NCBI GenBank assembly: GCA_016235445.1
Contig: JACRLB010000015.1
Span: 62,001 to 126,000 of the forward strand
Length of the DNA stretch: 64,000 bases
Reading direction: 5' to 3'
DNA from: Chloroflexota bacterium
Lineage (GTDB): Bacteria; Chloroflexota; Anaerolineae; Anaerolineales; Villigracilaceae
Under the pieces are notes generated by a model. That model was not told the DNA's origin. It ran no database searches and worked only from the letters and a program-made list of their open reading frames with translations. Shown here in pieces: positions 1-64,000 of this stretch (position 1 is the first letter of the stretch; each line of letters begins with the position of its first letter). Position numbers and translations under genes: made by a program.

Positions 1-19
1 AACGCTCAAAGGAGTAGCC

Positions 20-139
20 ATGTCTGAGCAGAAACCTGACAACAAATTTTTGACAGCAGGAAAGATGATCGCCATTTGTGTGATCTGCTTCGGAGCAATC
101 TACGGCATCATTTCACTGATCCAATTATTGACGGCGTAA
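20..139 (+). CDS. Small single-pass membrane protein (39 aa)
   Basis: A short ORF of 39 codons begins at ATG 20, preceded by GGAG at 11-14 with good spacing, and ends at TAA 137-139. The product has a polar N-terminus (MSEQKPDNK) followed by one hydrophobic stretch of about 20 residues (MIAICVICFGAIYGIISLI), so it is probably a single-span inner-membrane peptide. A terminator-like hairpin follows it directly, which fits it being the last gene of a transcript entering from the left. I do not recognise a family and assign no function. Confidence 0.6.
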   Translation: MSEQKPDNKFLTAGKMIAICVICFGAIYGIISLIQLLTA

Positions 140-145
140 ATTTGT

Positions 146-181
146 AAAACGGAGTCGACAACGCTCGGCTCTGTTTTTATT
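146..181 (+). terminator. Rho-independent terminator after the small membrane gene
   Basis: AAAACGGAGTCG at 146-157 pairs with CGGCTCTGTTTT at 166-177 over 12 base pairs if two G-U pairs are allowed. The 3' arm runs into a T-rich tail. It lies seven bases after the stop codon at 139. Confidence 0.6.
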
Positions 182-184
182 TAA

Positions 185-418
185 TGTAGGACTTACGCAG
201 AACGCTTTTTGTCCGCTACTCTATGCCGGGTGTGGTCTAAAGTTTCGGAAATGTGGCGCAAGTCTTTGACTTGCGAGGCAAATCAGAGATTTGCCTCACG
301 CGGAATGCCAAAAAAATATTCCACACTCATCTACGCCAATCCACGCGAATTTTTAAAAGGATTAGCGTAAATTTGTGGAGATTAGTGGACTCTTTCAAGG
401 TTTTGAGTAAGTCCTGTA
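185..418. repeat. MITE-like mosaic of degenerate repeats filling the 140-441 gap
   Basis: The 300-base gap before the amidohydrolase has imperfect terminal inverted repeats: TGTAGGACTTACGCA at 185-199 and TGAGTAAGTCCTGTA at 404-418 (12 of 15 matching after reverse complement). Inside are two small palindromes, GCAAGTC-tt-tGACTTGC and GGCAAATC-aga-GATTTGCC (about 262-296). There is also a segment with wording like 'ggattagcgtaaatttgtgg' that recurs loosely near 32.76 kb. The same GGCTTACGCAA end occurs at 29981-29997 and 32606-32619. I see no gene in it. Confidence 0.55.
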
Positions 419-441
419 ATGGATTGAGGAGACGGATTTCC

Positions 442-1737
442 ATGGCTGAATCATTTTCCACCCTCCCGCTTCGCGTCAACCCCGACCGTATGCTTGATTC
501 GTTCACCCAACTGGCATTCATCGCCGCTACAGCAGATGGCGGCGTGAACCGCCCAACATTCAGCGACGGCCATCTCGCCGCGCGCAAATGGTTCAAGGAA
601 GAGATCGAAAAATCTGGCCTGGAATTTCGCACCGACGGCGCAGGGAATCATTCGGCATTTCTCCCCGCTTCCGTCATTGGTTCGGGACAGCAAGCGCCCC
701 TCGCAAAGACATTGCTCCTCGGCTCTCATTTGGATTCCGTCCCCAACGGCGGGCGTTTCGACGGCGCGCTTGGCGTGATGGCGGCTCTCGAAGTGTTGAA
801 AACTGTCAAAGAAAACCGAATCAACTTGAAGTCTCGCACTGAGCCGAGTCGAAGTGTAAATCTTGAAGCGATTGACTTCACAGATGAAGAAGGCACGTTA
901 GTCGGCCTGCTTGGGAGCGCGGCTTTGGCTGGCCATCTCAGTCAAAAAGACCTGGCTTCCCCTCGTGGCGGACGCGATCAATTAGTCGAAGGAATGGCGC
1001 GGGCGGGCTTATCCGATGCAAGCATGTTGAGCGCGGCGCGCCCGAAGGATTCGCTGGCGGGATATTTGGAACTGCACATCGAGCAAGGAAAAAGGTTGGA
1101 GCGCGCGGGAATTGACATTGGCATTGTCTCTGCCATCGTTGGCATTTGGTCGTACCGTTTGTCTTTTATTGGGCGCGCCGACCATGCAGGCTCCACCACA
1201 ATGGATGACCGCCTCGACGCTTCGTTGGGCGCGAGTGCGTTCACGCTTGCGGCGCGTGAGATGGTGATGATGGGTTTTCCAGATTGCGTGGTGAACGTCG
1301 GCAAAATGGACTTTGCGCCTGGCGCATTCAACATCGTCCCTGCGCGTGCAGACCTCGCACTCGAATTTCGCTCACCCGATGAAGATGAATTCAATCGGCT
1401 CGATGCGGCATTGCTTGAGCTTGCTCGAAAAGAAGCAGGGCGCTTTGGTTTGGAAATGAGAATTGAATTTCTTGGAAAACATTCGCCCAGCATGATGAAC
1501 GAAACTATGCAAACTGCTTTTGCAACAGCTTGTGACGACTTGGGATTGACGCATGTTTCGCTTTCATCGGGCGCAGGCCACGATGGGCAATCGCTCGCGG
1601 ATTTATGTCCCGTTGGCATGATTTTCGTTCCATCTGTGGATGGGGCCAGTCACTCGCCGCGCGAATTCACCAAATGGGATGATTGCGTCAATGGCGCGAA
1701 TGTGTTGTTGCAGGCGGTGTTGAGGCTGGCAGGGTAG
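442..1737 (+). CDS. M20-family N-carbamoyl-amino-acid hydrolase / allantoate amidohydrolase
   Basis: A 431-residue zinc-dependent amidohydrolase of the hydantoinase/carbamoylase branch of peptidase family M20, which cleaves N-carbamoyl amino acids or ureido compounds such as allantoate. Metal-site landmarks are present: LGSHLDSVPNGGRFDG (His and Asp ligands), DFTDEEG (catalytic Glu pair), ELHIEQG, GRADHAGSTTM in the lid domain, and GAGHDGQSLA with a distal SHSPRE near the end. The start at ATG 442 was chosen because GAGGAGACGG precedes it and family homology begins there; the reading frame is open further upstream, but that part is repeat DNA. Residues about 129-138 (KSRTEPSRSV) look like an in-frame repeat insertion before DFTDEEG. 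The exact substrate is not determinable. It stands alone, with repeats on both sides. Confidence 0.88.
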   Translation: MAESFSTLPLRVNPDRMLDSFTQLAFIAATADGGVNRPTFSDGHLAARKWFKEEIEKSGLEFRTDGAGNHSAFLPASVIGSGQQAPLAKTLLLGSHLDSVPNGGRFDGALGVMAALEVLKTVKENRINLKSRTEPSRSVNLEAIDFTDEEGTLVGLLGSAALAGHLSQKDLASPRGGRDQLVEGMARAGLSDASMLSAARPKDSLAGYLELHIEQGKRLERAGIDIGIVSAIVGIWSYRLSFIGRADHAGSTTMDDRLDASLGASAFTLAAREMVMMGFPDCVVNVGKMDFAPGAFNIVPARADLALEFRSPDEDEFNRLDAALLELARKEAGRFGLEMRIEFLGKHSPSMMNETMQTAFATACDDLGLTHVSLSSGAGHDGQSLADLCPVGMIFVPSVDGASHSPREFTKWDDCVNGANVLLQAVLRLAG

Positions 1738-1810
1738 GGAATGTGGCTTTGCGGTGTTTCCAAAAACGCTATAAAACCGAGAGTATGTGGGAATGGGCCT
1801 TGTTTTCAAG

Positions 1811-1939
1811 AGACGTTATCGGAAATAAAATTGGGACGCTGATTCACGCAGAAAAACGCGGATAAATTCTTTTAAATCAGCGAAAATCAGCGTTCATCTG
1901 CGTCCCATTAAAGCTTGTGGCTTATTACCGATAAAGTCT
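1811..1939. repeat. Nested palindromic element: outer TTATCGG arms around a GGACGC repeat
   Basis: Outer arms AGACGTTATCGGAAATAA (1811-1828) and TTATTACCGATAAAGTCT (1922-1939) form an inverted repeat with two mismatches. Between them lies a second inverted element with ends GGGACGC (1833-1839) and GCGTCCC (1900-1906). It contains the phrase GTTCATCTGCGTCCCATT, shared with the element at 7563-7659. The arrangement looks like one repeat inserted inside another. The right outer arm abuts the promoter of the toxin-antitoxin pair. Confidence 0.6.
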
Positions 1940-1945
1940 AAGGTG

Positions 1946-1951
1946 TATAAT
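1946..1951 (+). promoter_or_regulatory. Putative -10 box for the UPF0175/DUF3368 pair
   Basis: TATAAT at 1946-1951 is a perfect -10 hexamer, 17 bases before the chosen ATG at 1969. A clear -35 box is not obvious; TTATTA in the repeat arm at 1922-1927 is the nearest candidate. Confidence 0.45.
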
Positions 1952-1968
1952 TGATGGTGAGGCCAGAT

Positions 1969-2241
1969 ATGAATACATTGAATATCAAATATCCGCCCGA
2001 AATTCTATGGGCATTACAGCAGGAACCAAAAGAATTCGAGCGGGAAGCACGGATTTTACTGGCCGTTAAACTATATGAAAGTGGAAAATTAACCACTGGG
2101 CTGGCCGCCAAAATTGCAGATGTGCCGCGCGTTACTTTCATTTTCCTGTTAAGCCAGTATGCTCTCTCTCCGTTTGGCGAAACTGCAAAAGACATATCAA
2201 AGGATTTGAAATATGCCCGCCAGGCCCATCGTCGTCAATAG
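1969..2241 (+). CDS. UPF0175-family antitoxin
   Basis: A 90-residue protein matching the UPF0175 pattern: IKYPPEILWAL, then EFEREARILLAVKLYESGKL, TTGLAAKIADVPRVTF (a short HTH-like segment) and YALSPFG. Members of this family are usually the upstream partner of a DUF3368 PIN-like protein and are taken to be antitoxins. The start at ATG 1969 is favoured by GGTGAGG at 1957-1963; in-frame TTG 1951 and ATG 1954 have no better ribosome site. The 3' end overlaps the next gene by 29 bases, which fits translational coupling. Confidence 0.8.
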   Translation: MNTLNIKYPPEILWALQQEPKEFEREARILLAVKLYESGKLTTGLAAKIADVPRVTFIFLLSQYALSPFGETAKDISKDLKYARQAHRRQ

Positions 2242-2701
2242 CACTCCGCTTGTTGCTTTCTGGTCCATTGGACGGCTGGACATCTTACGCCGCTTATTTG
2301 GTGAAATTGTGATCCCTCCTGCTGTTCGGGAGGAATTTTTATCCGCTGAAAAAGAGTCGCGTCGCCAGGTTTTACGAGAAGCATCATGGATTCGAGTAGT
2401 CGCTCTTGCAAACCCAAACCGAACAGCTGTGTATGCGGGATTGGACGATGGGGAGGCGCAGGTTCTTGCGCTGGCTGAGGAGCAAGATGCTTCCCTTGTC
2501 TTGATAGATGAGCGCAAAGCAAGACGTTATGCCGAAAGATTGAAGTTGCCATTAAGTGGGACGCTTGGCGTGTTGTTGCTTGCCAAGGAAGAGAAAATCA
2601 TTTCTTCCGTTTCTCCTTTGTTAAAGGCAATCCAGGGTGCGGGACTTTATTTGCATACCGACTTGGTTGAACAGATTTTAAAAATTGCGGGGGAGAAATA
2701 G
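2213..2701 (+). CDS. DUF3368 PIN-like toxin
   Basis: A 162-residue protein of the DUF3368 group, distant PIN-domain nucleases paired with UPF0175 antitoxins. Recognisable parts are PIVVNSTPLVAF near the N-terminus (the family has Asn-Ser rather than the classic PIN Asp here), DIPP-type IVIPPAVREEFL, the acidic DDGEAQVLALAEE and LVLIDERKARRYAERL with the GTLGVLLLAK tail. AAGGA at 2200-2204 supports ATG 2213. It overlaps the antitoxin gene and ends 7 bases before the adenosine deaminase start. RNase activity is inferred from the family only. Confidence 0.8.
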   Translation: MPARPIVVNSTPLVAFWSIGRLDILRRLFGEIVIPPAVREEFLSAEKESRRQVLREASWIRVVALANPNRTAVYAGLDDGEAQVLALAEEQDASLVLIDERKARRYAERLKLPLSGTLGVLLLAKEEKIISSVSPLLKAIQGAGLYLHTDLVEQILKIAGEK

Positions 2702-2708
2702 CATTCCC

Positions 2709-3740
2709 ATGAAGAACTTCGACCCGAAATACAACAACATCCCGAAGACCGAAATTCACTGCCATCTCGAAGGCGCAATTCGCACGCAAACCATTATTGA
2801 CATTGCGCGTGAATACAATTTGAAACTGCCTTCGTATGAAGTTGGTGAATTGGATGGGCGCGTCAAAGTCTACGAGCAGTTGCGGGATTTGCAAGCCGTG
2901 CTGGATGCGTTCGCGATTTTCCAGAACAGCATCACTTCGCCCGCTGTCTTCGAGCGCATCTCGTGGGAATTATTTGAAGATTGCGCGAAACAAAATATCA
3001 AGCTGTTTGAAGTCCGCTTTTCGCCAGATTGGGCCTTCCACGGGCATAACCTGGATTGGGACGCCTGCCTCGAAGGTTTGCTCCGCGCGCAGGAAAAAGC
3101 CGAAAAAGAATTTGATATGGCGATTGGCATCATCGCCATCACCTCCCGCGGCATGGGCGCAGAGTCATGTGTCAAAACCGTGGACTGGGCCATTCGCCAC
3201 AAAAAGCACATCCAGGCCGTTGACCTTGCCGATGGCGAACTGCTCTACCCCGCAAAGGATTTTGTCAAGCCGATTCTCAAAGCCAAAGACGCAGGCTTGA
3301 AAGTCACCATTCATTCTGGCGAAGATACGCCAGCGCAGTACGTTATCGAAACCATCGAGAACTTTCAGCCAGACCGCATCGGGCATGGCATTCACAGCAT
3401 CGAAGATATGAAGGCGGTGGAGATGCTCATCGAGAAGGGGATCACGCTCGAGGTGAATCCCTGGTCCAATTACCTGACCAACTCCGTCCCGAAGATCGAG
3501 GCGCATCCGCTCAAAAAGCTGTTCGACCTCGGCGTGCGCCTAACCATTAATTCAGACGATCCCGAAGTGCTGGAAACGAATGTCAACAACGAATACCGCA
3601 TTGCGCATGAAATCCTCGGCATGAGCATGGAAGAGATCGCCCTTTGTAATCGTTTTGCCTTTGAGTCTTCATTTATTGAAGAGTCTGCAAAGCAAAGAAT
3701 ATGGGATACATACTTTAAAGAGGCGTCAAATCTAAATTGA
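2709..3740 (+). CDS. add: Adenosine deaminase family protein
   Basis: A 343-residue TIM-barrel amidohydrolase that should convert adenosine (or a related aminopurine compound) to inosine plus ammonia in purine salvage. Visible metal and catalytic motifs: KTEIHCHLEGAIR (HxH zinc ligands and substrate loop), TIHSGED (zinc His and catalytic Glu), DRIGHGIHS and TINSDDP (Asp pair). The usual C-P-x-S-N segment is NPWSNYLT, so substrate preference could differ from classical ADA. ATG 2709 was chosen because family homology begins at once (PKTEIHCHLEG). A purine-rich GGGGGAGA lies upstream, spaced rather widely. The stop codon overlaps the -35 box of the next promoter. Confidence 0.85.
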   Translation: MKNFDPKYNNIPKTEIHCHLEGAIRTQTIIDIAREYNLKLPSYEVGELDGRVKVYEQLRDLQAVLDAFAIFQNSITSPAVFERISWELFEDCAKQNIKLFEVRFSPDWAFHGHNLDWDACLEGLLRAQEKAEKEFDMAIGIIAITSRGMGAESCVKTVDWAIRHKKHIQAVDLADGELLYPAKDFVKPILKAKDAGLKVTIHSGEDTPAQYVIETIENFQPDRIGHGIHSIEDMKAVEMLIEKGITLEVNPWSNYLTNSVPKIEAHPLKKLFDLGVRLTINSDDPEVLETNVNNEYRIAHEILGMSMEEIALCNRFAFESSFIEESAKQRIWDTYFKEASNLN

Positions 3741-3766
3741 CCGAATCAGAACCCTTGAGGTATAAT
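3737..3766 (+). promoter_or_regulatory. Sigma-70-type promoter of the rpmH operon
   Basis: TTGACC at 3737-3742 and TATAAT at 3761-3766 are separated by 18 bases, the best-matching housekeeping promoter in the window. The -35 box overlaps the adenosine deaminase stop codon. The leader to rpmH is about 70 bases. Confidence 0.75.
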
Positions 3767-3842
3767 TTTGCGCCACTAACTGACAGCCAACTCCCTGCTA
3801 TGGGGTTTGCAATCATCTTTACATAATAAGGAAGTATTTCGA

Positions 3843-4013
3843 ATGGTAAAAAGAACATACCAACCCAAGATCCGCCGCCGCGTGCGCGTGCATGGATTCC
3901 GCAAACGCATGTCCACAGCGGATGGCCGTAATGTGCTCAAGCGCCGCCGCTTACGTGGCCGCTATAGATTGACTGTCAAGTCCAACGAACACGTTAAGAA
4001 GACTCGTTGGTAG
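3843..4013 (+). CDS. rpmH: Ribosomal protein bL34
   Basis: A 56-residue, very basic protein with the invariant bL34 pattern: [37 protein letters not shown]. It is a little longer than the common 44-46 residues owing to a C-terminal tail. ATG 3843 has AAGGA upstream (about 3828). It opens the classic rpmH-rnpA-yidD-yidC-jag block found near the origin in many bacteria. Here the gene upstream is adenosine deaminase, not dnaA. Confidence 0.97.
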
Positions 4014-4049
4014 GATTAGCAACGAGCGAAGATCACGATTGAGGCGCGG

Positions 4050-4403
4050 GTGCAGAGAAGATTTCGACTGTCCCGATCCGAAGATTTCAAGCGGGTGCGG
4101 CGAACAGGAAAGTCCTATGCCCATCCGCTTGTTGTGTTAGTAGCGCACGCCAGCGAGAAACCATCCCACCCTATCAGAGTAGGCGTAGCCGCAGGGAAAA
4201 CAACAGGGACAGCCGTTCACCGCAACCGCGCCAAGCGACTTTTACGCGAAGCCATACGGCCCTTGCTTCCCACTCTCGCCTCAGGCTGGGACTTGATCCT
4301 GATCGCCAGACCCGCGCTTGTGACCGCCACTCTGACAGATACCCGCTCCGCGCTCCTCAACCTTTTACAACGCGCAAGAATCCTCCCCGTGAATGAATCC
4401 TGA
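4050..4403 (+). CDS. rnpA: Ribonuclease P protein component
   Basis: A 117-residue basic protein starting at GTG 4050. It is the protein subunit of RNase P, which assists the catalytic RNA in trimming tRNA 5' leaders. The signature [13 protein letters not shown] is present, together with the N-terminal [17 protein letters not shown] and [14 protein letters not shown]. It lies 36 bases after rpmH and overlaps the start of yidD by 11 bases, so the three are co-transcribed. Confidence 0.96.
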
Positions 4404-4689
4404 AGATCATTTTTACCTGCATGATTATTCTCATGAGCCGCGCCTGCGGGATATGCCCCGTACGCTGGCAAACTGGCCGCGCATTGTTGTGCTGGCCTTG
4501 ATTCGTTTATATCAAAAGGTGGTTTCCCCGGGCCTGCCCGCGAATACCTGCCGTTTTTATCCATCCTGTTCCCATTACGGGTATCAGGCAATCTATAAAC
4601 ATGGAGCGCTCAAAGGCTCGTTGATGGCGGCCTGGCGTGTCCTGCGCTGTAATCCCTTCAACCCGGGTGGGTACGACCCTGTTAAATAA
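4393..4689 (+). CDS. yidD: Membrane protein insertion efficiency factor YidD
   Basis: A 98-residue protein with the YidD core: [32 protein letters not shown], the conserved cysteines, then [12 protein letters not shown]. YidD assists YidC-dependent membrane insertion. The start at ATG 4393 gives an N-terminal extension of about 20 residues beyond the usual family start; ATG 4453 is an alternative. Position between rnpA and yidC is the standard one. Confidence 0.93.
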
Positions 4690-4740
4690 AAAATATCGTC
4701 ATATGCATGGCGGTTACGAAAAGTCAGGAGTACTACGAAC

Positions 4741-5814
4741 TTGAAAACAAAAAGATTTTTGTTAATTTCCCTGCTTGCGCTTGGCGCGATCATCCTCAGC
4801 GCTTGCAGCCGCGCGCCGATCTCAACCAACTGGGCGGGACTGGCCGCCGATGCTGAGCGCGCCTATCTTTCAAACGGCGCCTTCCTCTATGCAGTGGATG
4901 TGCAAAGCGGCAGGGAAGCCTGGCGTTATCCCGCCGAAGCGAATACCAAGCGGATATTTTACGCCGCCCCAGTTCTTACACAAGACGGCCAGCTTTTGAT
5001 CGGCAGTGCAGGCACAGATCACCCCTTGATCAGTCTCAACCCAGAGACTGGCAAGGAAAACTGGGCCGAAAATTTCACTGGCGCAAAAGGCGCATGGATG
5101 GCCTCCCCGCTCGTCTTCAATGAAAAAATCTACGCCCCCAACACAGACGGCTTTCTCTACATTTTGGATATGGAAGGCAAACAAGCCGCAGACCCCATCG
5201 AATTAGGCGGCGCGTTGTGGTCCACCCCCTCCACCGACGGGACTCTTCTTTATGTAACCTCCCTCGACCATCACTTCCACGTCATTGACCCTGCCGCAAA
5301 TCAGATCAACGAAACCATCGACCTCGGCGGCGCGGCGCCCGGCAGTCCGGCAGTCGGCGCGGACGGTGTGTATGTGGGTTCATTTGCCTCCACCATTGAG
5401 TTCATTCAGTCCAATGGCAATCATGAAGTCATCACCACCGCAGGGAATTGGATTTGGGGAACCCCTGTTATTGACGGGAACACACTCTACTACGCCGACC
5501 TCGACGGCGTTGTATATTCGCTGGACATCGACAGCGGCCGCCAAAACTGGGACGGCGTCCAGCCAGACGGCCCCGTCGTGGCGAGCCTGCTTGTAGTGGC
5601 CGACCAACTATACGTTGCGACTGAATCGGGTTCCTTCTTCGCCCTCGACCGCGAAGGAAAAATCGCCTGGGAAAAAACCCCCGGCGGAAAGATCTACACA
5701 TCGCCCGTCCTTTCTGGTGATCTGATTCTTGTGGCGCCCTATCAAGCTGAGTTTGCCCTCGTTGCCTATGACGCGGAAGGCAAACAAGCCTGGACGTTCA
5801 CGCCCGAGAAATAA
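4741..5814 (+). CDS. Beta-propeller lipoprotein (PQQ-binding-like / BamB-like repeats)
   Basis: A 357-residue exported protein starting at TTG 4741 after AGGAG (about 4726). The N-terminus is a lipoprotein signal: a basic start, a hydrophobic core and lipobox LSAC with Cys at about residue 22. The rest is a run of roughly 40-residue blades with the recurrent pattern 'G-x-x-W-x-x-P ... ASPVL ... D-x-x-G', as in REGKIAWEKTPGGKIYTSPVL. This is typical of PQQ-like propellers such as BamB and YncE. It sits between yidD and yidC, where most genomes have nothing. That suggests a scaffold role linked to membrane protein biogenesis, but this is inference. Confidence 0.8.
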   Translation: MKTKRFLLISLLALGAIILSACSRAPISTNWAGLAADAERAYLSNGAFLYAVDVQSGREAWRYPAEANTKRIFYAAPVLTQDGQLLIGSAGTDHPLISLNPETGKENWAENFTGAKGAWMASPLVFNEKIYAPNTDGFLYILDMEGKQAADPIELGGALWSTPSTDGTLLYVTSLDHHFHVIDPAANQINETIDLGGAAPGSPAVGADGVYVGSFASTIEFIQSNGNHEVITTAGNWIWGTPVIDGNTLYYADLDGVVYSLDIDSGRQNWDGVQPDGPVVASLLVVADQLYVATESGSFFALDREGKIAWEKTPGGKIYTSPVLSGDLILVAPYQAEFALVAYDAEGKQAWTFTPEK

Positions 5815-5826
5815 GGATATTAACCC

Positions 5827-6612
5827 ATGTGGCAAACTATTATTATTCAACCGATGACCAACCTTTTGCTGTGGATCTATGACATCCTTGGCCATGGCCC
5901 GCACATGTTCGGCCTTGCGATCATTTTATTCACCATCCTCATCAAACTGCTCACCTGGCCCCTGAACGCCTCACAGGTAAAGGGCGCGCAAGCCATGCAG
6001 GAATTACAGAACGACAAGGAATGGCAGGATATTCAAAAGAAACACGCGAAAGACAAAGAGAAACTCGCGCAGGAACAAATGCGCATTTACAAAGATCGCG
6101 GCATCAACCCCTTCGCATCCTGTCTGCCCACGCTGGTGCAGTTCCCCATCATCATCGGCTTGTATCAAAGCATCACCCGCGCGCTTTCAGCCACTCCGTT
6201 TAATATGCTGCAACTTGCCCGCACCGTCTATCCGTTCCAGAATGTCGAGAACATCATCCCGCTCAACAGCACATTCCTGTGGATGGACCTGGGCCGCCCC
6301 GAATCGATCCAAATGTTCGGCGTTGCCATCCCCACCCTGGCCGTCATCGTGGCGCTCACCACCTGGGTGCAATCCAAACTCACCATGCCCGCATCGAGCA
6401 ACCCCAACGACCAAAGCGCCCAGATGACAAAAATGATGAGCGTCTACATGCCCTTGATGCTGGGCTGGTTCGCGTTGAACTTTGCCTCCGGCATTTCAGT
6501 GTATTTCATTATCAGCAACCTTCTCGGCGTTGCACAATACGCCGCCACCGGCCGCGCCAATTGGAGCAATCTCTTTGGCGGCGGCAAACCATCCCCTGTG
6601 AAAAAAAAGTAG
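5827..6612 (+). CDS. yidC: Membrane protein insertase YidC/Oxa1
   Basis: A 261-residue insertase of the short type without the large periplasmic domain of Gram-negative YidC. Five hydrophobic segments are visible, with the conserved cytoplasmic loop rich in charge (QELQNDKEWQDIQKK), then NPFASCLPTLVQFPIIIGLY and a C-terminal GISVYFIISNLLGVAQ. It inserts inner-membrane proteins alone or with SecYEG. It lies 12 bases after the lipoprotein gene and 9 bases before jag, so it belongs to the same operon. Confidence 0.96.
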   Translation: MWQTIIIQPMTNLLLWIYDILGHGPHMFGLAIILFTILIKLLTWPLNASQVKGAQAMQELQNDKEWQDIQKKHAKDKEKLAQEQMRIYKDRGINPFASCLPTLVQFPIIIGLYQSITRALSATPFNMLQLARTVYPFQNVENIIPLNSTFLWMDLGRPESIQMFGVAIPTLAVIVALTTWVQSKLTMPASSNPNDQSAQMTKMMSVYMPLMLGWFALNFASGISVYFIISNLLGVAQYAATGRANWSNLFGGGKPSPVKKK

Positions 6613-6621
6613 GGAGGCAAC

Positions 6622-7479
6622 ATGAACGAGCGCACTACGCTTGAGATCATCGCCCCAACCGTTGAAGAAGCCCTGCAACAAGGGCTGGCTCAACTTGGCC
6701 TGACGGCAGACGCCGTTTCTGTGGAAGTTCTGGATTCCGGCACAAAAGGCCTGTTCGGACTCGGCGGCCGCCAGGTGCGCGTGCGCCTGACCGTGAATCC
6801 CCCGCCCGGGGAATACAAGCCCCTTGTGGATTCATTCACCGAGGACGCAAAAGAACAACCCAAACCCTCGCCTCGTTCGGACCGTAAGCCTGCTCCTGCA
6901 AAAAAGGCAGAATCCACGCTGAAAGCGAAAGAGCCTGCGCCTCGTCAGGTTGAAAAGAAACCCGTGGCAGAAACCCCCGCTCCCGTCAAAAAAGCGGAAC
7001 GCCCCGAACACGACCAGCTATTGGACACCACCGAAGAAGTTGTCTCCAGGCTGGTTGGCCACCTGGGAATGACGGCGCAAGTCTCTGCCCATTATGACGA
7101 CACCAGCACAGACGACCGCCGCAACATTCAAGTGGACGTGCGCGGCGACGATCTCAGCGCCCTGATTGGCCGCCACGCAGAGACCTTGACCGCCTTCCAG
7201 CACATTGCCTCCCTCATCGTCGGCAAACAGTCCCAGCAATGGGTGCAGTTGACGGTGGATGTGGAAGGCTACCGCTCCCGCCGTGAAAAGCAGATCCGCC
7301 AGCTCGCCAACCGCATGGCAGACCAGGTGACCAAGACAGGCCGCAAAGTAACCATGGAGCCGATGACCTCCAACGAACGGCGCGTGGTGCATATCGAATT
7401 GCGCGGCCATCCAGCCGTCATCACCGAAAGCACGGGCGAAGACCCATACCGCAAAGTGGTAATTTTGCCGAAGGAATAA
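6622..7479 (+). CDS. jag: Jag/KhpB RNA-binding protein
   Basis: A 285-residue protein with the three-part Jag architecture. An N-terminal Jag_N domain (residues 1-55: EEALQQGLAQLGL, GTKGLFGLGGRQVRV) is followed by a Lys/Pro/Ala-rich linker (about 75-130). Then come a KH domain (about 140-210: DLSALIGRHAETLTAFQHI) and a C-terminal R3H domain (MEPMTSNERRVVHIELR, GEDPYRKVVI). Family members bind RNA and influence cell envelope growth. The linker is unusually long and charged. A terminator follows. Confidence 0.94.
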   Translation: MNERTTLEIIAPTVEEALQQGLAQLGLTADAVSVEVLDSGTKGLFGLGGRQVRVRLTVNPPPGEYKPLVDSFTEDAKEQPKPSPRSDRKPAPAKKAESTLKAKEPAPRQVEKKPVAETPAPVKKAERPEHDQLLDTTEEVVSRLVGHLGMTAQVSAHYDDTSTDDRRNIQVDVRGDDLSALIGRHAETLTAFQHIASLIVGKQSQQWVQLTVDVEGYRSRREKQIRQLANRMADQVTKTGRKVTMEPMTSNERRVVHIELRGHPAVITESTGEDPYRKVVILPKE

Positions 7480-7500
7480 AACCTCAACCGCCGACTACAG

Positions 7501-7528
7501 ACCGCAGACAATTGTTTGCGGTTTTTTT
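7501..7528 (+). terminator. Terminator of the rpmH-jag operon
   Basis: ACCGCA (7501-7506) pairs with TGCGGT (7517-7522), with a CAAT/ATTG extension inside the loop. A run of T follows at 7522-7528. It lies 21 bases after the jag stop codon. Confidence 0.75.
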
Positions 7529-7562
7529 CTTTCCTCTTTCTAGCCATCTGACACTTTGTTTT

Positions 7563-7659
7563 TTTTGGACGCAGATGAACGCTGAAAACGCTGATTCAAA
7601 CCGTTTTGCTCTTGTTTTTCAAAAAATCTGTGTTCATCTGCGTTTATCTGCGTCCCATT
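7563..7659. repeat. GGACGCAGAT inverted repeat element
   Basis: The left end GGACGCAGATGAACGCTG (from 7567) and the right end GTTCATCTGCG...ATCTGCGTCC (to 7656) form an imperfect hairpin. The right half shares GTTCATCTGCG and GCGTCCCATT with the element at 1832-1907. It fills most of the gap between the jag terminator and the PfkB kinase gene; no gene is visible in it. Confidence 0.6.
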
Positions 7660-7745
7660 TTTAAAACTGTCAGGTGGGTAGTCCTCTTTCTTCTTTCTTC
7701 TTTCGCAAACCAAAGAAAGATGAAAGAACTCTTTAACCCCTACGG

Positions 7746-7751
7746 TATAAT
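7746..7751 (+). promoter_or_regulatory. -10 box directly in front of the PfkB kinase gene
   Basis: TATAAT at 7746-7751 lies only seven bases before ATG 7759. Transcription from it would start at or next to the start codon, suggesting a leaderless mRNA. No convincing -35 box is seen. Confidence 0.45.
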
Positions 7752-7758
7752 TCAGCGC

Positions 7759-8616
7759 ATGTCCGAACTTGTATCCCTTCAGCCTGTGGAATATCTTGTG
7801 ATAGGCCATGTGGCTGTGGATTTAACTCCGTCTGGCAAACAGCTTGGCGGGACGGTTTCATACTCTGCGTTGACAGCGCGGGCGATGGGGGTAAGTGTGG
7901 GGGTCGTTACATCGGTGGGGGAGGATGCTCCCTTGCAGGCATTGGATGGCATTCAGATCGTTAATGTCTCAACAGAGTACAGCACCATTTTTGAAAATAT
8001 AAAAACTGAAAATGGACGCAGGCAAACGTTACATCACCAGGCCGCGTTGATCGATTTTGAACATGTGCCGCACGTCTGGCGGAATGCGTCCATTGTGCAT
8101 CTTGCGCCGATTGCTCAAGAGGTGGATTCAAAACTGGCGGAGCAATTCCCCGCTTCATTGGTTGGAGTCACCCCGCAGGGATGGATGCGCGGCTGGGATG
8201 AAAATGGCAAAGTGTTCGCCACTGCCTGGGACGCGAATGCGAGCAATCAGGTTCTCGGTCAGGTGGGAGGCGTGGTGATGAGCGTGGAGGATATCAACCG
8301 CGATCTGGAACTTGTCGAATCGATGGCGCATCAAACGCGAGTCCTTTGTCTTACCGAAGGGGAGGCGGGTTCGGTCTTGCATTGGAATGGGGATCGCCGC
8401 CGCTTCCGTGCGCCCGCTGTGACAGAAGTGGATGCGACGGGCGCGGGTGATATTTTTGCGGCGGCGTTTTTTGTGCGCTTGCATCAAACGCGCGACCCGT
8501 GGGAGGCGGCGCGTTTTGCGACGAACCTTGCATCTCATTCGGTGACGCGCGTTGGGTTGAATGGGATTCCGACGAAGGAAGAAATCGAAAGTTGCTTGAT
8601 GGAGGTTTTATCTTGA
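7759..8616 (+). CDS. PfkB-family carbohydrate/nucleoside kinase
   Basis: A 285-residue ribokinase-like kinase. The C-terminal signature EVDATGAGDIFAAAFFVRLH carries the catalytic Asp and the anion hole; the N-terminal part has VIGHVAVDLTPSGKQLGGTVSYSALTARAMG. The substrate is not evident. ATG 7759 was chosen because family homology begins there, although the frame stays open upstream through repeat DNA. No ribosome-binding site precedes it, but a TATAAT box does, at leaderless spacing. The last four bases overlap the parA start codon. Confidence 0.82.
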   Translation: MSELVSLQPVEYLVIGHVAVDLTPSGKQLGGTVSYSALTARAMGVSVGVVTSVGEDAPLQALDGIQIVNVSTEYSTIFENIKTENGRRQTLHHQAALIDFEHVPHVWRNASIVHLAPIAQEVDSKLAEQFPASLVGVTPQGWMRGWDENGKVFATAWDANASNQVLGQVGGVVMSVEDINRDLELVESMAHQTRVLCLTEGEAGSVLHWNGDRRRFRAPAVTEVDATGAGDIFAAAFFVRLHQTRDPWEAARFATNLASHSVTRVGLNGIPTKEEIESCLMEVLS

Positions 8617-9389
8617 CGAAGATTTATACGCTGGTGAATCAAAAAGGCGGGGTGGGCAAGACGACCTCCACGATTAATATGGCGGCGTATCTTGCGCGGC
8701 TCGGTCAACACGTGCTGGTGGTTGATCTTGACCCGCAGGCCAATGCCACTTCCTGTTTGGGTGTGGATAAGCTGGGCGTGCAGGGCGGCACGTATGAAGC
8801 TCTGCTGGGTGAGACCCATATTTTTCCGTACGTCTTGTTGAACGAACGATTGCGATTATCTTTATTGCCTTCTTCGCCTTCGCTGGCTGGCGCGGAAGTG
8901 GAGTTGGTGGATGAGTTGGCGCGCGAGTCTCGTTTGCGTAAAGCTGTTCTCTCGATTTCAGATCGTTACGATTATGTCTTGATCGATTGCCCGCCTTCAC
9001 TTGGCCTGTTGACCGTGAACGGTTTGATGGCCGCAGTGGACGGCGTGATCGTGCCTGTGCAATGCGAATACCTTGCGCTGGAGGGACTCGGCCAGTTGAC
9101 TCAAACGATTGAGCGCGTACGCTCGGCTCTTTTCCCTGACCTGGCCGTGCGCGGCGTGGCGCTGACGATGTTCGACAACCGCACGAATCTTTCCACAGAT
9201 GTGGTTGCGGAAGTGAACAGGCATTTCCCGAATCAGGTGTTCAAGAGTGTCATTCCGCGCAGTGTCCGCCTTGCGGAAGCGCCATCGTATGGCTTGCCGA
9301 TCTCCGAATACGCGCCAACCTCTGTGGGTGCGCTGGCGTACGAAGCATTGGCAAAGGAATTGTTGAAGGGCGATAATGCAAAGATTTGA
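8613..9389 (+). CDS. parA: ParA/Soj chromosome-partitioning ATPase
   Basis: A 258-residue ParA ATPase beginning at TTG 8613, preceded by GGAGG at 8601-8605. The deviant Walker A motif is KGGVGKTTSTIN, Walker A' is VVDLDPQANATSCLG, and Walker B is DYVLIDCPPSLGLL. These are typical of chromosomal Soj proteins, which form gradients on the nucleoid and act with ParB in origin segregation. The start codon overlaps the kinase stop codon (TTGA), so the two genes are translationally coupled. parB follows after a small inserted gene. Confidence 0.94.
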   Translation: MTKIYTLVNQKGGVGKTTSTINMAAYLARLGQHVLVVDLDPQANATSCLGVDKLGVQGGTYEALLGETHIFPYVLLNERLRLSLLPSSPSLAGAEVELVDELARESRLRKAVLSISDRYDYVLIDCPPSLGLLTVNGLMAAVDGVIVPVQCEYLALEGLGQLTQTIERVRSALFPDLAVRGVALTMFDNRTNLSTDVVAEVNRHFPNQVFKSVIPRSVRLAEAPSYGLPISEYAPTSVGALAYEALAKELLKGDNAKI

Positions 9390-9458
9390 TCTATGATTCT
9401 GGAGTCAATCAGCTTGCTGAATGACTATGATAAACTACTGACGTAGAGGTAAAAGAAC

Positions 9459-9695
9459 ATGATGACAACAAATCTTTTCGAAAGAATCACGGTTAATCCA
9501 AACCAATGCGGAGGACGTCCCTGCATTCGAGGGATGAGAATCCGCGTCATTGACGTTTTGGAATTGCAGGCGGCAGGACTTGGCCCTGATGAAATTTTGG
9601 AAGAGTTGCCAGACTTGACCCTGGAAGATATTCAAGCGGTGGCCCGTTATGCCATTCGTCGCCTTGATCATCGTGTACTGGCAGTGGCGGCATAA
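9459..9695 (+). CDS. DUF433 (antitoxin-like) protein
   Basis: A 78-residue protein that fits the DUF433 family: RITVNPNQCGGRPCIRGMRIRVIDVL, then LQAAGLGPDEILEELPDLTLEDIQAVARYAI. DUF433 proteins have a short winged-helix-like fold and are commonly the antitoxin of a PIN-type pair, but no toxin gene is present beside it. GAGGT lies about 10 bases before ATG 9459. It separates parA from parB, which are normally adjacent, so it is probably a later insertion. Confidence 0.82.
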   Translation: MMTTNLFERITVNPNQCGGRPCIRGMRIRVIDVLELQAAGLGPDEILEELPDLTLEDIQAVARYAIRRLDHRVLAVAA

Positions 9696-9760
9696 TGAAA
9701 TTGTGGTGGAAATAATGGGATAGCAAGGGTAGGAAATAACCGTAAAAGAAGGAAACTAAC

Positions 9761-10627
9761 ATGGCTCAACGAAAAGGTCTTGGCAAAGGATTGGATGCGT
9801 TAATCCCTGGTGGAAAATCCACCAGTTCTACTTCCGCGTTTGTGAGCAGTGGCGGAGGCGTTCAGCAGGTGGCCGTGGAGTTGATCCAGCGCAACCCGCG
9901 TCAGCCGCGTGTTCATTTCAAGGAAGATGATCTGCTGGAACTGGCCGCCTCCATTCGCGAGCACGGAGTGATCCAGCCGCTTATCGTTTTACCGAAAGCA
10001 GACGGCTCTTTTACCCTCATCGCAGGCGAGAGACGTTTGCAGGCTTCACAGCGGGCAGGCTTGAAGACCGTGCCCGTCATTACCCGTCAGGCGAATAATC
10101 AGGAATTGCTGGAACTCGCGTTGATCGAAAACGTTCAGCGCGCGGATTTGAACGCGATGGAAGAAGCCGAAGCCTACCGTCAGCTGGTGGAGGATTTTGG
10201 TCTCTCGCATGAATCCGTTGCCAAGCGCGTGGGCAAAAGCCGCGTGGCAGTGACAAATACCCTGCGCCTGCTCGGTCTTGCAGATGTTGTCAAACAGGCG
10301 TTGGTGGATGGAAAGATCACGGAAGGCCATGCCCGCGCCTTGTTGATGCTCTCCACGCAAAAGGCGCAGGCCTCGGCATTGCAGACGGTTCTAAATCTTT
10401 CATTGAGTGTCCGTCAGGCGGAAGAATTGATGCGAAAGCTGGCGGGGCAGAAACCAATCAAGGCCAAGAAACCATTCCGCAGTGCGGACGTGAGCGACGT
10501 GGAAAAACGCCTGCAACACAGCTTGGGGACAAAGGTCGCATTGAAGCACGGCAAAAAAGGCGGTACGGTCACCATCTATTATTATTCTGGTGAAGAGTTG
10601 GATGCCCTGCTGGATAAATTGACGTAA
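9761..10627 (+). CDS. parB: ParB/Spo0J chromosome-partitioning CTPase
   Basis: A 288-residue ParB. The N-terminus GLGKGLDALIPGG is diagnostic. The CTP-binding ParB domain follows (VELIQRNPRQPRVHF, LAASIREHGVIQPLIV, IAGERRLQASQRAG, ALIENVQRADLNAMEEAEAY), then the KorB-like HTH (SHESVAKRVGKSRVAVTNTLRLL) and a C-terminal dimerisation region. It should load at parS sites near the origin and work with ParA. I found no full parS palindrome in the window. Confidence 0.95.
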   Translation: MAQRKGLGKGLDALIPGGKSTSSTSAFVSSGGGVQQVAVELIQRNPRQPRVHFKEDDLLELAASIREHGVIQPLIVLPKADGSFTLIAGERRLQASQRAGLKTVPVITRQANNQELLELALIENVQRADLNAMEEAEAYRQLVEDFGLSHESVAKRVGKSRVAVTNTLRLLGLADVVKQALVDGKITEGHARALLMLSTQKAQASALQTVLNLSLSVRQAEELMRKLAGQKPIKAKKPFRSADVSDVEKRLQHSLGTKVALKHGKKGGTVTIYYYSGEELDALLDKLT

Positions 10628-10632
10628 TATTT

Positions 10633-10682
10633 GTAGGGACACGGCCTTGCCCTGAGCTTGTCGAAGGGCGCTGTATCCCTAC
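10633..10682. repeat. GTAG...CTAC palindrome around a TGAGC-TCGAA core
   Basis: GTAGGGACACGGC at the left pairs imperfectly with GCGCTGTATCCCTAC at the right. The centre is CCCTGAGCTTGTCGAAGGG. The same core (TGAGCnnnGTCGAA) appears inside several genes of this window. The element starts six bases after the parB stop and could also act as a hairpin downstream of parB. Confidence 0.65.
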
Positions 10683-10729
10683 TGGCTTTTGCAAACTGCA
10701 AATTGAACCTAAATGGGAGGTTTCAACTA

Positions 10730-11665
10730 ATGCAAAAACTCAAAGAAAAAAATCCCCTGCTCGTAAAACTACTAGCGGTTGTTCTGCTGGTCTTGCTGTG
10801 TTGCAACCTGCCGACATTGCTGTTCTGGTCGCTGTGTTTGAAAGAAGATATCTTTCGCCCATTCAATACTAAAATTCTCATCTCTGCATGTAATAAAGAT
10901 AAAGGACTCGTGGGTGTAACTGTTACCCCTGACGGGAAGGCATTATTCGTGACTAAGGCAAGTCCTGATAGTTCGCACCGGCTGGAAGAAGTATATCTGT
11001 TGGATTTAAGTACAGGTGAAAAGAGAGATGTCCCTGTTGAGGATCCATTTTTGATGAGGCAAGGGGAACTCCTAAGTTCAGAACTGTTTTGGTGGTGGGG
11101 CGATCCTGATTACATTATAGATTTGAACGATGGACAGCGTTACGATTTAATAAATTTAAACCAAATGCCACGGCTTGAAGGTAATAAATTTGACCCAAAG
11201 TATTATGCATACTTTCAATCTGCGGAACAGGTTTTTATCCTTCAGGAATCCGGTAAGGTGATTGCTTTATCTCCCGATTTCCGCCAAAACCCTGATGGGA
11301 ATGTGATTTATTTCTTGCCTTCGGGGAGTGGAGCTTTTGGGGATGGCAAAATACTTGAGAAATTGATGAATGATCTTGGAGTGAAATACAAAATTGTAGA
11401 TTTTTCATACCCCTACTTCTATGATACAGACCTTCTTTCACCTACAGGCAAGTACATTGTCTGGGACAATGGTATTTATCTTTCGCAAACATTTAATGTA
11501 GTTTTAAAACGTGATATGTCTGATTTCCAGGGGTGGTATTACGACGAAAGCGCTGTGGTATTGAGGCGGCGGGGATACTATTTGATTGATATTACTTTTG
11601 AGAGTTCGTTGGAGTTATTCTACATTCCCGGACCTACTCTTAAACTACGTCTGCCTGCCCCGTGA
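10730..11665 (+). CDS. Uncharacterised membrane-anchored protein
   Basis: A 311-residue protein starting at ATG 10730 with GGGAGG at 10715-10720. Residues about 12-35 are strongly hydrophobic (LLAVVLLVLLCCN and onward), giving one N-terminal anchor. The remainder is polar, with beta-rich stretches such as LVGVTVTPDGKALFVTK and GKYIVWDNGIYL that resemble WD40/propeller-like blades with the protein outside the membrane. The coding sequence is visibly more AT-rich than its neighbours. I recognise no family and assign no function. Confidence 0.7.
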   Translation: MQKLKEKNPLLVKLLAVVLLVLLCCNLPTLLFWSLCLKEDIFRPFNTKILISACNKDKGLVGVTVTPDGKALFVTKASPDSSHRLEEVYLLDLSTGEKRDVPVEDPFLMRQGELLSSELFWWWGDPDYIIDLNDGQRYDLINLNQMPRLEGNKFDPKYYAYFQSAEQVFILQESGKVIALSPDFRQNPDGNVIYFLPSGSGAFGDGKILEKLMNDLGVKYKIVDFSYPYFYDTDLLSPTGKYIVWDNGIYLSQTFNVVLKRDMSDFQGWYYDESAVVLRRRGYYLIDITFESSLELFYIPGPTLKLRLPAP

Positions 11666-11726
11666 GATATTACGCTGTAGTTTGTTCGCAATCCCGTATG
11701 ATAGAATCGAAAATTATAGGTGAATA

Positions 11727-13373
11727 ATGAAACTCTTTTACAACGCAAACATACACACCTTTGATTCAAACCATCCTTCCGCCTCCACGATCCTGATCGC
11801 AGGCGGACGGATTATCGCTGTGGGGGAGAAGGGCAAGCTCGAATCCCTCGCACACGGCAAACTGGAAAAGCAGGATATGAAAGGCAAGACCATTTTGCCT
11901 GGGCTTACCGACGCACACATTCACCTGCAATATTATTCGCTTGGTCTTGCTAAAGTGGATTGCGAAACAAAAACAAAAGATGAATGTCTGCGCCGCGTGG
12001 CGGAGCGTGCAAGAAATTCCAAGCCCGGCGAATGGGTGCTGGGGCACGGCTGGAATCAAAATGAATGGTCTTTACCCTCTCCCATTCGCGCTGAGCGGAG
12101 CGCTAGCGAAGTCGAAGCGGGGAGAGGGCAGGGTGAGGGTAATTGGCCCACCGCAAACGAACTTGATGCCATTGCTCCCAACAACCCCGTTTATCTCACA
12201 GCTAAATCTTTACATGCCGCGTGGGCAAATACATCCGCATTGAACTTGGCCAACATCACCAACGACACCCCCAATCCAAAAGATGGCGCAATTCAACGCG
12301 ATGCAAAGGGGCAGGCAACTGGAATTTTGCTCGAAACAGCTATGGGCTTGGTCGGAGGCGCGGTTCCTGAATCGAGCATCAACGATATCGAACAAGCCAT
12401 TCAAAAGGCCCAGTCCATTTTATGGAAGATGGGCATCACAGGCATTCATGATTTTGACCGCCGTGATTCTTTTATGGCATTGCAATCATTGCGCGCCAGC
12501 AGTAAACTAAAATTACGCGTCAATAAAAACATCCCTGTTGAAAGTGTGGAGCAGGCCAATGCACTCGGCTTACGCACGGGCTTCGGCGATGAATGGTTGT
12601 GGATCGGTTCTGTCAAAGCCTTCATGGATGGCGCGCTTGGCCCGCACACCGCGGCCATGTTCCAGCCCTATGAAAACGAACCCGACAACAAAGGCATTCT
12701 CAACATGGATGGCGAGGAACTTTTTGAACACTGCCGCAAAGCCGCCGATGTTGGACTGAGCATGACCGTCCATGCCATCGGCGACCGCGCCAATCACGAA
12801 GTCCTCAACGCGTACGAACAGCTTCGCAAATACGAAACCGAAAAGGGCTTGCCGCATTTGCGTCACCGCATCGAGCATGTGCAAATCATCCATCCCGACG
12901 ACGCGCCGCGCCTCGCCAAGCTCAACATCATCGCCTCCATGCAACCCATCCACGCCACCTCCGATATGTACGCCGCAGACCGCTTCTGGGGAGACCGCTC
13001 CGCTTTTTCCTACGCCTGGCGGACTCAACTTAATCACGGCACGCCCATCGCTTTCGGATCGGATGCGCCCGTCGAATCGCCCAATCCATTTTTAGGATTG
13101 CACTCCGCAGTCACGCGACGACGAGCAGACGGCTCCCCCTCCGCCGAAGGCTGGTACCCCGCACAAAAATTGACTTTGGCTGAAGCATTCTCCGCCTACA
13201 CCCTGGGCGCCGCCTACGCCGCCAACGCAGAGAACCGCCTCGGCAAACTCGCTGAAAATTACCTCGCCGATCTAATCGTGTTGGATCAAGACCCCTTCCA
13301 AATCAAACCCGATGACCTGCTGGCATTAAATGCAAACGCCACGATGATAAACGGAGAATGGGTTTTGCAATAA
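11727..13373 (+). CDS. YtcJ-like metal-dependent amidohydrolase
   Basis: A 548-residue amidohydrolase-3 family protein, a TIM barrel with flanking beta-sandwich. Metal-binding landmarks are GLTDAHIHLQYY (HxH), TVHAIGDRANHEV, RHRIEHVQII and FGSDAPVESPNPF (catalytic Asp). The C-terminus AENYLADLIVLDQDPFQI closes the sandwich domain. The physiological substrate is unknown for most YtcJ-like enzymes. Residues about 115-138 (PSPIRAERSASEVEAGRGQG) are encoded by a palindromic repeat that sits in frame between NQNEWSL and NWPTANELD, where homologues have a short loop. The gene stands alone. Confidence 0.85.
   Translation: MKLFYNANIHTFDSNHPSASTILIAGGRIIAVGEKGKLESLAHGKLEKQDMKGKTILPGLTDAHIHLQYYSLGLAKVDCETKTKDECLRRVAERARNSKPGEWVLGHGWNQNEWSLPSPIRAERSASEVEAGRGQGEGNWPTANELDAIAPNNPVYLTAKSLHAAWANTSALNLANITNDTPNPKDGAIQRDAKGQATGILLETAMGLVGGAVPESSINDIEQAIQKAQSILWKMGITGIHDFDRRDSFMALQSLRASSKLKLRVNKNIPVESVEQANALGLRTGFGDEWLWIGSVKAFMDGALGPHTAAMFQPYENEPDNKGILNMDGEELFEHCRKAADVGLSMTVHAIGDRANHEVLNAYEQLRKYETEKGLPHLRHRIEHVQIIHPDDAPRLAKLNIIASMQPIHATSDMYAADRFWGDRSAFSYAWRTQLNHGTPIAFGSDAPVESPNPFLGLHSAVTRRRADGSPSAEGWYPAQKLTLAEAFSAYTLGAAYAANAENRLGKLAENYLADLIVLDQDPFQIKPDDLLALNANATMINGEWVLQ
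12070..12145. repeat. In-frame nested repeat inside the YtcJ-like gene
   Basis: An outer CCCTCTCCC ... GGGAGAGGG pair encloses CGCTGAGCGGAGCG and GCGAAGTCGAAGCG. This combines the 'CCCTCACCC' family (also at 47.6, 51.9, 54.4 and 62.5 kb) with the 'TGAGC-GTCGAA' family (10.6, 40.06, 45.7 and 56.9 kb). It keeps the reading frame open and adds about 24 residues. Confidence 0.7.
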
Positions 13374-13376
13374 GAA

Positions 13377-13598
13377 CGTAGTAACGACTTTAGTCGTTTG
13401 CGCGTTTTTCATCAAATTTGCGGCAAATCCATACAACATTTTTTATTCTCGTTTCTCTACCGTATACGAAACCCTAAAGGTCTGCTTGCCCTTGGTAAAT
13501 ACCCGATTATCCAAAAAGACCTTTAGGGTTTTTACGAGAGAGATGTACGGTAGCAAAATTCTCGTAACCATTGCCAGGCGACTAAAGCCGCCACTACG
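13377..13598. repeat. Nested palindromes upstream of the histidine kinase (outer element)
   Basis: CGTAGTAACGACTTTAGTCG at 13377-13396 and CGACTAAAGCCGCCACTACG at 13579-13598 are inverted copies (17 of 20 after reverse complement). A different element (13451-13556) lies between them. Each arm is itself a short palindrome (CGACTTTAGTCG). The gap to the kinase gene holds no coding sequence. Confidence 0.6.
13451..13556 (-). repeat. AAACCCTAAAGGTCT palindromic element, copy 1
   Basis: Perfect 15-base arms AAACCCTAAAGGTCT (about 13469-13483) and AGACCTTTAGGGTTT flank a roughly 34-base asymmetric centre. A second pair of arms, CTACCGTA (13457-13464) and TACGGTAG (13546-13553), lies outside. The reverse complement matches the element at 17829-17932 almost base for base, including the centre (TTTTTGGATnATCGGGTATTTAC). 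Confidence 0.75.
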
Positions 13599-13646
13599 AA
13601 ACCTTTAGCGAACTACTGATAATTTATAATAACTGAGCAGATAACC

Positions 13647-14669
13647 ATGGCACAAATCCTTCCCAAACTTTCTCCTGAAATGTTGATTCCCCGCATGGGC
13701 GAATACATCGTCCAAAAAGGATTGATCAGCGATGATGACTTGCAGAAAGCCCTTGCCTTTCAGCAGGAGCAAGCCTCAAAGGGGACTCATTATCTCCTCG
13801 GCCAGGCACTGATGGATTTGGGACTGCTCGACCGCGACGCCCTCGACCAGGTGGTCACCGAGCAGATCATCCAACTTCGTTCCGCATTGCAAGCCTCGAA
13901 CCGCAACCTTGAGCAAAGGGTCAAAGACCGCACAGCAGATTTGAACGAAGCGCTCACCCGGCTTTCCGAACTCAGCCAGATGAAGGCCAATTTTGTGGCG
14001 AATATTTCGCATGAACTGCGAACCCCGCTCACGCATGTCAAAGGCTATCTTGAATTATTGATCACAGAAACTTTGGGGAAAATTTCGGAGGAACAACACC
14101 ACGCCTTGCAAGTCAGCCAGCGCGCGTCTACCAGGCTGGAAGGCATGATCGAAGACCTGATCATGTTCTCTCTGGCTTCGCGCGGCGAAATGAGCATGAA
14201 ACTGGACAAGGTGGATATTCGCCGCCTCATCGCGCTGGCGGCAAAATCGGCTTTGAACAAGGCCGAAGAGCGCGGGGTGCAAGTCCTTTTCACTGCGACC
14301 GATGCCATTCCCGCAGTGCAGGCCGACCCTGAAAAAATCGGCTGGGTGGTGAATCAACTGCTCGATAACGGAATCAAATTCACCCCGTCGGGAGGAAGCG
14401 TGGCAATCCATCTTAAAGAAGAGGGGAATCATCTCGTCCAGGTTTCCGTCACCGATACTGGCATCGGCATTCCGCAGGCGCGGTTGAAGGAAATATTCGA
14501 GCCGTTTCATCAATTGGACGGTTCGTCCACGCGCCATTATGGCGGCACGGGGCTTGGGCTTTCCCTTGTGCGCCAGATCATCGAGGCGCATGGCTCGCTG
14601 TTGGATGTGCAGTCTGTTGAAGGGAAGGGTTCCACGTTCAAATTCCCATTGCTGGCCGTGTGGGATTAA
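13647..14669 (+). CDS. Sensor histidine kinase with an MshEN/GspE-N-like input domain
   Basis: A 340-residue cytoplasmic kinase. Residues about 12-70 (MGEYIVQKGLISDDDLQKAL, LLGQALMDLGLLDRDALDQV) resemble the N-terminal domain of GspE/MshE ATPases, which in some proteins binds cyclic di-GMP. A short coiled segment follows (LEQRVKDRTADLNEALTRLSEL), then the HisKA domain with phosphoacceptor NISHELRTPLTHVKG, and a HATPase domain with TDTGIGIPQARL and GGTGLGLSLVRQIIEAHG. No membrane segment is seen. A TATAAT at 13625-13630 lies just before ATG 13647. The next kinase gene starts 2 bases after its stop. Confidence 0.9.
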   Translation: MAQILPKLSPEMLIPRMGEYIVQKGLISDDDLQKALAFQQEQASKGTHYLLGQALMDLGLLDRDALDQVVTEQIIQLRSALQASNRNLEQRVKDRTADLNEALTRLSELSQMKANFVANISHELRTPLTHVKGYLELLITETLGKISEEQHHALQVSQRASTRLEGMIEDLIMFSLASRGEMSMKLDKVDIRRLIALAAKSALNKAEERGVQVLFTATDAIPAVQADPEKIGWVVNQLLDNGIKFTPSGGSVAIHLKEEGNHLVQVSVTDTGIGIPQARLKEIFEPFHQLDGSSTRHYGGTGLGLSLVRQIIEAHGSLLDVQSVEGKGSTFKFPLLAVWD

Positions 14670-14671
14670 CC

Positions 14672-15859
14672 ATGGATATTTCAACCCTTTCATTTTTGCA
14701 TCACGTCTTCAAGGAAGTTCAACACAAGCAGGATTGGAAAACCGCGCTGGATACTTTGTTTGTATCTCTGCGCGATTCTTTTGTTTTCGATAATGTTGTC
14801 ATTTACCTTGAAGACCCGCGCGCCAAAAGCCTGGATATTGCGTATGCGCGCGCCATGGGGCGGGGAAAGGCCGCCGAGGCGGATGCCGCCTGGGGCGAAC
14901 GCGTGGCGAGCGATGTGCTGTCTTCCAAAAAAATGGTGATGAAGGAGCCGAGGCGGGGCAGTCACGAACAGAACCGCATGACCCAGCCGCACCTGTTGGG
15001 AATGCCATTGAGTATTGCCTCGAAGGTGAGCGGCGCTCTTGTCTTTGTCCGTTTTGGCGGGCCTGAGTATTCGGATTTGCATTTTCAGATCGCATCCTTG
15101 CAGGCTTTTTGGGCGGCGGCATTGATCGAGCGCAGGGAGTTGCAGGAAGCCCGCGCCGAATTAGATTCGGTTCAACGCCAAATGCGTTTGCAGGATGATT
15201 TTGTGTCCACGATCTCGCACGAGCTTCGCACCCCGCTTGGTTTTATCAAAGGCTACAGCACCAGCCTGCTGAGGCAGGATACAAAGTGGGATGATGCCAC
15301 CCAGCGCGAGTTCCTCAATATTATTGACGAAGAGGCAGACCGTTTAACGAGGTTGATCGAGGATATGCTCGAGTCTGCGCGTTTGCAGAGCAAGACCCTG
15401 CAATTCAAATTTTCGCCTGTTCGCATCGATGCGCTTGTGCGCGATGTGGCCACGCGGGTGAATACGCATCACCCTGAATTGAAAATTGAATTCCATTTGG
15501 AAACTTTGCCCCCCGTATTGGGAGATGGCGTGCGTCTTTCGCAGGTTTTCGAAAATCTTTTCAGCAATGCCATTAAGTATGCCCCTGGCTCCAGGTTGAC
15601 TATTGGAACAAAGTCTTTGGGCAAGCGGGTTCGTCTTTCCTTTGCGGATAAGGGAGAGGGCATTCCAGAAGATTTTTTACCCTTTTTATTCGAGCGATTC
15701 TATCGTGTCCCGGGCGAGCGCACGGTCACGGGCACGGGGCTGGGCCTGTATATTTGCAAGCAAATTGTTATGGCACATCATGGTAAGATTTGGGTAGAGT
15801 CAGAGTTGGATGTGGGCACCACCTTTTTTATCGAACTGCCCGCAGACCCAACGCTTTGA
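14672..15859 (+). CDS. GAF-type sensor histidine kinase
   Basis: A 395-residue soluble histidine kinase. Residues about 1-150 look like a GAF domain (DTLFVSLRDSFVFDNVVIYLED, LGMPLSIASKVSGALVFVRF). A short helix leads to HisKA (DDFVSTISHELRTPLGFIKG) and the ATPase domain (FADKGEGIPEDFLPFLFERF, TGTGLGLYICKQIVMAHHG). ATG 14672 is close behind the previous stop codon. It forms an operon with the kinase before it and the OmpR-type regulator after it, so both kinases may feed the same regulator. Confidence 0.9.
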   Translation: MDISTLSFLHHVFKEVQHKQDWKTALDTLFVSLRDSFVFDNVVIYLEDPRAKSLDIAYARAMGRGKAAEADAAWGERVASDVLSSKKMVMKEPRRGSHEQNRMTQPHLLGMPLSIASKVSGALVFVRFGGPEYSDLHFQIASLQAFWAAALIERRELQEARAELDSVQRQMRLQDDFVSTISHELRTPLGFIKGYSTSLLRQDTKWDDATQREFLNIIDEEADRLTRLIEDMLESARLQSKTLQFKFSPVRIDALVRDVATRVNTHHPELKIEFHLETLPPVLGDGVRLSQVFENLFSNAIKYAPGSRLTIGTKSLGKRVRLSFADKGEGIPEDFLPFLFERFYRVPGERTVTGTGLGLYICKQIVMAHHGKIWVESELDVGTTFFIELPADPTL

Positions 15860-15893
15860 CCGTTTTCATTATCTTGTCATCAAGGAGATCGGT

Positions 15894-16589
15894 ATGGCAA
15901 AGCGAATTTTGATCGTGGACGATGAACCCCGCTACCTGCGCCTGTTGGAAGCAAACCTGCGCACCGAAGGTTATGAGGTGGCCACAGCCCAGGATGGCGT
16001 TCAGGCATTGGACGTTTTCTCGGCACAGCCCATAGACCTGGTGCTGTTGGATGTGATGATGCCGCGTTTGGATGGCTTCGGCACCTGTCAGCGTTTGCGC
16101 GAGTTCTCCAACGTGCCCATTGTGATCCTGACTGCGCGGGGTGAAGAGCAGGATCGTGTGCGCGGGCTGGATCTGGGCGCCGATGATTACCTGGTTAAAC
16201 CGTTTTCCGCCACTGAGTTGCTGGCACGTGTGAGAGCCGTTTTACGCCGCGCCCAGCCTCCCGCCGAATCAGGACAGGCGCGCTTTTTTACACATGATGA
16301 TTTAAAGATCGACTTCGCCCGCGCAGAAGTGTGGCGCGCCGAGGAAGCCATTTCTCTTTCAGCAACGGAATACCGCCTCCTGCTCCAGTTCGCGCATAAC
16401 ATTGGCAAGATACTCACCTCGGAGGAACTACTCACAAGCGTTTGGGGTGTGGAATATAAAAGTGATAAGGAAATATTGTGGGTGAGCATAGCCCGCCTTC
16501 GCCAAAAGCTGGAGGAGGACGCTCACAACCCCCGTCACATTGTCACCCGCTCCGGCCTGGGATATCTAATGCCCCCGACCGAAGCGTAA
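15894..16589 (+). CDS. OmpR/PhoB-family response regulator
   Basis: A 231-residue two-domain regulator. The receiver (1-120) has the acidic pair VDDE, phosphoacceptor Asp in DLVLLDVMMPRLDG, and the LVKPFS lysine. The C-terminal winged helix (about 130-230) has SATEYRLLLQFAHNIGKIL and IARLRQKLEEDAHNPRHIVT. CAAGGAG precedes ATG 15894. It is the evident output of the two kinases upstream. Confidence 0.95.
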   Translation: MAKRILIVDDEPRYLRLLEANLRTEGYEVATAQDGVQALDVFSAQPIDLVLLDVMMPRLDGFGTCQRLREFSNVPIVILTARGEEQDRVRGLDLGADDYLVKPFSATELLARVRAVLRRAQPPAESGQARFFTHDDLKIDFARAEVWRAEEAISLSATEYRLLLQFAHNIGKILTSEELLTSVWGVEYKSDKEILWVSIARLRQKLEEDAHNPRHIVTRSGLGYLMPPTEA

Positions 16590-16626
16590 TGGAGCGCGCC
16601 TCGCCACGCGCGCAGGAATTCACGCC

Positions 16627-17778
16627 ATGCCCGGAAAAAAAATCCTTATTGTTGATGCAGATGTCGCCAGCCGTAACTTCGTCGCCCGCAAATTGCTGGA
16701 ACAGAATTTTGAGGTGATTCAGTGCGGCTCCGGCAAGGAAGGCCTGATTTACGCATGGCGCGACCATCCAGACCTGATTATTGTAGACCCGGTCATGGCA
16801 GACCTCAAAGGGGAGGAAATCGCGATAAAACTAAAACAAGACCCGCGCACAACCAACGTGCCGCTGATTGCCCTCAGTGGAGATCAAAGTCACCTGCGGC
16901 TTAAATCCTGTCTCGATGCGGGCTTCAATGAATACATCATAAAATCAGGGCAGGCTGTTGCCACCCTCAACGAAACCATCAACCGCCTGTTCGGCATCAC
17001 CGAAGAGATCATGAAGCAGGGCGGCTTGTTGATCATCTTCCTGAGCGCCAAAGGCGGGACGGGCACATCCTCATTGTGCGCGAATTTTGCCATGAACATT
17101 TCACAACATCAACCGGAGATGCGTGTGGCAGTGCTGGATTTTGTACTTCCCATCGGCTCCATCGCGCCGATAGTTGGTTACCAGGGCGGACAGAATATCG
17201 TCACTGTAACAGACATGTCCCCAGACGATACCACACCCGAATTCTTTCGCCATGAATTGCCTCACATGAACATCTGGCGCTTTAATTTGCTGGCAGGTTC
17301 GCCGGACCCCGAAAGCAGTAACCAGCTTAAAGTTGGCCGCATCTGGGATATCGTTACCGCCGTCAAAGCCTCGTATGATTATGTGTTGATCGATATTGGC
17401 CGCTCCCTTTCCAAGATCACCCTGCCGCTCATCCAACATGCAGATATTGTCACCCTGGTTGTCGGCACAGATATTAGCACCGTATCGCTGACCAAGACCT
17501 TATGGGATTACTTGAAAAGCAAAGGCGTTCACTCAGACGCCCTGTACACGATCTTGAATCGCGCTGTCGGGCTGGAAGGCTTGAGCAAGGTGGATGCCGA
17601 ATCCATGTTGGGGATAACGGTCAACAAGTCCATTCCATATCTTGGCACCAATTTTGCATTTGCCAACAGCCACCACCAGCCGTTTTCATTGAAATTCCCC
17701 AAAGACACCGCATCCATTATTTTTCAGGATACCGCAAAAGAAATGTCCGCTCTGGCGCAGAAACTAAGGTCGGGGTAA
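16627..17778 (+). CDS. cpaE: CpaE-like receiver/ParA-fold ATPase
   Basis: A 383-residue protein with an N-terminal receiver (IVDADVASRNFVARKLLE, phosphoacceptor region LIIVDPVMADLKGEE) and a C-terminal MinD/ParA-type ATPase (LSAKGGTGTSSLCANFAMNI as deviant Walker A, VLIDIGRSLSK as Walker B). The architecture is that of CpaE/TadZ, which positions Tad pilus machines. A CpaF ATPase lies two genes downstream, but no TadB/C, pilin or secretin genes are in the window. The stop precedes the second copy of the AAACCCTAAAGG element. Confidence 0.88.
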   Translation: MPGKKILIVDADVASRNFVARKLLEQNFEVIQCGSGKEGLIYAWRDHPDLIIVDPVMADLKGEEIAIKLKQDPRTTNVPLIALSGDQSHLRLKSCLDAGFNEYIIKSGQAVATLNETINRLFGITEEIMKQGGLLIIFLSAKGGTGTSSLCANFAMNISQHQPEMRVAVLDFVLPIGSIAPIVGYQGGQNIVTVTDMSPDDTTPEFFRHELPHMNIWRFNLLAGSPDPESSNQLKVGRIWDIVTAVKASYDYVLIDIGRSLSKITLPLIQHADIVTLVVGTDISTVSLTKTLWDYLKSKGVHSDALYTILNRAVGLEGLSKVDAESMLGITVNKSIPYLGTNFAFANSHHQPFSLKFPKDTASIIFQDTAKEMSALAQKLRSG

Positions 17779-17828
17779 ATTTTTACCCGCCCGGGATATT
17801 TGCTTTACCCACATCAAACTGAAGACTT

Positions 17829-17932
17829 TCTACTGTACAAATCCTTTGTAAAAAACCCTAAAGGTCTTTTTGGATCATCGGGTATTTACGAAGGACAGAC
17901 AGACCTTTAGGGTTTCGCGTACTGTAGAGAAA
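17829..17932 (+). repeat. AAACCCTAAAGGTCT palindromic element, copy 2
   Basis: Arms AAACCCTAAAGGTCT and AGACCTTTAGGGTTT enclose a centre that matches copy 1 (13451-13556) in the opposite orientation. The outer arms CTACTGTA (17830-17837) and TACTGTAG (17920-17927) correspond to CTACCGTA/TACGGTAG of copy 1. It lies between the CpaE-like gene and a small gene. Confidence 0.75.
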
Positions 17933-17945
17933 CTGGAGACCTATC

Positions 17946-18248
17946 ATGACCATAGAATATGATGAGAAAGGCAAATACTATACAGACATCGTCACGAAAT
18001 TGCCTGTTTCCTGCCTGATACAAACCACAACCCACCTCATGCGTGGATTTGTACACGTGCGCCAGGGAGAGCGCTTCAAAAATGAGCTGGAACGTGAAGA
18101 GGCTTTTCTTGCAGTGACGGATGTGAGTATTATGGGCGCAGGCGGGGGGGAGATTCTTTATACCGCCCCATTCATGGCAGTACAACGATCCCAGATCGTT
18201 TGGGTAATGCCCGCCGGCGGCGAACAACAAGAGGAAGTAAAGGAATGA
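17946..18248 (+). CDS. Small uncharacterised protein upstream of cpaF (DUF6812-like)
   Basis: A 100-residue soluble protein beginning at ATG 17946 with GGAGA upstream. It appears to be a small beta-barrel-type domain (VSCLIQTTTHLMRGFVHVRQ, FLAVTDVSIMGAG, FMAVQRSQIVWVMPAG). This reminds me of the small DUF6812-type proteins next to pilus or c-di-GMP genes, but I would not insist on it. It overlaps cpaF by four bases (ATGA), so they are coupled. Confidence 0.7.
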   Translation: MTIEYDEKGKYYTDIVTKLPVSCLIQTTTHLMRGFVHVRQGERFKNELEREEAFLAVTDVSIMGAGGGEILYTAPFMAVQRSQIVWVMPAGGEQQEEVKE

Positions 18249-19564
18249 ACCCTTCCGCACCCGCTGTCCCAAAAGGCCTTACCAGCCAGGACCTTCTGCG
18301 CCTGAAAAAATACCTTTCAGATAATCTATTGCGCGCCCTGGAAATGGAGGGAATCTCTGCCGGGGAGCGCGCCGCCTTTCTCCAAAAAAATATCGCTCCT
18401 GTGTACGAGCAGACAAAACTAAAACTGCCGGAAGACCTCCGCAAGCAGATTTTCGATCAGGTTCTGGATGACCTGCTCGGCTATGGCCCGATTCAATCCC
18501 TGCTCGATGACCCCGATGTTTCGGAGATCATGGTGAACGGGCCAAAGAAAGTCTTCGTGGAAAAAAAGGGACGGCTTTCCAAAACCAATATTGCATTCGA
18601 TGACGACGATCATGTGATCCGTGTGATCGAACGCATTATCCTCCCGCTCGGACGGCGCGTAGATTTTGATTCCCCAACCGTGGATGCGCGCCTTCCAGAC
18701 GGCTCGCGCGTCAATGCCGTGGTACGCCCGGTTGCGATTGATGGCCCCTCCATCACGATCCGCAAATTTCGCAAGGATAAATTGCAGGTGGAGGAACTGA
18801 TCGATTTTGGCTCCATGACCAGGCAGATGGCCGACTTTTTACACGCCTGTGTAAAAGCGCGCTTTAATATCGTCATTTCCGGCGGCACGGGTTCGGGCAA
18901 GACCACTCTCCTGAACGTCATGTCTGGGTTTATCCCTGAGAATGAGCGCATTATTACCATTGAAGATGCGGCTGAGTTACAGCTTCAGCAGGATCACGTT
19001 ATGCGGATGGAGACCAAGCCCGCCAGTTCGGAAGGCCATAATGCGGTTTCGATCCGCGACCTTGTAAAAAATTCTCTGCGGATGCGGCCCGACCGCATCG
19101 TGGTGGGTGAGGTGCGCGGCGGCGAGGCGCTGGACATGCTCCAGGCCATGAATACCGGGCATGACGGTTCGTTGACCACTGTCCATGCCAATGCGCCTCG
19201 GGACGCGATCTCCCGCATCGAAACCCTGGTGTTGATGGCAGGCATGGATTTGCCGCTCAAAGTAGTGCGCCAGCAAATATCCTCGGCGGTCGATTTGATC
19301 GTCCAGCAAACCCGCTTGAAGGATGGTCAGCGCAAAGTGACAGCCGTGACCGAGGTGGCGGGCATGGAAGGCGAAATTATCGTCCTGACCGACATCTTCA
19401 AATTCAACCAGACGGGGGTAACCGAGGATGGAAAAGTTTTAGGCGAGGTAAATGCCACGGGCATTCGTCCCAACTTTACACCGAGGCTTGAAGCGGCTGG
19501 TTTTAAACTCAGCGCAGATATCTTCGCGCCGAAGGCTTCTTCCAATCCAAATGCCCGTCGTTGA
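18245..19564 (+). CDS. cpaF: CpaF/TadA-family secretion ATPase
   Basis: A 439-residue hexameric secretion ATPase of the type that powers Tad pilus assembly. Landmarks in order: YGPIQSLLDDPDVSEIMVNG, LPDGSRVNAVVRP, Walker A SGGTGSGKTTLLNVMSG, the Asp box IITIEDAAELQL, RMRPDRIVVGEVRGGEALDM (Walker B), and the His box GHDGSLTTVHAN. It overlaps the previous gene by 4 bases. Partner tad genes are missing from the window, so it may act with distant pilus genes or in another process. Confidence 0.93.
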   Translation: MNPSAPAVPKGLTSQDLLRLKKYLSDNLLRALEMEGISAGERAAFLQKNIAPVYEQTKLKLPEDLRKQIFDQVLDDLLGYGPIQSLLDDPDVSEIMVNGPKKVFVEKKGRLSKTNIAFDDDDHVIRVIERIILPLGRRVDFDSPTVDARLPDGSRVNAVVRPVAIDGPSITIRKFRKDKLQVEELIDFGSMTRQMADFLHACVKARFNIVISGGTGSGKTTLLNVMSGFIPENERIITIEDAAELQLQQDHVMRMETKPASSEGHNAVSIRDLVKNSLRMRPDRIVVGEVRGGEALDMLQAMNTGHDGSLTTVHANAPRDAISRIETLVLMAGMDLPLKVVRQQISSAVDLIVQQTRLKDGQRKVTAVTEVAGMEGEIIVLTDIFKFNQTGVTEDGKVLGEVNATGIRPNFTPRLEAAGFKLSADIFAPKASSNPNARR

Positions 19565-19574
19565 AACACTCTGC

Positions 19575-19580
19575 TATAAT
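19575..19580 (+). promoter_or_regulatory. -10 box for the XRE-regulator gene
   Basis: TATAAT at 19575-19580, 29 bases before ATG 19609, with AATGAGGAC acting as ribosome-binding region. No strong -35 hexamer is visible. Confidence 0.4.
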
Positions 19581-19608
19581 CCAGGCATTCAACCATTAAT
19601 GAGGACTT

Positions 19609-20283
19609 ATGAATAACGCCCAGATCACGATACGAGAAAAAAAACTTGGCCTGCTGATTCGAGATGCCCGCATGGCGGAACGGCGCAGTATCAAAGAATG
19701 TGCGGATGCGATCGGCATCAAGCCTGGTTTGTTTCGCGCGTATGAAGAGGGCCGCCGCGCCCCATCCCTGCCGGAGCTTGAAACTCTCGTTTATTTTCTG
19801 AAATTGCCCATCTCGCATTTCTGGGGCAACGAGACGAAATCGGACGCCTCCTCTCCAATGGAGTCTGTGGATATGTCGCGATTGATTGCGTTGCGGCAGC
19901 GCATGATCGGCGCCCTGCTTCGCCAGGAGCGCACGAATGCGAACATGTCCATTCGCCACATTTCAACCGAAACTGGAATATCACAACCCAAGCTTAAATC
20001 CTATGAATTGGGCGAAAAAGCAATCACCGTGCCCGAACTTGAATCTATTCTCGCTGTGATGGGCAGTCGTGTCGATACCTTCTTCGATCAAAGCGGGCCG
20101 GTGGGGCAATGGTTGAATAACCAGCGCGCCATGCAAAAATTTCTCGAGCTATCGGCGGATATGCAAAATTTTGTCTGTCAGCCCGTCAACCGTCCGTACA
20201 TCGAACTGGCAATGAAGTTGAGCGACCTGTCCCGCGAAAAATTACGCTCGGTTGCCGAAGGCCTGCTCGACATTACACTTTAA
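19609..20283 (+). CDS. Regulator with two XRE-type helix-turn-helix domains
   Basis: A 224-residue protein with two tandem Cro/CI-type HTH domains. The first is residues about 12-68 (LLIRDARMAERRSIKECADAI, GLFRAYEEGRRAPSLPELE) and the second about 95-150 (RQERTNANMSIRHISTETGI, PKLKSYELGEKAITVPELE). The C-terminal third is helical. Two HTH copies in one chain suggest binding to an extended or paired operator. It leads a run of closely spaced genes (TPR, GNAT, V4R, hydrolase). Confidence 0.85.
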   Translation: MNNAQITIREKKLGLLIRDARMAERRSIKECADAIGIKPGLFRAYEEGRRAPSLPELETLVYFLKLPISHFWGNETKSDASSPMESVDMSRLIALRQRMIGALLRQERTNANMSIRHISTETGISQPKLKSYELGEKAITVPELESILAVMGSRVDTFFDQSGPVGQWLNNQRAMQKFLELSADMQNFVCQPVNRPYIELAMKLSDLSREKLRSVAEGLLDITL

Positions 20284-20312
20284 GTTTTCCAAATTAACAA
20301 CGCGGTATTCCC

Positions 20313-20834
20313 ATGACACCTGAACCTCATGAACTCGAAGCACAGGGTAAAAGCGCATTTGCAAACAAAAAATTCGATGAAGCCGCTCGATCATTTCGCC
20401 AGGCCGCGGAAGGATATACCCTGGGACGCGCAGGCTTAATGGCCGCCGAGATGATGAATAATGCCAGTGTGGCGCTGTTGCAGGCGGGAAGGCCGCAGGA
20501 ATCGCTGGAGGCCGCGCTGGGCACCGATAAAATTTTCGAAGGGGCGGGGGATATAAAACGCCAGGCAATGGCATTGGGTAATATCGCCGCCGCGCTGGAA
20601 GGACTCAATCGTTACGATGAAGCCGTCGAAAGCTATGAACTCTCCGCTGAATTATTCGGGCAGGTCAATGAAGGCGACTTGCGCGCCATGGTTATGAAAT
20701 CCGCCGCTGCGATCAAGTTGAAAACAGGCAGGGTCACAGAATCGGCATTTAAGATGATGGGGTCGCTGGATGCGAAAAAGACCCCGGGATTTTTCGAGCG
20801 TATTCTAAAATTCTTCCTTCGTTATATCAAATGA
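20313..20834 (+). CDS. TPR-repeat protein
   Basis: A 173-residue protein built from about three tetratricopeptide repeats: AFANKKFDEAARSFRQAAEGY, ASVALLQAGRPQESLEAAL, NIAAALEGLNRYDEAVESYEL. There is no signal peptide. The C-terminus (FFERILKFFLRYIK) is amphipathic. It overlaps the GNAT gene by 4 bases (ATGA). Presumably a protein-binding adaptor; the partner is unknown. Confidence 0.82.
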   Translation: MTPEPHELEAQGKSAFANKKFDEAARSFRQAAEGYTLGRAGLMAAEMMNNASVALLQAGRPQESLEAALGTDKIFEGAGDIKRQAMALGNIAAALEGLNRYDEAVESYELSAELFGQVNEGDLRAMVMKSAAAIKLKTGRVTESAFKMMGSLDAKKTPGFFERILKFFLRYIK

Positions 20835-21694
20835 TCAATCTGAATTTAAAGGTTCGCCGGGCGGTCATTGAAGATCACCACCAGATCACCAACCTTATCT
20901 TTTATGAGGCCAACACACACCGCCATTTGGATTGGCGCTCCGCGCTGGAGTGGGTCGGTTCGCCGAATTACTGGGTGCTGGAGGATAATCGCCGCATCAT
21001 CGCCGCCCTGGCCTGCCCGGAAGACCCACAACATGCGGCCTGGATCAGGCTTTTTTCTCATCATCAGAATTTTTCCGGTATCGAGGCCTGGTCTGCGCTT
21101 TGGGAAGTAGCCCGCGAAGAGACCATGCAGTCCAACCCGCAGGCTAAAATTGCGGCAATCGTCGTGAAGCAATGGTTTCAGAACATCCTGCTTTCCAGCG
21201 GCTTTGAATTGACTCAGAATATCGTTTTACTGCAATTGAATATCGGAAATGCAAAACTATCCCCCGTGCCGCAGGGGATGCGAATCCGCACGATGCTCGA
21301 GACAGACCTGCCCACAGTCACAAAATTAGATAATGCCGCGTTTGGCGAATTTTGGCATAACACCTTTGATTCGCTTCAACGGGCGTATGCCCAGGCGCTT
21401 TATGCAACGGTGGCGGAAAATGAATCGGGTGTGGTCGGATATCAAATCAGCACGGGGAATCCGTTTGGGGCACACCTGGCCAGGCTCGGGGTCCAGCCTG
21501 AAGCGCAGGGCAGGGGAATGGGCACGGCTTTAATGAGCAACCTGATCGAGTATCTGACCGCCAATCGCATTGGCAAGCTATCAGTCAATACTCAATCGGA
21601 CAATGCCGCTTCCCTGGCGCTATATCATAAAATCGGTTTTACCCGCACGGGCGAATATTTTCCCCTGCTTGTTTATCCAACAGGTATTGCATGA
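20831..21694 (+). CDS. GNAT-family N-acetyltransferase
   Basis: A 287-residue protein with two GNAT folds. The N-terminal one is degenerate. The C-terminal one has the acetyl-CoA loop RLGVQPEAQGRGMGTALMSN followed by NTQSDNAASLALYHKIGF. The substrate is unknown. It overlaps its neighbours on both sides by 4 bases (ATGA at 20831 and at 21691), so TPR-GNAT-V4R are translated as a coupled unit. Confidence 0.87.
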   Translation: MINLNLKVRRAVIEDHHQITNLIFYEANTHRHLDWRSALEWVGSPNYWVLEDNRRIIAALACPEDPQHAAWIRLFSHHQNFSGIEAWSALWEVAREETMQSNPQAKIAAIVVKQWFQNILLSSGFELTQNIVLLQLNIGNAKLSPVPQGMRIRTMLETDLPTVTKLDNAAFGEFWHNTFDSLQRAYAQALYATVAENESGVVGYQISTGNPFGAHLARLGVQPEAQGRGMGTALMSNLIEYLTANRIGKLSVNTQSDNAASLALYHKIGFTRTGEYFPLLVYPTGIA

Positions 21695-22308
21695 GCCAGC
21701 CCGCTTTTCCATCGCACATCATGCAGGGATTTGTCGAAACGCTCTCGATGGAGATCGGTCACGAAACATTGCGGGCAGTCCTTTCCAAGGCAGGCCTGCC
21801 AAAGGAATGGGCGCTCGCCTCGCATTTTCTCGGGCTGGATGACGTGCGCGTTGCCCAGGCCTATGCCACCTTGCAGTCGGCCATTCGCATCTATTATGGG
21901 CGCGGCGCGCGCGGCATATTGATACGCATCGGCGCAAAACTCTGGCAAAGCCTGCTGGATGATTCCAGGCTTGGCGTCAAAGCCCAGGCGGCCCTCATTC
22001 GCGGGCTTCCCAAATCACTGCGACGCAAACCCGCCCTTGAACTGCTTGCCCGAATTCTAGGCGCTGGCAATGGCAGTGGCAATGGCGACATAACGGTTCA
22101 TACCCTCGACCTTGACCTGCTGCTCGTCGATCAGGCATCTCCCACCGCCTTGAATCAAACCGACGAAACCCCGATCTGTTTTGTAACCTTTGGGCTGATC
22201 CGCGAGTGCCTGTATTGGGCAGACGGCCAGGTTTATGATATTGAAGAACGCGCTTGCCGTGCAATGGGCGCACATCAATGTGAATTTATTATCACCATTG
22301 GAGGGTGA
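21691..22308 (+). CDS. V4R-domain-like protein
   Basis: A 205-residue protein whose C-terminal part fits the V4R (4-vinyl reductase) small-molecule-binding domain: FGLIRECLYWADGQVYDIEE, then ACRAMGAHQCEFIITIGG, the usual 'A-x-G-x-x-x-C-x-F' end. The N-terminal half has the helix and YGRGARGILIRIGAKLWQ expected for the same fold. V4R domains act as sensor or chaperone modules. The ligand is unknown. Coupled to the GNAT gene by a 4-base overlap. Confidence 0.7.
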   Translation: MSQPAFPSHIMQGFVETLSMEIGHETLRAVLSKAGLPKEWALASHFLGLDDVRVAQAYATLQSAIRIYYGRGARGILIRIGAKLWQSLLDDSRLGVKAQAALIRGLPKSLRRKPALELLARILGAGNGSGNGDITVHTLDLDLLLVDQASPTALNQTDETPICFVTFGLIRECLYWADGQVYDIEERACRAMGAHQCEFIITIGG

Positions 22309-22309
22309 A

Positions 22310-23149
22310 ATGACTCATCAGGAAATGAATTGGAAATCTCATGATGGTTTGGATATGTTCGCGCAAGTTTGGGAGCCAGCGGTCGTACAGCCCAAGGCGG
22401 TTGCCTGCCTGGTGCATGGACTGGGCGAACATAGTTCACGCTATGCCCATGTGGCTGAAGCGTTTGGAAAAGATGGATTTATCCTGCTCAGTTACGACCT
22501 GCGCGGACATGGGCGTTCCGGCGGAGCGCGCGGGCACATCTCGTCCATCGAAGATTTTATGCAGGATATCGATGTGATGTTGGAACAGGCACGCGCACGC
22601 TACCCGGGCCTGCCGCTCTTTTTGTATGGGCATAGCCTTGGTGGAATCCAGGTTCTGCATTATGGGCTTCTTCGCAAGCCGAATGTGAAAGGTGTCATTG
22701 CCACCAGTTCCGGCCTGCGCACCGCGCTCGAAAACCAGCCCGCCAAAATAATGGCCGCCAAAGTACTTGGCGCCCTGATGCCGAAAGCCACCCTTCCCAG
22801 TGGGTTGGATTCTACGGGGATATCAAGAAATAAAGCCGTGGTAGATGCCTACCAGAATGACCCGCTTGTACACGATAAAATTTCACTCGGATTTGGGAAG
22901 GTGATGCTCGGCGTTACAAAGTGGACGCTTGAACACGCAAGCGAATTCCCCCTGCCCCTGCTCCTTCTGCATGGCAAGGCGGATAGGATCGCCTTCTTCA
23001 CCGGCAGCGCTGAATTCGCCGCACCTTTGAAGGAAAAATGCACTCTGGTATTATGGGAAGGCGGATATCATGAACTTCACAACGAAGCGGAGCAGGCGGA
23101 AGTCTTCAAAACCATGACCCTCTGGATGGATGCACGCCTGCGCGAATAA
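22310..23149 (+). CDS. Alpha/beta hydrolase, monoglyceride lipase/lysophospholipase type
   Basis: A 279-residue serine hydrolase. It shows the oxyanion region LVHGLGEHSSRYAHV, SYDLRGHGRSGG, nucleophile motif YGHSLGGIQ, acid LLLHGKADRI, and the terminal His in EGGYHELHNE. This pattern is that of bacterial monoacylglycerol lipases. GGAGG lies just before ATG 22310, which replaces an in-frame upstream start inside the V4R gene. It follows that gene by one base. Confidence 0.9.
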   Translation: MTHQEMNWKSHDGLDMFAQVWEPAVVQPKAVACLVHGLGEHSSRYAHVAEAFGKDGFILLSYDLRGHGRSGGARGHISSIEDFMQDIDVMLEQARARYPGLPLFLYGHSLGGIQVLHYGLLRKPNVKGVIATSSGLRTALENQPAKIMAAKVLGALMPKATLPSGLDSTGISRNKAVVDAYQNDPLVHDKISLGFGKVMLGVTKWTLEHASEFPLPLLLLHGKADRIAFFTGSAEFAAPLKEKCTLVLWEGGYHELHNEAEQAEVFKTMTLWMDARLRE

Positions 23150-23235
23150 CTTAAGAACCCATTAACCCTTTACTGGACAAAACCATTTTCACATGGGACA
23201 ATTTAAAGACAATCACCTTACACACAGGAGTTAGC

Positions 23236-24006
23236 ATGTCCAACAAAGATAAAGAAACGAGCAAGCGGCAGGTCCGCAAGGAACAGATCAGGCGCAAAGA
23301 GCAGAGCTCGCGCCTTTTGGGAATCGGTTTAATCTCCATCGGCGCGCTGGTTTTTGCCTTTCTCATTATTTGGCCCAATTTCAAGCCGATTTCCGGGATT
23401 ACAACCATTGAACCCAACGCCCGTCCACAGGCAGAGGCAAATCATATGGGCGACCCGGATGCGCCAATCAAAATTGTGGAATTTTCCGATTATCAATGCC
23501 CGTTCTGCGAACGTTTTTATAAAAACACAGAGCCATTGCTGGTTGAGGCTTATATCACCACTGGCAAGGTTTATTTCACCTACCGTTCAACAGGTAACTG
23601 GGTAAGCGATAATATCCGAGGTGGAAAAACCGAATCAGAGGACGCCGCCAAGGCCGCATATTGCGCAGGCGACCAGAATATGTACTGGGAAATGCACGAT
23701 ATGATCTTTGCCAATGTTTTAGGTGAAGATGTGGATTCCTTTACAGATCGTAGATTGAGCGATATTGCCAATAAAACCGGGTTGGATATGACCCTGTTTA
23801 ATGAATGTTATTCGAGCAACAAATACGACGACCAGGTATTTCAGGATGGTAAAGAAGCCCTTGAAGCAGGCGTGACAGGCACTCCTTCATTCATTATGAC
23901 GTACACCGTAAATGGAGAGGAAAAAACCGCGCTGATCGAAGGCGCACAGCCCTTTGAGGTTTTCCAGAAGCAGATCGATGCGGCCTTGGCGGAGATGGGT
24001 CAATAA
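23236..24006 (+). CDS. Membrane-anchored DsbA-like thiol oxidoreductase
   Basis: A 256-residue protein with a charged N-terminus, one transmembrane segment (about 30-53: LLGIGLISIGALVFAFLIIW) and an external thioredoxin fold with a DsbA helical insert. The active site is FSDYQCPFCERFY (CPFC) and the cis-proline loop is GVTGTPSFIM. It should introduce or shuffle disulfides in exported proteins. GGAGTTAGC precedes ATG 23236. A strong terminator follows. Confidence 0.9.
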   Translation: MSNKDKETSKRQVRKEQIRRKEQSSRLLGIGLISIGALVFAFLIIWPNFKPISGITTIEPNARPQAEANHMGDPDAPIKIVEFSDYQCPFCERFYKNTEPLLVEAYITTGKVYFTYRSTGNWVSDNIRGGKTESEDAAKAAYCAGDQNMYWEMHDMIFANVLGEDVDSFTDRRLSDIANKTGLDMTLFNECYSSNKYDDQVFQDGKEALEAGVTGTPSFIMTYTVNGEEKTALIEGAQPFEVFQKQIDAALAEMGQ

Positions 24007-24020
24007 GGAAGCTGATTCAA

Positions 24021-24066
24021 AATCAAAAAGGACACTGTCTCGGGAGGCAGTGTCCTTTTTGATTTT
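24021..24066. terminator. Strong bidirectional terminator
   Basis: AATCAAAAAGGACACTG (24021-24037) pairs perfectly with CAGTGTCCTTTTTGATT (24048-24064), with A and T runs on either side, so it can stop transcription from both strands. It lies between the DsbA-like gene (+) and the NarL regulator (-). Confidence 0.88.
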
Positions 24067-24072
24067 CGGTAC

Positions 24073-24118
24073 AGCAACATTCATGTTGCTTTTATGCAAG
24101 AAGCAAGATAAATCTTGC
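24073..24118. repeat. Two adjacent small palindromes
   Basis: AGCAACAT-TC-ATGTTGCT (24073-24090) and GCAAGAT-AA-ATCTTGC (24103-24118) stand side by side between the terminator and the end of the regulator gene. They have the same build as other small hairpins in the window (short variable arms, 2-3 base loop). Confidence 0.5.
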
Positions 24119-24164
24119 AGACCTGACAAAACTGCATAAGTCAAGTTGATTTCTTGATATTCGC

Positions 24165-24836
24165 TTAATCCTTCAACGTATTATTCCTGTTCACAATGCC
24201 CTGCTGCCAGGCGTACACCGCCACCTGCGTGCGGTCTGCAAGATGAAGTTTGCTGAGGATGTTGCTCACGTGCCCCTTTACCGTGTTTTCACTGATGACC
24301 AGTTTTTCGGCGATCTGGCTGTTGGTGAGCCCGGCGGCAATCAATTTCAATACATCTGTTTCGCGGTCGGTCAACTCGGTAAACAGCGGCTGTTCTCCAC
24401 TGCTTTCGCCGCGAATGTTTTGCAGAACACGGGCGGCAACCCGCGGGTGCAAAGTGACCTCCCCTTGAACCGCGCGGTGCAGAACCTCCACCAGTTTTTC
24501 CATTTTCATATCTTTCAGGATGTAGGAAATTGCGCCTGCTTTCAAGGCGGGGAAAATATGCACATCTTCATGATACGAAGTCAGCACCACCACTTGTGAG
24601 CGCGGACTGACCTGCTTGACCCGCCGCGTGGTTTCGATACCGTCCATGCCCGGCATGATCAAATCCAGCAGGATAATGTCGGGAACCAACTCGGCCACCA
24701 TGCTCAACGTCTCCTCGCCTGATGATGATTCCCCAACCACCTGGAAGTCGGGGATCGTTTCCAGGTAGGAACGAATCCCGTTTCGCACCATTTCGTGATC
24801 ATCCGCGATCAATATGGTTGTACGATGATGTTTCAT
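24165..24836 (-). CDS. NarL/FixJ-family response regulator
   Basis: A 223-residue regulator. The receiver has ILIADDHEMVRNG, phosphoacceptor in DIILLDLIMPGMDGIE, and SYILKDMKMEKLVE. The C-terminal LuxR-type HTH is LTDRETDVLKLIAAGLTNSQ ... ENTVKGHVSNILSKLHLADR. It follows the giant propeller kinase gene by 15 bases on the same strand and must be its cognate output. Confidence 0.95.
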   Translation of the reverse strand: MKHHRTTILIADDHEMVRNGIRSYLETIPDFQVVGESSSGEETLSMVAELVPDIILLDLIMPGMDGIETTRRVKQVSPRSQVVVLTSYHEDVHIFPALKAGAISYILKDMKMEKLVEVLHRAVQGEVTLHPRVAARVLQNIRGESSGEQPLFTELTDRETDVLKLIAAGLTNSQIAEKLVISENTVKGHVSNILSKLHLADRTQVAVYAWQQGIVNRNNTLKD

Positions 24837-24851
24837 AAAAAACTCCTGCCA

Positions 24852-27800
24852 TTAACTCTTGATGGGTAATTGTGCGATCAGGCGCGTGCCCTGCCCGGGC
24901 GCGCTTTGAATTTGAACCGTTCCGCGAATACTGCTGATTCGTTCACGCATCGAACGGAAGCCCATGCCCTTTGCTTTTTGGTTCATGTCGAAACCGCGGC
25001 CATTGTCTGCGATGATAACCTGAAGTGACTCGGGATTATATACCAATGAAACCTCCACCTGGCCTGCCTTGCTGTGACGGGAAATATTGGCCAGCGCCTC
25101 CTGGATGAAACGATACACGGCCTGTTCCATCTCCAGCGGCAGCGCCCGCTCATTCTGGACTGTGAGGCTGATCACTGCGTCGTTGCGGTTTTCCCACTCG
25201 AAGACATATTCCCGCAATGTGGTCGGCAGTCCCTTCTCTTGCAGGGCAATCGGGTAAATCTCCTGGATGAGGAAGGTCAACTCCTGGATCACTTCATAGA
25301 CAAGCGTTTCCGCTTCGCTCAAGTGGGGGAAGACTTCGTCCGGCCTGGTCTTGAAGATGCCATTGGCCGTGCCCAACTGTGCGAGGGCGGCGAATGCCTT
25401 TTGTTTGGCGCTATCATGCAGGTCACGGGCGAGGCGGTTGCGTTCCTCCATCACCGCGAGGTCTTTGGTTTGTTCGAATAATTCCATGTTCGCAATCGCC
25501 AGGGATGCGCGGTTGGCCAGGGCGGTGAATAGGCGGATGGAGTCTTCATGGAGTGCGTTGGGGCGGGTGTAGGCTACGTTGAAAACCGCCACCACTTTTC
25601 CATCCACCACAATGGGGAAGTGGGCATAGGACTGAATGCCTTCATTGCGGATGACGGTTTGAAGGTCGCCGCGCAGGGCGCTTAGTTTCAGGTCGGATAT
25701 GATGACGGATTCACCCGTGGACATGGCGTGACCCAACATGCCTTCGCCGTCTTCAAAGTTGAGCGCGTAGAGGGTTTCGGGTTGAAATCCACGGCTGACG
25801 CGCGGCAGGATTTTTTTCTTTTCCTCGTTCCACACGAAGACTACACTGCGGTCTGCTTTGAGCACGGAGATGGACACATCCACCAGGGTTTGGAAGACCT
25901 GGTTGAGGGTGACGTTTCGGATGATGCGTTCATCCGCTTCGTATAAGGCTTCGATATCACGGGTGCGTTTTTCGAGGTCTGATGTTCTTCTTTGGACGAG
26001 GCTTTCCAACTGGCGGTTGCGGCTTTCAATGGCTTTTACCCGCCAGCGGTAGCCTGTTGCAATGACGGCGCCAAGCAATAACACGGATGCCGCCCGAAAC
26101 CACCAGGTTCCCCAAAACGGTGGAATGACGGTGATCTTTATGGAATGCCCGGCTTCATTCCAGATGCCATCGCTGTTTGAACCGCGTAGTTTCAGGGTGT
26201 AGGTTCCGCCGGGCAGGTTGGTGTAGCGGCTGCTGTGTTTTATGCCAATGTCGTTCCAACTGCCGTCAAAGTTTTCGAGCATGTAGGCGTATTGATTTTT
26301 GTTCGGCTGGCTGTACGAAAGCGCGGCAAACTCGAATTCGAATGAATTGTTGGGCCATTGCAGGGTAAGTTCCTGCAGTGATTCCACGCGCACGTCGGTT
26401 GCTATGGGTTCGCCGTTTTGAGTGAGGGAGGTGAGGACAATGGGAGGTACGTAGGTGTCTGTTGAAATGGAAAGCGGGTTGAAAAAATTCAGCCCGTTGA
26501 TGCCGCCGAAGTACAATTCTCCGTGGATGGTGACGGCGTGGGCGTTGGAATTGAATTCGTTGCTTTGCAGTCCGTCGCTGACGGTGTAGTTGCGAAATGT
26601 GTTGATAAATGGATTGAAGCGGGACAGCCCATAGTTGGTGCTGAGCCATAGATTGTTCTCGCGGTCTTCGAGGATGCCGTTGATGATGTTGTTGGGCAGG
26701 CCGTCTTTTTCGGTAAAAGATGTAAACGAGTCTGTTTTCAGGTCGTAGCGGTTCAATCCTCCGCCTGCAGTGCCGATCCATAATGTGCCATTCTTGCTTT
26801 CATAAATGGACAGGATGGAGTCGTTGCCGAGGCTTTTTGGGTCGCCGCGGCGGTTTTGATAGCGAATAAAAATATTTTCATCGTATTGCAGGCGGTTCAA
26901 CCCGCCATCCAATGTGCCAACCCAGAGATTGCCTTGCAGGTCTTCTTTGATTGCAACAACCTGGGAGTCGCTCAGGCTGTTTGGGTCCTGGGGGTTGTGC
27001 TTGAAATTGGTGAAGGTTTCTGCAACGGGGTTGAATAAATCGAGGCCTTCGCTTGTGCCGAGCCAGATATTTCCGCTTCGGTCTTCATAAATGGCGTAGA
27101 CGGGCAGGCCTGAAAGGCTGTTGCCATCTTCAAGCGGTTCAAAGCGTTTGGCGATGCCTGTGTTGGGGTCGAAGAGGTTGAGCGCATTCGATGTGCCAAC
27201 CCAGAGCGCGCCGTGCCGATCTACGAGAAGGGAGTAGATTTGGTCACTGCTCAGGCTGGCTGGGTCGAAGGGGTCGTGATGGAATTGTTTGAATTCACCT
27301 GTGGATGGGCTGAATCGGTTGAGGCCGCTGTCGAGGGTGCCGATCCAGACGGTGCTGTTGGGTTCGACAAAAATAGCGGAGATGAGGTTTCCGCTCAGGC
27401 TGTTTGGGTTGGAGAGGTCGCCTCGATAGTAGGCGAATTCATCCTGCCTGCGGTTGTATTTGTTCAGGCCGCCGCCGTTTGTGCCGATCCACAGGACGTT
27501 GCCGCGGTCTTCAAAGATGGAGAGGATGAGGTCATTGCTGACACTGCCGGGGTTGGCTGGCTCGTGGCGATAATGAATAAACTGGTTGAGTTGGGCGTTG
27601 TAAATATCCAGCCCGTCGTTGGCGGCTATCCACAGGACGCCGTTGTGGTCCACGTATAAATGGTTGAGTGCATCGCTGGCGACGCTTTCAGGGTCTTCGG
27701 GGTTGTGGATGTAACGGGCAAACGATTGTGTGTTTGGCTTGAAACGGTTCAGGCCGTTTTGGGTGGCAACCCACAAATTGCCCTCGAAATCTTCGATGAT

Positions 27801-28559
27801 GGAGGTGACGTTGTTATCGCTGAGTGAGTTGATATTGTCGCTTGTGGTGAAGGCTTTGATCGAGTTTGTGTTTTCGTCCAGTTGGTATAAGCCGTTGTCT
27901 CGTACGCCGATCCACAGCAGGTTTGTTGAATCCTGGAAGAGGGCGGTGATGGGGTTTTCGAGGCCGTCTTCGTCGCCGAGGTAGTGGATGAAGGTGTTGC
28001 CTGCCGCGTCGTAGCGGTCGAGGTCTGAGTCGGTGCCGACCCAGAGGGTGTTGTTTTTATCCATAAAGAGGGCGTTCACACGATTGTTGCTCAGGGAGTT
28101 GTCGTCGGCTGGATCATGCTTGAAAACAGCAAACAGGCCGGAGCGGGGGTCGAAGCGGTTCAATCCGCCCTGACGGGTGCCGATCCAGATGTATCCCTGC
28201 TGGTCTTCGACGATGGATGTGATCCAGCGGTTGCTGAGGCTGGTTTCGTTTTCCGCTTCCGGTTTGTAGACTTTGAAGCTGTATCCGTCATATCGGTTTA
28301 ATCCATCCTCTGTGCCGAACCAGAGAAAGCCTTTGCTGTCTTGAAAGATGACGTTGATGACGCTTTGCGAGAGGCCCTGTTCGAGGCTGATGTGTTCGAA
28401 GCGAATGGAGCGGTTGAAGTTGGGGGTGGCGGGCTGGGCGGGCTGTAGGGGAGGCGCGGTGGATTGGGGCTGTGATGCGGCTGTAGGTGTGTTTCCTGCG
28501 CAGGCGGATAGGCTGATTGCGAGGGTGAAAATCAGGAGGGTTCCGAGGTGGAGTTTCAT
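24852..28559 (-). CDS. Two-component propeller sensor histidine kinase (lipoprotein-type signal)
   Basis: A 1235-residue hybrid-scale sensor. The N-terminus is a lipoprotein signal (LAISLSACAGN). About 14 periplasmic propeller blades follow (recurrent 'LWVGT-x-x-GLNRYD', residues about 45-700), then a Y_Y_Y domain (LPGGTYTLKLRGSNSDGIW), one transmembrane helix (RAASVLLLGAVIATGYRW), a GAF domain (about 860-1010), and a HisKA_3 domain with NRLARDLHDSAKQK (phospho-His near residue 1040). The HATPase domain ends the chain with IADNGRGFDM and GMGFRSMRERI. Related proteins in Bacteroidota sense polysaccharides; here the ligand is unknown. A lipobox in a protein that also crosses the membrane is unusual. 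Confidence 0.92.
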   Translation of the reverse strand: MKLHLGTLLIFTLAISLSACAGNTPTAASQPQSTAPPLQPAQPATPNFNRSIRFEHISLEQGLSQSVINVIFQDSKGFLWFGTEDGLNRYDGYSFKVYKPEAENETSLSNRWITSIVEDQQGYIWIGTRQGGLNRFDPRSGLFAVFKHDPADDNSLSNNRVNALFMDKNNTLWVGTDSDLDRYDAAGNTFIHYLGDEDGLENPITALFQDSTNLLWIGVRDNGLYQLDENTNSIKAFTTSDNINSLSDNNVTSIIEDFEGNLWVATQNGLNRFKPNTQSFARYIHNPEDPESVASDALNHLYVDHNGVLWIAANDGLDIYNAQLNQFIHYRHEPANPGSVSNDLILSIFEDRGNVLWIGTNGGGLNKYNRRQDEFAYYRGDLSNPNSLSGNLISAIFVEPNSTVWIGTLDSGLNRFSPSTGEFKQFHHDPFDPASLSSDQIYSLLVDRHGALWVGTSNALNLFDPNTGIAKRFEPLEDGNSLSGLPVYAIYEDRSGNIWLGTSEGLDLFNPVAETFTNFKHNPQDPNSLSDSQVVAIKEDLQGNLWVGTLDGGLNRLQYDENIFIRYQNRRGDPKSLGNDSILSIYESKNGTLWIGTAGGGLNRYDLKTDSFTSFTEKDGLPNNIINGILEDRENNLWLSTNYGLSRFNPFINTFRNYTVSDGLQSNEFNSNAHAVTIHGELYFGGINGLNFFNPLSISTDTYVPPIVLTSLTQNGEPIATDVRVESLQELTLQWPNNSFEFEFAALSYSQPNKNQYAYMLENFDGSWNDIGIKHSSRYTNLPGGTYTLKLRGSNSDGIWNEAGHSIKITVIPPFWGTWWFRAASVLLLGAVIATGYRWRVKAIESRNRQLESLVQRRTSDLEKRTRDIEALYEADERIIRNVTLNQVFQTLVDVSISVLKADRSVVFVWNEEKKKILPRVSRGFQPETLYALNFEDGEGMLGHAMSTGESVIISDLKLSALRGDLQTVIRNEGIQSYAHFPIVVDGKVVAVFNVAYTRPNALHEDSIRLFTALANRASLAIANMELFEQTKDLAVMEERNRLARDLHDSAKQKAFAALAQLGTANGIFKTRPDEVFPHLSEAETLVYEVIQELTFLIQEIYPIALQEKGLPTTLREYVFEWENRNDAVISLTVQNERALPLEMEQAVYRFIQEALANISRHSKAGQVEVSLVYNPESLQVIIADNGRGFDMNQKAKGMGFRSMRERISSIRGTVQIQSAPGQGTRLIAQLPIKS

Positions 28560-28812
28560 GCAGGGTTAGTATAGTGCAATTTTGAAATGCTTTGCGTGGG
28601 TGTTCTCGCTACGAACAAAGGTGACAGCCACTGAAGTGACTGTTATTCGTGTAAATTCGTGGATGGTTTGTGGGGGTGGCAGATTCCTTTCCAGACTTTG
28701 CGCTGTACTATTAGACAAAAGCTGATATTTTTGGTAGTGGCATTGCGTAAATGGCGTAGCGCGAGATATTATCTCGCGCTACGGTTGCCAACATTTATTT
28801 CGACCTATTCCC
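28560..28812. repeat. Gap with two small palindromes (no gene)
   Basis: Contains ACAGCCACT-GA-AGTGACTGT (28624-28643, one mismatch) close to 'cgctacg', and the perfect 27-base palindrome GTAGCGCGAGAT-ATT-ATCTCGCGCTAC at 28756-28782. The second lies downstream of the haem A synthase stop on the minus strand and could end its transcript, but there is no T run. Confidence 0.55.
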
Positions 28813-29841
28813 TTATTTTTCATCCAATGCGCGGAAGCGGTGGATAAAGTAGAGGGCCAGGCCAAGCAGAACGATGGCGTTGGCCTGGTGGATGAGGGCG
28901 ATGACGATGTTGACGTAGGAGAGGATGGTGAGTACGCCGAGGGTGATTTGCAGGGCGACGATGCCGACCAGCCATTTCAATCCGTTTTGGATTTCGGCGG
29001 GGTAGTTTTGTTTTTTGACGATGGAGTAGACCACTGGCACGAGGATGAGTCCCAGCCAGGCGAACCAGCGGTGGATGAACACGATGGTTTGGGGGGATTC
29101 GAAGATGTTGATCCATGAGGCGAAGAGGTTGGGGGGGAGCCATTTTCCGAGCATGAGCGGCCAGGTGTCTGAGACGTGGCCGGCTTTGAGGCCTGCTGTG
29201 AATCCGCCGTAGGAGATTTGGATAACGAGAATAACGAGAGAGGCCACGGATAATTTGGAAGGCAGGGACCATGCCGCTTTTTTGGCAGGGTCGGGGAAGC
29301 CGTATTTGTGGCCGAGGGCTGTCCACATGGCGAGGCCGAATAAGGCCAGGGCGAGGAGGAGGTGGATGGTGAGGTTGAAGTGGCTGACGGCTGGGCGGTC
29401 TACGAGTCCGCTGGCGACCATGATCCAGCCTGCGAATGCCTGGGAGATGAAGAGCATGCCCATTACAAAGTAGACGCCGAATTCCTTGAAGGGGATGGTT
29501 TTCTTGAAAAGGAAGTAGAAGACGGGGAAGGCGTAGAAGAGACCTGCGAGGCGGGCGACGTTGCGATGGAACCATTCCATGTAGAAGATGAATTTATATC
29601 TTTCGAGGGTCATGCCTGTGTTGATTTTGAGGTATTCGGGTGTGAGTTGATATTTGGCGAATTCCTCTTCCCAGCCTTGCTGGCCGATGGGCGGCATGGC
29701 GCCGCTGATGGGATTCCATTCGACGATGGATAGGCCTGAGCGGGTGAGGCGGACGAATCCGCCGAAGACGACGAGGAAGGCGACGACGAAGGCGAACAGG
29801 TAAAGCCATTTCATGACGGCGGTATTTTGAGTTTTTGGCAT
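28813..29841 (-). CDS. ctaA: COX15/CtaA haem A synthase
   Basis: A 342-residue integral membrane protein with eight hydrophobic segments. It converts haem O to haem A for cytochrome oxidase. Conserved pieces: GGFVRLTRSGLSIVEWNPISG, EEEFAKYQLTPEYLKIN, FHRNVARLAGLFYAFP (a haem-ligand His), VSHFNLTIHLLLAL, FIHRWFAWLGLILVP and ALIHQANAIVLLGLAL. The match to the CtaA/COX15 family is strong. The usual neighbours (ctaB, oxidase subunits) are not in the window. Its presence beside an acetyl-CoA synthase operon implies a capacity for oxygen respiration in an organism with an anaerobic pathway. Confidence 0.93.
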   Translation of the reverse strand: MPKTQNTAVMKWLYLFAFVVAFLVVFGGFVRLTRSGLSIVEWNPISGAMPPIGQQGWEEEFAKYQLTPEYLKINTGMTLERYKFIFYMEWFHRNVARLAGLFYAFPVFYFLFKKTIPFKEFGVYFVMGMLFISQAFAGWIMVASGLVDRPAVSHFNLTIHLLLALALFGLAMWTALGHKYGFPDPAKKAAWSLPSKLSVASLVILVIQISYGGFTAGLKAGHVSDTWPLMLGKWLPPNLFASWINIFESPQTIVFIHRWFAWLGLILVPVVYSIVKKQNYPAEIQNGLKWLVGIVALQITLGVLTILSYVNIVIALIHQANAIVLLGLALYFIHRFRALDEK

Positions 29842-30215
29842 TTTATTTCTCCAGTTCAGCTCTTATGCAGTTCCAAATCTTTAGCCGCGAATTGCGCGAA
29901 TTTCCGCTAATTTTTTGAATAATTCGTGCGAATTCGCGACATTGTGCCCGTAGGGTAAATTGGCGGCAGTTCTTGGGGTCTTGCGTAAGCCCTACAATTT
30001 TGAAGTCGTTGGGATTATAGCATGTGGGTGTTTAATGGCTGTGAAAACATTTGTCATGGGTTGGGGTGAATGATTGTCATGTTTATGTTTCGTGTCTGGC
30101 GAGAAAATCCATCAGCGAGCTGATGGATTCCAGAATAACAGAATCAGGCTGTAGATTAAGAAAGAGGCGGGAAATAAAATGTCCACCACGTTTTTGTGAT
30201 GGACATCCAGTCTTT
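29842..30215. other. 374-base gap with degenerate repeats
   Basis: Holds an imperfect direct/inverted run of GCGAATT words (about 29882-29940) and the repeat end TTGCGTAAGCCCTACAA at 29981-29997, which belongs to the family at 185-199. Short inverted segments near the TPR gene's 3' end (ATCAGCGAGCTGAT near 30112 and GTGATGGACAT) may serve as a terminator. I see no coding sequence. Confidence 0.5.
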
Positions 30216-32534
30216 CTACAGCTTGTTTCTCATTTGATTGAGCAGTTGACGATACTCTTCGACGGTGGGCGGGTTCATCAAAACGATTTGGTTGATGGCG
30301 TCTATTGCGCCCTCTCGGTCTCCCTTTTCCATGAGAACTTCGCCGAGAACGTCGAGCAGGGTTACGGCTTCGGTGGTGCGGCCTGTGTGATGGAGTTGTG
30401 CGGCGAGGGTGCGCTTGAGCAGGGGCTGGTCTTCGTGATCTTTGACGAGTTCTTCGAGGAAGGTGATGGCGAGTTCGTTTTTGTTCTGGCTTTCAAGGTG
30501 ATTGATGTAATTCTCGAGTTCGCTCAGAGCCTTGTCGGGTTGGGCCATGCGCAGGTTGAGTTCGATGATCTGTTTGCGGGCTGAATCATCGTCGGGGGCC
30601 AGGGTGCGGATTTGTTCGTAGACGCGCAGGGCTTGTTTCCAGTCCAGGCGTTGCAGGTCGATGTCGGCCATGCGCTGGAGGATGTGGGTGTTCCAGTCGC
30701 GGCTGGCGTTGCCTTGTTGAACGAGGCGCAGGGCGATGGTGAAGGTTTTGCGCGCCATATCCAATTCGGCGAGGCGGTAGTGGATGGCGGCGAGTTCGAG
30801 ATATTCGTGGATGGCGTCGTCGATCTGTCCGCGGGCGATGAGTTGGTCGATGAGGCGGTTGCGTGAGCCGAGGTCCATGGGGGAGAGTTGGATGATGCGG
30901 CGCAGTAGTTTTGTGGCTTGTAATACTTCTCCGCGTGCGCTGTAGGATTGGGCCACCACGCCGTATTTTGCAATGGCTTCGGTGGGGCGGCCTTCCTGAA
31001 CCAGGAGATCGCCCATGAGGGTGTGGAGGGGCAGGTAGGTGGGGGCGTGCAGGACGGCGTCGAAGGCTTCGTCCATGGCGGAGCGCAGACTGCCCATGCG
31101 CGCCAGTTGATTGATGCGGTTCATGGATTCGAGCACTGAACTGGATTGCGCCTGCAAGATGACATCTGCCAGCGGGGCGAGCATTTCGCCATCCTGCTTT
31201 GGCATTTGGTCGCGGGTTTTGTGCATTTGTTCGCGCCAGTCGGGGCGGGTGAGTAAACCGTTGATGTTCTCGCAAATTTTTTGCAGGGCTGATTCATCTT
31301 TTTGATTTTTTTGAGCTTCGATGAATGGCTCATATTGCTGGCGGATATCGTCTGCCTGGTCGGATGGAACGGTCATTGAGTCGGCCAGTTTGAGGGCTTC
31401 AAGATATTCCAATGCGGCGGCGTGGAAGTCGGATTTCTTGGCGAGCATTTGCCCCAATAGCAGGCGGGTGCCGAGGGCGTAATCGTGATGTTTGATGGCG
31501 TTCTGTAAAAAGCGTTGCGCGCTTTCGTAGCGTTCGCCTTTGTAGCGCAATAGGCCGAGGTTGAAATACAGGGCGGGATGTTTGAAGTTGGCTTCGAGCG
31601 CGGCTTCCATTTCTTCGGCGGCCTGTGATTCTTTACCTTTGCTTTGCGCGTCGATGGCCTGACCGAGATGAAGCACAACCGTGGTCTGTTCGGCGTTCTG
31701 CATGGAGATTCCGCCGGTGCCTTTCATGATGGCGGAAAGGCCGCGGCGTTCCTGTGCGGCTGGACTTTCGTCGGAGAATTCGAAGAGCAGTTCTGCGAGC
31801 TGGGTCAATGCTTTTTGGCGGGCTTCGGTGATTGGGTCCAGCCCGGAGGAGGCTCGTGAAGCGTGCGGCTCCTGCAATTGTTTGACCTGCGACATGCGGA
31901 TCGGTCCCGTGCCGCCTTTGCCGCGAATCGGTTTGGGGAGCAGTTGTCCCGTTTTGAGCAGGGTCTGCGCCTGCTTTACTTCGACGCTGTTCGGTGAAAT
32001 GGACTGGGCTTTGTCCACCATCTCTTTGGATTTCTCGGCATTGCCTGCGCGTTGAATGATGCTGGCGAGCGCGAGATATTCCGTCACAGATTGTTGGGCG
32101 TGGCCGAGTTTTTCATGCACCTGCGCGAGACGGGAACGCGCGATGGCATGTTCGGGATTCAAGTTCGTGACGCGCACCCAGTTCTCGAGCGCCTTTTCGG
32201 TATCGCGCTGTTGCAAAAAAAGATCGCCCGCGCGCAGGGCGGCGTCCATTGCGTTTTTTAGATTGCCAAGCCGTTCGGAGAGTTGTGCCACTTTTTCCAT
32301 GGGCACGGGGTCATCGGGCGAGAGCTTTGCCACGTTCATGTAAATCTGCAACGCTTCTTCGATGGCGCCGGACTGATACAACGCAAGCGCGAGACTGCTG
32401 AGCGCTTTGGGGTTATCGGGCATTTCCTGCAAGGCGCGCCGATAGGCGCTGACGGCCTTGTCCCATTCCTGGTCCCAGGCGGCAGAGTGGCCTTCGTTCA
32501 TTGCTTTTTGGAAAATGTCGTCTCGTCCGGGCAT
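30216..32534 (-). CDS. Large TPR-repeat protein
   Basis: A 772-residue soluble protein composed almost wholly of tetratricopeptide repeats, for example EWDKAVSAYRRALQEMPDNP, ALALYQSGAIEEALQIYMNV, DWKQALRVYEQIRTLAPDDD and GDREGAIDAINQIVLMNPPT near the C-terminus. There is no signal peptide or membrane segment. A Gly/Lys-rich break occurs near residue 205 (KPIRGKGGTGPIRMSQ). It starts at ATG 32534. Function unknown; likely a scaffold. Confidence 0.85.
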   Translation of the reverse strand: MPGRDDIFQKAMNEGHSAAWDQEWDKAVSAYRRALQEMPDNPKALSSLALALYQSGAIEEALQIYMNVAKLSPDDPVPMEKVAQLSERLGNLKNAMDAALRAGDLFLQQRDTEKALENWVRVTNLNPEHAIARSRLAQVHEKLGHAQQSVTEYLALASIIQRAGNAEKSKEMVDKAQSISPNSVEVKQAQTLLKTGQLLPKPIRGKGGTGPIRMSQVKQLQEPHASRASSGLDPITEARQKALTQLAELLFEFSDESPAAQERRGLSAIMKGTGGISMQNAEQTTVVLHLGQAIDAQSKGKESQAAEEMEAALEANFKHPALYFNLGLLRYKGERYESAQRFLQNAIKHHDYALGTRLLLGQMLAKKSDFHAAALEYLEALKLADSMTVPSDQADDIRQQYEPFIEAQKNQKDESALQKICENINGLLTRPDWREQMHKTRDQMPKQDGEMLAPLADVILQAQSSSVLESMNRINQLARMGSLRSAMDEAFDAVLHAPTYLPLHTLMGDLLVQEGRPTEAIAKYGVVAQSYSARGEVLQATKLLRRIIQLSPMDLGSRNRLIDQLIARGQIDDAIHEYLELAAIHYRLAELDMARKTFTIALRLVQQGNASRDWNTHILQRMADIDLQRLDWKQALRVYEQIRTLAPDDDSARKQIIELNLRMAQPDKALSELENYINHLESQNKNELAITFLEELVKDHEDQPLLKRTLAAQLHHTGRTTEAVTLLDVLGEVLMEKGDREGAIDAINQIVLMNPPTVEEYRQLLNQMRNKL

Positions 32535-32817
32535 GGTTGATTTTCTACTTTCGCATCTGCGAGGATTGATTTATGAATACGGAATTATAACCTTGACTGA
32601 TTTACTTGGCTTACGCAAAATCTCTTTGGGTATAGCGCAAAAGTATCGGTAAAATTTCGCCAGGCAATTGCAGTATTTAACGCAAAGGCGCGAAGGAATT
32701 AAATTCCTGGCGGCTTTCCGTTAAGAATCCTGACAATTTTGCGCCATTCCCAATCTCTTTGGAATCCGCTAATCTTTAGAACTTCGTAGAGATTGGCGCG
32801 GATTGGTGGATAAATGT
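32535..32817. repeat. Gap with TTAACGC hairpin and repeat fragments
   Basis: TTAACGCAAAGGCGCGAAGG (32677-32696) to CGTTAA (32719-32724) is a copy of the repeat that interrupts the malic enzyme gene at 51052-51120. GGCTTACGCAA (about 32608) belongs to the family at 185-199. The segment near 32765-32810 resembles part of the 185-418 element. No gene is visible. Confidence 0.55.
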
Positions 32818-35625
32818 TTATTCGGATTTTAATACCGACATCTCGCCCCAACTCGCGCCCGCTCTTGCTTCTGTTTCGAGAGGGATGCTCATCGGGTAGG
32901 CATTCGCCATCGTGTCCTGAACGACTTGCGCCGTCTTTTGCATTTCGCTTTTCGGGCATTCCAACACAAGTTCATCATGCACCTGCAAAAGCATTTTGCC
33001 TTTCAGCCCGGCATCTTTCAACGCGGACGGAATTTTCAGCATGGCGATCTTCATAATATCTGCGGCGGTGCCTTGAATGGGCGCGTTGATGGCTTCGCGT
33101 TCTTCGCGGTTCTTCATCTGCACATTGACCTTGCCCTGCAAAGCGGGGAAGTAGCGTTTGCGTCCGAGCAGGGTTTCCACATAGCCAATCTCTGCGGCCT
33201 GCCTTCGCATCCCGTCGAGATATTTTTTCACGCCGGGGAATTTCTTGAAATAGGCTTTCACGAAATCCTCCGCTTCGGCCAATGTCAACTCTGTAGAGCG
33301 GGTGAGGCCGAAGGCAGACATGCCGTAGATCAAGCCGAAGTTGATGGCTTTGGCATGGCGGCGCATGTCTTTGGTGACTTTCTCCAACTCGATGTCGTAG
33401 ATGGCGGCGGCGGTGGTGGCGTGGATATCCTCTCCCGCGCGGAAGGCCGCGATCATGGCTTCGTCATTTGCCATGTGCGCGACGATACGTAATTCGATCT
33501 GCGAATAATCCACGGAGAGCAGGACGTTGCCTTTGTCGGCGATGAATCCATTGCGCACGCGGCGTCCCGTTTCGGTGCGGATGGGGATATTCTGCAAGTT
33601 CGGGTTATTGGACGAGAGACGCCCCGTCACTGCGCCGATCTGGCTGTAGGAGGTATGCACGCGGCCCGTGTTTTCGTCCACGGCGGCGGGGAGCGCATCC
33701 ACGTAGGTGGATTTGAGTTTGGACAGTTCGCGTTGTTCGAGAATCCATTCGAGGATGGGGTGTTTATCGCGCATGGCATCCAGCACGTCTGCCGAGGTGG
33801 AGTAAAAGCCCGTCGCTGTTTTGCGGCCTTTGTCGGGTGGTTCGAGGCGCAGGTGATTGAATAACACATCCGAAAGTTGCTGGGGCGAGTTGATGTTAAA
33901 CGTCTTGCCAGCCAGCGCGAATACTTCCTTTTCGATTTCAGCCAGGCGTTTTTCCAATTCAGTAGACATGACGGCGAAGAATTTTATGTCGATCAACGCG
34001 CCTGTCATTTCCATGCCTGCCAGCACGGCGCTGAGCGGCATGTCAATTTCATCGAGCAATTTTGTGCCGTTCACGCGCTTCAATTCTTTTTCCAGAATCG
34101 GCATCAGGCGCAGGGTGTTTTCCGCATCGGCGGCGGCATACGCGGCAACAGACTCGATGGCAACGTCTGCCATGCTGATTTGCTTTTTGCCTTTGCCGAT
34201 GAGTTCTTCGATGTGGGTCATCTCTTCGCCGAGGCGGGCAGATGCGAGATTCTTCAACCCGAAATTTCGCGAAGATGGGTCAACGATGAATTCAGCCAGC
34301 ATCGTGTCGAAGGTTAAGGGCGAGACAGCCAGCCCATGGCGCGCGAGCACGATGTAATCATATTTTGCATTGTGCGCCAGCTTGCCGATCTTCGCGTCCG
34401 TCATGGATGGCGTGAGCGCTGCGATCACTTTTTCGATGGGCAGGTTATCGCCAGCCGAATGACCAACGGGAATGTAATATCCCTGCCCGTCTTTGACCGC
34501 CAGCGAAATGCCGACGATCTCCGCTTTCATCTCTTCGGTGGAGGTTGTTTCCGTATCGAATGAAATGACTTTTGCTTTAGCCAGTTCTTTTGTCAACGCA
34601 TCGAGTTTTGCATCCGAATCAACGATGATCACTTCGATGCTCGAAGGCTGTGAAAAAGTGACCACCTGCGGCTGGTTTTGGAACATCGAAATCTGCTCGC
34701 CTGCCTTGCCTTTCTTTGGCCTGGCAATAACTTCCGTGGCAAGCGCGTTTCCACTGATCGCAGGGACTTTGCTCAGCAAGGTCTTGAATTCCATTTCTTT
34801 GAAGAAGGTCTCAAGTTTGGCTGGGTCAAATGGTTTTACCGCGGCATGTTCGAGATCAAGGCTGATCTTGAGGTTGACTTCGATGCGCGCGAGGTCGCGG
34901 CTCATGTAGGCCGCATCCCTGCCCGCCTCGAACTTGCCCTTCCAGCGGTTTTCAACCTGCTCCAAATTTGCGTAGATCGCATCCAGCGTATCAAATTTTT
35001 CGAGCAAAGAGATCGCAGTTTTTTCACCGACCCCTTTGATTCCTGGAATGTTATCGGAAGTATCGCCTACGATGGCTTTGTAATCCACAACCTGATTCGC
35101 CCGCACGCCTAATTTTTTGATGACGTCCGCATCGGAGAGGTAGGTCTGGTCATCGCCTGCGAGATAGACAGCCGTTCGCTCATTCACTAACTGAAGCAGG
35201 TCTCTGTCACCTGTAATGATTTTTACCCCCAGGCCTTGTTCCGCCGCTATTTTGGCGACGCTCCCAAGAACATCGTCCGCTTCGTAGCCTTCCATTTCGA
35301 GGCGCGGAATGTTGAAGGCATCCACCATCTCGCGGATGCGGTCGATCTGCGGGCGCAGGTCATCGGGCATTTTTTCGCGTGTGCCTTTGTATTCGGGGAA
35401 GATGTCATCGCGGAAGGTTTTGCCCACATCGAAAGCCACCGCCAGATATTCGGGCTTTTCCTGCTCCAGCACGCGGACGAGTTCGCGCGCGAAGCCGTAC
35501 ACTCCCGCGGTGGGTTCACCTTTGGAGGTTTGCCAGCGTGAGCTTCCACCGCCGCCCGCGGTCAGGGCAAAATACATGCGGTAGGCAAGAGCGTGTCCAT
35601 CAATTAGATAAAGGGTAGGGGGCAT
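32818..35625 (-). CDS. polA: DNA polymerase I
   Basis: A 935-residue family A polymerase with all three domains. The 5'-3' exonuclease is residues 1-290 (LYLIDGHALAYRMYFAL, YEADDVLGS, GDRDLLQLV, GVGEKTAISLLEKF). The 3'-5' exonuclease has an intact DTETTSTEEM motif, so it is probably proofreading. The polymerase domain has SVDYSQIELRIVAHM (motif A), RRHAKAINFGLIYGMSAFGL (motif B) and LLQVHDELVLECP (motif C). Start ATG 35625 was chosen since the family begins MPPTLYLIDGHA; the upstream open frame is a genomic repeat. It works in repair and Okazaki fragment processing. Confidence 0.96.
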   Translation of the reverse strand: MPPTLYLIDGHALAYRMYFALTAGGGGSSRWQTSKGEPTAGVYGFARELVRVLEQEKPEYLAVAFDVGKTFRDDIFPEYKGTREKMPDDLRPQIDRIREMVDAFNIPRLEMEGYEADDVLGSVAKIAAEQGLGVKIITGDRDLLQLVNERTAVYLAGDDQTYLSDADVIKKLGVRANQVVDYKAIVGDTSDNIPGIKGVGEKTAISLLEKFDTLDAIYANLEQVENRWKGKFEAGRDAAYMSRDLARIEVNLKISLDLEHAAVKPFDPAKLETFFKEMEFKTLLSKVPAISGNALATEVIARPKKGKAGEQISMFQNQPQVVTFSQPSSIEVIIVDSDAKLDALTKELAKAKVISFDTETTSTEEMKAEIVGISLAVKDGQGYYIPVGHSAGDNLPIEKVIAALTPSMTDAKIGKLAHNAKYDYIVLARHGLAVSPLTFDTMLAEFIVDPSSRNFGLKNLASARLGEEMTHIEELIGKGKKQISMADVAIESVAAYAAADAENTLRLMPILEKELKRVNGTKLLDEIDMPLSAVLAGMEMTGALIDIKFFAVMSTELEKRLAEIEKEVFALAGKTFNINSPQQLSDVLFNHLRLEPPDKGRKTATGFYSTSADVLDAMRDKHPILEWILEQRELSKLKSTYVDALPAAVDENTGRVHTSYSQIGAVTGRLSSNNPNLQNIPIRTETGRRVRNGFIADKGNVLLSVDYSQIELRIVAHMANDEAMIAAFRAGEDIHATTAAAIYDIELEKVTKDMRRHAKAINFGLIYGMSAFGLTRSTELTLAEAEDFVKAYFKKFPGVKKYLDGMRRQAAEIGYVETLLGRKRYFPALQGKVNVQMKNREEREAINAPIQGTAADIMKIAMLKIPSALKDAGLKGKMLLQVHDELVLECPKSEMQKTAQVVQDTMANAYPMSIPLETEARAGASWGEMSVLKSE

Positions 35626-35631
35626 GGTTTC

Positions 35632-35775
35632 TTCTTTCGTCATTGCAAGGAGGGCGCTTGCTCTTCCCGACGAAGCAATCTTCTCACTGTGCGCGATTGC
35701 TTCGGGCACACCTGCCCTGGCGGGCGGTGCCAGGGAAAAACAAGAACGCCCTCGCAACACTAGCGCCGCACGCCA
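35632..35775. repeat. Repeat block upstream of polA
   Basis: Begins GTCATTGCAAGGAGGGCGCT and contains GACGAAGCAATCTTCTC, a phrase common as a scattered repeat in many genomes. The 29 bases at 35707-35735 (starting CACACCTGCCCTGG) recur perfectly in inverted orientation at 59981-60009. Confidence 0.7.
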
Positions 35776-35845
35776 GTGCAGGTGTGACGGATGTATGGAA
35801 TGTTAAACAAGAAGCGCAGAGTTATTATACTCTGCGCTTAATTTT

Positions 35846-37504
35846 TTATTGACGTCCGCGCGGTGGGGGGGCGGCGGCTTCCTGTCCCTGGCGCTGACGG
35901 GTCTGGCGGATATAGTCTCTCACCAGTTGCGGCGGGTGCGGCTGTGTGCCGCCCATGATGAGATAGCCCGGCGCCCAGAAATCTCCGGACGGGTTTTCCT
36001 TCTTTATTCGATTGAATTCGCCAAAAACCTTTTCCGAAGTCTGCTGGCGCATGATGCGCATGAGATAGCCAGGCGATGTGTTCGGTTGAACGTTCACGAC
36101 CCATTGCAAATATTCGGGGCGCACGGCCAGATATTCCAGCCGCCAGCCGAAGGCAATGCAAATATTCGGCAGCCATTCGCCGAGATGATCGGCGAGATCA
36201 CCAGTGATGTAGTGGGATGAAAATCTCGGCACCAGCAGGCAGGCATACGTGAGATGATACAAGCCCGCCGTGGTTGGTTCCACCACCAGCTTTCGCGCCG
36301 CTTCGGTGGATGGGCCTTCGCGGGTGACATCCGTTTCGCCAGCGGGTTTGGAGATCGGCGTCTCCGCTCTCTGCCGTAGACGCGATGGCGCTGTGACTTC
36401 CACTTCGTCAAAGGCAGTTTGAGAATCAACGCTCATTTGCGGGCTTTGGGCCTGGTCTGTCATCATCATTCGCCCCAACTGCACAGAAGGAGAAGCCTCT
36501 CGATTGAAAACCGATGCGTTTGAAAGCGATTCGGAGACTCGCGTCTGGTTGGGGTCGAACTTTTCTTTTTGGCGCGCCATGCCAACGTCACGCACAGAGG
36601 CGGGGCTGGGGTTGGGCGCGGGAATGTCGGTGAGGATGTTCGAGATCGGGGCGATATCCAGCGCTTCGTTCTCTTCCAGATCATCGGGAAAATCGTTGAC
36701 CTGTTTGCGAGCAGATTTCATCTGCTTTTGTGATTCGGGCCTGTCACTGCCAAAGTCATTGACGAGTTGGCTGGCCTGTGCGCGGATGGTGCTGAACGGG
36801 GTTTCAGCATCGAAGACAAATGCAAGCACGGTCTCGGAAGTGAGGCGCGTGGCGTAGAGCATGTGCTCGGCTTTGGTGCTTTCAAGGCGGATGAACCGCA
36901 GAAGATCGGAGCCTTTTTGTCCGTCCCAATTGCGGGTGACGGTTTGCGCCACTTCTTTGGCGGCATTTTGTGAGAGGCCTCCGGCATACGCCCATAAATC
37001 ATTTTTAAGAGTGATCAATGCGGCCTGGGCAGAGGATTCTAAAGTGAGGCGCGTGAGGTGCTGGGCGGCTTTGGTCTGGTCGTTGAGCCAGGGCAAAGGC
37101 GCTGTGCCGCTCATTTGAGAGGCAGGTGCGGCTGGTTGGGGTTGGCTGATTGCGGTCATAAAATCTGACATCCTAAAAGGCTTACGGACGAGAATCCATG
37201 GGCGCAATGTATTGAAGGCGGGAGGATTGACGTTTTCGTCACAAAGAATAATGAGATTTAGCCCGGGGCGCACAGTACGCAGCGCTTTTCCGATCTCGAG
37301 CACCCATTCATCGCCAAGGGCAGAGTCCAGCATGGCGAGGGGCAGACCAATTTCATCAGCCCGTACCACGGCAGAAGCCTTGTTGTTGACAATATGGCTT
37401 CGATATAGCTTGGTTTCATCCAAAATATGGCGAATGGATTCACCGAGGCTGGTTGAAGGGGTAACAATTAGAAGATCGGCGGGCATTTGAATGAAGTTTA
37501 TCAC
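35846..37504 (-). CDS. Receiver-like / roadblock-like protein fused to a degenerate Y1 (IS200-type) transposase domain
   Basis: A 552-residue protein with an unusual domain order. Residues about 8-115 resemble a receiver fold (ADLLIVTPSTSLGESI, LAMLDSALGDEW, WILVRKPFRMSDFM). Residues about 150-265 resemble a roadblock/LC7 domain (AQAALITLKNDLWAYAGGLS, TVLAFVFDAETPFSTIRAQA). A disordered linker follows. Residues about 411-535 follow the IS200/IS605 TnpA fold segment by segment (AGLYHLTYACLLVPRF, ADHLGEWLPNICIAFGWRLE, FWAPGYLIMGG, QLVRDYIRQT). The metal-binding His-x-His is replaced by Tyr465 and Gln467 in PEYLQWVV, while the catalytic Tyr position (Tyr531) is kept. Start GTG 37504 or ATG 37486. 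It follows the 187-residue gene by 31 bases and probably shares its transcript. Confidence 0.7.
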   Translation of the reverse strand: MINFIQMPADLLIVTPSTSLGESIRHILDETKLYRSHIVNNKASAVVRADEIGLPLAMLDSALGDEWVLEIGKALRTVRPGLNLIILCDENVNPPAFNTLRPWILVRKPFRMSDFMTAISQPQPAAPASQMSGTAPLPWLNDQTKAAQHLTRLTLESSAQAALITLKNDLWAYAGGLSQNAAKEVAQTVTRNWDGQKGSDLLRFIRLESTKAEHMLYATRLTSETVLAFVFDAETPFSTIRAQASQLVNDFGSDRPESQKQMKSARKQVNDFPDDLEENEALDIAPISNILTDIPAPNPSPASVRDVGMARQKEKFDPNQTRVSESLSNASVFNREASPSVQLGRMMMTDQAQSPQMSVDSQTAFDEVEVTAPSRLRQRAETPISKPAGETDVTREGPSTEAARKLVVEPTTAGLYHLTYACLLVPRFSSHYITGDLADHLGEWLPNICIAFGWRLEYLAVRPEYLQWVVNVQPNTSPGYLMRIMRQQTSEKVFGEFNRIKKENPSGDFWAPGYLIMGGTQPHPPQLVRDYIRQTRQRQGQEAAAPPPRGRQ

Positions 37505-37535
37505 TGACTACAGGCAGAATCAAGCCGCCCGCGGA

Positions 37536-38099
37536 CTATTGGGGGGCATCGTAATCTGCCTGTAAGCCCTGGATGCCTAATAACAGCATTAACACTTCAG
37601 GCGGAATATTCGTTTCGGGCATGTCAGTTTTGTAAAGCTGGCCGTTTTCGGCTCGTTCGCGCAGATTTTTCCATAAAAGTTCACGTTCCTGGCTTTGCAC
37701 AACCAGCTCGTTCAATAACTTTGCGTTGAGCAGGTATTCGCCAGTGGAATAGAGGAAGGTCAACCGCTTCCATTTATCCGCCCTGATGGGTTCCTTTAAT
37801 TTCTCCAACCCGCCAAGCTGGATTTTATAATATTCCTCGTTTGCGCGCGGGTGGTCGGCTTCATCTTTGAGCAGTTCACCGCGGGTGGTGAGTTCGTGCC
37901 CGTAGACCTGGGCAATGAATTCGATTTGTCCGCCGCGCTCGCCGAATGCCGAGGGCTGGTAAAAAGCCAGATAGTCCACGGCTACAACTTTCGGCGCGGT
38001 GCGAAGCGGAATGCGGTACCATCCCAACAGCCGCGCGATTTCCAGGTCACGCGGGGAGGGCAACAGGGCAACCAGAACGAGATCGGTGGGTTTAATCAT
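37536..38099 (-). CDS. Conserved protein of unknown function (187 aa)
   Basis: A soluble 187-residue protein starting at ATG 38099. Notable segments are LVALLPSPRDLEIARLLGWY, IPLRTAPKVVAVDYLAFYQP, GQIEFIAQVYGHELTTRGEL and ADKWKRLTFLYSTGEYLLNA. The pattern looks like a compact alpha/beta domain followed by helices; I do not recognise a named family. It is divergent from the membrane-protein gene at 38132 (32-base gap, shared promoter region) and leads into the Y1-fusion gene. Confidence 0.7.
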   Translation of the reverse strand: MIKPTDLVLVALLPSPRDLEIARLLGWYRIPLRTAPKVVAVDYLAFYQPSAFGERGGQIEFIAQVYGHELTTRGELLKDEADHPRANEEYYKIQLGGLEKLKEPIRADKWKRLTFLYSTGEYLLNAKLLNELVVQSQERELLWKNLRERAENGQLYKTDMPETNIPPEVLMLLLGIQGLQADYDAPQ

Positions 38100-38131
38100 C
38101 GAGTTAATTATAACTTCATGAGGAGTTTGGA

Positions 38132-38764
38132 ATGAAGATTCATCCATCCCGTTTTGAGCAGATGACTGCGTTGACCGATGTGACGCTTGGGATTCTGGCA
38201 GGGTACGCGGCATTTCAGGTTTTGCAAATTTCAGGGTTTAAATTCATGGTGTGGGGATGGGCGTTTGGGCTGTTGGCTTTTTCTGCGTTATGCGCGGCGC
38301 TCTCTCATAGCTTCGAGATGACACAAAAAACAAACGAGCGCATCTGGATGCCGGTCAATTTGTCTTTGGGATGGACGCTTGCGCTGTTCGTGATCGGCGC
38401 TTTGATGGACTTGAGCGGAGAGACGCTTGCAAAGAGCGCGCTTCCCTCCGCGCTGACAGTTGGTTTCCTGTTTTTCGTTGTCACGGTACTACGCCCGGGC
38501 ACGTTTATGATCTTCATTGCCTATGAAGCCGTTGCCATGTTGTTCTCGCTGGGGGTGTATGCTTTTCTGTTTTTCAATGAAACATTGCCCGGGGCAGGCT
38601 GGATGCTGGCAGGAGTCTTTGTGACGATTATGGCTGCCGTGGTTCAGGCCGTTGGGAAGACGGGGAAATCCATCGTTTGGTATTTCGATAACAATGGAGT
38701 CTTTCATTTGATCCAAATGCCGGGGATTGTTTTACTGCTGGCGGGGTTGATGACTTCGTTGTAA
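38132..38764 (+). CDS. Polytopic membrane protein of unknown function (DUF6962-like)
   Basis: A 210-residue protein with about seven hydrophobic segments, e.g. VTLGILAGYAAFQVLQI, FMVWGWAFGLLAFSALCAAL and AGVFVTIMAAVVQAVG, and the loop WYFDNNGVFHLIQMPGIVLL near the end. GAGGAG precedes ATG 38132. The look is that of small DUF6962-type membrane proteins; no function is claimed. A strong hairpin follows. Confidence 0.75.
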   Translation: MKIHPSRFEQMTALTDVTLGILAGYAAFQVLQISGFKFMVWGWAFGLLAFSALCAALSHSFEMTQKTNERIWMPVNLSLGWTLALFVIGALMDLSGETLAKSALPSALTVGFLFFVVTVLRPGTFMIFIAYEAVAMLFSLGVYAFLFFNETLPGAGWMLAGVFVTIMAAVVQAVGKTGKSIVWYFDNNGVFHLIQMPGIVLLLAGLMTSL

Positions 38765-38767
38765 TAC

Positions 38768-38803
38768 AAAACCTCCGAGGTCTTCAAGACCTCGGAGGTT
38801 TTC
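38768..38803. terminator. Hairpin between convergent genes
   Basis: AAAACCTCCGAGGTCTT pairs perfectly with AAGACCTCGGAGGTTTT around a two-base loop, with A and T ends, so it can stop both transcripts. The ACCTnnnAGGT wording links it to other palindromes here (13.47, 17.86, 45.46 and 49.2 kb), so it may be a repeat that has become a terminator. Confidence 0.8.
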
Positions 38804-38806
38804 ATT

Positions 38807-40297
38807 TCAGGACAACCCAACTTCCTTGTTGAACTCGACGATCAATTCGTCAATTTCATCGGCCTGGGTTTGGACGCTTGTCCAATAATCAGGCTGATAC
38901 CATTGCTGTTGAATCTCTTCATAGGTTCTGCCTTGTTGCTCGACCCAGGTGTAGTATTTCAGGTTGTGGATTCGGCGGCGTTCGGGGTACGTCAGTTCGA
39001 GCATGTTATCGGTGGATTGGCCGTGCAGGTAGCGGGCAAAATCAGCGGCCGCGTCACGCTCGCTGTATTCGCCGAATTCCTGGTGCATTTCATGCAGGCG
39101 GGAGCGATACAGTTCCATCGAGTCAGTCAGGACGGTGATCATGATATCGTTCTCGTCCATTTCGTAATACTTGGCGGTTTTGATGCAGGAGAGCACGTTG
39201 GAAATGCCAGAGAAGCCAAGCAGATCGAGATTGGAGATTAGAGATTCGGGGACGCCTTTTTCAGCGAGGCAGGCGCGTCCGTTTTCTTCGTTGAACAGGC
39301 GGGAGATGTTGACCACGGCGTTATCGTCAATGGCGGTGACGAGGTCGGTGTTTTTGGTGTTGTGAACCCAGGGCACATGTTTATCGCCGATGCCTTCGAT
39401 GCGGTGTGCGCCGAATCCGTTCTCCAAAAGTGTGGGACATTGCAAGGCTTCACTCGCCACGATCTTGCTGTCGGGGAAGAGCTTCTTCATATAATCGCCG
39501 CTGGCAATTGTGCCTGCCGAACCCGTGGCGGATGCCATCCCGCGATACCTTCCATTTTTCCCAGCCACTTGTTTGAACACTTCTTCCATGGCGTGGCCTG
39601 TCACTTCAAAGTGCCAGAGGTAATTGCCGAATTCTTCAAATTGATTGAAGATCATCAAGTCTTGACCTGACTTCTTTAATTCCCAGCATTTGTCAAAAAT
39701 TTCTTTCACGTTGGATTCAGAGCCAGGGGTCTTGATCGTTTCGCCTGCCACTTTTTCCAGCCATTCAAAGCGTTCCTTTGACATGCCTTCGGGCAAAATG
39801 GCAATCGATTCACAGCCGAGCAGGGCAGAGTCGTACGCGCCGCCGCGGCAGTAATTTCCCGTGGAAGGCCAGACGGCTTTTTGCGTGGTCGGGTCAAATT
39901 GACCGGTGACCAGCCTCGGCACGAGACAGGAAAATGCCGCGCCCACTTTGTGCGCTCCCGTGGGAAACCACTTGCCAACGATGGCAATGATGCGCGCTTT
40001 GACCCCCGTCAGCGAAGAGGGAAGCTCGAGAAAATTGACCCCGCCAAAACCTGTCCTGAGCGAAGTCGAAGGAGCCCCGTCTGATGCGCTGGGTTGGTTG
40101 TGCCAGTTGATTCGAAAGAGGTTGCGCGGATGAATATCCCAGAGGCCGATGTTCTTCAAATCCTCTTTAACTTTGGCGGGAATTTTGGAAGGGTCTTTCA
40201 TTTGAGCGTAGGTGGGGATGATGATGTTGCGCTCTTTCGCGCGTTGAATGGCGCGGGCGCGGCGGTCTTTATGCAGGGTCAGGTCAATCGTGGTCAT
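38807..40297 (-). CDS. TrpB-like PLP-dependent enzyme (fold type II)
   Basis: A 496-residue PLP enzyme of the tryptophan synthase beta / cysteine synthase fold. The Schiff-base lysine lies in FPTGAHKVGAAFSC, the phosphate-binding glycine loop is MASATGSAGTIASGDYM, and AVWPSTGNYCRGGAYDSALL is the Asn/Gly loop. The reaction is not evident; homologues are often labelled cysteine synthase-like or simply PLP-dependent beta subunit. ATG 40297 has CAGGAGAAA upstream. Residues about 72-83 (GAPSTSLRTGFG) are a repeat-derived in-frame insertion of the TGAGC-GTCGAA type. It diverges from the cyclase gene across a highly structured gap. Confidence 0.83.
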   Translation of the reverse strand: MTTIDLTLHKDRRARAIQRAKERNIIIPTYAQMKDPSKIPAKVKEDLKNIGLWDIHPRNLFRINWHNQPSASDGAPSTSLRTGFGGVNFLELPSSLTGVKARIIAIVGKWFPTGAHKVGAAFSCLVPRLVTGQFDPTTQKAVWPSTGNYCRGGAYDSALLGCESIAILPEGMSKERFEWLEKVAGETIKTPGSESNVKEIFDKCWELKKSGQDLMIFNQFEEFGNYLWHFEVTGHAMEEVFKQVAGKNGRYRGMASATGSAGTIASGDYMKKLFPDSKIVASEALQCPTLLENGFGAHRIEGIGDKHVPWVHNTKNTDLVTAIDDNAVVNISRLFNEENGRACLAEKGVPESLISNLDLLGFSGISNVLSCIKTAKYYEMDENDIMITVLTDSMELYRSRLHEMHQEFGEYSERDAAADFARYLHGQSTDNMLELTYPERRRIHNLKYYTWVEQQGRTYEEIQQQWYQPDYWTSVQTQADEIDELIVEFNKEVGLS

Positions 40298-40361
40298 GGG
40301 TTTCTCCTGAGGGTAGTTGTCAGACAACTTAATTATAGCGCACAATCCTGTTTTTTTCTTT

Positions 40362-40457
40362 ATACCCAGCGCGGTCACAAATGCCCAAGTTCGGGCACGC
40401 TGTTGCGCTTTTTCAAAAGGGGGAAAGCGCAATTTGTGACCGTGGGTATTATATAAT
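40362..40457. promoter_or_regulatory. Cloverleaf-forming inverted repeats in the divergent gap, with a -10 box
   Basis: Outer arms ATACCCA plus CGGTCACAAAT (40362-40368, 40372-40382) pair with ATTTGTGACCG plus TGGGTAT (40432-40449). Within are two more hairpins, TGCCC/GGGCA (40382-40397) and TTGCGCTTT/AAAGCGCAA (40403-40411, 40424-40432). TATAAT at 40452-40457 follows, six bases before ATG 40464. The whole could be an operator, a structured leader of the minus-strand gene or a mobile palindrome. Confidence 0.6.
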
Positions 40458-40463
40458 GGGGCA

Positions 40464-42479
40464 ATGGAAATGTACCCGCTCATTTCGGGAATTTTATTCC
40501 TGAATTTTTTTATCGGCCTGTGGCTGGCCTGGCGCAGTGGTAAAAAAAGTGCGCAGGGCGGGCAGGGCTATTTTGCCTTGCTCATGTTTTTGGCAGGTTT
40601 TTTCTCGCTAACGTATGGGTTGGAAATCATTACAACTTCGATCCCGCTGAAGATATTCTGGTTGAAACTCGAAAACATCAGCATTGTCACCATGCCGGCG
40701 TTGTGGTTCATGTTCTCGTTCGTGTACACCCAGCAGGCGCGCTGGTTTTCGAGAAGACATGTTGTTTTAATTTTCATCATCCCAACCATTACCCTGATCC
40801 TGCTGGCTTCGCCGTTCAGCTACCTCCATTATGCGTCGCTTGGATACGATGTCAATATGGGCCCCGTCAGCCTGCGGGGCGGCGTTTGGTATTGGGTGCA
40901 GATGATGCAGAATTATTTTTTGTTGACGCTTGGCTCTTTTGTGATTTTACGGACGGTTGTGCGCTCCCCCGGCATTTACCGCCGGCAAAGCGCCATGCTT
41001 TTGCTGGGGATTTTGATTCCCATTTTTGTCAATTTATATTACCTGTTTGGAAAATATCTTTTTCCGCAGACCTACATCCCCGTGGACTTTACCCCCGTTG
41101 CCTTTATGTTTACCGGGGTGTTGTACAGCTTTGGCGTTTTCCGCCTCAAGTTTTTGGATCTTGCGCCGATTGCGCGCGAGATCATTTTCGAAAAAATTCC
41201 AGAAATGGTTTTGGTGCTGGATGTTGAAAACCGCGTAGTGGATATTAACCACGTCGGGCAGGATTGGTTGAATGTGAAGCATTCCCAAATTACAGGCCAG
41301 CCCATCTCTGCGTTGTTGAAGGAATTGCCTGAACTGCTCGGGAATTATGGAGACGCCATGAATATCAACGAGACGATTAAGATCAATGCCGCTTCGCCTC
41401 TCGACCTGGAGCTGGTCATTACACCCCTGACAGATCCGCAGGGAGAGTTTGCCGGGCGCGTCATTCTTGCGCGTGATGTAACCAGCAGAAACCAGGCCGA
41501 CAGGCTCATCAACCAGCGCAATGAAATGATTAACCTGCAAAGCGCGGCGCTGAATGCCGCCGTCAACGCCGTGGTGATCACCGACCTGGGCGGGAAGTGC
41601 ATTTGGGTCAACCGCGCCTTCACAGAAATATCAGGCTATTCATTCGATGAGGCGTCGGGTAAAAACCTGTCCTTTTTGAAATCGGGCGCGCAGGACAAAT
41701 CATTTTATGAAAAGCTGTGGAACACCATCCTCTCCGGGCAGGTCTGGCAGGGTGAGATCGTCAACCGCCACAAGCATGGGCATCTCATTGTGGAGGAAAT
41801 GACCATCGCGCCGGTCTACAACGAAAAAAAGGAAATGACGAATTACATCGCCATTAAACAGGATATTACCAAACGGAAACGCATGGAAAAGGAATTGCAG
41901 GATGCAAACCTGCGCCTGCAAACCCAAATGCAGGAGATCATCTCCCTGCAAGATCAATTGCGCGAACAAGCCATCCGCGACCCGCTGACCGGGTTGTACA
42001 ACCGCCGCATCCTCGAAGAGGCGCTGGAGCGTGAGGCGGCGCAGGCCAAACGGAATGACTCCAATTTTTGCATTGCTATGATCGATGTTGATAATTTCAA
42101 AGCGCTCAACGACCGTCACGGACACCCCGCCGGGGATATGGTCTTGAAGTCGCTTGCCGCGATCCTGATTCATAACATTCGCCAGGGAGATGTGAGCTGT
42201 CGTTATGGAGGGGATGAGTTTGCCGTACTATTATCGAATGCAACCATTGAAGGCGCCATGAAGCGGGCACATCAATGGCGGCGGGCATTCCAAATGCTGC
42301 AAAAAAGCTTTAACGGGCAGACCTTACAAGTCACACTTTCCATTGGAATCGCATCCTACCCCCAGCATGGGCCGGATGGACAAAAGGTATTGGAAGCCGC
42401 TGACAAAGCATTGTATGAATCCAAAGCGGGGGGGAAAAACCGCGTGACAATCTACGACGAAGAATTAGACAAGAATTAA
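40464..42479 (+). CDS. 7TM-PAS-PAS-GGDEF diguanylate cyclase
   Basis: A 671-residue membrane cyclase. Residues 1-230 hold about seven transmembrane segments of the histidine-kinase N-terminal 7TM type. Two PAS domains follow (about 235-345 and 365-480; ITDLGGKCIWVNRAFTEISG, RHKHGHLIVEEMTIAPVY), then a short coiled coil and the GGDEF domain (about 505-665). The active site is intact (RYGGDEFAVLL), and an RQGD five residues before it matches the inhibitory I-site. It should make cyclic di-GMP in response to a signal read by the 7TM or PAS parts. The start at ATG 40464 has no Shine-Dalgarno but a -10 box close by. Confidence 0.92.
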   Translation: MEMYPLISGILFLNFFIGLWLAWRSGKKSAQGGQGYFALLMFLAGFFSLTYGLEIITTSIPLKIFWLKLENISIVTMPALWFMFSFVYTQQARWFSRRHVVLIFIIPTITLILLASPFSYLHYASLGYDVNMGPVSLRGGVWYWVQMMQNYFLLTLGSFVILRTVVRSPGIYRRQSAMLLLGILIPIFVNLYYLFGKYLFPQTYIPVDFTPVAFMFTGVLYSFGVFRLKFLDLAPIAREIIFEKIPEMVLVLDVENRVVDINHVGQDWLNVKHSQITGQPISALLKELPELLGNYGDAMNINETIKINAASPLDLELVITPLTDPQGEFAGRVILARDVTSRNQADRLINQRNEMINLQSAALNAAVNAVVITDLGGKCIWVNRAFTEISGYSFDEASGKNLSFLKSGAQDKSFYEKLWNTILSGQVWQGEIVNRHKHGHLIVEEMTIAPVYNEKKEMTNYIAIKQDITKRKRMEKELQDANLRLQTQMQEIISLQDQLREQAIRDPLTGLYNRRILEEALEREAAQAKRNDSNFCIAMIDVDNFKALNDRHGHPAGDMVLKSLAAILIHNIRQGDVSCRYGGDEFAVLLSNATIEGAMKRAHQWRRAFQMLQKSFNGQTLQVTLSIGIASYPQHGPDGQKVLEAADKALYESKAGGKNRVTIYDEELDKN

Positions 42480-42481
42480 CC

Positions 42482-42556
42482 AATCCCCAACATCTTGCTC
42501 ACAACCGAAAGCAAAATTCCGCCCGCAATCACGCTCCCCAATTGACCTGCGGTATT
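42482..42556 (-). pseudogene. Duplicated 3' end of the decarboxylase beta-subunit gene
   Basis: These 75 bases match 43813-43887 at 72 positions. They encode the last 25 or so codons of the oadB-type gene on the minus strand, with a working stop codon (the end reads K-M-L-G-I-G-stop). They lie directly after the cyclase gene, on the far side of the inserted nucleotidyltransferase pair. This indicates that the pair was inserted, or the tail duplicated, between the cyclase and the decarboxylase genes. Confidence 0.85.
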
Positions 42557-42570
42557 GACAGCCTGTAAGA

Positions 42571-42597
42571 ATACCTGATTTTTAAATCAGGTATAAT
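42571..42597 (+). promoter_or_regulatory. Palindromic operator over the -10 box of the nucleotidyltransferase pair
   Basis: ATACCTGATTT-TT-AAATCAGGTAT at 42571-42594 is a perfect palindrome, and TATAAT at 42592-42597 overlaps its right end. The placement is what an autoregulated toxin-antitoxin promoter would show. GGAGGG and ATG 42605 follow within seven bases. Confidence 0.6.
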
Positions 42598-43141
42598 GGA
42601 GGGAATGGTAATCACCTCTTTGTCCCGCAAGTCTGTTGAAATCATACTCCACGATGCCATACGGCGCGACATCACCACTGCCCGTCGCGCCGCTCTCCTT
42701 CAAATTCTGTGGAATGAACGCTACCTCACTCGCGCTCAATTAATAACCAGGGTTGAATACAGGTTGGGAAGGAACTGCTTTGGAACATTTGCCTGGGAGG
42801 ATACTTTTTATCGTGACATGCGTGTGGTTAAGCAGGCATTTCAAGTTGCCGATTCCCTGTTGGAATACAGCCGGAACAAGGGAGAGGCTGGTTACTACCT
42901 GCGTGGACAACCCGCCTTGTCACTCGAATTCAAGCAATTAGTGAAAGCCAGCGCCGCTGAGGTGGATCAGCGCCAGATTGATATTTATCGCCAGTTATCG
43001 CCCGCTTCGCGCTTTCGGCAGGGAAGCGCCATCAGCGACACGGCGCGGAACGTGGTGGCGTATCGCATCCGCCAGGAAAACCCTGAACTTACTCCGCAAG
43101 AAGCCAATCGAATGGCTTTGCAGAGAGCATACATGCCATGA
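42596..43141 (+). CDS. Partner protein of the nucleotidyltransferase (unknown family)
   Basis: A soluble protein of 178-181 residues. ATG 42596 lies inside the -10 box, so ATG 42605 is the likelier start. The N-terminal part may be a winged helix (ARRAALLQILWNERYLTRAQ, LITRVEYRL), and the remainder is helical (QRQIDIYRQLSPASRFRQGS). It overlaps the nucleotidyltransferase gene by 4 bases (ATGA). By position it would be the antitoxin or regulator of an AbiE/MNT-like pair, but I do not recognise the family and this is inference. Confidence 0.65.
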   Translation: MEGMVITSLSRKSVEIILHDAIRRDITTARRAALLQILWNERYLTRAQLITRVEYRLGRNCFGTFAWEDTFYRDMRVVKQAFQVADSLLEYSRNKGEAGYYLRGQPALSLEFKQLVKASAAEVDQRQIDIYRQLSPASRFRQGSAISDTARNVVAYRIRQENPELTPQEANRMALQRAYMP

Positions 43142-43728
43142 ATGAACAACCGTTGGACATCACCGATTTCCTCAAGCTAGTTCTTGAAGCCCTAGAATCT
43201 GCGGGGGTCGAATACTTGATTGGGGGCGCGATTGCGGAATGGGCTTGGGGAGAGCCGCGGGCAACTCAGGATTTGGACATTGTCATTAACCTTCCTGTCA
43301 AAGCCGTCGGCAGGTTTTCCAGGGAACTTGAGAAAAGAAACATGCTCGTTCCAACTGATATCATTTTGGACACGATGATGGAAGATCGTGCTGATATTCC
43401 GCTAAATGCGATCCACATATACAGCGGCCTCAAAGCGGACTTGTACTTAATGCGGGAAGGCGACACGCTGCGCCAGAGCGCGTTTCAACGCAGGCAGCTA
43501 GTGGATTACGGTCCGCCAATTGGAAAGGTTTATGTCCATTCCGCAGAAGATTTGATCCTTTACAAACTTATGTATTTGGGATTAAGCGGACAGCCAAAAC
43601 ATGCCCGCGATATTGCCGCAATTCTTCGGGCGAAAAAAGATCAGATTGATTTTGGATATATCGAAAAGTGGGTTGCTCAATTGGGGCTGGGAGCTGTTTG
43701 GAAGGAATTGTTGGATGGCGTTTTGTAA
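43138..43728 (+). CDS. MNT/AbiEii-like nucleotidyltransferase
   Basis: A 196-residue protein with the minimal nucleotidyltransferase core: VEYLIGGAIAEWAWGEPRAT followed by QDLDIVI, the G-G ... T-x-D-x-D metal site, a third acidic strand (LKADLYLM), and the helical region AEDLILYKLMYLG ... HARDIAAIL. This is the pattern of AbiEii/MNT-type proteins, some of which are toxins that modify tRNA. It is the second gene of a coupled pair placed between a duplicated fragment and a terminator. Confidence 0.82.
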   Translation: MNEQPLDITDFLKLVLEALESAGVEYLIGGAIAEWAWGEPRATQDLDIVINLPVKAVGRFSRELEKRNMLVPTDIILDTMMEDRADIPLNAIHIYSGLKADLYLMREGDTLRQSAFQRRQLVDYGPPIGKVYVHSAEDLILYKLMYLGLSGQPKHARDIAAILRAKKDQIDFGYIEKWVAQLGLGAVWKELLDGVL

Positions 43729-43761
43729 GCTGGTATAAGTTGCTGTTACTGCCTTAAGACT

Positions 43762-43807
43762 AAAATCAAAGCCACGGATTTACCACCCGCAGCTTTGATT
43801 TTTTTAT
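43762..43807. terminator. Terminator between the nucleotidyltransferase and decarboxylase genes
   Basis: AAAATCAAAGC (43762-43772) pairs with GCTTTGATTTT (43792-43802), followed by T's on the plus strand and preceded by A's, so it can serve both converging transcripts. Its T run reaches the stop codon of the minus-strand gene. Confidence 0.75.
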
Positions 43808-44943
43808 TACAAAATCCCCAACATCTTGCTCACAACCGAAAGCAAAATACCGCCCGCGATCACGCTCCCCAATTGACCTGCGGTGTTCGCTCCCATGGCG
43901 TGCATCAAGATAAAGTTATTCGGGTCTTCGTCGTTGGCGGTTTTTGCCGCCAGCCGCCCTGCCATCGGGAACGCCGAAATGCCCGCCGCGCCAATCAGCG
44001 GATTGATCTTGCCGCCTGAAAGGAAGCACATTAATTTGCCGAACAGCAACCCAGCAACCGTATCGAGTACGAAGGCAAACAACCCCAGCACCATGATTTT
44101 GCCTGTGTCCAAATTGAGAAACGCGGCGGCGCTCATGGTGGAGCCAATTGCCAGCCCTAAAAACAGCGTGGAGATATTGATGATCTCATTCTCTGCGGCC
44201 CTGCTGAGTCTATCCACCACGCCAGACATTTTGAGAAGATTGCCAAGCATGAGCATGGAGATCAAAGGCGTGGCTTCAGGGACGAGCAAGCCGACGACCA
44301 ATGTCAATATAACTGGAAATAAGATCAACGTCTTTTTTGAAATCGGTTTCGGCGCATAGTCCATTTGGATCATGCGCTCTTTTTTTGTGGTGAGCAATTT
44401 CATCAATGGCGGCTGGATGATGGGAATCAGACTCATGTACGAATATGCCGCCACCGCAATTGGCGCAAGCAATTCAGGCGCGAGCTTGGTTGCAACGAAG
44501 ATCGAAGTCGGCCCGTCAATTGCGCCGATTACGCCAATCGAAGCGGCCTGATTCAATGGAAAGCCCAAAAGAATCGCCAATATCAATGTGCCGAAGATTC
44601 CAAATTGTCCCGCCGCGCCGAGCAGTACCATGCGCGGCTGTGCAAGCAACGGCGAGAAATCAATCATCGCGCCCACGCCGATAAAAATCAACAACGGGAA
44701 TAATTCTGTTTTGATCCCCGCATCGTACAAAACTTTGGACATGCCCTCGGCGGCGGTCATGCCTGCCAGCGGAATATTCGCCAGCAAACATCCAAAGCCG
44801 ATAGGCAATAACAACACAGGTTCGATCTCTTTGAACACCGCAAGATAGATCAAGATCAACGCGGCCAATATCATCACCGCATTGCCGGGAGTGAAATGGG
44901 TGAAGCCTTTTAGCAACTCGGGTAAAAGAGAAATTAAATCCAT
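43807..44943 (-). CDS. oadB: Sodium-pumping decarboxylase beta subunit
   Basis: A 378-residue integral membrane protein of the OadB/GcdB/MmdB family, the sodium channel of biotin-dependent decarboxylases. Family segments present: LLPIGFGCLLANIPLAG, ELFPLLIFIGVGAMIDFSPL, GAAGQFGIFGTLILAILLGF, GAIDGPTSIFVATKLAPELL, GGKINPLIGAAGISAFPMAG and NFILMHAMGANTAGQLGSVI. It exports sodium ions while the carboxyl group is released from biotin. It is last in the operon carboxyltransferase-OadG-biotin carrier-OadB. Confidence 0.93.
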   Translation of the reverse strand: MDLISLLPELLKGFTHFTPGNAVMILAALILIYLAVFKEIEPVLLLPIGFGCLLANIPLAGMTAAEGMSKVLYDAGIKTELFPLLIFIGVGAMIDFSPLLAQPRMVLLGAAGQFGIFGTLILAILLGFPLNQAASIGVIGAIDGPTSIFVATKLAPELLAPIAVAAYSYMSLIPIIQPPLMKLLTTKKERMIQMDYAPKPISKKTLILFPVILTLVVGLLVPEATPLISMLMLGNLLKMSGVVDRLSRAAENEIINISTLFLGLAIGSTMSAAAFLNLDTGKIMVLGLFAFVLDTVAGLLFGKLMCFLSGGKINPLIGAAGISAFPMAGRLAAKTANDEDPNNFILMHAMGANTAGQLGSVIAGGILLSVVSKMLGIL

Positions 44944-44983
44944 AAGATACCTGTAACTTGTAACTTGTAACCTGAAACTCGTT

Positions 44984-45445
44984 TTACATCCACGAAGCCT
45001 CGCCCAAGTCCGCGAACTTCACCAGCGCCTGTTTGTGCGCCACGCTTTGTCCCGCGCTCACGAGCGCTTCGCTTACCGTTCCGCTATACACCGAGCGGAT
45101 GCTGTTCTTCATCTTCATCGCTTCGATGATCAGCACCACCTGTCCCGCTTCCACTTTTTCGCCGGGCTTCACAAAAACTTCGATGACCGTTCCAGGCAGT
45201 GGAGCGGTTAAGACATTGCCGCTTAAAGCAGGATTGGGAGATTGTGCGGCAACTGAAACAGGATTCGGATTAAAAGATTTTTTCTCCATCATCCTGCCCG
45301 CTTCCTTCTTTGTTTCAACCTGATTCACGTCCCCAGGCAGAATCTCAAACCGATCCCCATCCACGTGCGCGATGACGGGTCTTGCGTTGATATTTTCTAT
45401 CTCAACTTCATACGTTTGGTTGTTGACTGTGATTTTATATTTCAT
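44984..45445 (-). CDS. Biotin carrier protein of the decarboxylase
   Basis: A 153-residue carrier. The N-terminus (KYKITVNNQTYEVEIENI) matches the MmdC/GcdC start. A Pro/Asn/Ala-rich linker follows, and then the biotinyl domain (about 80-150: TAPLPGTVIEVFVKPGEKVE) with the biotinylated lysine in EAMKMKN. It carries CO2 from the carboxyltransferase to the beta subunit. Between it and oadB (44948-44975) lie short ACTTGTAAC tandem words. Confidence 0.93.
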   Translation of the reverse strand: MKYKITVNNQTYEVEIENINARPVIAHVDGDRFEILPGDVNQVETKKEAGRMMEKKSFNPNPVSVAAQSPNPALSGNVLTAPLPGTVIEVFVKPGEKVEAGQVVLIIEAMKMKNSIRSVYSGTVSEALVSAGQSVAHKQALVKFADLGEASWM

Positions 45446-45457
45446 ATAATCTCCAAA

Positions 45458-45488
45458 GACCTGACAGGTTATTAAAACCTGTCAGGTC
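45458..45488. repeat. Perfect 13-bp hairpin inside the decarboxylase operon
   Basis: GACCTGACAGGTT-ATTAA-AACCTGTCAGGTC lies between the OadG gene and the biotin carrier gene. It lacks a T run and sits within an operon, so it is more likely a repeat or an RNA-processing or stability hairpin than a terminator. Confidence 0.6.
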
Positions 45489-45498
45489 TGGCGCGTTC

Positions 45499-45876
45499 CT
45501 AATGCCTTCTAAAATTCCCTTTTTGCGAGCGTTGACTCGTCCGCATACCCAACTGCCATGCAGAGACGATGGCCGTGGGCGGCTCAGGCAACGGGTGCGC
45601 AGACGATATCTCCTGCTCCGCAAGCGCCACTGCCACAGCGATTGCGGCGGCTTGCAGTTTGTATCCTGTTTCAGGAACAGAATCAATTGCGGGGGAGTCA
45701 GAAGCGATGTTTACGCTGAGCGAAGCGCCGTCCTGAGCTTGTCGAAGGGTCGAAGCGTCTTTCTCAGCGGTAAATAATGTCAATAACACCATCATCAACC
45801 ACAGCAAAAGAATCGCGCCAAAGACAAGCCCCATGCCCAGGGTGGTGATTTGTAAGGAGAGAAGAAATTCATTCAT
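45499..45876 (-). CDS. oadG: OadG-family gamma subunit
   Basis: A 125-residue protein with a single N-terminal transmembrane helix (ITTLGMGLVFGAILLLWLMM), as in OadG/MmdD subunits, which help assemble the membrane complex. The C-terminus (AAAIAVAVALAEQEI, SAWQLGMRTSQRSQKGNF) fits the MmdD-like type. Residues about 38-52 (ASTLRQAQDGASLS) are encoded by a repeat with the TGAGC-GTCGAA cores, inserted in frame just after the membrane helix. Start ATG 45876 is preferred to an upstream in-frame codon. Confidence 0.82.
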   Translation of the reverse strand: MNEFLLSLQITTLGMGLVFGAILLLWLMMVLLTLFTAEKDASTLRQAQDGASLSVNIASDSPAIDSVPETGYKLQAAAIAVAVALAEQEISSAHPLPEPPTAIVSAWQLGMRTSQRSQKGNFRRH

Positions 45877-45926
45877 GTTTGTTCCAATTTTGTTGCGTGT
45901 TGCGTCAACGGAACACGCAACACGAA

Positions 45927-47480
45927 TCACACAGGGATATTCCCATGCTTGCGCGGCGGCGCGGGCGCGTACTTATCCCGGAGTGCCGACAGAGACGCGA
46001 TGATCTTTGGTCTTGATTCACGCGGCTCGATGATGTCGTCCACATAGCCTGTGGAAGCGGCGTAATATGGATTGTTGAATTTCTCGCGATATTCTGCCGC
46101 AAGTTTTTTGCGTTCTGCGGCGGGGTCTTCGGCAGTTTCAATTTGTTTCTTGAACAAAATATTTGCCGCACCTTCCGCGCCGAGGACTGCGATCTCAGCC
46201 GAAGGCCACGCGTAAGTGACATCGGTGCCAAGATACTTGCTGGACATGACGACATACGCGCCGCCGTACGCCTTGCGAGTGATGATGCAAATCTTTGGCA
46301 CGGTTGCTTCTGAATAGGCGTAAAGTAATTTCGCGCCGTGACGAATGATGCCGCCATGTTCCTGCGCGATGCCAGGCAGGAAGCCGGGCGAGTCCACGAA
46401 GGTGACGAGCGGAATATTGAAGCAGTCGCACATGCGCACGAAGCGCGTCATTTTATCGGCGGCGTCAATGTCGATGACGCCCGCCATAATGGCAGGCTCC
46501 TGACCGACAATGCCAACGCTGTGCCCGCCGATGCGAGCAAGACCAACAATGGCATTGCGTGCCCAATCGGGTTGAATTTCAAGAAAGGAATCTGTGTCGA
46601 TGATTTTTTCGATCACCTGATGCATCACGTATGGTTCCGTTGCATCCAAGGGAATCATGTGATTCAATTCTTCATCCATGCGCGAGAGTTCATCGCCTGG
46701 CTGGGCATACGGCGGATTCTCCACGTTGTTGGATGGCAGATACGAAAGGAAATGCCGCGCCATTTCCAGCGCGGCATTTTCACTTTGCACGCTCACATGC
46801 GCCACGCCGCTGACGGATGTATGTACGCTCGCGCCGCCCAGCGATTCTGAATCAATCACTTCACCTGTTACGGCTTTGATCACGTCAGGCCCAGTGAGAA
46901 ACATGAACGATGATTTCTCCACCATGATGACCATATCCGTCAGAGCGGGGGAGTAGGCCGCGCCGCCCGCGCATGGCCCAAGCATTACGCTCACTTGCGG
47001 AACCACGCCAGAGTATTGTGCATTGCGTCTGAAAATTTCAGCGTAACCGCCCATCGAACGCACGCCTTCTTGAATGCGAGCGCCACCCGAATCTATGAGT
47101 GAAATAAAAGGCACACCGTTGCGAACAGCCAAGTCCATCACACGGCAAATTTTGTGGCTTTGCATTTCGCTGAGTGTGCCGCCGTAAATTGTGAAATCCT
47201 GTGAATATAGATAAACCGTCCGCCCGTGGATCTGCCCGTAGCCTGTGATGACGCCATCCCCATAAAACTTTTCCTTCAGCAAATTCAACTCATCACCTTG
47301 ATGTGTGATGAACGGCTCGATCTCGTTGAACGTGCCTGGGTCCAGCAACAACTCAACCCGTTCGCGCGCCGTCAATTTTCCTTTGGCTCGCTGTTTTGCG
47401 TTGCGTTCCTCGCCGCCGCCTTCAAGGGCTTTGGCGCGCATCTTTCTCAATTCCAAAATTCTGGGGTCTTCTTGTGTCAT
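45927..47480 (-). CDS. mmdA: Acyl-CoA carboxyltransferase (methylmalonyl-CoA decarboxylase alpha type)
   Basis: A 517-residue biotin-dependent carboxyltransferase with two crotonase-like halves. Landmarks: LTARERVELLLDPGTFNEIE, FTIYGGTLSEMQSHKICRVM, IDSGGARIQEGV, MLGPCAGGAAYSPALTDMVI, FVDSPGFLPGIAQEHGGIIR, ITRKAYGGAYVVMSSKYLG and AEIAVLGAEGAANILF. With the following OadG, biotin carrier and OadB genes it forms a membrane-bound sodium-pumping decarboxylase, most probably acting on methylmalonyl-CoA. A propionyl-CoA carboxylase beta role is the alternative, but the OadB partner argues against it. Confidence 0.92.
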   Translation of the reverse strand: MTQEDPRILELRKMRAKALEGGGEERNAKQRAKGKLTARERVELLLDPGTFNEIEPFITHQGDELNLLKEKFYGDGVITGYGQIHGRTVYLYSQDFTIYGGTLSEMQSHKICRVMDLAVRNGVPFISLIDSGGARIQEGVRSMGGYAEIFRRNAQYSGVVPQVSVMLGPCAGGAAYSPALTDMVIMVEKSSFMFLTGPDVIKAVTGEVIDSESLGGASVHTSVSGVAHVSVQSENAALEMARHFLSYLPSNNVENPPYAQPGDELSRMDEELNHMIPLDATEPYVMHQVIEKIIDTDSFLEIQPDWARNAIVGLARIGGHSVGIVGQEPAIMAGVIDIDAADKMTRFVRMCDCFNIPLVTFVDSPGFLPGIAQEHGGIIRHGAKLLYAYSEATVPKICIITRKAYGGAYVVMSSKYLGTDVTYAWPSAEIAVLGAEGAANILFKKQIETAEDPAAERKKLAAEYREKFNNPYYAASTGYVDDIIEPRESRPKIIASLSALRDKYAPAPPRKHGNIPV

Positions 47481-47565
47481 GGGAATTCCTCTATGGTGAT
47501 AAATTTCACAAGTAGGAGTATATCATTCGAAGAAATTATAACCAGTGATGGAGGTCACACGGGAA

Positions 47566-47747
47566 ATAGGATAATGCGCACGCAAAGGTTGTCGGGGGAG
47601 GCAGATTGTTCGCTACGCTGTGAACCCCTCACCCTGCCCTCTCCCTGTGGGAGAGGGGGAAGTCGACACGGCGAAAAGTCTTCATACTTGGGGTGAGGGA
47701 GAAGGGTAATGCTGACAACCTTTGCATGCACACATAGGATAATGCGC
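47566..47747. repeat. 154-bp MITE-like element with 14-bp direct flanks
   Basis: ATAGGATAATGCGC occurs at 47566-47579 and again at 47734-47747. Between them is a segment whose ends are inverted (GCAAAGGTTGTC and GACAACCTTTGC). Its centre is a 'CCCTCACCCTGCCCTCTCCC ... GGGAGAGGG ... GGGTGAGGG' palindrome. The direct repeats look like a target-site duplication. The rest of the 354-base gap (47481-47834) shows nothing else of note. Confidence 0.7.
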
Positions 47748-47834
47748 TTCTTATTTTGCTGATAGTTGATTCTGGTTAATGGGCATTGCCTACCTTTGAG
47801 TTGATTCTTCATAAAAAGAAGATAGACAACGCGT

Positions 47835-49106
47835 CTATCGTCTATCGTCTGCAATAAAATGTTTTAGCGGATCTTTCACTAAAAATATAAGTATCGCGAT
47901 CACCGCAACAGACAATGTTGCTGAAATTGAAAACGTAGGCACGAATCCAGCCGAGTCCACGATCCAGCCGCCGAGGATGGGGGCGAGGATGGTGGCGGGG
48001 GCGGTGGAGGTTTGCGAGAGACCGATGTAAATGGGGCGTTCCGCTTCGTTGCTGAAATCCACCGTCATGGTCATGCTGATCGTCCATAGCGAGACGTTTG
48101 CCATGCCCGTCAAAATGAAGATGGGATAGAACCATGCGATGGATTCGGCTCTCCAGGCCAGCAATGCGCTCAGGAATGCGGCAATGCCCCCAAGGATGAG
48201 CATGGCGCGATGCCCCCATTTGTCTCCGCCCCAGCCCATGGCGATATTGGCAACGGTTTGAGAGATGGAGAGCGCCGCGGTGAGAAACCCTGCGGTGACG
48301 GTATCCATGTCGAATTCGCGCAGGGCGTAGATGATGTAGAACGAGAAGCCCATGGTGGCGAATTGGGAGAGGGCGCGCATAACCAGAAACCAGTTGAAAT
48401 TTTTATCACGGCGCAGGACTTTTTTGGCATCGTCCCAGAAGTGGGATTTTTCTTCGGGGATTATTTTTTCGGTGTCTTGCGGTTCGCGCGTTTGTGCGAG
48501 GGCGAACCATGATAAGGCGAAGAAAATGCCTGCAAGGAAGAAGCAGGCCGCAAAGTCCCAGGGAGAGGCGAGGTAGTCGAGCAGGTATCCCGCTCCAATG
48601 GCGGATATGCTGATGAAGAGGTTGGCAAGCCCGGCTTGCAATCCAAAAAATGTGCCGCGTGTTTCGGGTGGGATGATCTTGGAGATCATGGAGGTCCAGG
48701 CGTTGGCGGTGAATCCGCCGCCCAGCCCCTGCCAGGTGAGCAATAGCATGGTGAGGATAAGCCCGGCGTTCAAGCCGATAAACGGGAGGAGCAGGGCAAC
48801 GATGGCGAAACCAAAAAACGGGGCGCGTTCGTGGATGGTTGTCATCAAGACGGTGTGTTTGTACTGGCGCAAACGGGACACGTGACTGGCGGTGAATAGT
48901 TGCGGGAACAACCAGCCCGCCGAATGGATGGCAGGCACAAGCCCGATGAGGGTGGCGGAGTCTGTCATGGAGGTGACGAAGAGCGGGAGCACGGCGCTGA
49001 AGGAGGCAAAGCCAAGCGCCACGCCAAACAGACTGCCATCCCACAGGTTGACGGTTGTATTGTGTTCTAAATTTTTTCGGATGGTTTGTTCGATGGGGGA
49101 GAGCAT
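47835..49106 (-). CDS. Major facilitator superfamily transporter
   Basis: A 423-residue permease with 12 hydrophobic segments. The central cytoplasmic loop is charged (LAQTREPQDTEKIIPEEKSH), and the MFS loop-2 motif appears as MGWGGDKWGHRAMLILGG in the second half. GLGGGFTANAWTSMISKIIP lies in helix 4. The substrate cannot be told from sequence. It stands alone between two repeat-filled gaps. Confidence 0.88.
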   Translation of the reverse strand: MLSPIEQTIRKNLEHNTTVNLWDGSLFGVALGFASFSAVLPLFVTSMTDSATLIGLVPAIHSAGWLFPQLFTASHVSRLRQYKHTVLMTTIHERAPFFGFAIVALLLPFIGLNAGLILTMLLLTWQGLGGGFTANAWTSMISKIIPPETRGTFFGLQAGLANLFISISAIGAGYLLDYLASPWDFAACFFLAGIFFALSWFALAQTREPQDTEKIIPEEKSHFWDDAKKVLRRDKNFNWFLVMRALSQFATMGFSFYIIYALREFDMDTVTAGFLTAALSISQTVANIAMGWGGDKWGHRAMLILGGIAAFLSALLAWRAESIAWFYPIFILTGMANVSLWTISMTMTVDFSNEAERPIYIGLSQTSTAPATILAPILGGWIVDSAGFVPTFSISATLSVAVIAILIFLVKDPLKHFIADDRR

Positions 49107-49178
49107 GGCAGGGATTGTACCTTAGGGGTTTATCCTGCCTGACTTCTGCGAAGTGTTGATATGATATGAAAATGAATA

Positions 49179-49290
49179 GGGTGTGTTTCAAATGAGTTGA
49201 AGATATGGAACGTCCCGAAGGTTTTCTCGAAGACTTTGGCCGTTTTCTAAACCTTCGGGACGGTTGTTTCAACTGAAATGAAACACACCC
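49179..49290. repeat. 112-bp palindromic element
   Basis: Ends GGGTGTGTTTCA (49179-49190) and TGAAACACACCC (49279-49290) are perfectly inverted. The arms continue as AGTTGAA/TTTCAACT and CGTCCCGAAGGTTT/AAACCTTCGGGACG around a roughly 25-base centre. No coding capacity. It could fold almost end to end. Confidence 0.8.
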
Positions 49291-49309
49291 AAATAAATAT
49301 GCCCCTTCT

Positions 49310-49354
49310 GTAGGCCACGCTTGCAGTGACTATCACGTTGCAAACGTGACCTAC
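49310..49354. repeat. GTAG...CTAC small palindrome
   Basis: GTAGGCCACG (49310-49319) pairs with CGTGACCTAC (one mismatch), and CACGTT-GCA-AACGTG lies inside. Similar build to the elements at 10633, 13377 and 28756. Confidence 0.55.
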
Positions 49355-49431
49355 GTTTTTATCCCTTCGAAATGCTCAGTCCCGCACACCCGTCACTTGC
49401 GTTGGGCCGCCGATGATGATGAGGCGGTTTG

Positions 49432-50337
49432 CTATAGGGACGGCAGTAAGTATTCGTACGCGCTCAATGCGGCTTTTGCGCCTTCGCCGACTGCAATGAG
49501 CACCTGTTCTGCGTAGCTGTTCGTGACATCGCCCGCCGCAAACAGGCCGGGGATATTGGTCTTGCATCCGCTGTCTATGACGATGCGCCCCTGTTGATCC
49601 AATTCAACCAGGGCTTTGACCATGTCTGTGTTTGGGGTAAGCGCTTTTTCCACGAACATGCCATCGGCGAAATATTCATTGAGTTTGCCCGATTTATCTT
49701 TTAAGATCAGTGTGCGGGCGTATTCATCGCCCTGCACTTCCATGATCTCGCAGTCTTTCATGATCTTGACGTTCCCGGCCAGTTGCAGTTTTTTTCCGAG
49801 CGCCGACCCGAGCATTTTGTCGTTGGCGCAGACCATGGTCACTTCTCTGGCGATGGTGGAAAGCTCGCCCGCCGAGCGCAATGCCAGTTCCTCATCGCCG
49901 ATCACAATCACCGATTTATCAATGAACAACGGCGCATACGAAAGGGCGGAATAGCACAGGCCTTTCATTGTGAATTCTTTTTCGCCCGGCACATTCATGC
50001 GTTGTTGACGGGTTCCCGTGCAAAGGATCACCGCCCTGGATTCCAGCGTGGCGCCGTTTTTGGTTGTGACGATGAAGTGTTCCCCTTTCTTTTCAACTTT
50101 TTCAACAGGCTCGATATGGCGGGCAAAATCGAGGTATTCCAGTTCGTTGCGGAATTTGTTGACCACCTCCAGCCCTTTGATTACCTGATAATCCTCGACC
50201 CAGGGCAGGGCGAGACGGTAATTGGTTTTTCCGCCAAGGTCTTTTGATACGAGCAGAACGTTCAAGCGTTTGCGGATGGCGTAGATTGCGGCGGTCAGGC
50301 CTGCGGGGCCGCCGCCGATGATGATCAAGTCATACAT
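49432..50337 (-). CDS. Thioredoxin-reductase-like flavoprotein lacking the CxxC pair
   Basis: A 301-residue FAD-dependent oxidoreductase. The N-terminal FAD fingerprint LIIIGGGPAGLTAAIYA and the C-terminal IPGLFAAGDVTN are intact. Where thioredoxin reductase has S-Y-C-A-T-C-D, this protein reads C-Y-S-A-L-S-Y, so both redox cysteines are serine (Ser130, Ser133). The second Rossmann motif is also changed (VIVIGDEELALRSAGEL in place of GGGDSAxEEA), which questions NADPH binding. It may be a ferredoxin-NADP-reductase-like enzyme or a non-catalytic flavoprotein. It is preceded by a strong AAAGGAGAAA ribosome site. Confidence 0.83.
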   Translation of the reverse strand: MYDLIIIGGGPAGLTAAIYAIRKRLNVLLVSKDLGGKTNYRLALPWVEDYQVIKGLEVVNKFRNELEYLDFARHIEPVEKVEKKGEHFIVTTKNGATLESRAVILCTGTRQQRMNVPGEKEFTMKGLCYSALSYAPLFIDKSVIVIGDEELALRSAGELSTIAREVTMVCANDKMLGSALGKKLQLAGNVKIMKDCEIMEVQGDEYARTLILKDKSGKLNEYFADGMFVEKALTPNTDMVKALVELDQQGRIVIDSGCKTNIPGLFAAGDVTNSYAEQVLIAVGEGAKAALSAYEYLLPSL

Positions 50338-50448
50338 GATTTTTCTCCTTTCACTTAATCTGGAGTCAGGCAGCTTCCTGCCTGAAATGCCGATCAGCGC
50401 CCACAGGGCAAGTGAGCTGATCGACTCCAGAATCGCGAAGACACTGAA

Positions 50449-51876
50449 TTAATAAGCGGCATTGACGGTGTCCATATCCACTTCGGGATGACTGCCGTCA
50501 TCCTCTGGCGGTTCGGGGATGAAGCCTTCTTCCATCAGGCGTTTGGTCATAGTCCGCGAGCGTTTGATGATTTGAGATGCTCGTTGGAATTCTTCATCAT
50601 AGGTGGTCTCGATGCGCGCCAGTCCCTGCTCGATGGCTTTCATGGCAACAGACGCGGCCTCTTTCGGGAAGACTTCCCAGTCATCCATGTTGGGGAGGAT
50701 GAAGTCTGGGGCGAGGCGGTCGCCAACGTGATTGGCCATGGCCTGCGCCGCGGCGAAACACATTTCGTCGGTGATCGTGCGGGCGCGGACATCCAGCGTG
50801 CCGCGGAAGATGCCGGGGAACCCCAACGAGTTGTTGACCTGATTCGGGAAGTCGGAGCGGCCTGTTGCGACGATGGCTGCGCCCGCTTCTTTCGCATCCC
50901 AGGGCCAGATCTCCGGAACGGGGTTGGCGCACGCGAACACGATTGGGTCTTTTGCCATAGCCTTGATCCACTCCGGGAGGAGCACACCAGGCCCGGGCTT
51001 GGAAAGAGCGATGACTATACTGGGCGCGGCCATGAATTGCGGTTTTCCTTTTTAACGCAAAGTCACAAAGTCGCAAAGATTCAAGGGCTTTTCCTTCGCG
51101 CCTTTGCGACTTGGCGTTAAGAATTTCATTCGACAAAAGCGCAATTTGTTCCCGTTTTCGAGGTCTTTGCGGTGCTTGCCCAAAATGCCCTTGCTATCCA
51201 CCATGTAACATTTGGCGGGGTCTGCGCCCCAGCCGAAGATCAGGCGCGAGCAGGCCACGTTGGATGCGCCACTGCCGACAAAGGCAATGCTGACATCCTC
51301 CATTTTTTTGCCGACGACTTTCAAGGCGTTGATGAGTCCCGCGAGCGTGACGGTGGCCGTGCCTTGCTGGTCGTCATGCCAGATGGGAATCTCCGCTTTT
51401 TCGCGCAGGGTATCGAGAATGTAAAAACACTTGGGCTGTGAAATATCTTCGAGGTTGACCCCGCCAAGACCGGGCTGGAGCATGAGCACGGTGTTGATGA
51501 TGGCGTCGGGGTCTTTGGTGTCGAGCATCAGGGGCACGCCATCCACGCCGCCCAAATATTTGTAGAGCAGGGCTTTGCCTTCCATCACGGGCAGGCCGGC
51601 TTTCGGGCCGATGTCGCCCAGCCCCAGCACGCGAGTCCCATCGCTGATCACTGCCACGGTGTTCCATTTGTTGGTGTATTCGTAGGCAAGTTCAGGGTCG
51701 GCTTGAATGGCTTTGCAGGGCGCGGCCACGCCGGGGGTATACCAGATGGCGAAGTCATCGAAACTGTGAACGGTGCATTTAAGTGTGGTTTCGATCTTCC
51801 CCCGATAGAACGGATGCAGTCTCATTGCATCTGCCGAAGGCTTTTTTGCTTTTGCAAGCAGCTCTTCAGTATTCAT
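50449..51876 (-). pseudogene. Malic enzyme gene interrupted by a repeat
   Basis: An NAD(P)-dependent malic enzyme reading frame in two pieces. The N-terminal piece (51876-51052) has [78 protein letters not shown] and the Rossmann start IAFVGSGASN. The C-terminal piece (51033-50449) has IALSKPGPGVLLPEWIKAMA, VFACANPVPEIWPW and ATGRSDFPNQVNNSLGFPGI. Between them lies the repeat 51052-51120, whose end supplies an in-frame TAA. The two halves are in the same frame, and AAGGAG before ATG 51876 is intact. It may be dead, read through, or a two-chain enzyme using ATG 51033; the lost segment belongs to the NAD-binding domain. Confidence 0.85.
51052..51120. repeat. TTAACGC hairpin element inside the malic enzyme gene
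   Basis: TTAACGC (51052-51058) and GCGTTAA (51114-51120) are inverted ends. Inner arms AGTCGCAAAG and CTTTGCGACTT reinforce the hairpin. The element reads as scattered repeat DNA, related to 32677-32724. On the minus strand its far end contributes the TAA that stops the enzyme. Confidence 0.8.
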
Positions 51877-51918
51877 ATCTTTCTCCTTCTTTTGTTGTTT
51901 CTCGGGCTTACTCATGAC

Positions 51919-51988
51919 GCTCCCTCACCCTAGCCCTCTCCCGAAGGGAGAGGGGACTCCCTTCCCCTTCGGGGGAAGGGTGGGGATG
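51919..51988. repeat. CCCTCACCC palindrome at the end of the HdrC-like gene
   Basis: CCCTCACCCTAGCCCTCTCC (from 51922), with GGGAGAGGGG and CCCTTCGGGGGAAGGG wording, is another copy of the family at 47.6, 54.4 and 62.5 kb. On the minus strand it encodes the last 20 or so residues (SPSSPPFPRRGRESPLPSGE) of the upstream gene, whose native stop must have been lost or displaced. Confidence 0.7.
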
Positions 51989-52274
51989 AGGGCGAGTCGT
52001 CCCCTGCTTTTCGAATTGATTCTTCACGAAGCGCGATCAGTACCGCGTGGATGTCGAGTCCGCGCTTGCAGACGCCGCGAGAAGCCTCTAAAACAGAATC
52101 AGACCAGAGGGTGCGGCATTGAAGCGCTTCTTCATCGTTCAACAGAATCAATTGAACCAGGCTCGACAATGGAATATCCATTTCATCGCGGGCCTCGATG
52201 TCACAGTCATTGCAGGCATGGCAAAGGTGGACGTCCTGCCCGCTGTTTTTTTTGACGACACTGCGCAGTGACAT
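51930..52274 (-). CDS. Degenerate HdrC-like iron-sulfur protein
   Basis: A 114-residue protein that aligns along its length with heterodisulfide reductase subunit C: a first cluster region LCHACNDCDIEA, a helical middle SSLVQLILLNDEEALQCRTL, and the closing GLDIHAVLIALREESIRKAG. Only three cysteines of the first CxxCxxCxxxCP motif remain. In the second region only one (RGVCKRGLDI) is left, so at most one cluster seems possible. The C-terminal 20 residues come from a repeat. It begins 2 bases after the GNAT stop and lies in the acetyl-CoA synthase gene run. An electron-transfer role is doubtful; it could be a structural adaptor. Confidence 0.65.
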   Translation of the reverse strand: MSLRSVVKKNSGQDVHLCHACNDCDIEARDEMDIPLSSLVQLILLNDEEALQCRTLWSDSVLEASRGVCKRGLDIHAVLIALREESIRKAGDDSPSSPPFPRRGRESPLPSGEG

Positions 52275-52276
52275 AC

Positions 52277-52843
52277 TTAAAATTCATCCGTCCTGGAACG
52301 CAAAGGCATCGTCATTAAAACGATGTCGCAAAAGTCGCCGTCTGGGAACATAAAATAGTCATCCAATATGCACATGGATTTGAAGCCCAGCAGTTCGAAG
52401 GCTTTGACGAATTTTGTAAAGTCGGCGATGACCTCAGCCGTCAGGATGCCCAAGCCCTGCCTGCGCGCAAGGTCGATCATGGCGCGAATCATTTTCATGC
52501 CCAGGCCGCGTTTGCGAAAATCCTTTGCGAGGAAGAGCCGCACTTCGCCGACATGCCGCTTGGGTCCTTCGCAGAAGTGGAGCGAAGCGCTGCCCACAAC
52601 ATGATCCTTCACGATGGCAAGAATGGGCATCACCTTGCTGTAGTCCAGGTTTTTACACCAATCATGAATGAGGCTGGGGTCTTTGACATGGTGACGGAAA
52701 AAACGCATATCGTCATCGCTGACAGCGGAATAAAATTCGACGAGAAGTTTTTCGTCCTCCGAATTCATGGGCCGCAGTAAAACATACGTCCCGTCTTTGA
52801 GCGTGACCATTTCACGAAAGTTCTTGATTTGTTCAGGAAGCAT
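52277..52843 (-). CDS. GNAT-family N-acetyltransferase
   Basis: A 188-residue acetyltransferase: the N-terminal LKDGTYVLLRPMNSEDEKLL is typical of the AcuA/YjaB-like or Pat-type acetyltransferases. The acetyl-CoA site is RLFLAKDFRKRGLGMKMIRA and the C-terminal FVKAFELLGFKSMCI closes the fold. In this operon position it might acetylate an acetyl-CoA-pathway enzyme (in the manner of AcuA or Pat), which is a guess from context. It follows metVF by 39 bases. Confidence 0.85.
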   Translation of the reverse strand: MLPEQIKNFREMVTLKDGTYVLLRPMNSEDEKLLVEFYSAVSDDDMRFFRHHVKDPSLIHDWCKNLDYSKVMPILAIVKDHVVGSASLHFCEGPKRHVGEVRLFLAKDFRKRGLGMKMIRAMIDLARRQGLGILTAEVIADFTKFVKAFELLGFKSMCILDDYFMFPDGDFCDIVLMTMPLRSRTDEF

Positions 52844-52882
52844 GTTCCCTCCGCTGGAAAGTTACGTGTGTGCTTGTTTAAT

Positions 52883-54376
52883 TTATGCGATGACTTTCTC
52901 CGCATCGCTCTCAGGGACGGTTGACTCTGTCCTCGCAAGATTCGCCTCGCTGACAATGCGCGGCACAATATCCTCCCAGCCCACCGCCATGATATGCAAG
53001 CCGTGAACGCCCTGACCTTCGAACTTCTTGATCTTCTCGATGAGTTCGAGCGCAATCGTCACGCCTTCCTGCTGGGCATTGCCCGCCTTTTCGGCGCGTT
53101 CCATTCTGACGAGCAGGTTGAACGGGATGGACACGCCCGGCACCTCGTCATTCATGTACTTCGCCATCTTGAAGGTCTTGAGCGGCGTAATGCCGATCAA
53201 AATAAAAACCTTGTCGAGGATGTTTCGTTTGGCAAGTTCGTTGAGCCAGATTTCCATGTGCGCCACGTCATAGACCAAATTGGTCTGGAAGAACTGCGCG
53301 CCTGCGTTGATCTTCTTATGCTCGCGCAACGCCTGGAACTTCGGCTCAGATGCAAACGGTGAAGCCGCCGCGCCAAGGAAGAATTGAGGCGGGGTTTTGA
53401 TCTCGCGCCCGTCCATGTATTTGCCCTCGTCTCGCATTCGGCGCAGAATCCACAGCATTTGAATGGAGTCGATGTCAATCACATCCATGCGCCCGCGCGG
53501 AGAGGGAGCCATCTTCATCGAATCGCCGGAGATGCAAAGAATGTTGCGGATGCCGAGGTCAGATGCGCCCATCACTTCGGATTGCAACCCAACCCGCGTG
53601 CGGTCACGCGCCGCAATTTGCATGACGGGTTCCGCGCCGCGTTCGAGCGCCATCTTCGAGCAAGCCCAGGATGCCGTGCGTGGTGTGGCGGATGGATTAT
53701 CCGTGAAGTTGATCGCCGCCACATATGGCTTGATGTTCTCGATGTGCTGGCACATCTTGTCGGTCTTGCATGAGACAGGCGGCGCGACCTCGGCAGTGAT
53801 GACGAATTCGCCTGCCTTGAGTCTGCGTTCCAATTCAGAGACGGGCTTCTCATATTTCGGCGCGTGATATTGATTATCTCCCTGCCACCAATCAGGCTCG
53901 CGGATGGGTTCAAAGATCGCGTCCCAGGTCTGGTAGCGGACTTCGGCAGGCTTGAACATCAATCCGCTGACAACTTTGCCCGTGCCGATTTCCTTGACCC
54001 GATTCAATACCCCGCTCCATTGTTCCGTGCCGACCTTGTCCCAATCCAGCGGCGGCAGGACTTCGAGCAGGTGCTCCTCGCGCCCCAGCTTGAACGAACG
54101 CTCGTAGATTTTGTACCAGATGCAGGGACGGGTTTCATCCACGTAGCAATGTTCCTTCGTGGAGCCGCCGCACGGTCCATTGCGCTCCCCTTTGGGACAT
54201 TCCATCGGGCAGATGAAGGCTGTCTCTTGAAGCAGGCAGTTGCCGCACATGCGGCATCCAAACAGCGGGCCTTTGATTGCTTTCTCGAATGCCGCCAGTG
54301 CGCGGCGATTAAACGGTTCACGCTTGAAGGGCAGGTACGGCGGTTGCCAACGACGGCCAGGGGTAAATCCGGGCAT
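52883..54376 (-). CDS. metF: Fused MetV-MetF methylenetetrahydrofolate reductase
   Basis: A 497-residue fusion. Residues about 30-125 are the cysteine-rich MetV-like domain (FGCRMCGNCLLQETAFICPM, ECPKGERNGPCGGS), probably binding iron-sulfur and/or zinc. Residues about 185-480 are a MetF TIM barrel (FVITAEVAPPVSCKTDK, NFTDNPSATPRTASWACSKM, NILCISGDSMKMAP, FFLGAAASPFASEP, GAQFFQTNLVYD, VFILIGITPLKTFKMAKYM). It reduces methylene-THF to methyl-THF, the last step of the methyl branch. In acetogens metV and metF are separate genes. It follows acsE by 62 bases. Confidence 0.9.
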   Translation of the reverse strand: MPGFTPGRRWQPPYLPFKREPFNRRALAAFEKAIKGPLFGCRMCGNCLLQETAFICPMECPKGERNGPCGGSTKEHCYVDETRPCIWYKIYERSFKLGREEHLLEVLPPLDWDKVGTEQWSGVLNRVKEIGTGKVVSGLMFKPAEVRYQTWDAIFEPIREPDWWQGDNQYHAPKYEKPVSELERRLKAGEFVITAEVAPPVSCKTDKMCQHIENIKPYVAAINFTDNPSATPRTASWACSKMALERGAEPVMQIAARDRTRVGLQSEVMGASDLGIRNILCISGDSMKMAPSPRGRMDVIDIDSIQMLWILRRMRDEGKYMDGREIKTPPQFFLGAAASPFASEPKFQALREHKKINAGAQFFQTNLVYDVAHMEIWLNELAKRNILDKVFILIGITPLKTFKMAKYMNDEVPGVSIPFNLLVRMERAEKAGNAQQEGVTIALELIEKIKKFEGQGVHGLHIMAVGWEDIVPRIVSEANLARTESTVPESDAEKVIA

Positions 54377-54390
54377 GGTGTGCCTCCTTT

Positions 54391-54440
54391 TCCCTCACCC
54401 TAGCCCTTCCCCTTCGGGGGAAGGGTTGGGGATGAGGGCT
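54391..54440. repeat. CCCTCACCC palindrome between metVF and acsE
   Basis: CCCTCACCCTAGCCCTTCCC ... GGGAAGGG ... GGGGATGAGGG, ending next to the acsE stop codon. A further copy of the family. Confidence 0.7.
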
Positions 54441-55362
54441 AATTCATCAAATACGAATCCGCATAAATGACCTTGTTCAACAGAATCTGGGTTGTCTTCC
54501 AAATCGCGGCTTGTTCGGAATCAGACAGGTTGAAGTCTTCCATTTGCGGCTCTTCGCCTGCTGTGATTCGGTCTGCAATTTTATTGTAGACCGCGGCCAG
54601 CGGATGGCTGGTATCTTTTGTCTCTATCCAGCGGATGACATCGTTTTGCAATTGATCGAACGGGTTGGCGATCATCATCTGCAAACCAACGCCCATTAAC
54701 ATTGCCAGATACACACGGTTGATGAGCGGACGGTTTTCATTTGGCACCGCATTCGACACGTTTGACAACCCAACCGAAATATTGGGGGCAGGGTCCCAGG
54801 CAAATTGCAATGTGCGAACCGTCTCGATCAGATGCGGGCAGTATTGCTGACATCCCGAACAGGTCAGCACGAGCGGATCAATGATGAGATTCTCCATCGG
54901 CAGCTCAACCTCCATCATGCGCGGGATTAACGCTTCCACAGCGATATTCACGCGCGCATCCGCTTCGACGGGGATACCCTCGGTTTTCATGGTCAATGCG
55001 ATCACCTTTGCGTTGTACTTCTTCGCCAACAGCGGAATCTTCTCCAATCGTTCAGGTTCAGCCGAGGTCGAATTAAGAATCGGTTGCGCCTTCTTGATGG
55101 TTTTCAGCGCCGCTTCCATCCCATCCACATTGGTCGTGTCAATCGAAAGCGGCACATCCACCACCGCCTCCACCGTTTCCACGATCCACGGGAAGACCTC
55201 CGCCCAATCCTTCTTGCGCGGGCCGAGATTGATGTCAATCGCCTTCGCGCCCGCTTCCACTTGCTTGACCGCCAAATCCATGAAGAACTCGCGATCTCTT
55301 GCGGCCAACGCTTCTTTCACCTTCTCCGAAATGATGTGAATATTTTCGCCGATGATGTACAT
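54439..55362 (-). CDS. acsE: Methyl-THF:corrinoid iron-sulfur protein methyltransferase
   Basis: A 307-residue pterin-binding TIM barrel of the MeTr/dihydropteroate synthase-like family. It starts YIIGENIHIISEKVKEAL, with QVEAGAKAIDINLGPRKKDW, VDVPLSIDTTNVDGMEAALK, PILNSTSAEPERLEKIPLLA, LIIDPLVLTCSGCQQYCPHL, VGLSNVSNAVPNENRPLINR and MIANPFD. It passes the methyl group of methyl-THF to the cobalt of AcsCD. It lies between the reactivator and metVF, so methyl supply genes are together. Confidence 0.93.
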   Translation of the reverse strand: MYIIGENIHIISEKVKEALAARDREFFMDLAVKQVEAGAKAIDINLGPRKKDWAEVFPWIVETVEAVVDVPLSIDTTNVDGMEAALKTIKKAQPILNSTSAEPERLEKIPLLAKKYNAKVIALTMKTEGIPVEADARVNIAVEALIPRMMEVELPMENLIIDPLVLTCSGCQQYCPHLIETVRTLQFAWDPAPNISVGLSNVSNAVPNENRPLINRVYLAMLMGVGLQMMIANPFDQLQNDVIRWIETKDTSHPLAAVYNKIADRITAGEEPQMEDFNLSDSEQAAIWKTTQILLNKVIYADSYLMN

Positions 55363-55391
55363 AACGACCTCCGTTTATAGATTGCCTTATC

Positions 55392-55441
55392 TTGCGTAAT
55401 CGGTAATTGGTAATTCGTAATTACCCAATTACTAATTACTC
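55392..55441. repeat. TAATTGG/GGTAATT tandem words, gap acsE-acsV
   Basis: CGTAATCGGTAATTGGTAAT followed by ATTACCCAATTACTAATTAC makes short direct repeats that are also self-complementary. The same words fill the gaps at 57386-57440, 58768-58857 and 62911-62958, so this A/T-rich repeat has settled in four spacers of the acs operon. Confidence 0.75.
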
Positions 55442-57381
55442 CTACTCAACGCCTCCGCCACACTCGGAAACTTGCTCATGTCCGTGTGCGGCAAAAATAA
55501 TGCCGAAGTGAATGCATCGTAAAAACTGTTATCTGCTGAAAGCTCGATGTAAGTCATGCGCTTTGCGATCTCGGTAATTTGTTTGCGCTTGCGCCAGTCG
55601 AGCAGGGCATAATACGCGCCCTTCACCGCCGTGTTGCCAAGAAACTCAAAACGCGGCCAGTCCATGTCGGGCAGTAATCCAATTTGCACAGCCTTCTCCA
55701 CGTTGATATATTTTCCGAACGAACCGCCGATCAACACCTTTGAAACGCTATCCAGAGGGATGCCCACCGTATCAGCCAACACTGTGAAGCCTGCATAAAT
55801 GGCGGCTTTGGCGCGCAGTAAATTATCCACATCGACTCTGGATATGACGATATCCTCGCCTGATTCGGATTCCGCGCCCCAGGCCACCACATACTCCCCG
55901 CCATGCGCCCCATCCCTGACCCTTGGGCTGATCGCCATTAAATTAACATTCCCAGCCTTATCAATGATCCCCGTTATAAAAGCCTCCGAAAGCAGGGATA
56001 TCAAGCCGCTTCCGCAGATGCCCTTCGGCTTGACTCCGCCGATGACTCGATAGGTCGGCTCGAACGTTTCGCTGTTGATCCACACCTCTTCGATTGCGCC
56101 TTGCGTCGCCCGCATCCCATTGACCACGCCCGCGCCTTCAAAGGCTGGCCCCGCCGAGCACGCGCAAGTGACCAGCCAATCGCGGTTGCCCAACACGGTC
56201 TCGCCGTTTGTGCCGACATCCAGAAAGAGCGTCACATCTTCAGCAGTATCAAGCCCGGACGAAAGCACGCCCGCAGTAATATCCGCGCCAACGTACGAAG
56301 CAACTCCAGGCAGACAATCCACGCTGGCTTCGGGATGAGTCTTCAACCCGACTTCGCGCGCCGTCATCAATGGCGGATGACCGACTGCGGTGATGAAAGG
56401 TGAAAGCCGAATATTGGATGCGGGGATGCCGAGCAGTAAATGGATCATTGTGCTGTTGCCCGCAATCGTGGCTTTGACCACTTCCTCAGGTTTGGCGTTG
56501 ACTCGCTTGCAGGCTGTCTTGATCAATTCATTGATCGTATCCAGCACACGCTGACGGAGTTCCTCCCCGCCGCCATTTTTGCTGGCGTACATAATGCGGG
56601 AAATGACATCCTCGCCGCGTGCGATCTGTCCGTTGTATTCTGCAACCTGCGCCCGCACCTGCCCGCTGACAAGGTCCACCAGCCAGACGGAAACAGTGGT
56701 TGTGCCAATGTCAATTGCAGTTCCCCAGAGCGGTGAATATTCATCAATGTGATTGGGTTGCAGTTGGATTAGTCTGCTAGTCTGCTCGTCGGCTCGTCGG
56801 CTAGTTTCAATGGTGGCAGTGACATTCCAATCACCTTCGCGCAATACCTCTCCCATCTCCCGCAACAAACTCACGGAACATGTAACCCCGCCCTGAGCGG
56901 AGCCGAAGGGATGCTCCATCTTATGTTGCTGTCGGAACGCCGTTTGCAGTCGTGACCAGTCATCCGTTTGATCGTCCATACTGGGCGGGGTCAGTTCCAA
57001 ATGAATGCGCCGCACCGTTTGATCTTGCAGGTATTCATACCCTTCAGGGACAGTGACTTCCGCAACGACGCGGTCTGTCGTCAGCCGCCGCTCGATCTTC
57101 TCCTGCGGCGGAATGTAGATCGAAACATTTCCCTCGATGACAGTCTGACAAGCGAGCGCATAGCCCTGTTCCACATCATCGGGGGATAGCCGCAATGTGC
57201 TTCTGCGGCGGACATTCCCCTCCGTCACCTGCACCGCGCAACGCCCGCAACGCCCCTGTCCGCCGCACGGCTGACCGATGTCAATGCCCGCGAGATGCGC
57301 GGCATCGGAGAGCAAAGCCCCTGTGGGAATTTCCACGGAGACTTGCTTATCGTTGTGGGTGAAGGAGATGGTATGTTGCAT
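55432..57381 (-). CDS. acsV: Ferredoxin-ASKHA reductive activator of the corrinoid protein
   Basis: A 649-residue protein. The N-terminal 2Fe-2S ferredoxin domain (PCGGQGRCGRCAVQV, a later Cys in GYALACQT) is followed by a linker and a DUF4445/ASKHA ATPase with TAIDIGTTTVSVWLVDLV, ATIAGNSTMIHLLLGI, LFLDVGTNGETVLG and VLIGGSFGKYINVEKAVQIG. RACo-type proteins use ATP to re-reduce cobalt(II) in AcsCD. ATG 57381 starts the ferredoxin domain, while an upstream in-frame stretch reads through repeat DNA. Residues about 159-167 (HPFGSAQGG) are a repeat-derived insertion. Confidence 0.9.
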   Translation of the reverse strand: MQHTISFTHNDKQVSVEIPTGALLSDAAHLAGIDIGQPCGGQGRCGRCAVQVTEGNVRRRSTLRLSPDDVEQGYALACQTVIEGNVSIYIPPQEKIERRLTTDRVVAEVTVPEGYEYLQDQTVRRIHLELTPPSMDDQTDDWSRLQTAFRQQHKMEHPFGSAQGGVTCSVSLLREMGEVLREGDWNVTATIETSRRADEQTSRLIQLQPNHIDEYSPLWGTAIDIGTTTVSVWLVDLVSGQVRAQVAEYNGQIARGEDVISRIMYASKNGGGEELRQRVLDTINELIKTACKRVNAKPEEVVKATIAGNSTMIHLLLGIPASNIRLSPFITAVGHPPLMTAREVGLKTHPEASVDCLPGVASYVGADITAGVLSSGLDTAEDVTLFLDVGTNGETVLGNRDWLVTCACSAGPAFEGAGVVNGMRATQGAIEEVWINSETFEPTYRVIGGVKPKGICGSGLISLLSEAFITGIIDKAGNVNLMAISPRVRDGAHGGEYVVAWGAESESGEDIVISRVDVDNLLRAKAAIYAGFTVLADTVGIPLDSVSKVLIGGSFGKYINVEKAVQIGLLPDMDWPRFEFLGNTAVKGAYYALLDWRKRKQITEIAKRMTYIELSADNSFYDAFTSALFLPHTDMSKFPSVAEALSRSN

Positions 57382-57385
57382 GGGA

Positions 57386-57440
57386 TAAGTAATTGGTAAT
57401 TGGTAATTAGTAATTACCAATTACCAATCGCCAATTACTA
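57386..57440. repeat. TAATTGG tandem words, gap acsV-acsC
   Basis: Words of TAATTGG and ATTACCAAT in both orientations fill the 56-base gap and reach the acsC stop. They form a hairpin but have no terminator tail. Confidence 0.7.
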
Positions 57441-58754
57441 ATTAAGAACCTGTTTCATAAACGCGGGCAGATCCACAGCCTCACGCGGACCAACGCGGAT
57501 TTCCCAGCCAGGCAATTCTTCTTCCACTTCACCTGAAAGCACCGCCACATGCCCAGGTAAAACAATCCGCTTCCTGCTGATCTTATCCGCAACGTTAAAT
57601 CCTTTGATGGCTTTGGCAATTCGTTCCGCGTCGAATTTGCCCGCCGCCCATGCCGTCAGCACCGACATGCCTTCCGCGTCTGTGACAACCAGCCAAGCGG
57701 GCAGGCCACTGCCTTCCACTTCGTTTGCAACCGCAAAGTATGTGATGCTGAAATTTGTCGTCACCAGCACAGGGCTTTCAGGTTTCGGCGAGTTGATCTC
57801 GTAAATTCCTGGCTGAACTTGAATCGGTTTTTGCGGGTCGGTGTAAATGTTTTCGCGCAGGACGAGCAATGGATAAAGCAATTCAGGTTTGAACTCGCTC
57901 AGTACAACGAAGCCCGCGTATTTTGCAATGGCTTGCGCGGCGGCGATGCCTTCATCTTTTGCGTCACATGGGAAAGCGATGATGGGATAGCCAAGCGAGC
58001 GCACATTCTTGAGCGCAAGTTTTCGCAATTGGGTATGGCGTGTTAATGACGCGCCCAATGTCGCCGCGGCAGGGTCGAGCACAATATCTTCGACACCTTT
58101 GGCCTGGACTTTTTGAGTCAACTCTGCGAGCGCATCGAGCGAATCCGCTCTCACCACGAGCGCGGCTTTGTGCTTCTTTGCAAGATCCGCCAACGGTTCA
58201 TAGTCGGACCGCTGCGCGTCTGCGGCGTAGATCAATGCTGATTCGCCAGCGAGCAGGCTGAGGCTTGAGTCAAGATGCGTGACGTCGTTTGCGATCAAAA
58301 TTAAGGGACGCTTGGTCACATCCCGAACGGCTTTTACCGCCGCTGTAAGGTCGCCATCCGCTTCCACAGCGAAACCGTCAATCGAAAAATCCATGCCAAC
58401 ATAATTAACTTTGTACGCTTCGGCTTTCGCAACTTTCGCGGCGAGGTCGGGGTCGCTGGCTTTGACGCGGATGAAGAGGCCAGGCTTGTTGTAAAAAGTT
58501 TTTTCGTGGCGGAACATGCAGACTTCGTTGCCCGCTTTGATTTCACTGCCCGCTTTCAACGTGACGAGCCGAATGGGCGGCGCGGATGATTCGGCGAGTT
58601 GTTTTTTCGATTCTTCGCTGACGTAGGGACACACGCCGAGTTCAACTTGTTTGGCGGCGAGTTTCATCGCGAAGGCGAGGCAGGTGGGAAAGCCGCATTC
58701 CTTGCAGTTGGTCTGCGGGAGCATTTTGTAAATTTGGATTCCTGACAAAGCCAT
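57438..58754 (-). CDS. acsC: Corrinoid iron-sulfur protein large subunit (CODH/ACS gamma)
   Basis: A 438-residue subunit. The N-terminal [4Fe-4S] motif is TNCKECGFPTCLAFAMKLAA with the fourth Cys in ELGVCPYVSEE. A TIM barrel follows (VNYVGMDFSIDGFAVEADGD, GYPIIAFPCDAKDEGIAAAQ), then the C-terminal cobamide domain (TNFSITYFAVANEVEGSGLP, DAEGMSVLTAWAAGKFDAER). It receives methyl from AcsE and gives it to AcsB. ATG 58754 was chosen because the family starts MALSGIQIYKML; the frame upstream is repeat DNA. Confidence 0.95.
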   Translation of the reverse strand: MALSGIQIYKMLPQTNCKECGFPTCLAFAMKLAAKQVELGVCPYVSEESKKQLAESSAPPIRLVTLKAGSEIKAGNEVCMFRHEKTFYNKPGLFIRVKASDPDLAAKVAKAEAYKVNYVGMDFSIDGFAVEADGDLTAAVKAVRDVTKRPLILIANDVTHLDSSLSLLAGESALIYAADAQRSDYEPLADLAKKHKAALVVRADSLDALAELTQKVQAKGVEDIVLDPAAATLGASLTRHTQLRKLALKNVRSLGYPIIAFPCDAKDEGIAAAQAIAKYAGFVVLSEFKPELLYPLLVLRENIYTDPQKPIQVQPGIYEINSPKPESPVLVTTNFSITYFAVANEVEGSGLPAWLVVTDAEGMSVLTAWAAGKFDAERIAKAIKGFNVADKISRKRIVLPGHVAVLSGEVEEELPGWEIRVGPREAVDLPAFMKQVLN

Positions 58755-58767
58755 GGTGTCTCCTTTG

Positions 58768-58857
58768 TAATTGGTAATTGGTGATTGGTAATTACCAATT
58801 ACCAATCACCAATTACCAATTACCAATTACTAATTACCAATCACCAATCACTAATCA
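58768..58857. repeat. TAATTGG tandem words, gap acsD-acsC
   Basis: About 90 bases of alternating TAATTGG, ATTACCAAT and TCACCAAT words with inner inverted symmetry. They separate acsD from acsC. Confidence 0.75.
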
Positions 58858-59814
58858 CACAGTAACGAGTTCTTCAATCGCGTCCTTAACTCGTTTCACC
58901 GATTCAGGATGCCTCAGCACAACAATATCCGCGCCCGATTCAACGAGCGACATCGCGGTGAGAGTTTCCCAATTAATAGCGCGGGCTTTCCAGTCGCCCC
59001 ATGCTTCGGGCACGCCTTCGCCAACCTTGGCTTCTTTTGTCTTCCATGCTTCGAAGCCAGGCGTGACGATCATCGGAAGTTGAGTCATCGCGTCGCCCTG
59101 CAATGCGGCGAGGCGCAAACGCTCCATCACCGAGTAGCCATACTCGATGCCATAGCCGAGCGCGCCCGTGGTCGGGTCCATCAGGATGCGGTCTTTGGGA
59201 ATGCCCATGTCGCTGACGAGAATGTTCAACTGCTTAGAGAGATTTACATCCATCGGCGCGCGCGCCTGCACAAGATGCCCGTTCGCCATTGCGGTGGCGA
59301 CAATGGTGCGATAGTTTTTATCCTCGCAGATGCCAAGCACGATCTTCTCGCCATTGGTTGCTTCGGAGACAGGCACAAGCAATTCATTATCTTTTTCCGC
59401 CTGCCCCGGCCCCCAGACGATGAGCGGGAGTCCCGTCGCGCTTAATACGGATTTGACGATTCGTACCGCGTCTTCAGGAGTATCTTCAACGGTCAACGCC
59501 AGGACGAGCAGGTCTGCTCCTGCTTCTTCGGCTTTTTTCGCCCATTGAGCGGGGTCCGCCATCGCCTCGCCCCAGACATCCGCCAGAAGCGGAGACCAGT
59601 CTTCAGGCTTGCGCGATTTGATCTCGATTGCGATAACGGGTTTGTTCGGCGCTTCGTCTCCGCTTGGCATCGCTTCGTATTGCAAATAGGGCATGGTGGT
59701 TTGTCCGCCGACCGTCACAGTCTTTGTGCGCGTGCCGCCCTCGGCGCTTGTCGCTCCAATGGTGACCGCGCGAATGCTTCCAGTCCATTTGTCTTTTGGA
59801 ATTTCGATGGGCAT
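58855..59814 (-). CDS. acsD: Corrinoid iron-sulfur protein small subunit (CODH/ACS delta)
   Basis: A 319-residue TIM-barrel protein. Family segments: GSIRAVTIGATSAEGGTRTK, VTVGGQTTMPYLQYEAM, PVIAIEIKSRKPEDWSPLLA, PLIVWGPGQAEKDNELLVPV, VQARAPMDVNLSKQLNILVS, RILMDPTTGALGYGIEYGYS and NWETLTAMSLVESGADIVVL. With AcsC it forms the corrinoid carrier. A repeat-filled gap of 300 bases follows upstream before the CBS gene, so a separate promoter is possible. Confidence 0.94.
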   Translation of the reverse strand: MPIEIPKDKWTGSIRAVTIGATSAEGGTRTKTVTVGGQTTMPYLQYEAMPSGDEAPNKPVIAIEIKSRKPEDWSPLLADVWGEAMADPAQWAKKAEEAGADLLVLALTVEDTPEDAVRIVKSVLSATGLPLIVWGPGQAEKDNELLVPVSEATNGEKIVLGICEDKNYRTIVATAMANGHLVQARAPMDVNLSKQLNILVSDMGIPKDRILMDPTTGALGYGIEYGYSVMERLRLAALQGDAMTQLPMIVTPGFEAWKTKEAKVGEGVPEAWGDWKARAINWETLTAMSLVESGADIVVLRHPESVKRVKDAIEELVTV

Positions 59815-60114
59815 TGTTTCTCCTTGTTTGATGTAGACATGTACACAAGTAAACAGGTAAACAGGTAAACAGGTGGACAGGTTACTTGTTTACCTGTCTA
59901 CCTATTTTGACAATGTCACATTTCAAAACCTTTTACCACAAAGTCCACAAAGGGTCACAACACTTGCGCCGCACTGCGTTCCCTGGCACCGCCCGCCAGG
60001 GCAGGTGTGTTGCAGTGCAGGTGAGGAGAGCAAAATGCTAAACCCACGTGTTACTTAGTGACCTTTGTGGTTAAGAACCTTGATTTCAGCTTTAATGTGA
60101 CATTGTCAAACTGT
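59815..60114. repeat. Set of nested inverted repeats between acsD and the CBS gene
   Basis: From outside inward: AAACAGGTAAACAGG tandem words with inverted partner (about 59845-59905); a perfect 16-bp pair TTGACAATGTCACATT (59907-59922) and AATGTGACATTGTCAA (60094-60109); ACCACAAAG and CTTTGTGGT (about 59934 and 60063); and the 29-base repeat (59981-60009) that recurs inverted at 35707-35735. The layering suggests successive insertions. There is no coding sequence. Confidence 0.75.
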
Positions 60115-60606
60115 TTACATTAATCCTGCTTTTCTTCTCGCTTCATCTCTTCTCTCGATAAACTGCTCGATTGGCGTTTTTCTCTCCGCCGCGAGTCCCA
60201 AATCCTTCAAGTCTTTTTCATCCTTCGCCGCCATGTGACGCAAAATATGACGATACGAAATATATGCGGCAGGATAAATAATCCCTGCCGAGTTGTGAAG
60301 CATGTATGCGATGCGAATGCCTTTGTCTTTCATCATCAGCGCGGCGAACTCCAGGGAAATATCTGCGGGTAATTCGGGCACGCCTTCGCTCATGATGTCT
60401 TCGGCGGTCAGCGTTTCATATCCTTCGCGGGCATAGGCACAAACCAACTCGTCCACACCGACCACGCCAATGCCGTGGCCTTCCGCATCGAGCACGCACA
60501 TCGCTTCGACATTCTTTTCCAGAAGGAAGCGGGCAATGTCCACGATGGGAGAGTCCCATTTGCAGGTTGGGACTCCGACGGTCATCAGGTCACGGACGAG
60601 TTTCAT
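60115..60606 (-). CDS. CBS-domain protein in the acs operon
   Basis: A 163-residue protein with two CBS motifs: VRDLMTVGVPTCKWDSPIVD ... CVLDAEGHGIGVVGVDEL, and AEDIMSEGVPELPADISLEF ... IRIAYMLHN. A basic C-terminal tail (RKTPIEQFIERRDEARRKAG) follows. CBS pairs bind adenine nucleotides (or NAD) and could report energy state. It lies between acsB and acsD, so it may tune the complex; this is inference from context. Confidence 0.85.
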   Translation of the reverse strand: MKLVRDLMTVGVPTCKWDSPIVDIARFLLEKNVEAMCVLDAEGHGIGVVGVDELVCAYAREGYETLTAEDIMSEGVPELPADISLEFAALMMKDKGIRIAYMLHNSAGIIYPAAYISYRHILRHMAAKDEKDLKDLGLAAERKTPIEQFIERRDEARRKAGLM

Positions 60607-60701
60607 TGTTTATGTAAACAAGTAGACACGTAGACAAGTAAACAGAAAAAAATAACCAGGCACACAATCAACGACAAAACTTGTGTACCTGTCTACCTTC
60701 A
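60607..60701. repeat. Tandem GTAGACA/GTAAACA words, gap acsB-CBS
   Basis: AAGTAGACACGTAGACAAGT near the CBS start and TTGTGTACCTGTCTACC near the acsB stop are inverted. Same wording as the outer layer at 59830-59905. Confidence 0.6.
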
Positions 60702-62897
60702 CTAGAACATCGCTTCCATCGCCATGGCGGGATGATTGTGCGCTTCGAGCCAGGCGAGCAAATCTTCAACTGAATTTACATTCCTTTCATCGGCGATCTT
60801 GTCCATGAAATCAGGGTCGCCTTCGCGTTCGCAGACGGCTTTCACGCCAGGGGTTTGCATCCCGCCGCCTGCAATGCCCGCCAGAGTGGAGAAGGTCATG
60901 CCTGCGGGAGTCATGGCAGTATCTTCGCGGCTGAGCACCATCACGCCGTTGGCTTCGGGGATGAGCATGACGATGCACTCGAAACATCCGCAAGCCGTCA
61001 TTGGATTCTCCATGATCGAGTACATGGCAACCTCGTTGACCACGCCATGCGACCCCATTTTGGCGTAATCGTTCGTGCCTTCCCAATAGCCTTTTTTCAT
61101 GTCCACAGACTTGCCGAGTTTGATCGGTTGATTCGGCCCTGTTGGGTTGATGCTGAACGAGGCTTTGCAGTCCAGCCAGTTGTAGGCGCCGCACAAGCCG
61201 AGTCGCTCAGGCGAAACCACGCAGACATGATTCGGTGCAAATGACTGACAGAGTGTGCAGGAATAGAATTCGTCCACTTTGTCATCCGTCAAATCGGCAA
61301 GACGCTTGTTGCGGAAATCGTACGAGACGCGCGCTTTCTCCAGCCATTCGGCATGGAGCGCAGGTTCGGTGACAATGGTCACTTGAACCTTGTCCACGAT
61401 TGCGCCGAAGTCTTCATGGAATCGTGCGTGCAGAATTTTGCCAAACGATTCAAGGCTAAAGCCTTTATCTGCCGCGGCATTCGAGATGCGAATCCACGCG
61501 ATGTCACGCTGGCCGACGTGTTGAATTCCGCTTGCGCCGTTCACAAAATAATGGACTTGTCTTTCCAGCACAGGCTCAAAGTCCTGCTGCATTTGCCGCC
61601 CCGCCACTTTGATAATGATGCCCATGTCCATCGAGCCTTGTGATTCAACTTTCGAGAAATCGGGGCCGATGACTTCGATCTTGCCATCGGTGACTTCATC
61701 CAGTTTTGCGCTGTGCAAATATTCAAATGCGCGGCTGTGTTTGCCGCCGAATTCCACGCGCAAATCTGCCTTGCGGACAACTTCACCTTCAAACGCGGAG
61801 CCGTACGGCACAGGCACATCCACGTTTGAGACTTTGACTTTGACGCCGCGAATCTCGATACATTTCTGAACGAGTCTTTCGGCTCTTTCCAAATCATCTT
61901 TGCCGTCAATTGCGCTAAACGGCATGGAGACAACGTGTTCATAAGTCGTCACGCCTGTCGGCAAAATCTCGGGGATGACCGTATCCGCAATCACAGGGAA
62001 ACCAAAGTTGATCGCGCCAGCGGCGGCGGCATATTTCAAATCATCCACTTCGCCGAGAGCCAGCACAAACGCGAAGACGCGCTCTTTGTTGTACAGCAAA
62101 ATTTCGCGGGACATGCCGGGTTTCATTCCGCCGAAAGTTAATGCGGAGCGGGTGGCAAAGCCCAGCGCGTAAATCGCAGAGATGGTATCCGTGCCAAACG
62201 GGACGGTGTAGGTGTCGTAACCAAGTTCAACGCCTTCTTCCTGCAATTGATGGATGATGCTTCGCCCATTGACATTGCCAGAGAGGAAGGTCAATATGTT
62301 GCGGCGTTGCAATTCGCGCACGATCTTGACCGCGACTTCATTCGATTTTGCGCATCCAACGATTGCGGCGAATCCAGGCATACGTCCATCCACAAGTTGA
62401 ATGCCCCACGAGCGCAGTTGAATATCGTCAATCGGGCCGTTGAGATGCCCGTCGTTCCCTCCTCTCCCTTCGGGAGAGGGGCTGGGGGTGAGGGCATTAT
62501 CGGGGCTGGTGAATGACGTGCCGCCCGCGAGGTGGAATCCCTGCATAGGTTCAGGTTGAAGCCCATAAGCGAAGCGCACCGCTTCAATCGTCTCAGCGGC
62601 AAGAAGCGTTGCCATTCCTGAATCGAGAGTCTCGCCCAGGTAGGGAGTCCATTTTGAAAAGGCGGGAATCGGATGAAGCATATCGCGCGCCTGTTTCAAT
62701 ACGGGTTTCAAGTCGCCGAGTTTTTCAACAGACTTGCCCGTCATGCCGAGAATGGTGGGGAGGTAGTACGCCGTGTTGGGGAACGAGACGGGAGTGTCTG
62801 CGCCTTTTTCAGTGATCGCCATGTGGAGCATGATCTCGGCTTCCGCTACAAGCGCGTTCGCGCCGCGCATGGCACGGGTGGCAATATATTTTGACAT
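60702..62897 (-). CDS. acsB: Acetyl-CoA synthase (CO-methylating), alpha subunit
   Basis: A 731-residue acetyl-CoA synthase. The A-cluster cysteines are in CTLCQSFAPNHVCVVSPERL followed by GLCGAYNWLDC, and in the CGC of TACGCFECIVML. Other family parts: LRSWGIQLVDGRMPGFAAIV, GNVNGRSIIHQLQEEGVELG, GTDTISAIYALGFATRSALT, INPTGPNQPIKLGKSVDMKK and AGMTFSTLAGIAGGGMQTPG. It joins CO, the methyl of AcsCD and CoA. Residues about 131-147 (NALTPSPSPEGRGGNDG) are encoded by a CCCTC-family repeat inserted in frame before the conserved GPIDDIQL. ATG 62897 starts at the expected place. Confidence 0.96.
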   Translation of the reverse strand: MSKYIATRAMRGANALVAEAEIMLHMAITEKGADTPVSFPNTAYYLPTILGMTGKSVEKLGDLKPVLKQARDMLHPIPAFSKWTPYLGETLDSGMATLLAAETIEAVRFAYGLQPEPMQGFHLAGGTSFTSPDNALTPSPSPEGRGGNDGHLNGPIDDIQLRSWGIQLVDGRMPGFAAIVGCAKSNEVAVKIVRELQRRNILTFLSGNVNGRSIIHQLQEEGVELGYDTYTVPFGTDTISAIYALGFATRSALTFGGMKPGMSREILLYNKERVFAFVLALGEVDDLKYAAAAGAINFGFPVIADTVIPEILPTGVTTYEHVVSMPFSAIDGKDDLERAERLVQKCIEIRGVKVKVSNVDVPVPYGSAFEGEVVRKADLRVEFGGKHSRAFEYLHSAKLDEVTDGKIEVIGPDFSKVESQGSMDMGIIIKVAGRQMQQDFEPVLERQVHYFVNGASGIQHVGQRDIAWIRISNAAADKGFSLESFGKILHARFHEDFGAIVDKVQVTIVTEPALHAEWLEKARVSYDFRNKRLADLTDDKVDEFYSCTLCQSFAPNHVCVVSPERLGLCGAYNWLDCKASFSINPTGPNQPIKLGKSVDMKKGYWEGTNDYAKMGSHGVVNEVAMYSIMENPMTACGCFECIVMLIPEANGVMVLSREDTAMTPAGMTFSTLAGIAGGGMQTPGVKAVCEREGDPDFMDKIADERNVNSVEDLLAWLEAHNHPAMAMEAMF
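62457..62503. repeat. In-frame CCCTC palindrome inside acsB
   Basis: TCCCTCCTCTCCCTTCGGGA ... GAGGGGCTGGGGGTGAGGG lies within the coding region and adds about 17 residues without a stop. It is a copy of the family at 47.6, 51.9 and 54.4 kb. Confidence 0.75.
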
Positions 62898-62910
62898 CGT
62901 TAATCTCCTC

Positions 62911-62958
62911 GTAATTGGTAAATGGTGATTGGTAATTACTATTTACCAATTACTAATC
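62911..62958. repeat. TAATTGG tandem words, gap acsA-acsB
   Basis: GTAATTGGTAAATGGTGATT and ATTTACCAATTACTAATC fill the 55-base spacer between the two main enzyme genes and touch the acsA stop codon. Confidence 0.7.
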
Positions 62959-64000
62959 AGCCGCCAATCCGTAAATCGCTTCGCGCCTTTGTGCGAGCGG
63001 CAACGCTTCAAGTTCATTCATCTTCGCATCGCCGCTTCTGCCGAATTTATTTTCCTCCCATGCGGGCAATCCCAACGCGGCGCGTTTTTTGTCAATGTGT
63101 GCGAGCGTGGCTTCGATCATCTTTTGTGGGTCGGGGATAAATTCCAGTTTGCCGCCGTAAATTTTTTCCCAGCCTTCGCTGATATATTTCAGCACCACAT
63201 CGCTGTCTGAAACACGATCAGGCATCCCGCTGACAGGTGACGCGCCGCCAAAAATCACATACGCGCCAGACGCAACACAATACGTTGCAATCGCCAGCGC
63301 CTTCTCGCTCATCCATTCGGGCGCAAGCCCCACCGCAGGGATTTGGTCAATGTCATCGCCAAGCCCGCCCTCTTCCACGATTTGAGTCAGCACGGTCAGG
63401 ATGCGGGTATTGTCCACGCATGAACCCATGTGGAGGACGGGAGGGATTCCCACCGTCTCGCAGATTTCTCTCAATCCGCTTCCGACTTCGCTGAGGCCTG
63501 CTTCGCCCAACATCAGCCCCAGCTTCCCTGCGGCAATTGCGCCGCAACCCGTTTGCACAACGAGCACATCCTTCTTGAGCAATGCCTTTACAACCAAATT
63601 ATGCAGATAATCCTGTGACGAGCGCGGATTGTTGCACCCCACAATCGCCGCCACACCGCGGATGCGTCCCGATATGATCGCGTCATTCAACGGGCGGAAG
63701 GATGCGCGGTAGGAACCTCCCAGCATGTAGTTGATATATTCATGCGAGAAGCCAGGGATTAAATCTTCCTTGATCTGCGGAATGCGCGTCTTGTCGTTAT
63801 CGCGATTCTTGAAATTATCAATCGCTACTTTCAAGATTTGCTTTGCAATCGTCAAGGCGTGATGTTCATCGAACTCGATATGAGTCGCCCCTTTGATCTT
63901 GACCTTCGGCGAAGTGGTGATGATGGCCGTGTGGAAATTCTGCGCCAGCCCAACCAGCGCCTGCATGATGCACTGCACATCCACAACCATCGCTTCGACC
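62953..64000 (-). CDS. acsA: Carbon monoxide dehydrogenase catalytic subunit, C-terminal part
   Basis: The reading frame enters from the right edge, since codons upstream of the internal ATG at 63990 (V-E-A-M-V-V-D-V-Q) are in frame. About 349 residues of the C-terminal half of AcsA/CooS are present. C-cluster ligand regions are AAIVGCNNPRSSQDYLHNLV, QTGCGAIAAGKLGLM and LHMGSCVDNTRILTVL. Others are KLEFIPDPQKMIEATLAHID and the closing PAWEENKFGRSGDAKMNEL. It reduces CO2 to CO, which reaches AcsB by an internal tunnel. It heads the operon acsA-acsB-CBS-acsD-acsC-acsV-acsE-metVF as seen here. Confidence 0.95.
   Translation of the reverse strand, partial: VEAMVVDVQCIMQALVGLAQNFHTAIITTSPKVKIKGATHIEFDEHHALTIAKQILKVAIDNFKNRDNDKTRIPQIKEDLIPGFSHEYINYMLGGSYRASFRPLNDAIISGRIRGVAAIVGCNNPRSSQDYLHNLVVKALLKKDVLVVQTGCGAIAAGKLGLMLGEAGLSEVGSGLREICETVGIPPVLHMGSCVDNTRILTVLTQIVEEGGLGDDIDQIPAVGLAPEWMSEKALAIATYCVASGAYVIFGGASPVSGMPDRVSDSDVVLKYISEGWEKIYGGKLEFIPDPQKMIEATLAHIDKKRAALGLPAWEENKFGRSGDAKMNELEALPLAQRREAIYGLAAD

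Follow-up and report, generated by a model that had tools for sequence, protein, structure and literature searches.

What role is left to a transposase-type domain that has lost its cutting residues, when that domain forms the end of a signalling protein and the gene lies beside polA, is the question raised by a single gene in the window, by which we mean the whole stretch of 64,000 nucleotides that was analysed. The locus is of interest as a case of a 'broken' Y1 lineage on which selection is strong, within a signalling protein and next to a polymerase gene. The first-pass annotation of this DNA had described the product as a signalling-type protein ending in a degenerate IS200/IS605 Y1 domain, and on this description Pfam, the PDB profile and the AlphaFold model agree. 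The reading frame starts with a GTG codon at 37504 on the minus strand and has an in-frame ATG at residue 7. Since matches to the fusion protein were found in 85 of 101 genomes searched (its own genome counted), the frame is not a chance one. A genome search found one copy of its Y1 domain in its own genome and no second. A profile of the whole protein matched 298/298 genomes of the class, a tally that is not evidence because the receiver part of the profile picks up ordinary receivers. The positions of the features are collected in Table 1.

Table 1. Features around the fusion gene, in positions of the window
Feature	Position	Strand	Basis
TPR protein, 772 aa, gene after polA	30216..32534	-	Pfam/NCBIfam, adjacency count
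polA, DNA polymerase I, conserved downstream neighbour	32818..35625	-	Pfam, NCBIfam, adjacency counts
Intergenic mosaic of dispersed repeats with REP-like hairpin	35630..35845	.	43 genome matches, own included
Terminator-like hairpin (both strands), between fusion gene and polA	35812..35839	.	Sequence
Fusion gene, receiver-like + roadblock + linker + catalytically dead Y1 domain, 552 aa	35846..37504	-	ORF, Pfam, genome matches
Dead Y1 domain, residues 412-541; former catalytic positions Y465, Q467, Y531, T535	35882..36271	-	Pfam, profile, Foldseek, Z scores
Linker, residues 262-404, fast-evolving, low conservation	36293..36721	-	Homologue alignment, dN/dS
Roadblock/MglB-like domain, residues 138-255	36740..37093	-	Foldseek, Pfam scan
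Receiver-like domain, residues 7-123; D60 and K108 kept, T15-P16 replace acidic pair	37136..37486	-	Profile, model, residue check
Upstream gene, no Pfam or NCBIfam match	37536-38213		Present in 90/101 genomes

The receiver-like N-terminus and roadblock-like middle that had been proposed from the sequence are supported by profile and by model, though they are faint in single-sequence Pfam scans. An AlphaFold model of the N-terminal part (pLDDT 87.4) consists of a receiver followed by a roadblock domain. With a 63-row profile the receiver matched PDB receivers at 1.3e-7, and its model gave a Z of about 15; for the roadblock domain MglB chains appeared in the Foldseek list, 6h5b having a TMt of 0.68 and an rmsd of 2.7 over 120 columns. 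When 19 homologues were scanned singly against Pfam, Response_reg (PF00072) was found in 12 and Robl_LC7 in one (E 0.0012), and the same kind of scan matched neither family in the fusion protein itself. The receiver is atypical in that the phospho-acceptor Asp is kept and the acidic pair is lost. Among 50 homologues D60 is present in 49, with a gap in the other, and K108 in 43; the acidic pair, which in receivers binds Mg2+, reads T-P in the fusion protein and in 35 of the 50 in all. Some fused proteins are longer (655-1007 aa; L187-L191, L193 and L094 (f34)) and have a long stretch separating the receiver from the roadblock domain, in which no Pfam family was found in the four that were scanned (L187, L188, L191 and L094). 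A Herpes_UL74 match in the linker of the fusion protein (Pfam 0.003, under its cut-off) was put down to composition.

The C-terminal domain belongs to the IS200/IS605 TnpA sequence family and, in its predicted model, has the Y1 fold. A Pfam scan placed Y1_Tnp (PF01797) on residues 416-534 with an E of 1e-11, over the curated cut-off, and an NCBIfam IS200 family matched at 1.8e-13, slightly below cut-off (50.8 vs 55 bits). When 65 homologous C-terminal domains were made into a profile and compared with the PDB, eight chains fell below E 0.001 and every one of these was of TnpA type, the best match being 2ec2 of S. tokodaii (3.4e-12), followed by 2fyx, the ISDra2 chains, 2f4f and IS608. The AlphaFold model of the domain was made from the same 65-row alignment and reached a pLDDT of 86, with two of the five models poor (51.6 and 44.7). 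Foldseek matched it to TnpA chains at 1.6e-9, and VIA-align gave a Z of 15.5 to 2ec2 and of 13.4-14.8 to IS608 and ISDra2, the next unrelated fold standing at 7.3. The likeness to IS608 TnpA that the earlier reading presupposed is upheld by this comparison of a predicted model, all the TnpA chains lying at Z 13.4-15.5. The REP-associated TnpA 4er8 reached a Z of only 7.2, which is the level of unrelated folds.

At the former active site the residues are those given by the first-pass annotation: positions 465-467 read Y-L-Q in place of the H-x-H metal pair (Tyr465-Leu-Gln467), and residue 531 is Tyr. The third metal ligand, which sits four residues past the catalytic Tyr and is Q131 in IS608 (PMC6006769), is also replaced, by T535, the stretch reading Y531-I-R-Q-T535. 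Among 50 fused homologues, ranging from genus to order, the loss of the His pair proved to be general, H-x-H being found in one, which has Phe at 531; conservation of Tyr531 was incomplete once distant families were counted in, 36 having Tyr at this position and 14 Phe. Gln four residues past the Tyr was found in four of the 50, none of them with H-x-H. In the set of 80 named loci, 29 of which are common to the 50, Y-x-Q together with Tyr531 was found in 79 and the remaining frame ends early. H-x-H is in none of 11 fused proteins from outside the order, in which the Tyr position is Phe in eight, Tyr in two and Leu in one. The full set of H-x-H, Tyr and Gln at +4 was seen in none of the 50 and 80 fused homologues, the 11 fused proteins outside the order or 18 standalone proteins. 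The proposal that the kept Tyr signals function is not supported, Phe standing in its place in 14/50 homologues and 8/11 members outside the order. H-x-H is found in 21 of 21 non-fused IS200-like Y1 proteins in the tree described below, a count to be read with a seed biased towards H-x-H (the profile that selected these 21 had a seed of five H-x-H and six dead proteins), and in the five other Y1 proteins of the same genome as the fusion gene. As H-x-H is kept in non-fused Y1 proteins, its loss marks the fused family. With both metal-binding His and the third ligand replaced, the fusion protein, as judged from its residues, cannot be a standard nuclease. In an alignment of 65 near relatives Y465, Q467 and Tyr531, plus W468 and R536, are invariant, and the former active-site pocket (Y465, Q467, W468 and R536) may have acquired a new ligand.

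The dead Y1 domain is under strong purifying selection and is not a relic. Comparison of the fusion gene with nine relatives (nine pairs, by a simple method) gave dN/dS values of 0.01-0.03 for the Y1 domain, 0-0.06 for the roadblock domain and 0.10-0.25 for the linker; for the receiver the values were 0.04-0.10 in the five pairs with unsaturated dS, four receiver dS values being saturated. In a tree of 57 Y1 domains a branch with 100/100 support splits 27 fused and nine standalone dead domains from 21 HuH proteins, and the standalone dead domains group together (99/98), nested among the fused ones. The domain was probably captured once, earlier than the divergence of the sampled lineages, and then inherited vertically, a single event being inferred here from a midpoint-rooted tree restricted to Y1 proteins from this class and relatives. 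The simplest reading of the nested group is that later copying of the Y1 domain in the fusion protein's family would have given the standalone dead genes. Rows for standalone proteins were trimmed to the last 140 residues, and the tree left out control matches weaker than 1e-18, loci without a match and the fused loci L213 and L217; the weak control matches that aligned show H-x-H, except the fused L217. L149, whose frame ends early, was excluded from sets A3 and A4, and L188, a near copy, from A6. A mobile origin of the fusion copy was rejected on searches of phage and plasmid collections. The Y1 domain had no match in the phage collection, and in plasmids it matched 19 records, all at <60% identity, of which the eight rows shown comprise four tnpA and four unannotated entries. 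The single copy in the genome and its conserved place by polA are not those of a mobile gene.

The most constant feature of the surroundings is polA, for which a start at 35625 was chosen by the analyst, the ORF list extending to 35760 through the repeat. It follows the fusion gene on the same strand, at a distance of no more than 1.4 kb in 72 of the 80 named loci and within 0.6 kb in 70 of them. Eight loci lack it: in four the sequence past the fusion gene is <1.6 kb long, and in L126, L162, L163 and L172 it is 3-6 kb. Across 88 loci with downstream sequence (72 named and 16 distant, some of them one genome twice, as with L079/L162 and L086/L147), polA was within 5.5 kb in 79 and a relative of the TPR gene within the same distance in 59, while the most constant upstream neighbour was found in 32 of the 80 loci having upstream sequence. 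At least one genome from each of the ten other families sampled in the order has polA adjoining the fused gene. Among the distant loci within the order, L083 and L088 are without polA next door, and at L082 and L087 the distance to it is 2.7-2.9 kb. Twelve fused loci outside the order, hand-picked from the best rows of a class profile search and not random, include seven that polA adjoins (L093, L094, L187, L188, L189, L191 and L193) and one, L190, with polA at 1.4 kb; none was shown near the fused gene at L192, L194, L095 and L096 (4/12). The gene on the other side, which the first-pass annotation had put forward as a partner, does not have this constancy. It is near in 32/80 named loci, all of them closer relatives, while in the more distant genomes used for comparison its contig is a different one, and it was rejected as a general partner, the constant neighbour being polA on the other side. 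The 187 residues earlier given for it count from an inner ATG, the frame being 225 aa from its first start codon.

The link with polA may not have begun with the Y1 domain. At four receiver-roadblock loci without Y1, polA adjoins L089 and was not found at L090, L091 and L092, the contig of L091 ending 0.16 kb past the receiver-roadblock gene. Receiver-roadblock or short roadblock proteins in which no Y1 was seen adjoin polA at L089 and in the class families f23, f24, f42 and f49. In a class sample of 120 genomes, compared by hand, a roadblock match was found in 37, with polA adjoining in 17, at 1.4 kb in one and not near in 19; the roadblock profile used (A5) contains rows from class-sample genomes, the matches of which are there by construction. 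A search with the roadblock profile beyond the class gave weak matches in 4/151 genomes sampled from the phylum. Because several polA neighbours are receiver-roadblock proteins or roadblock proteins alone, the older link may be one of polA with a roadblock protein. Co-transcription of the fusion gene with polA is doubtful in their own genome, since the terminator-like hairpin and repeats separate them.

The standalone dead Y1 genes have different surroundings. Ten of those in the same genus as the fusion gene were viewed in context and eight (L177-L184) have a common gene cluster, in which a histidine kinase, an Mrr-type restriction endonuclease and the product of a second conserved gene are encoded within about 5 kb. 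The Mrr-type endonuclease of L177 matched PF04471 at 1.8e-11, and the second conserved gene encodes a TPR protein in L177; in L179 the frame scanned was shorter and gave no TPR match. A response regulator is present in seven of the eight clusters and is of LuxR type in L179. In PADLOC the Mrr-type protein of these clusters matches the candidate family PDC-S02, and the fusion protein matched no known defence system.

A connection of the Y1 domain with the hairpins around it, which had been suggested from the abundance of such repeats, finds no support in the distribution of the hairpin repeat next to the gene, whose occurrence among genomes does not parallel that of the gene. This REP-like repeat has 23 copies in its own genome (<=2 mismatches) and is absent from 11/43 genomes of the genus and from 23/28 genomes in other genera of the order, and among the matches listed the Y1 part is nevertheless matched in 10 genomes of the first group and 14 of the second. 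As a cognate target the repeat is not supported, being missing from many genomes with the gene. The mean net charge of the Y1 domain in the order is +3.5 (65 rows) compared with +3.0 in HuH relatives (21 rows); it ranges from 0 to -13 in the 11 fused proteins outside the order and from -5 to +5 in the freed paralogues. Going by sequence, DNA binding by the dead Y1 domain is possible in its own lineage; as a property common to the whole fused family it is unlikely. Elsewhere in the window, at 55396-62966, there are interspersed palindromic arrays with a GTAATTG/CAATTAC unit in 14-base steps.

The explanation that we put forward, and consider about evenly poised between right and wrong, is that the protein has a regulatory or scaffold role without catalysis, has at its core a TnpA domain of IS200 type that was domesticated long ago, and perhaps acts with or on Pol I. 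The receiver-like domain would be the input, the roadblock and Y1 domains would form a dimeric platform (both folds dimerise in known relatives), and the former active-site pocket, made up of Y465, Q467, W468, Tyr/Phe 531 and R536, would have changed from a cutting site to a binding site. The protein might then act with or on DNA polymerase I, which it could recruit, restrain or report on at single-stranded or structured DNA. A Pol I-linked role is suggested by the constancy of polA over ten other families; against it, the polA link may belong to the roadblock part, since some polA neighbours are without Y1. It could also be that the polA neighbourhood is inherited gene order only and functionally uninformative, which we think rather unlikely: separate transcription is plausible in the fusion gene's own genome, given the terminator-like hairpin, and the neighbourhood is missing in 19/37 class genomes with a roadblock match, but polA persists over the ten families and into other orders while the upstream neighbours change. 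If the Pol I link is true, the fusion protein would be a means, so far unrecognised, of controlling a core repair polymerase and would allow a direct test of the uses to which a dead HuH fold can be put.

The main competitors of a scaffold linked to Pol I differ in what the Y1 domain would touch, and as the readings overlap the weights given to them need not sum to one. A module made of protein contacts only, in which the Y1 fold dimerises or binds a partner within a roadblock/GTPase-type circuit and meets no nucleic acid, is a tentative possibility to which we give somewhat less than even weight. It fits with the neutral to acidic character of the Y1 domain outside the order, with the resemblance of the roadblock domain to MglB, the partner of the MglA GTPase, and with the presence in the same genome of two further roadblock proteins together with three matches of Roc type, of which one, in a frame of 1048 aa, exceeds the cut-off. 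It is opposed by the neighbours, polA being the constant one and an Mrr-type nuclease that of the paralogue, and by the finding of no GTPase among the four neighbours scanned with Pfam and NCBIfam, on which an MglA-type operon was rejected. That the dead Y1 domain instead binds DNA structures, as a sensor of hairpins or single-stranded DNA reporting through the receiver and roadblock domains (a broader form of what the first-pass annotation proposed, taking in any single-stranded structure), appears unlikely on balance, and this could overlap with the scaffold reading. Its fold belongs to a hairpin-binding family, its charge within the order resembles that of HuH relatives and both polA and the Mrr-type endonuclease of the freed paralogue are DNA-linked neighbours; the charges outside the order and in the paralogues count against it, as does the lack of a parallel between the occurrence of the gene and that of the local hairpin repeat. 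An active or recently mobile IS200/REP-type transposase fused by chance has the Pfam and NCBIfam names in its favour and is extremely improbable; it was rejected on the lost metal ligands and the many Tyr-to-Phe changes, to which may be added the single genome copy in a conserved place and the separation from HuH proteins in the tree. A more far-reaching version, which we regard as speculative and probably wrong, is that the Anaerolineae would have made a single-stranded DNA transposase into a dead reader of single-stranded DNA structure on a receiver-roadblock switch working on Pol I, and would later have placed a copy of that reader in an Mrr restriction cluster to sense damage or invaders.

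The fusion family can be set beside several known systems. IS200/IS605 TnpA (IS608, ISDra2, 2ec2) has the same fold and sequence family as the C-terminal domain; the fusion family differs from it in having no HuH and no Y---Q, a Tyr that is Phe in some distant members, fused signalling domains and a conserved chromosomal place. In the Myxococcus proteins MglB, which has the roadblock fold, and RomR, which has a receiver, the two kinds of domain occur within one system, whereas in the fusion protein a single chain combines them with a dead Y1 domain, its gene standing next to polA. As in domesticated transposases generally, the host has apparently taken over a domain from a mobile element, in this case a dead domain of the HuH superfamily in a signalling protein. 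TnpA-REP (RAYT), the best known of the domesticated Y1 proteins and described as the first prokaryotic domesticated transposase, is likewise a domesticated Y1 domain with housekeeping-like inheritance, but unlike the fusion family it keeps HuH and Tyr, processes REP hairpins and still cuts DNA (PMC8266576). For the one local repeat compared, the fusion family does not go along with REP-like hairpins: such a hairpin stands on one side of the fusion gene, and this repeat is missing from many genomes that have the gene. The signature given for TnpA-REP is HuH plus Y---NP (PMC6006769); the fusion protein has Y-L-Q and Y531-I-R-Q-T535 at these places. No report of a signalling protein with a dead Y1 domain, or of such a domain next to polA, was found in the literature covered, which for the most part did not extend to subscription journals. 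The 2018 survey of the Y1 family kept 722 of 924 sequences, those with HuH and Tyr, and took missing core motifs as the mark of non-functional proteins (PMC6006769). As HuH and Tyr were required, the fused lineage would be filtered out of such a survey.
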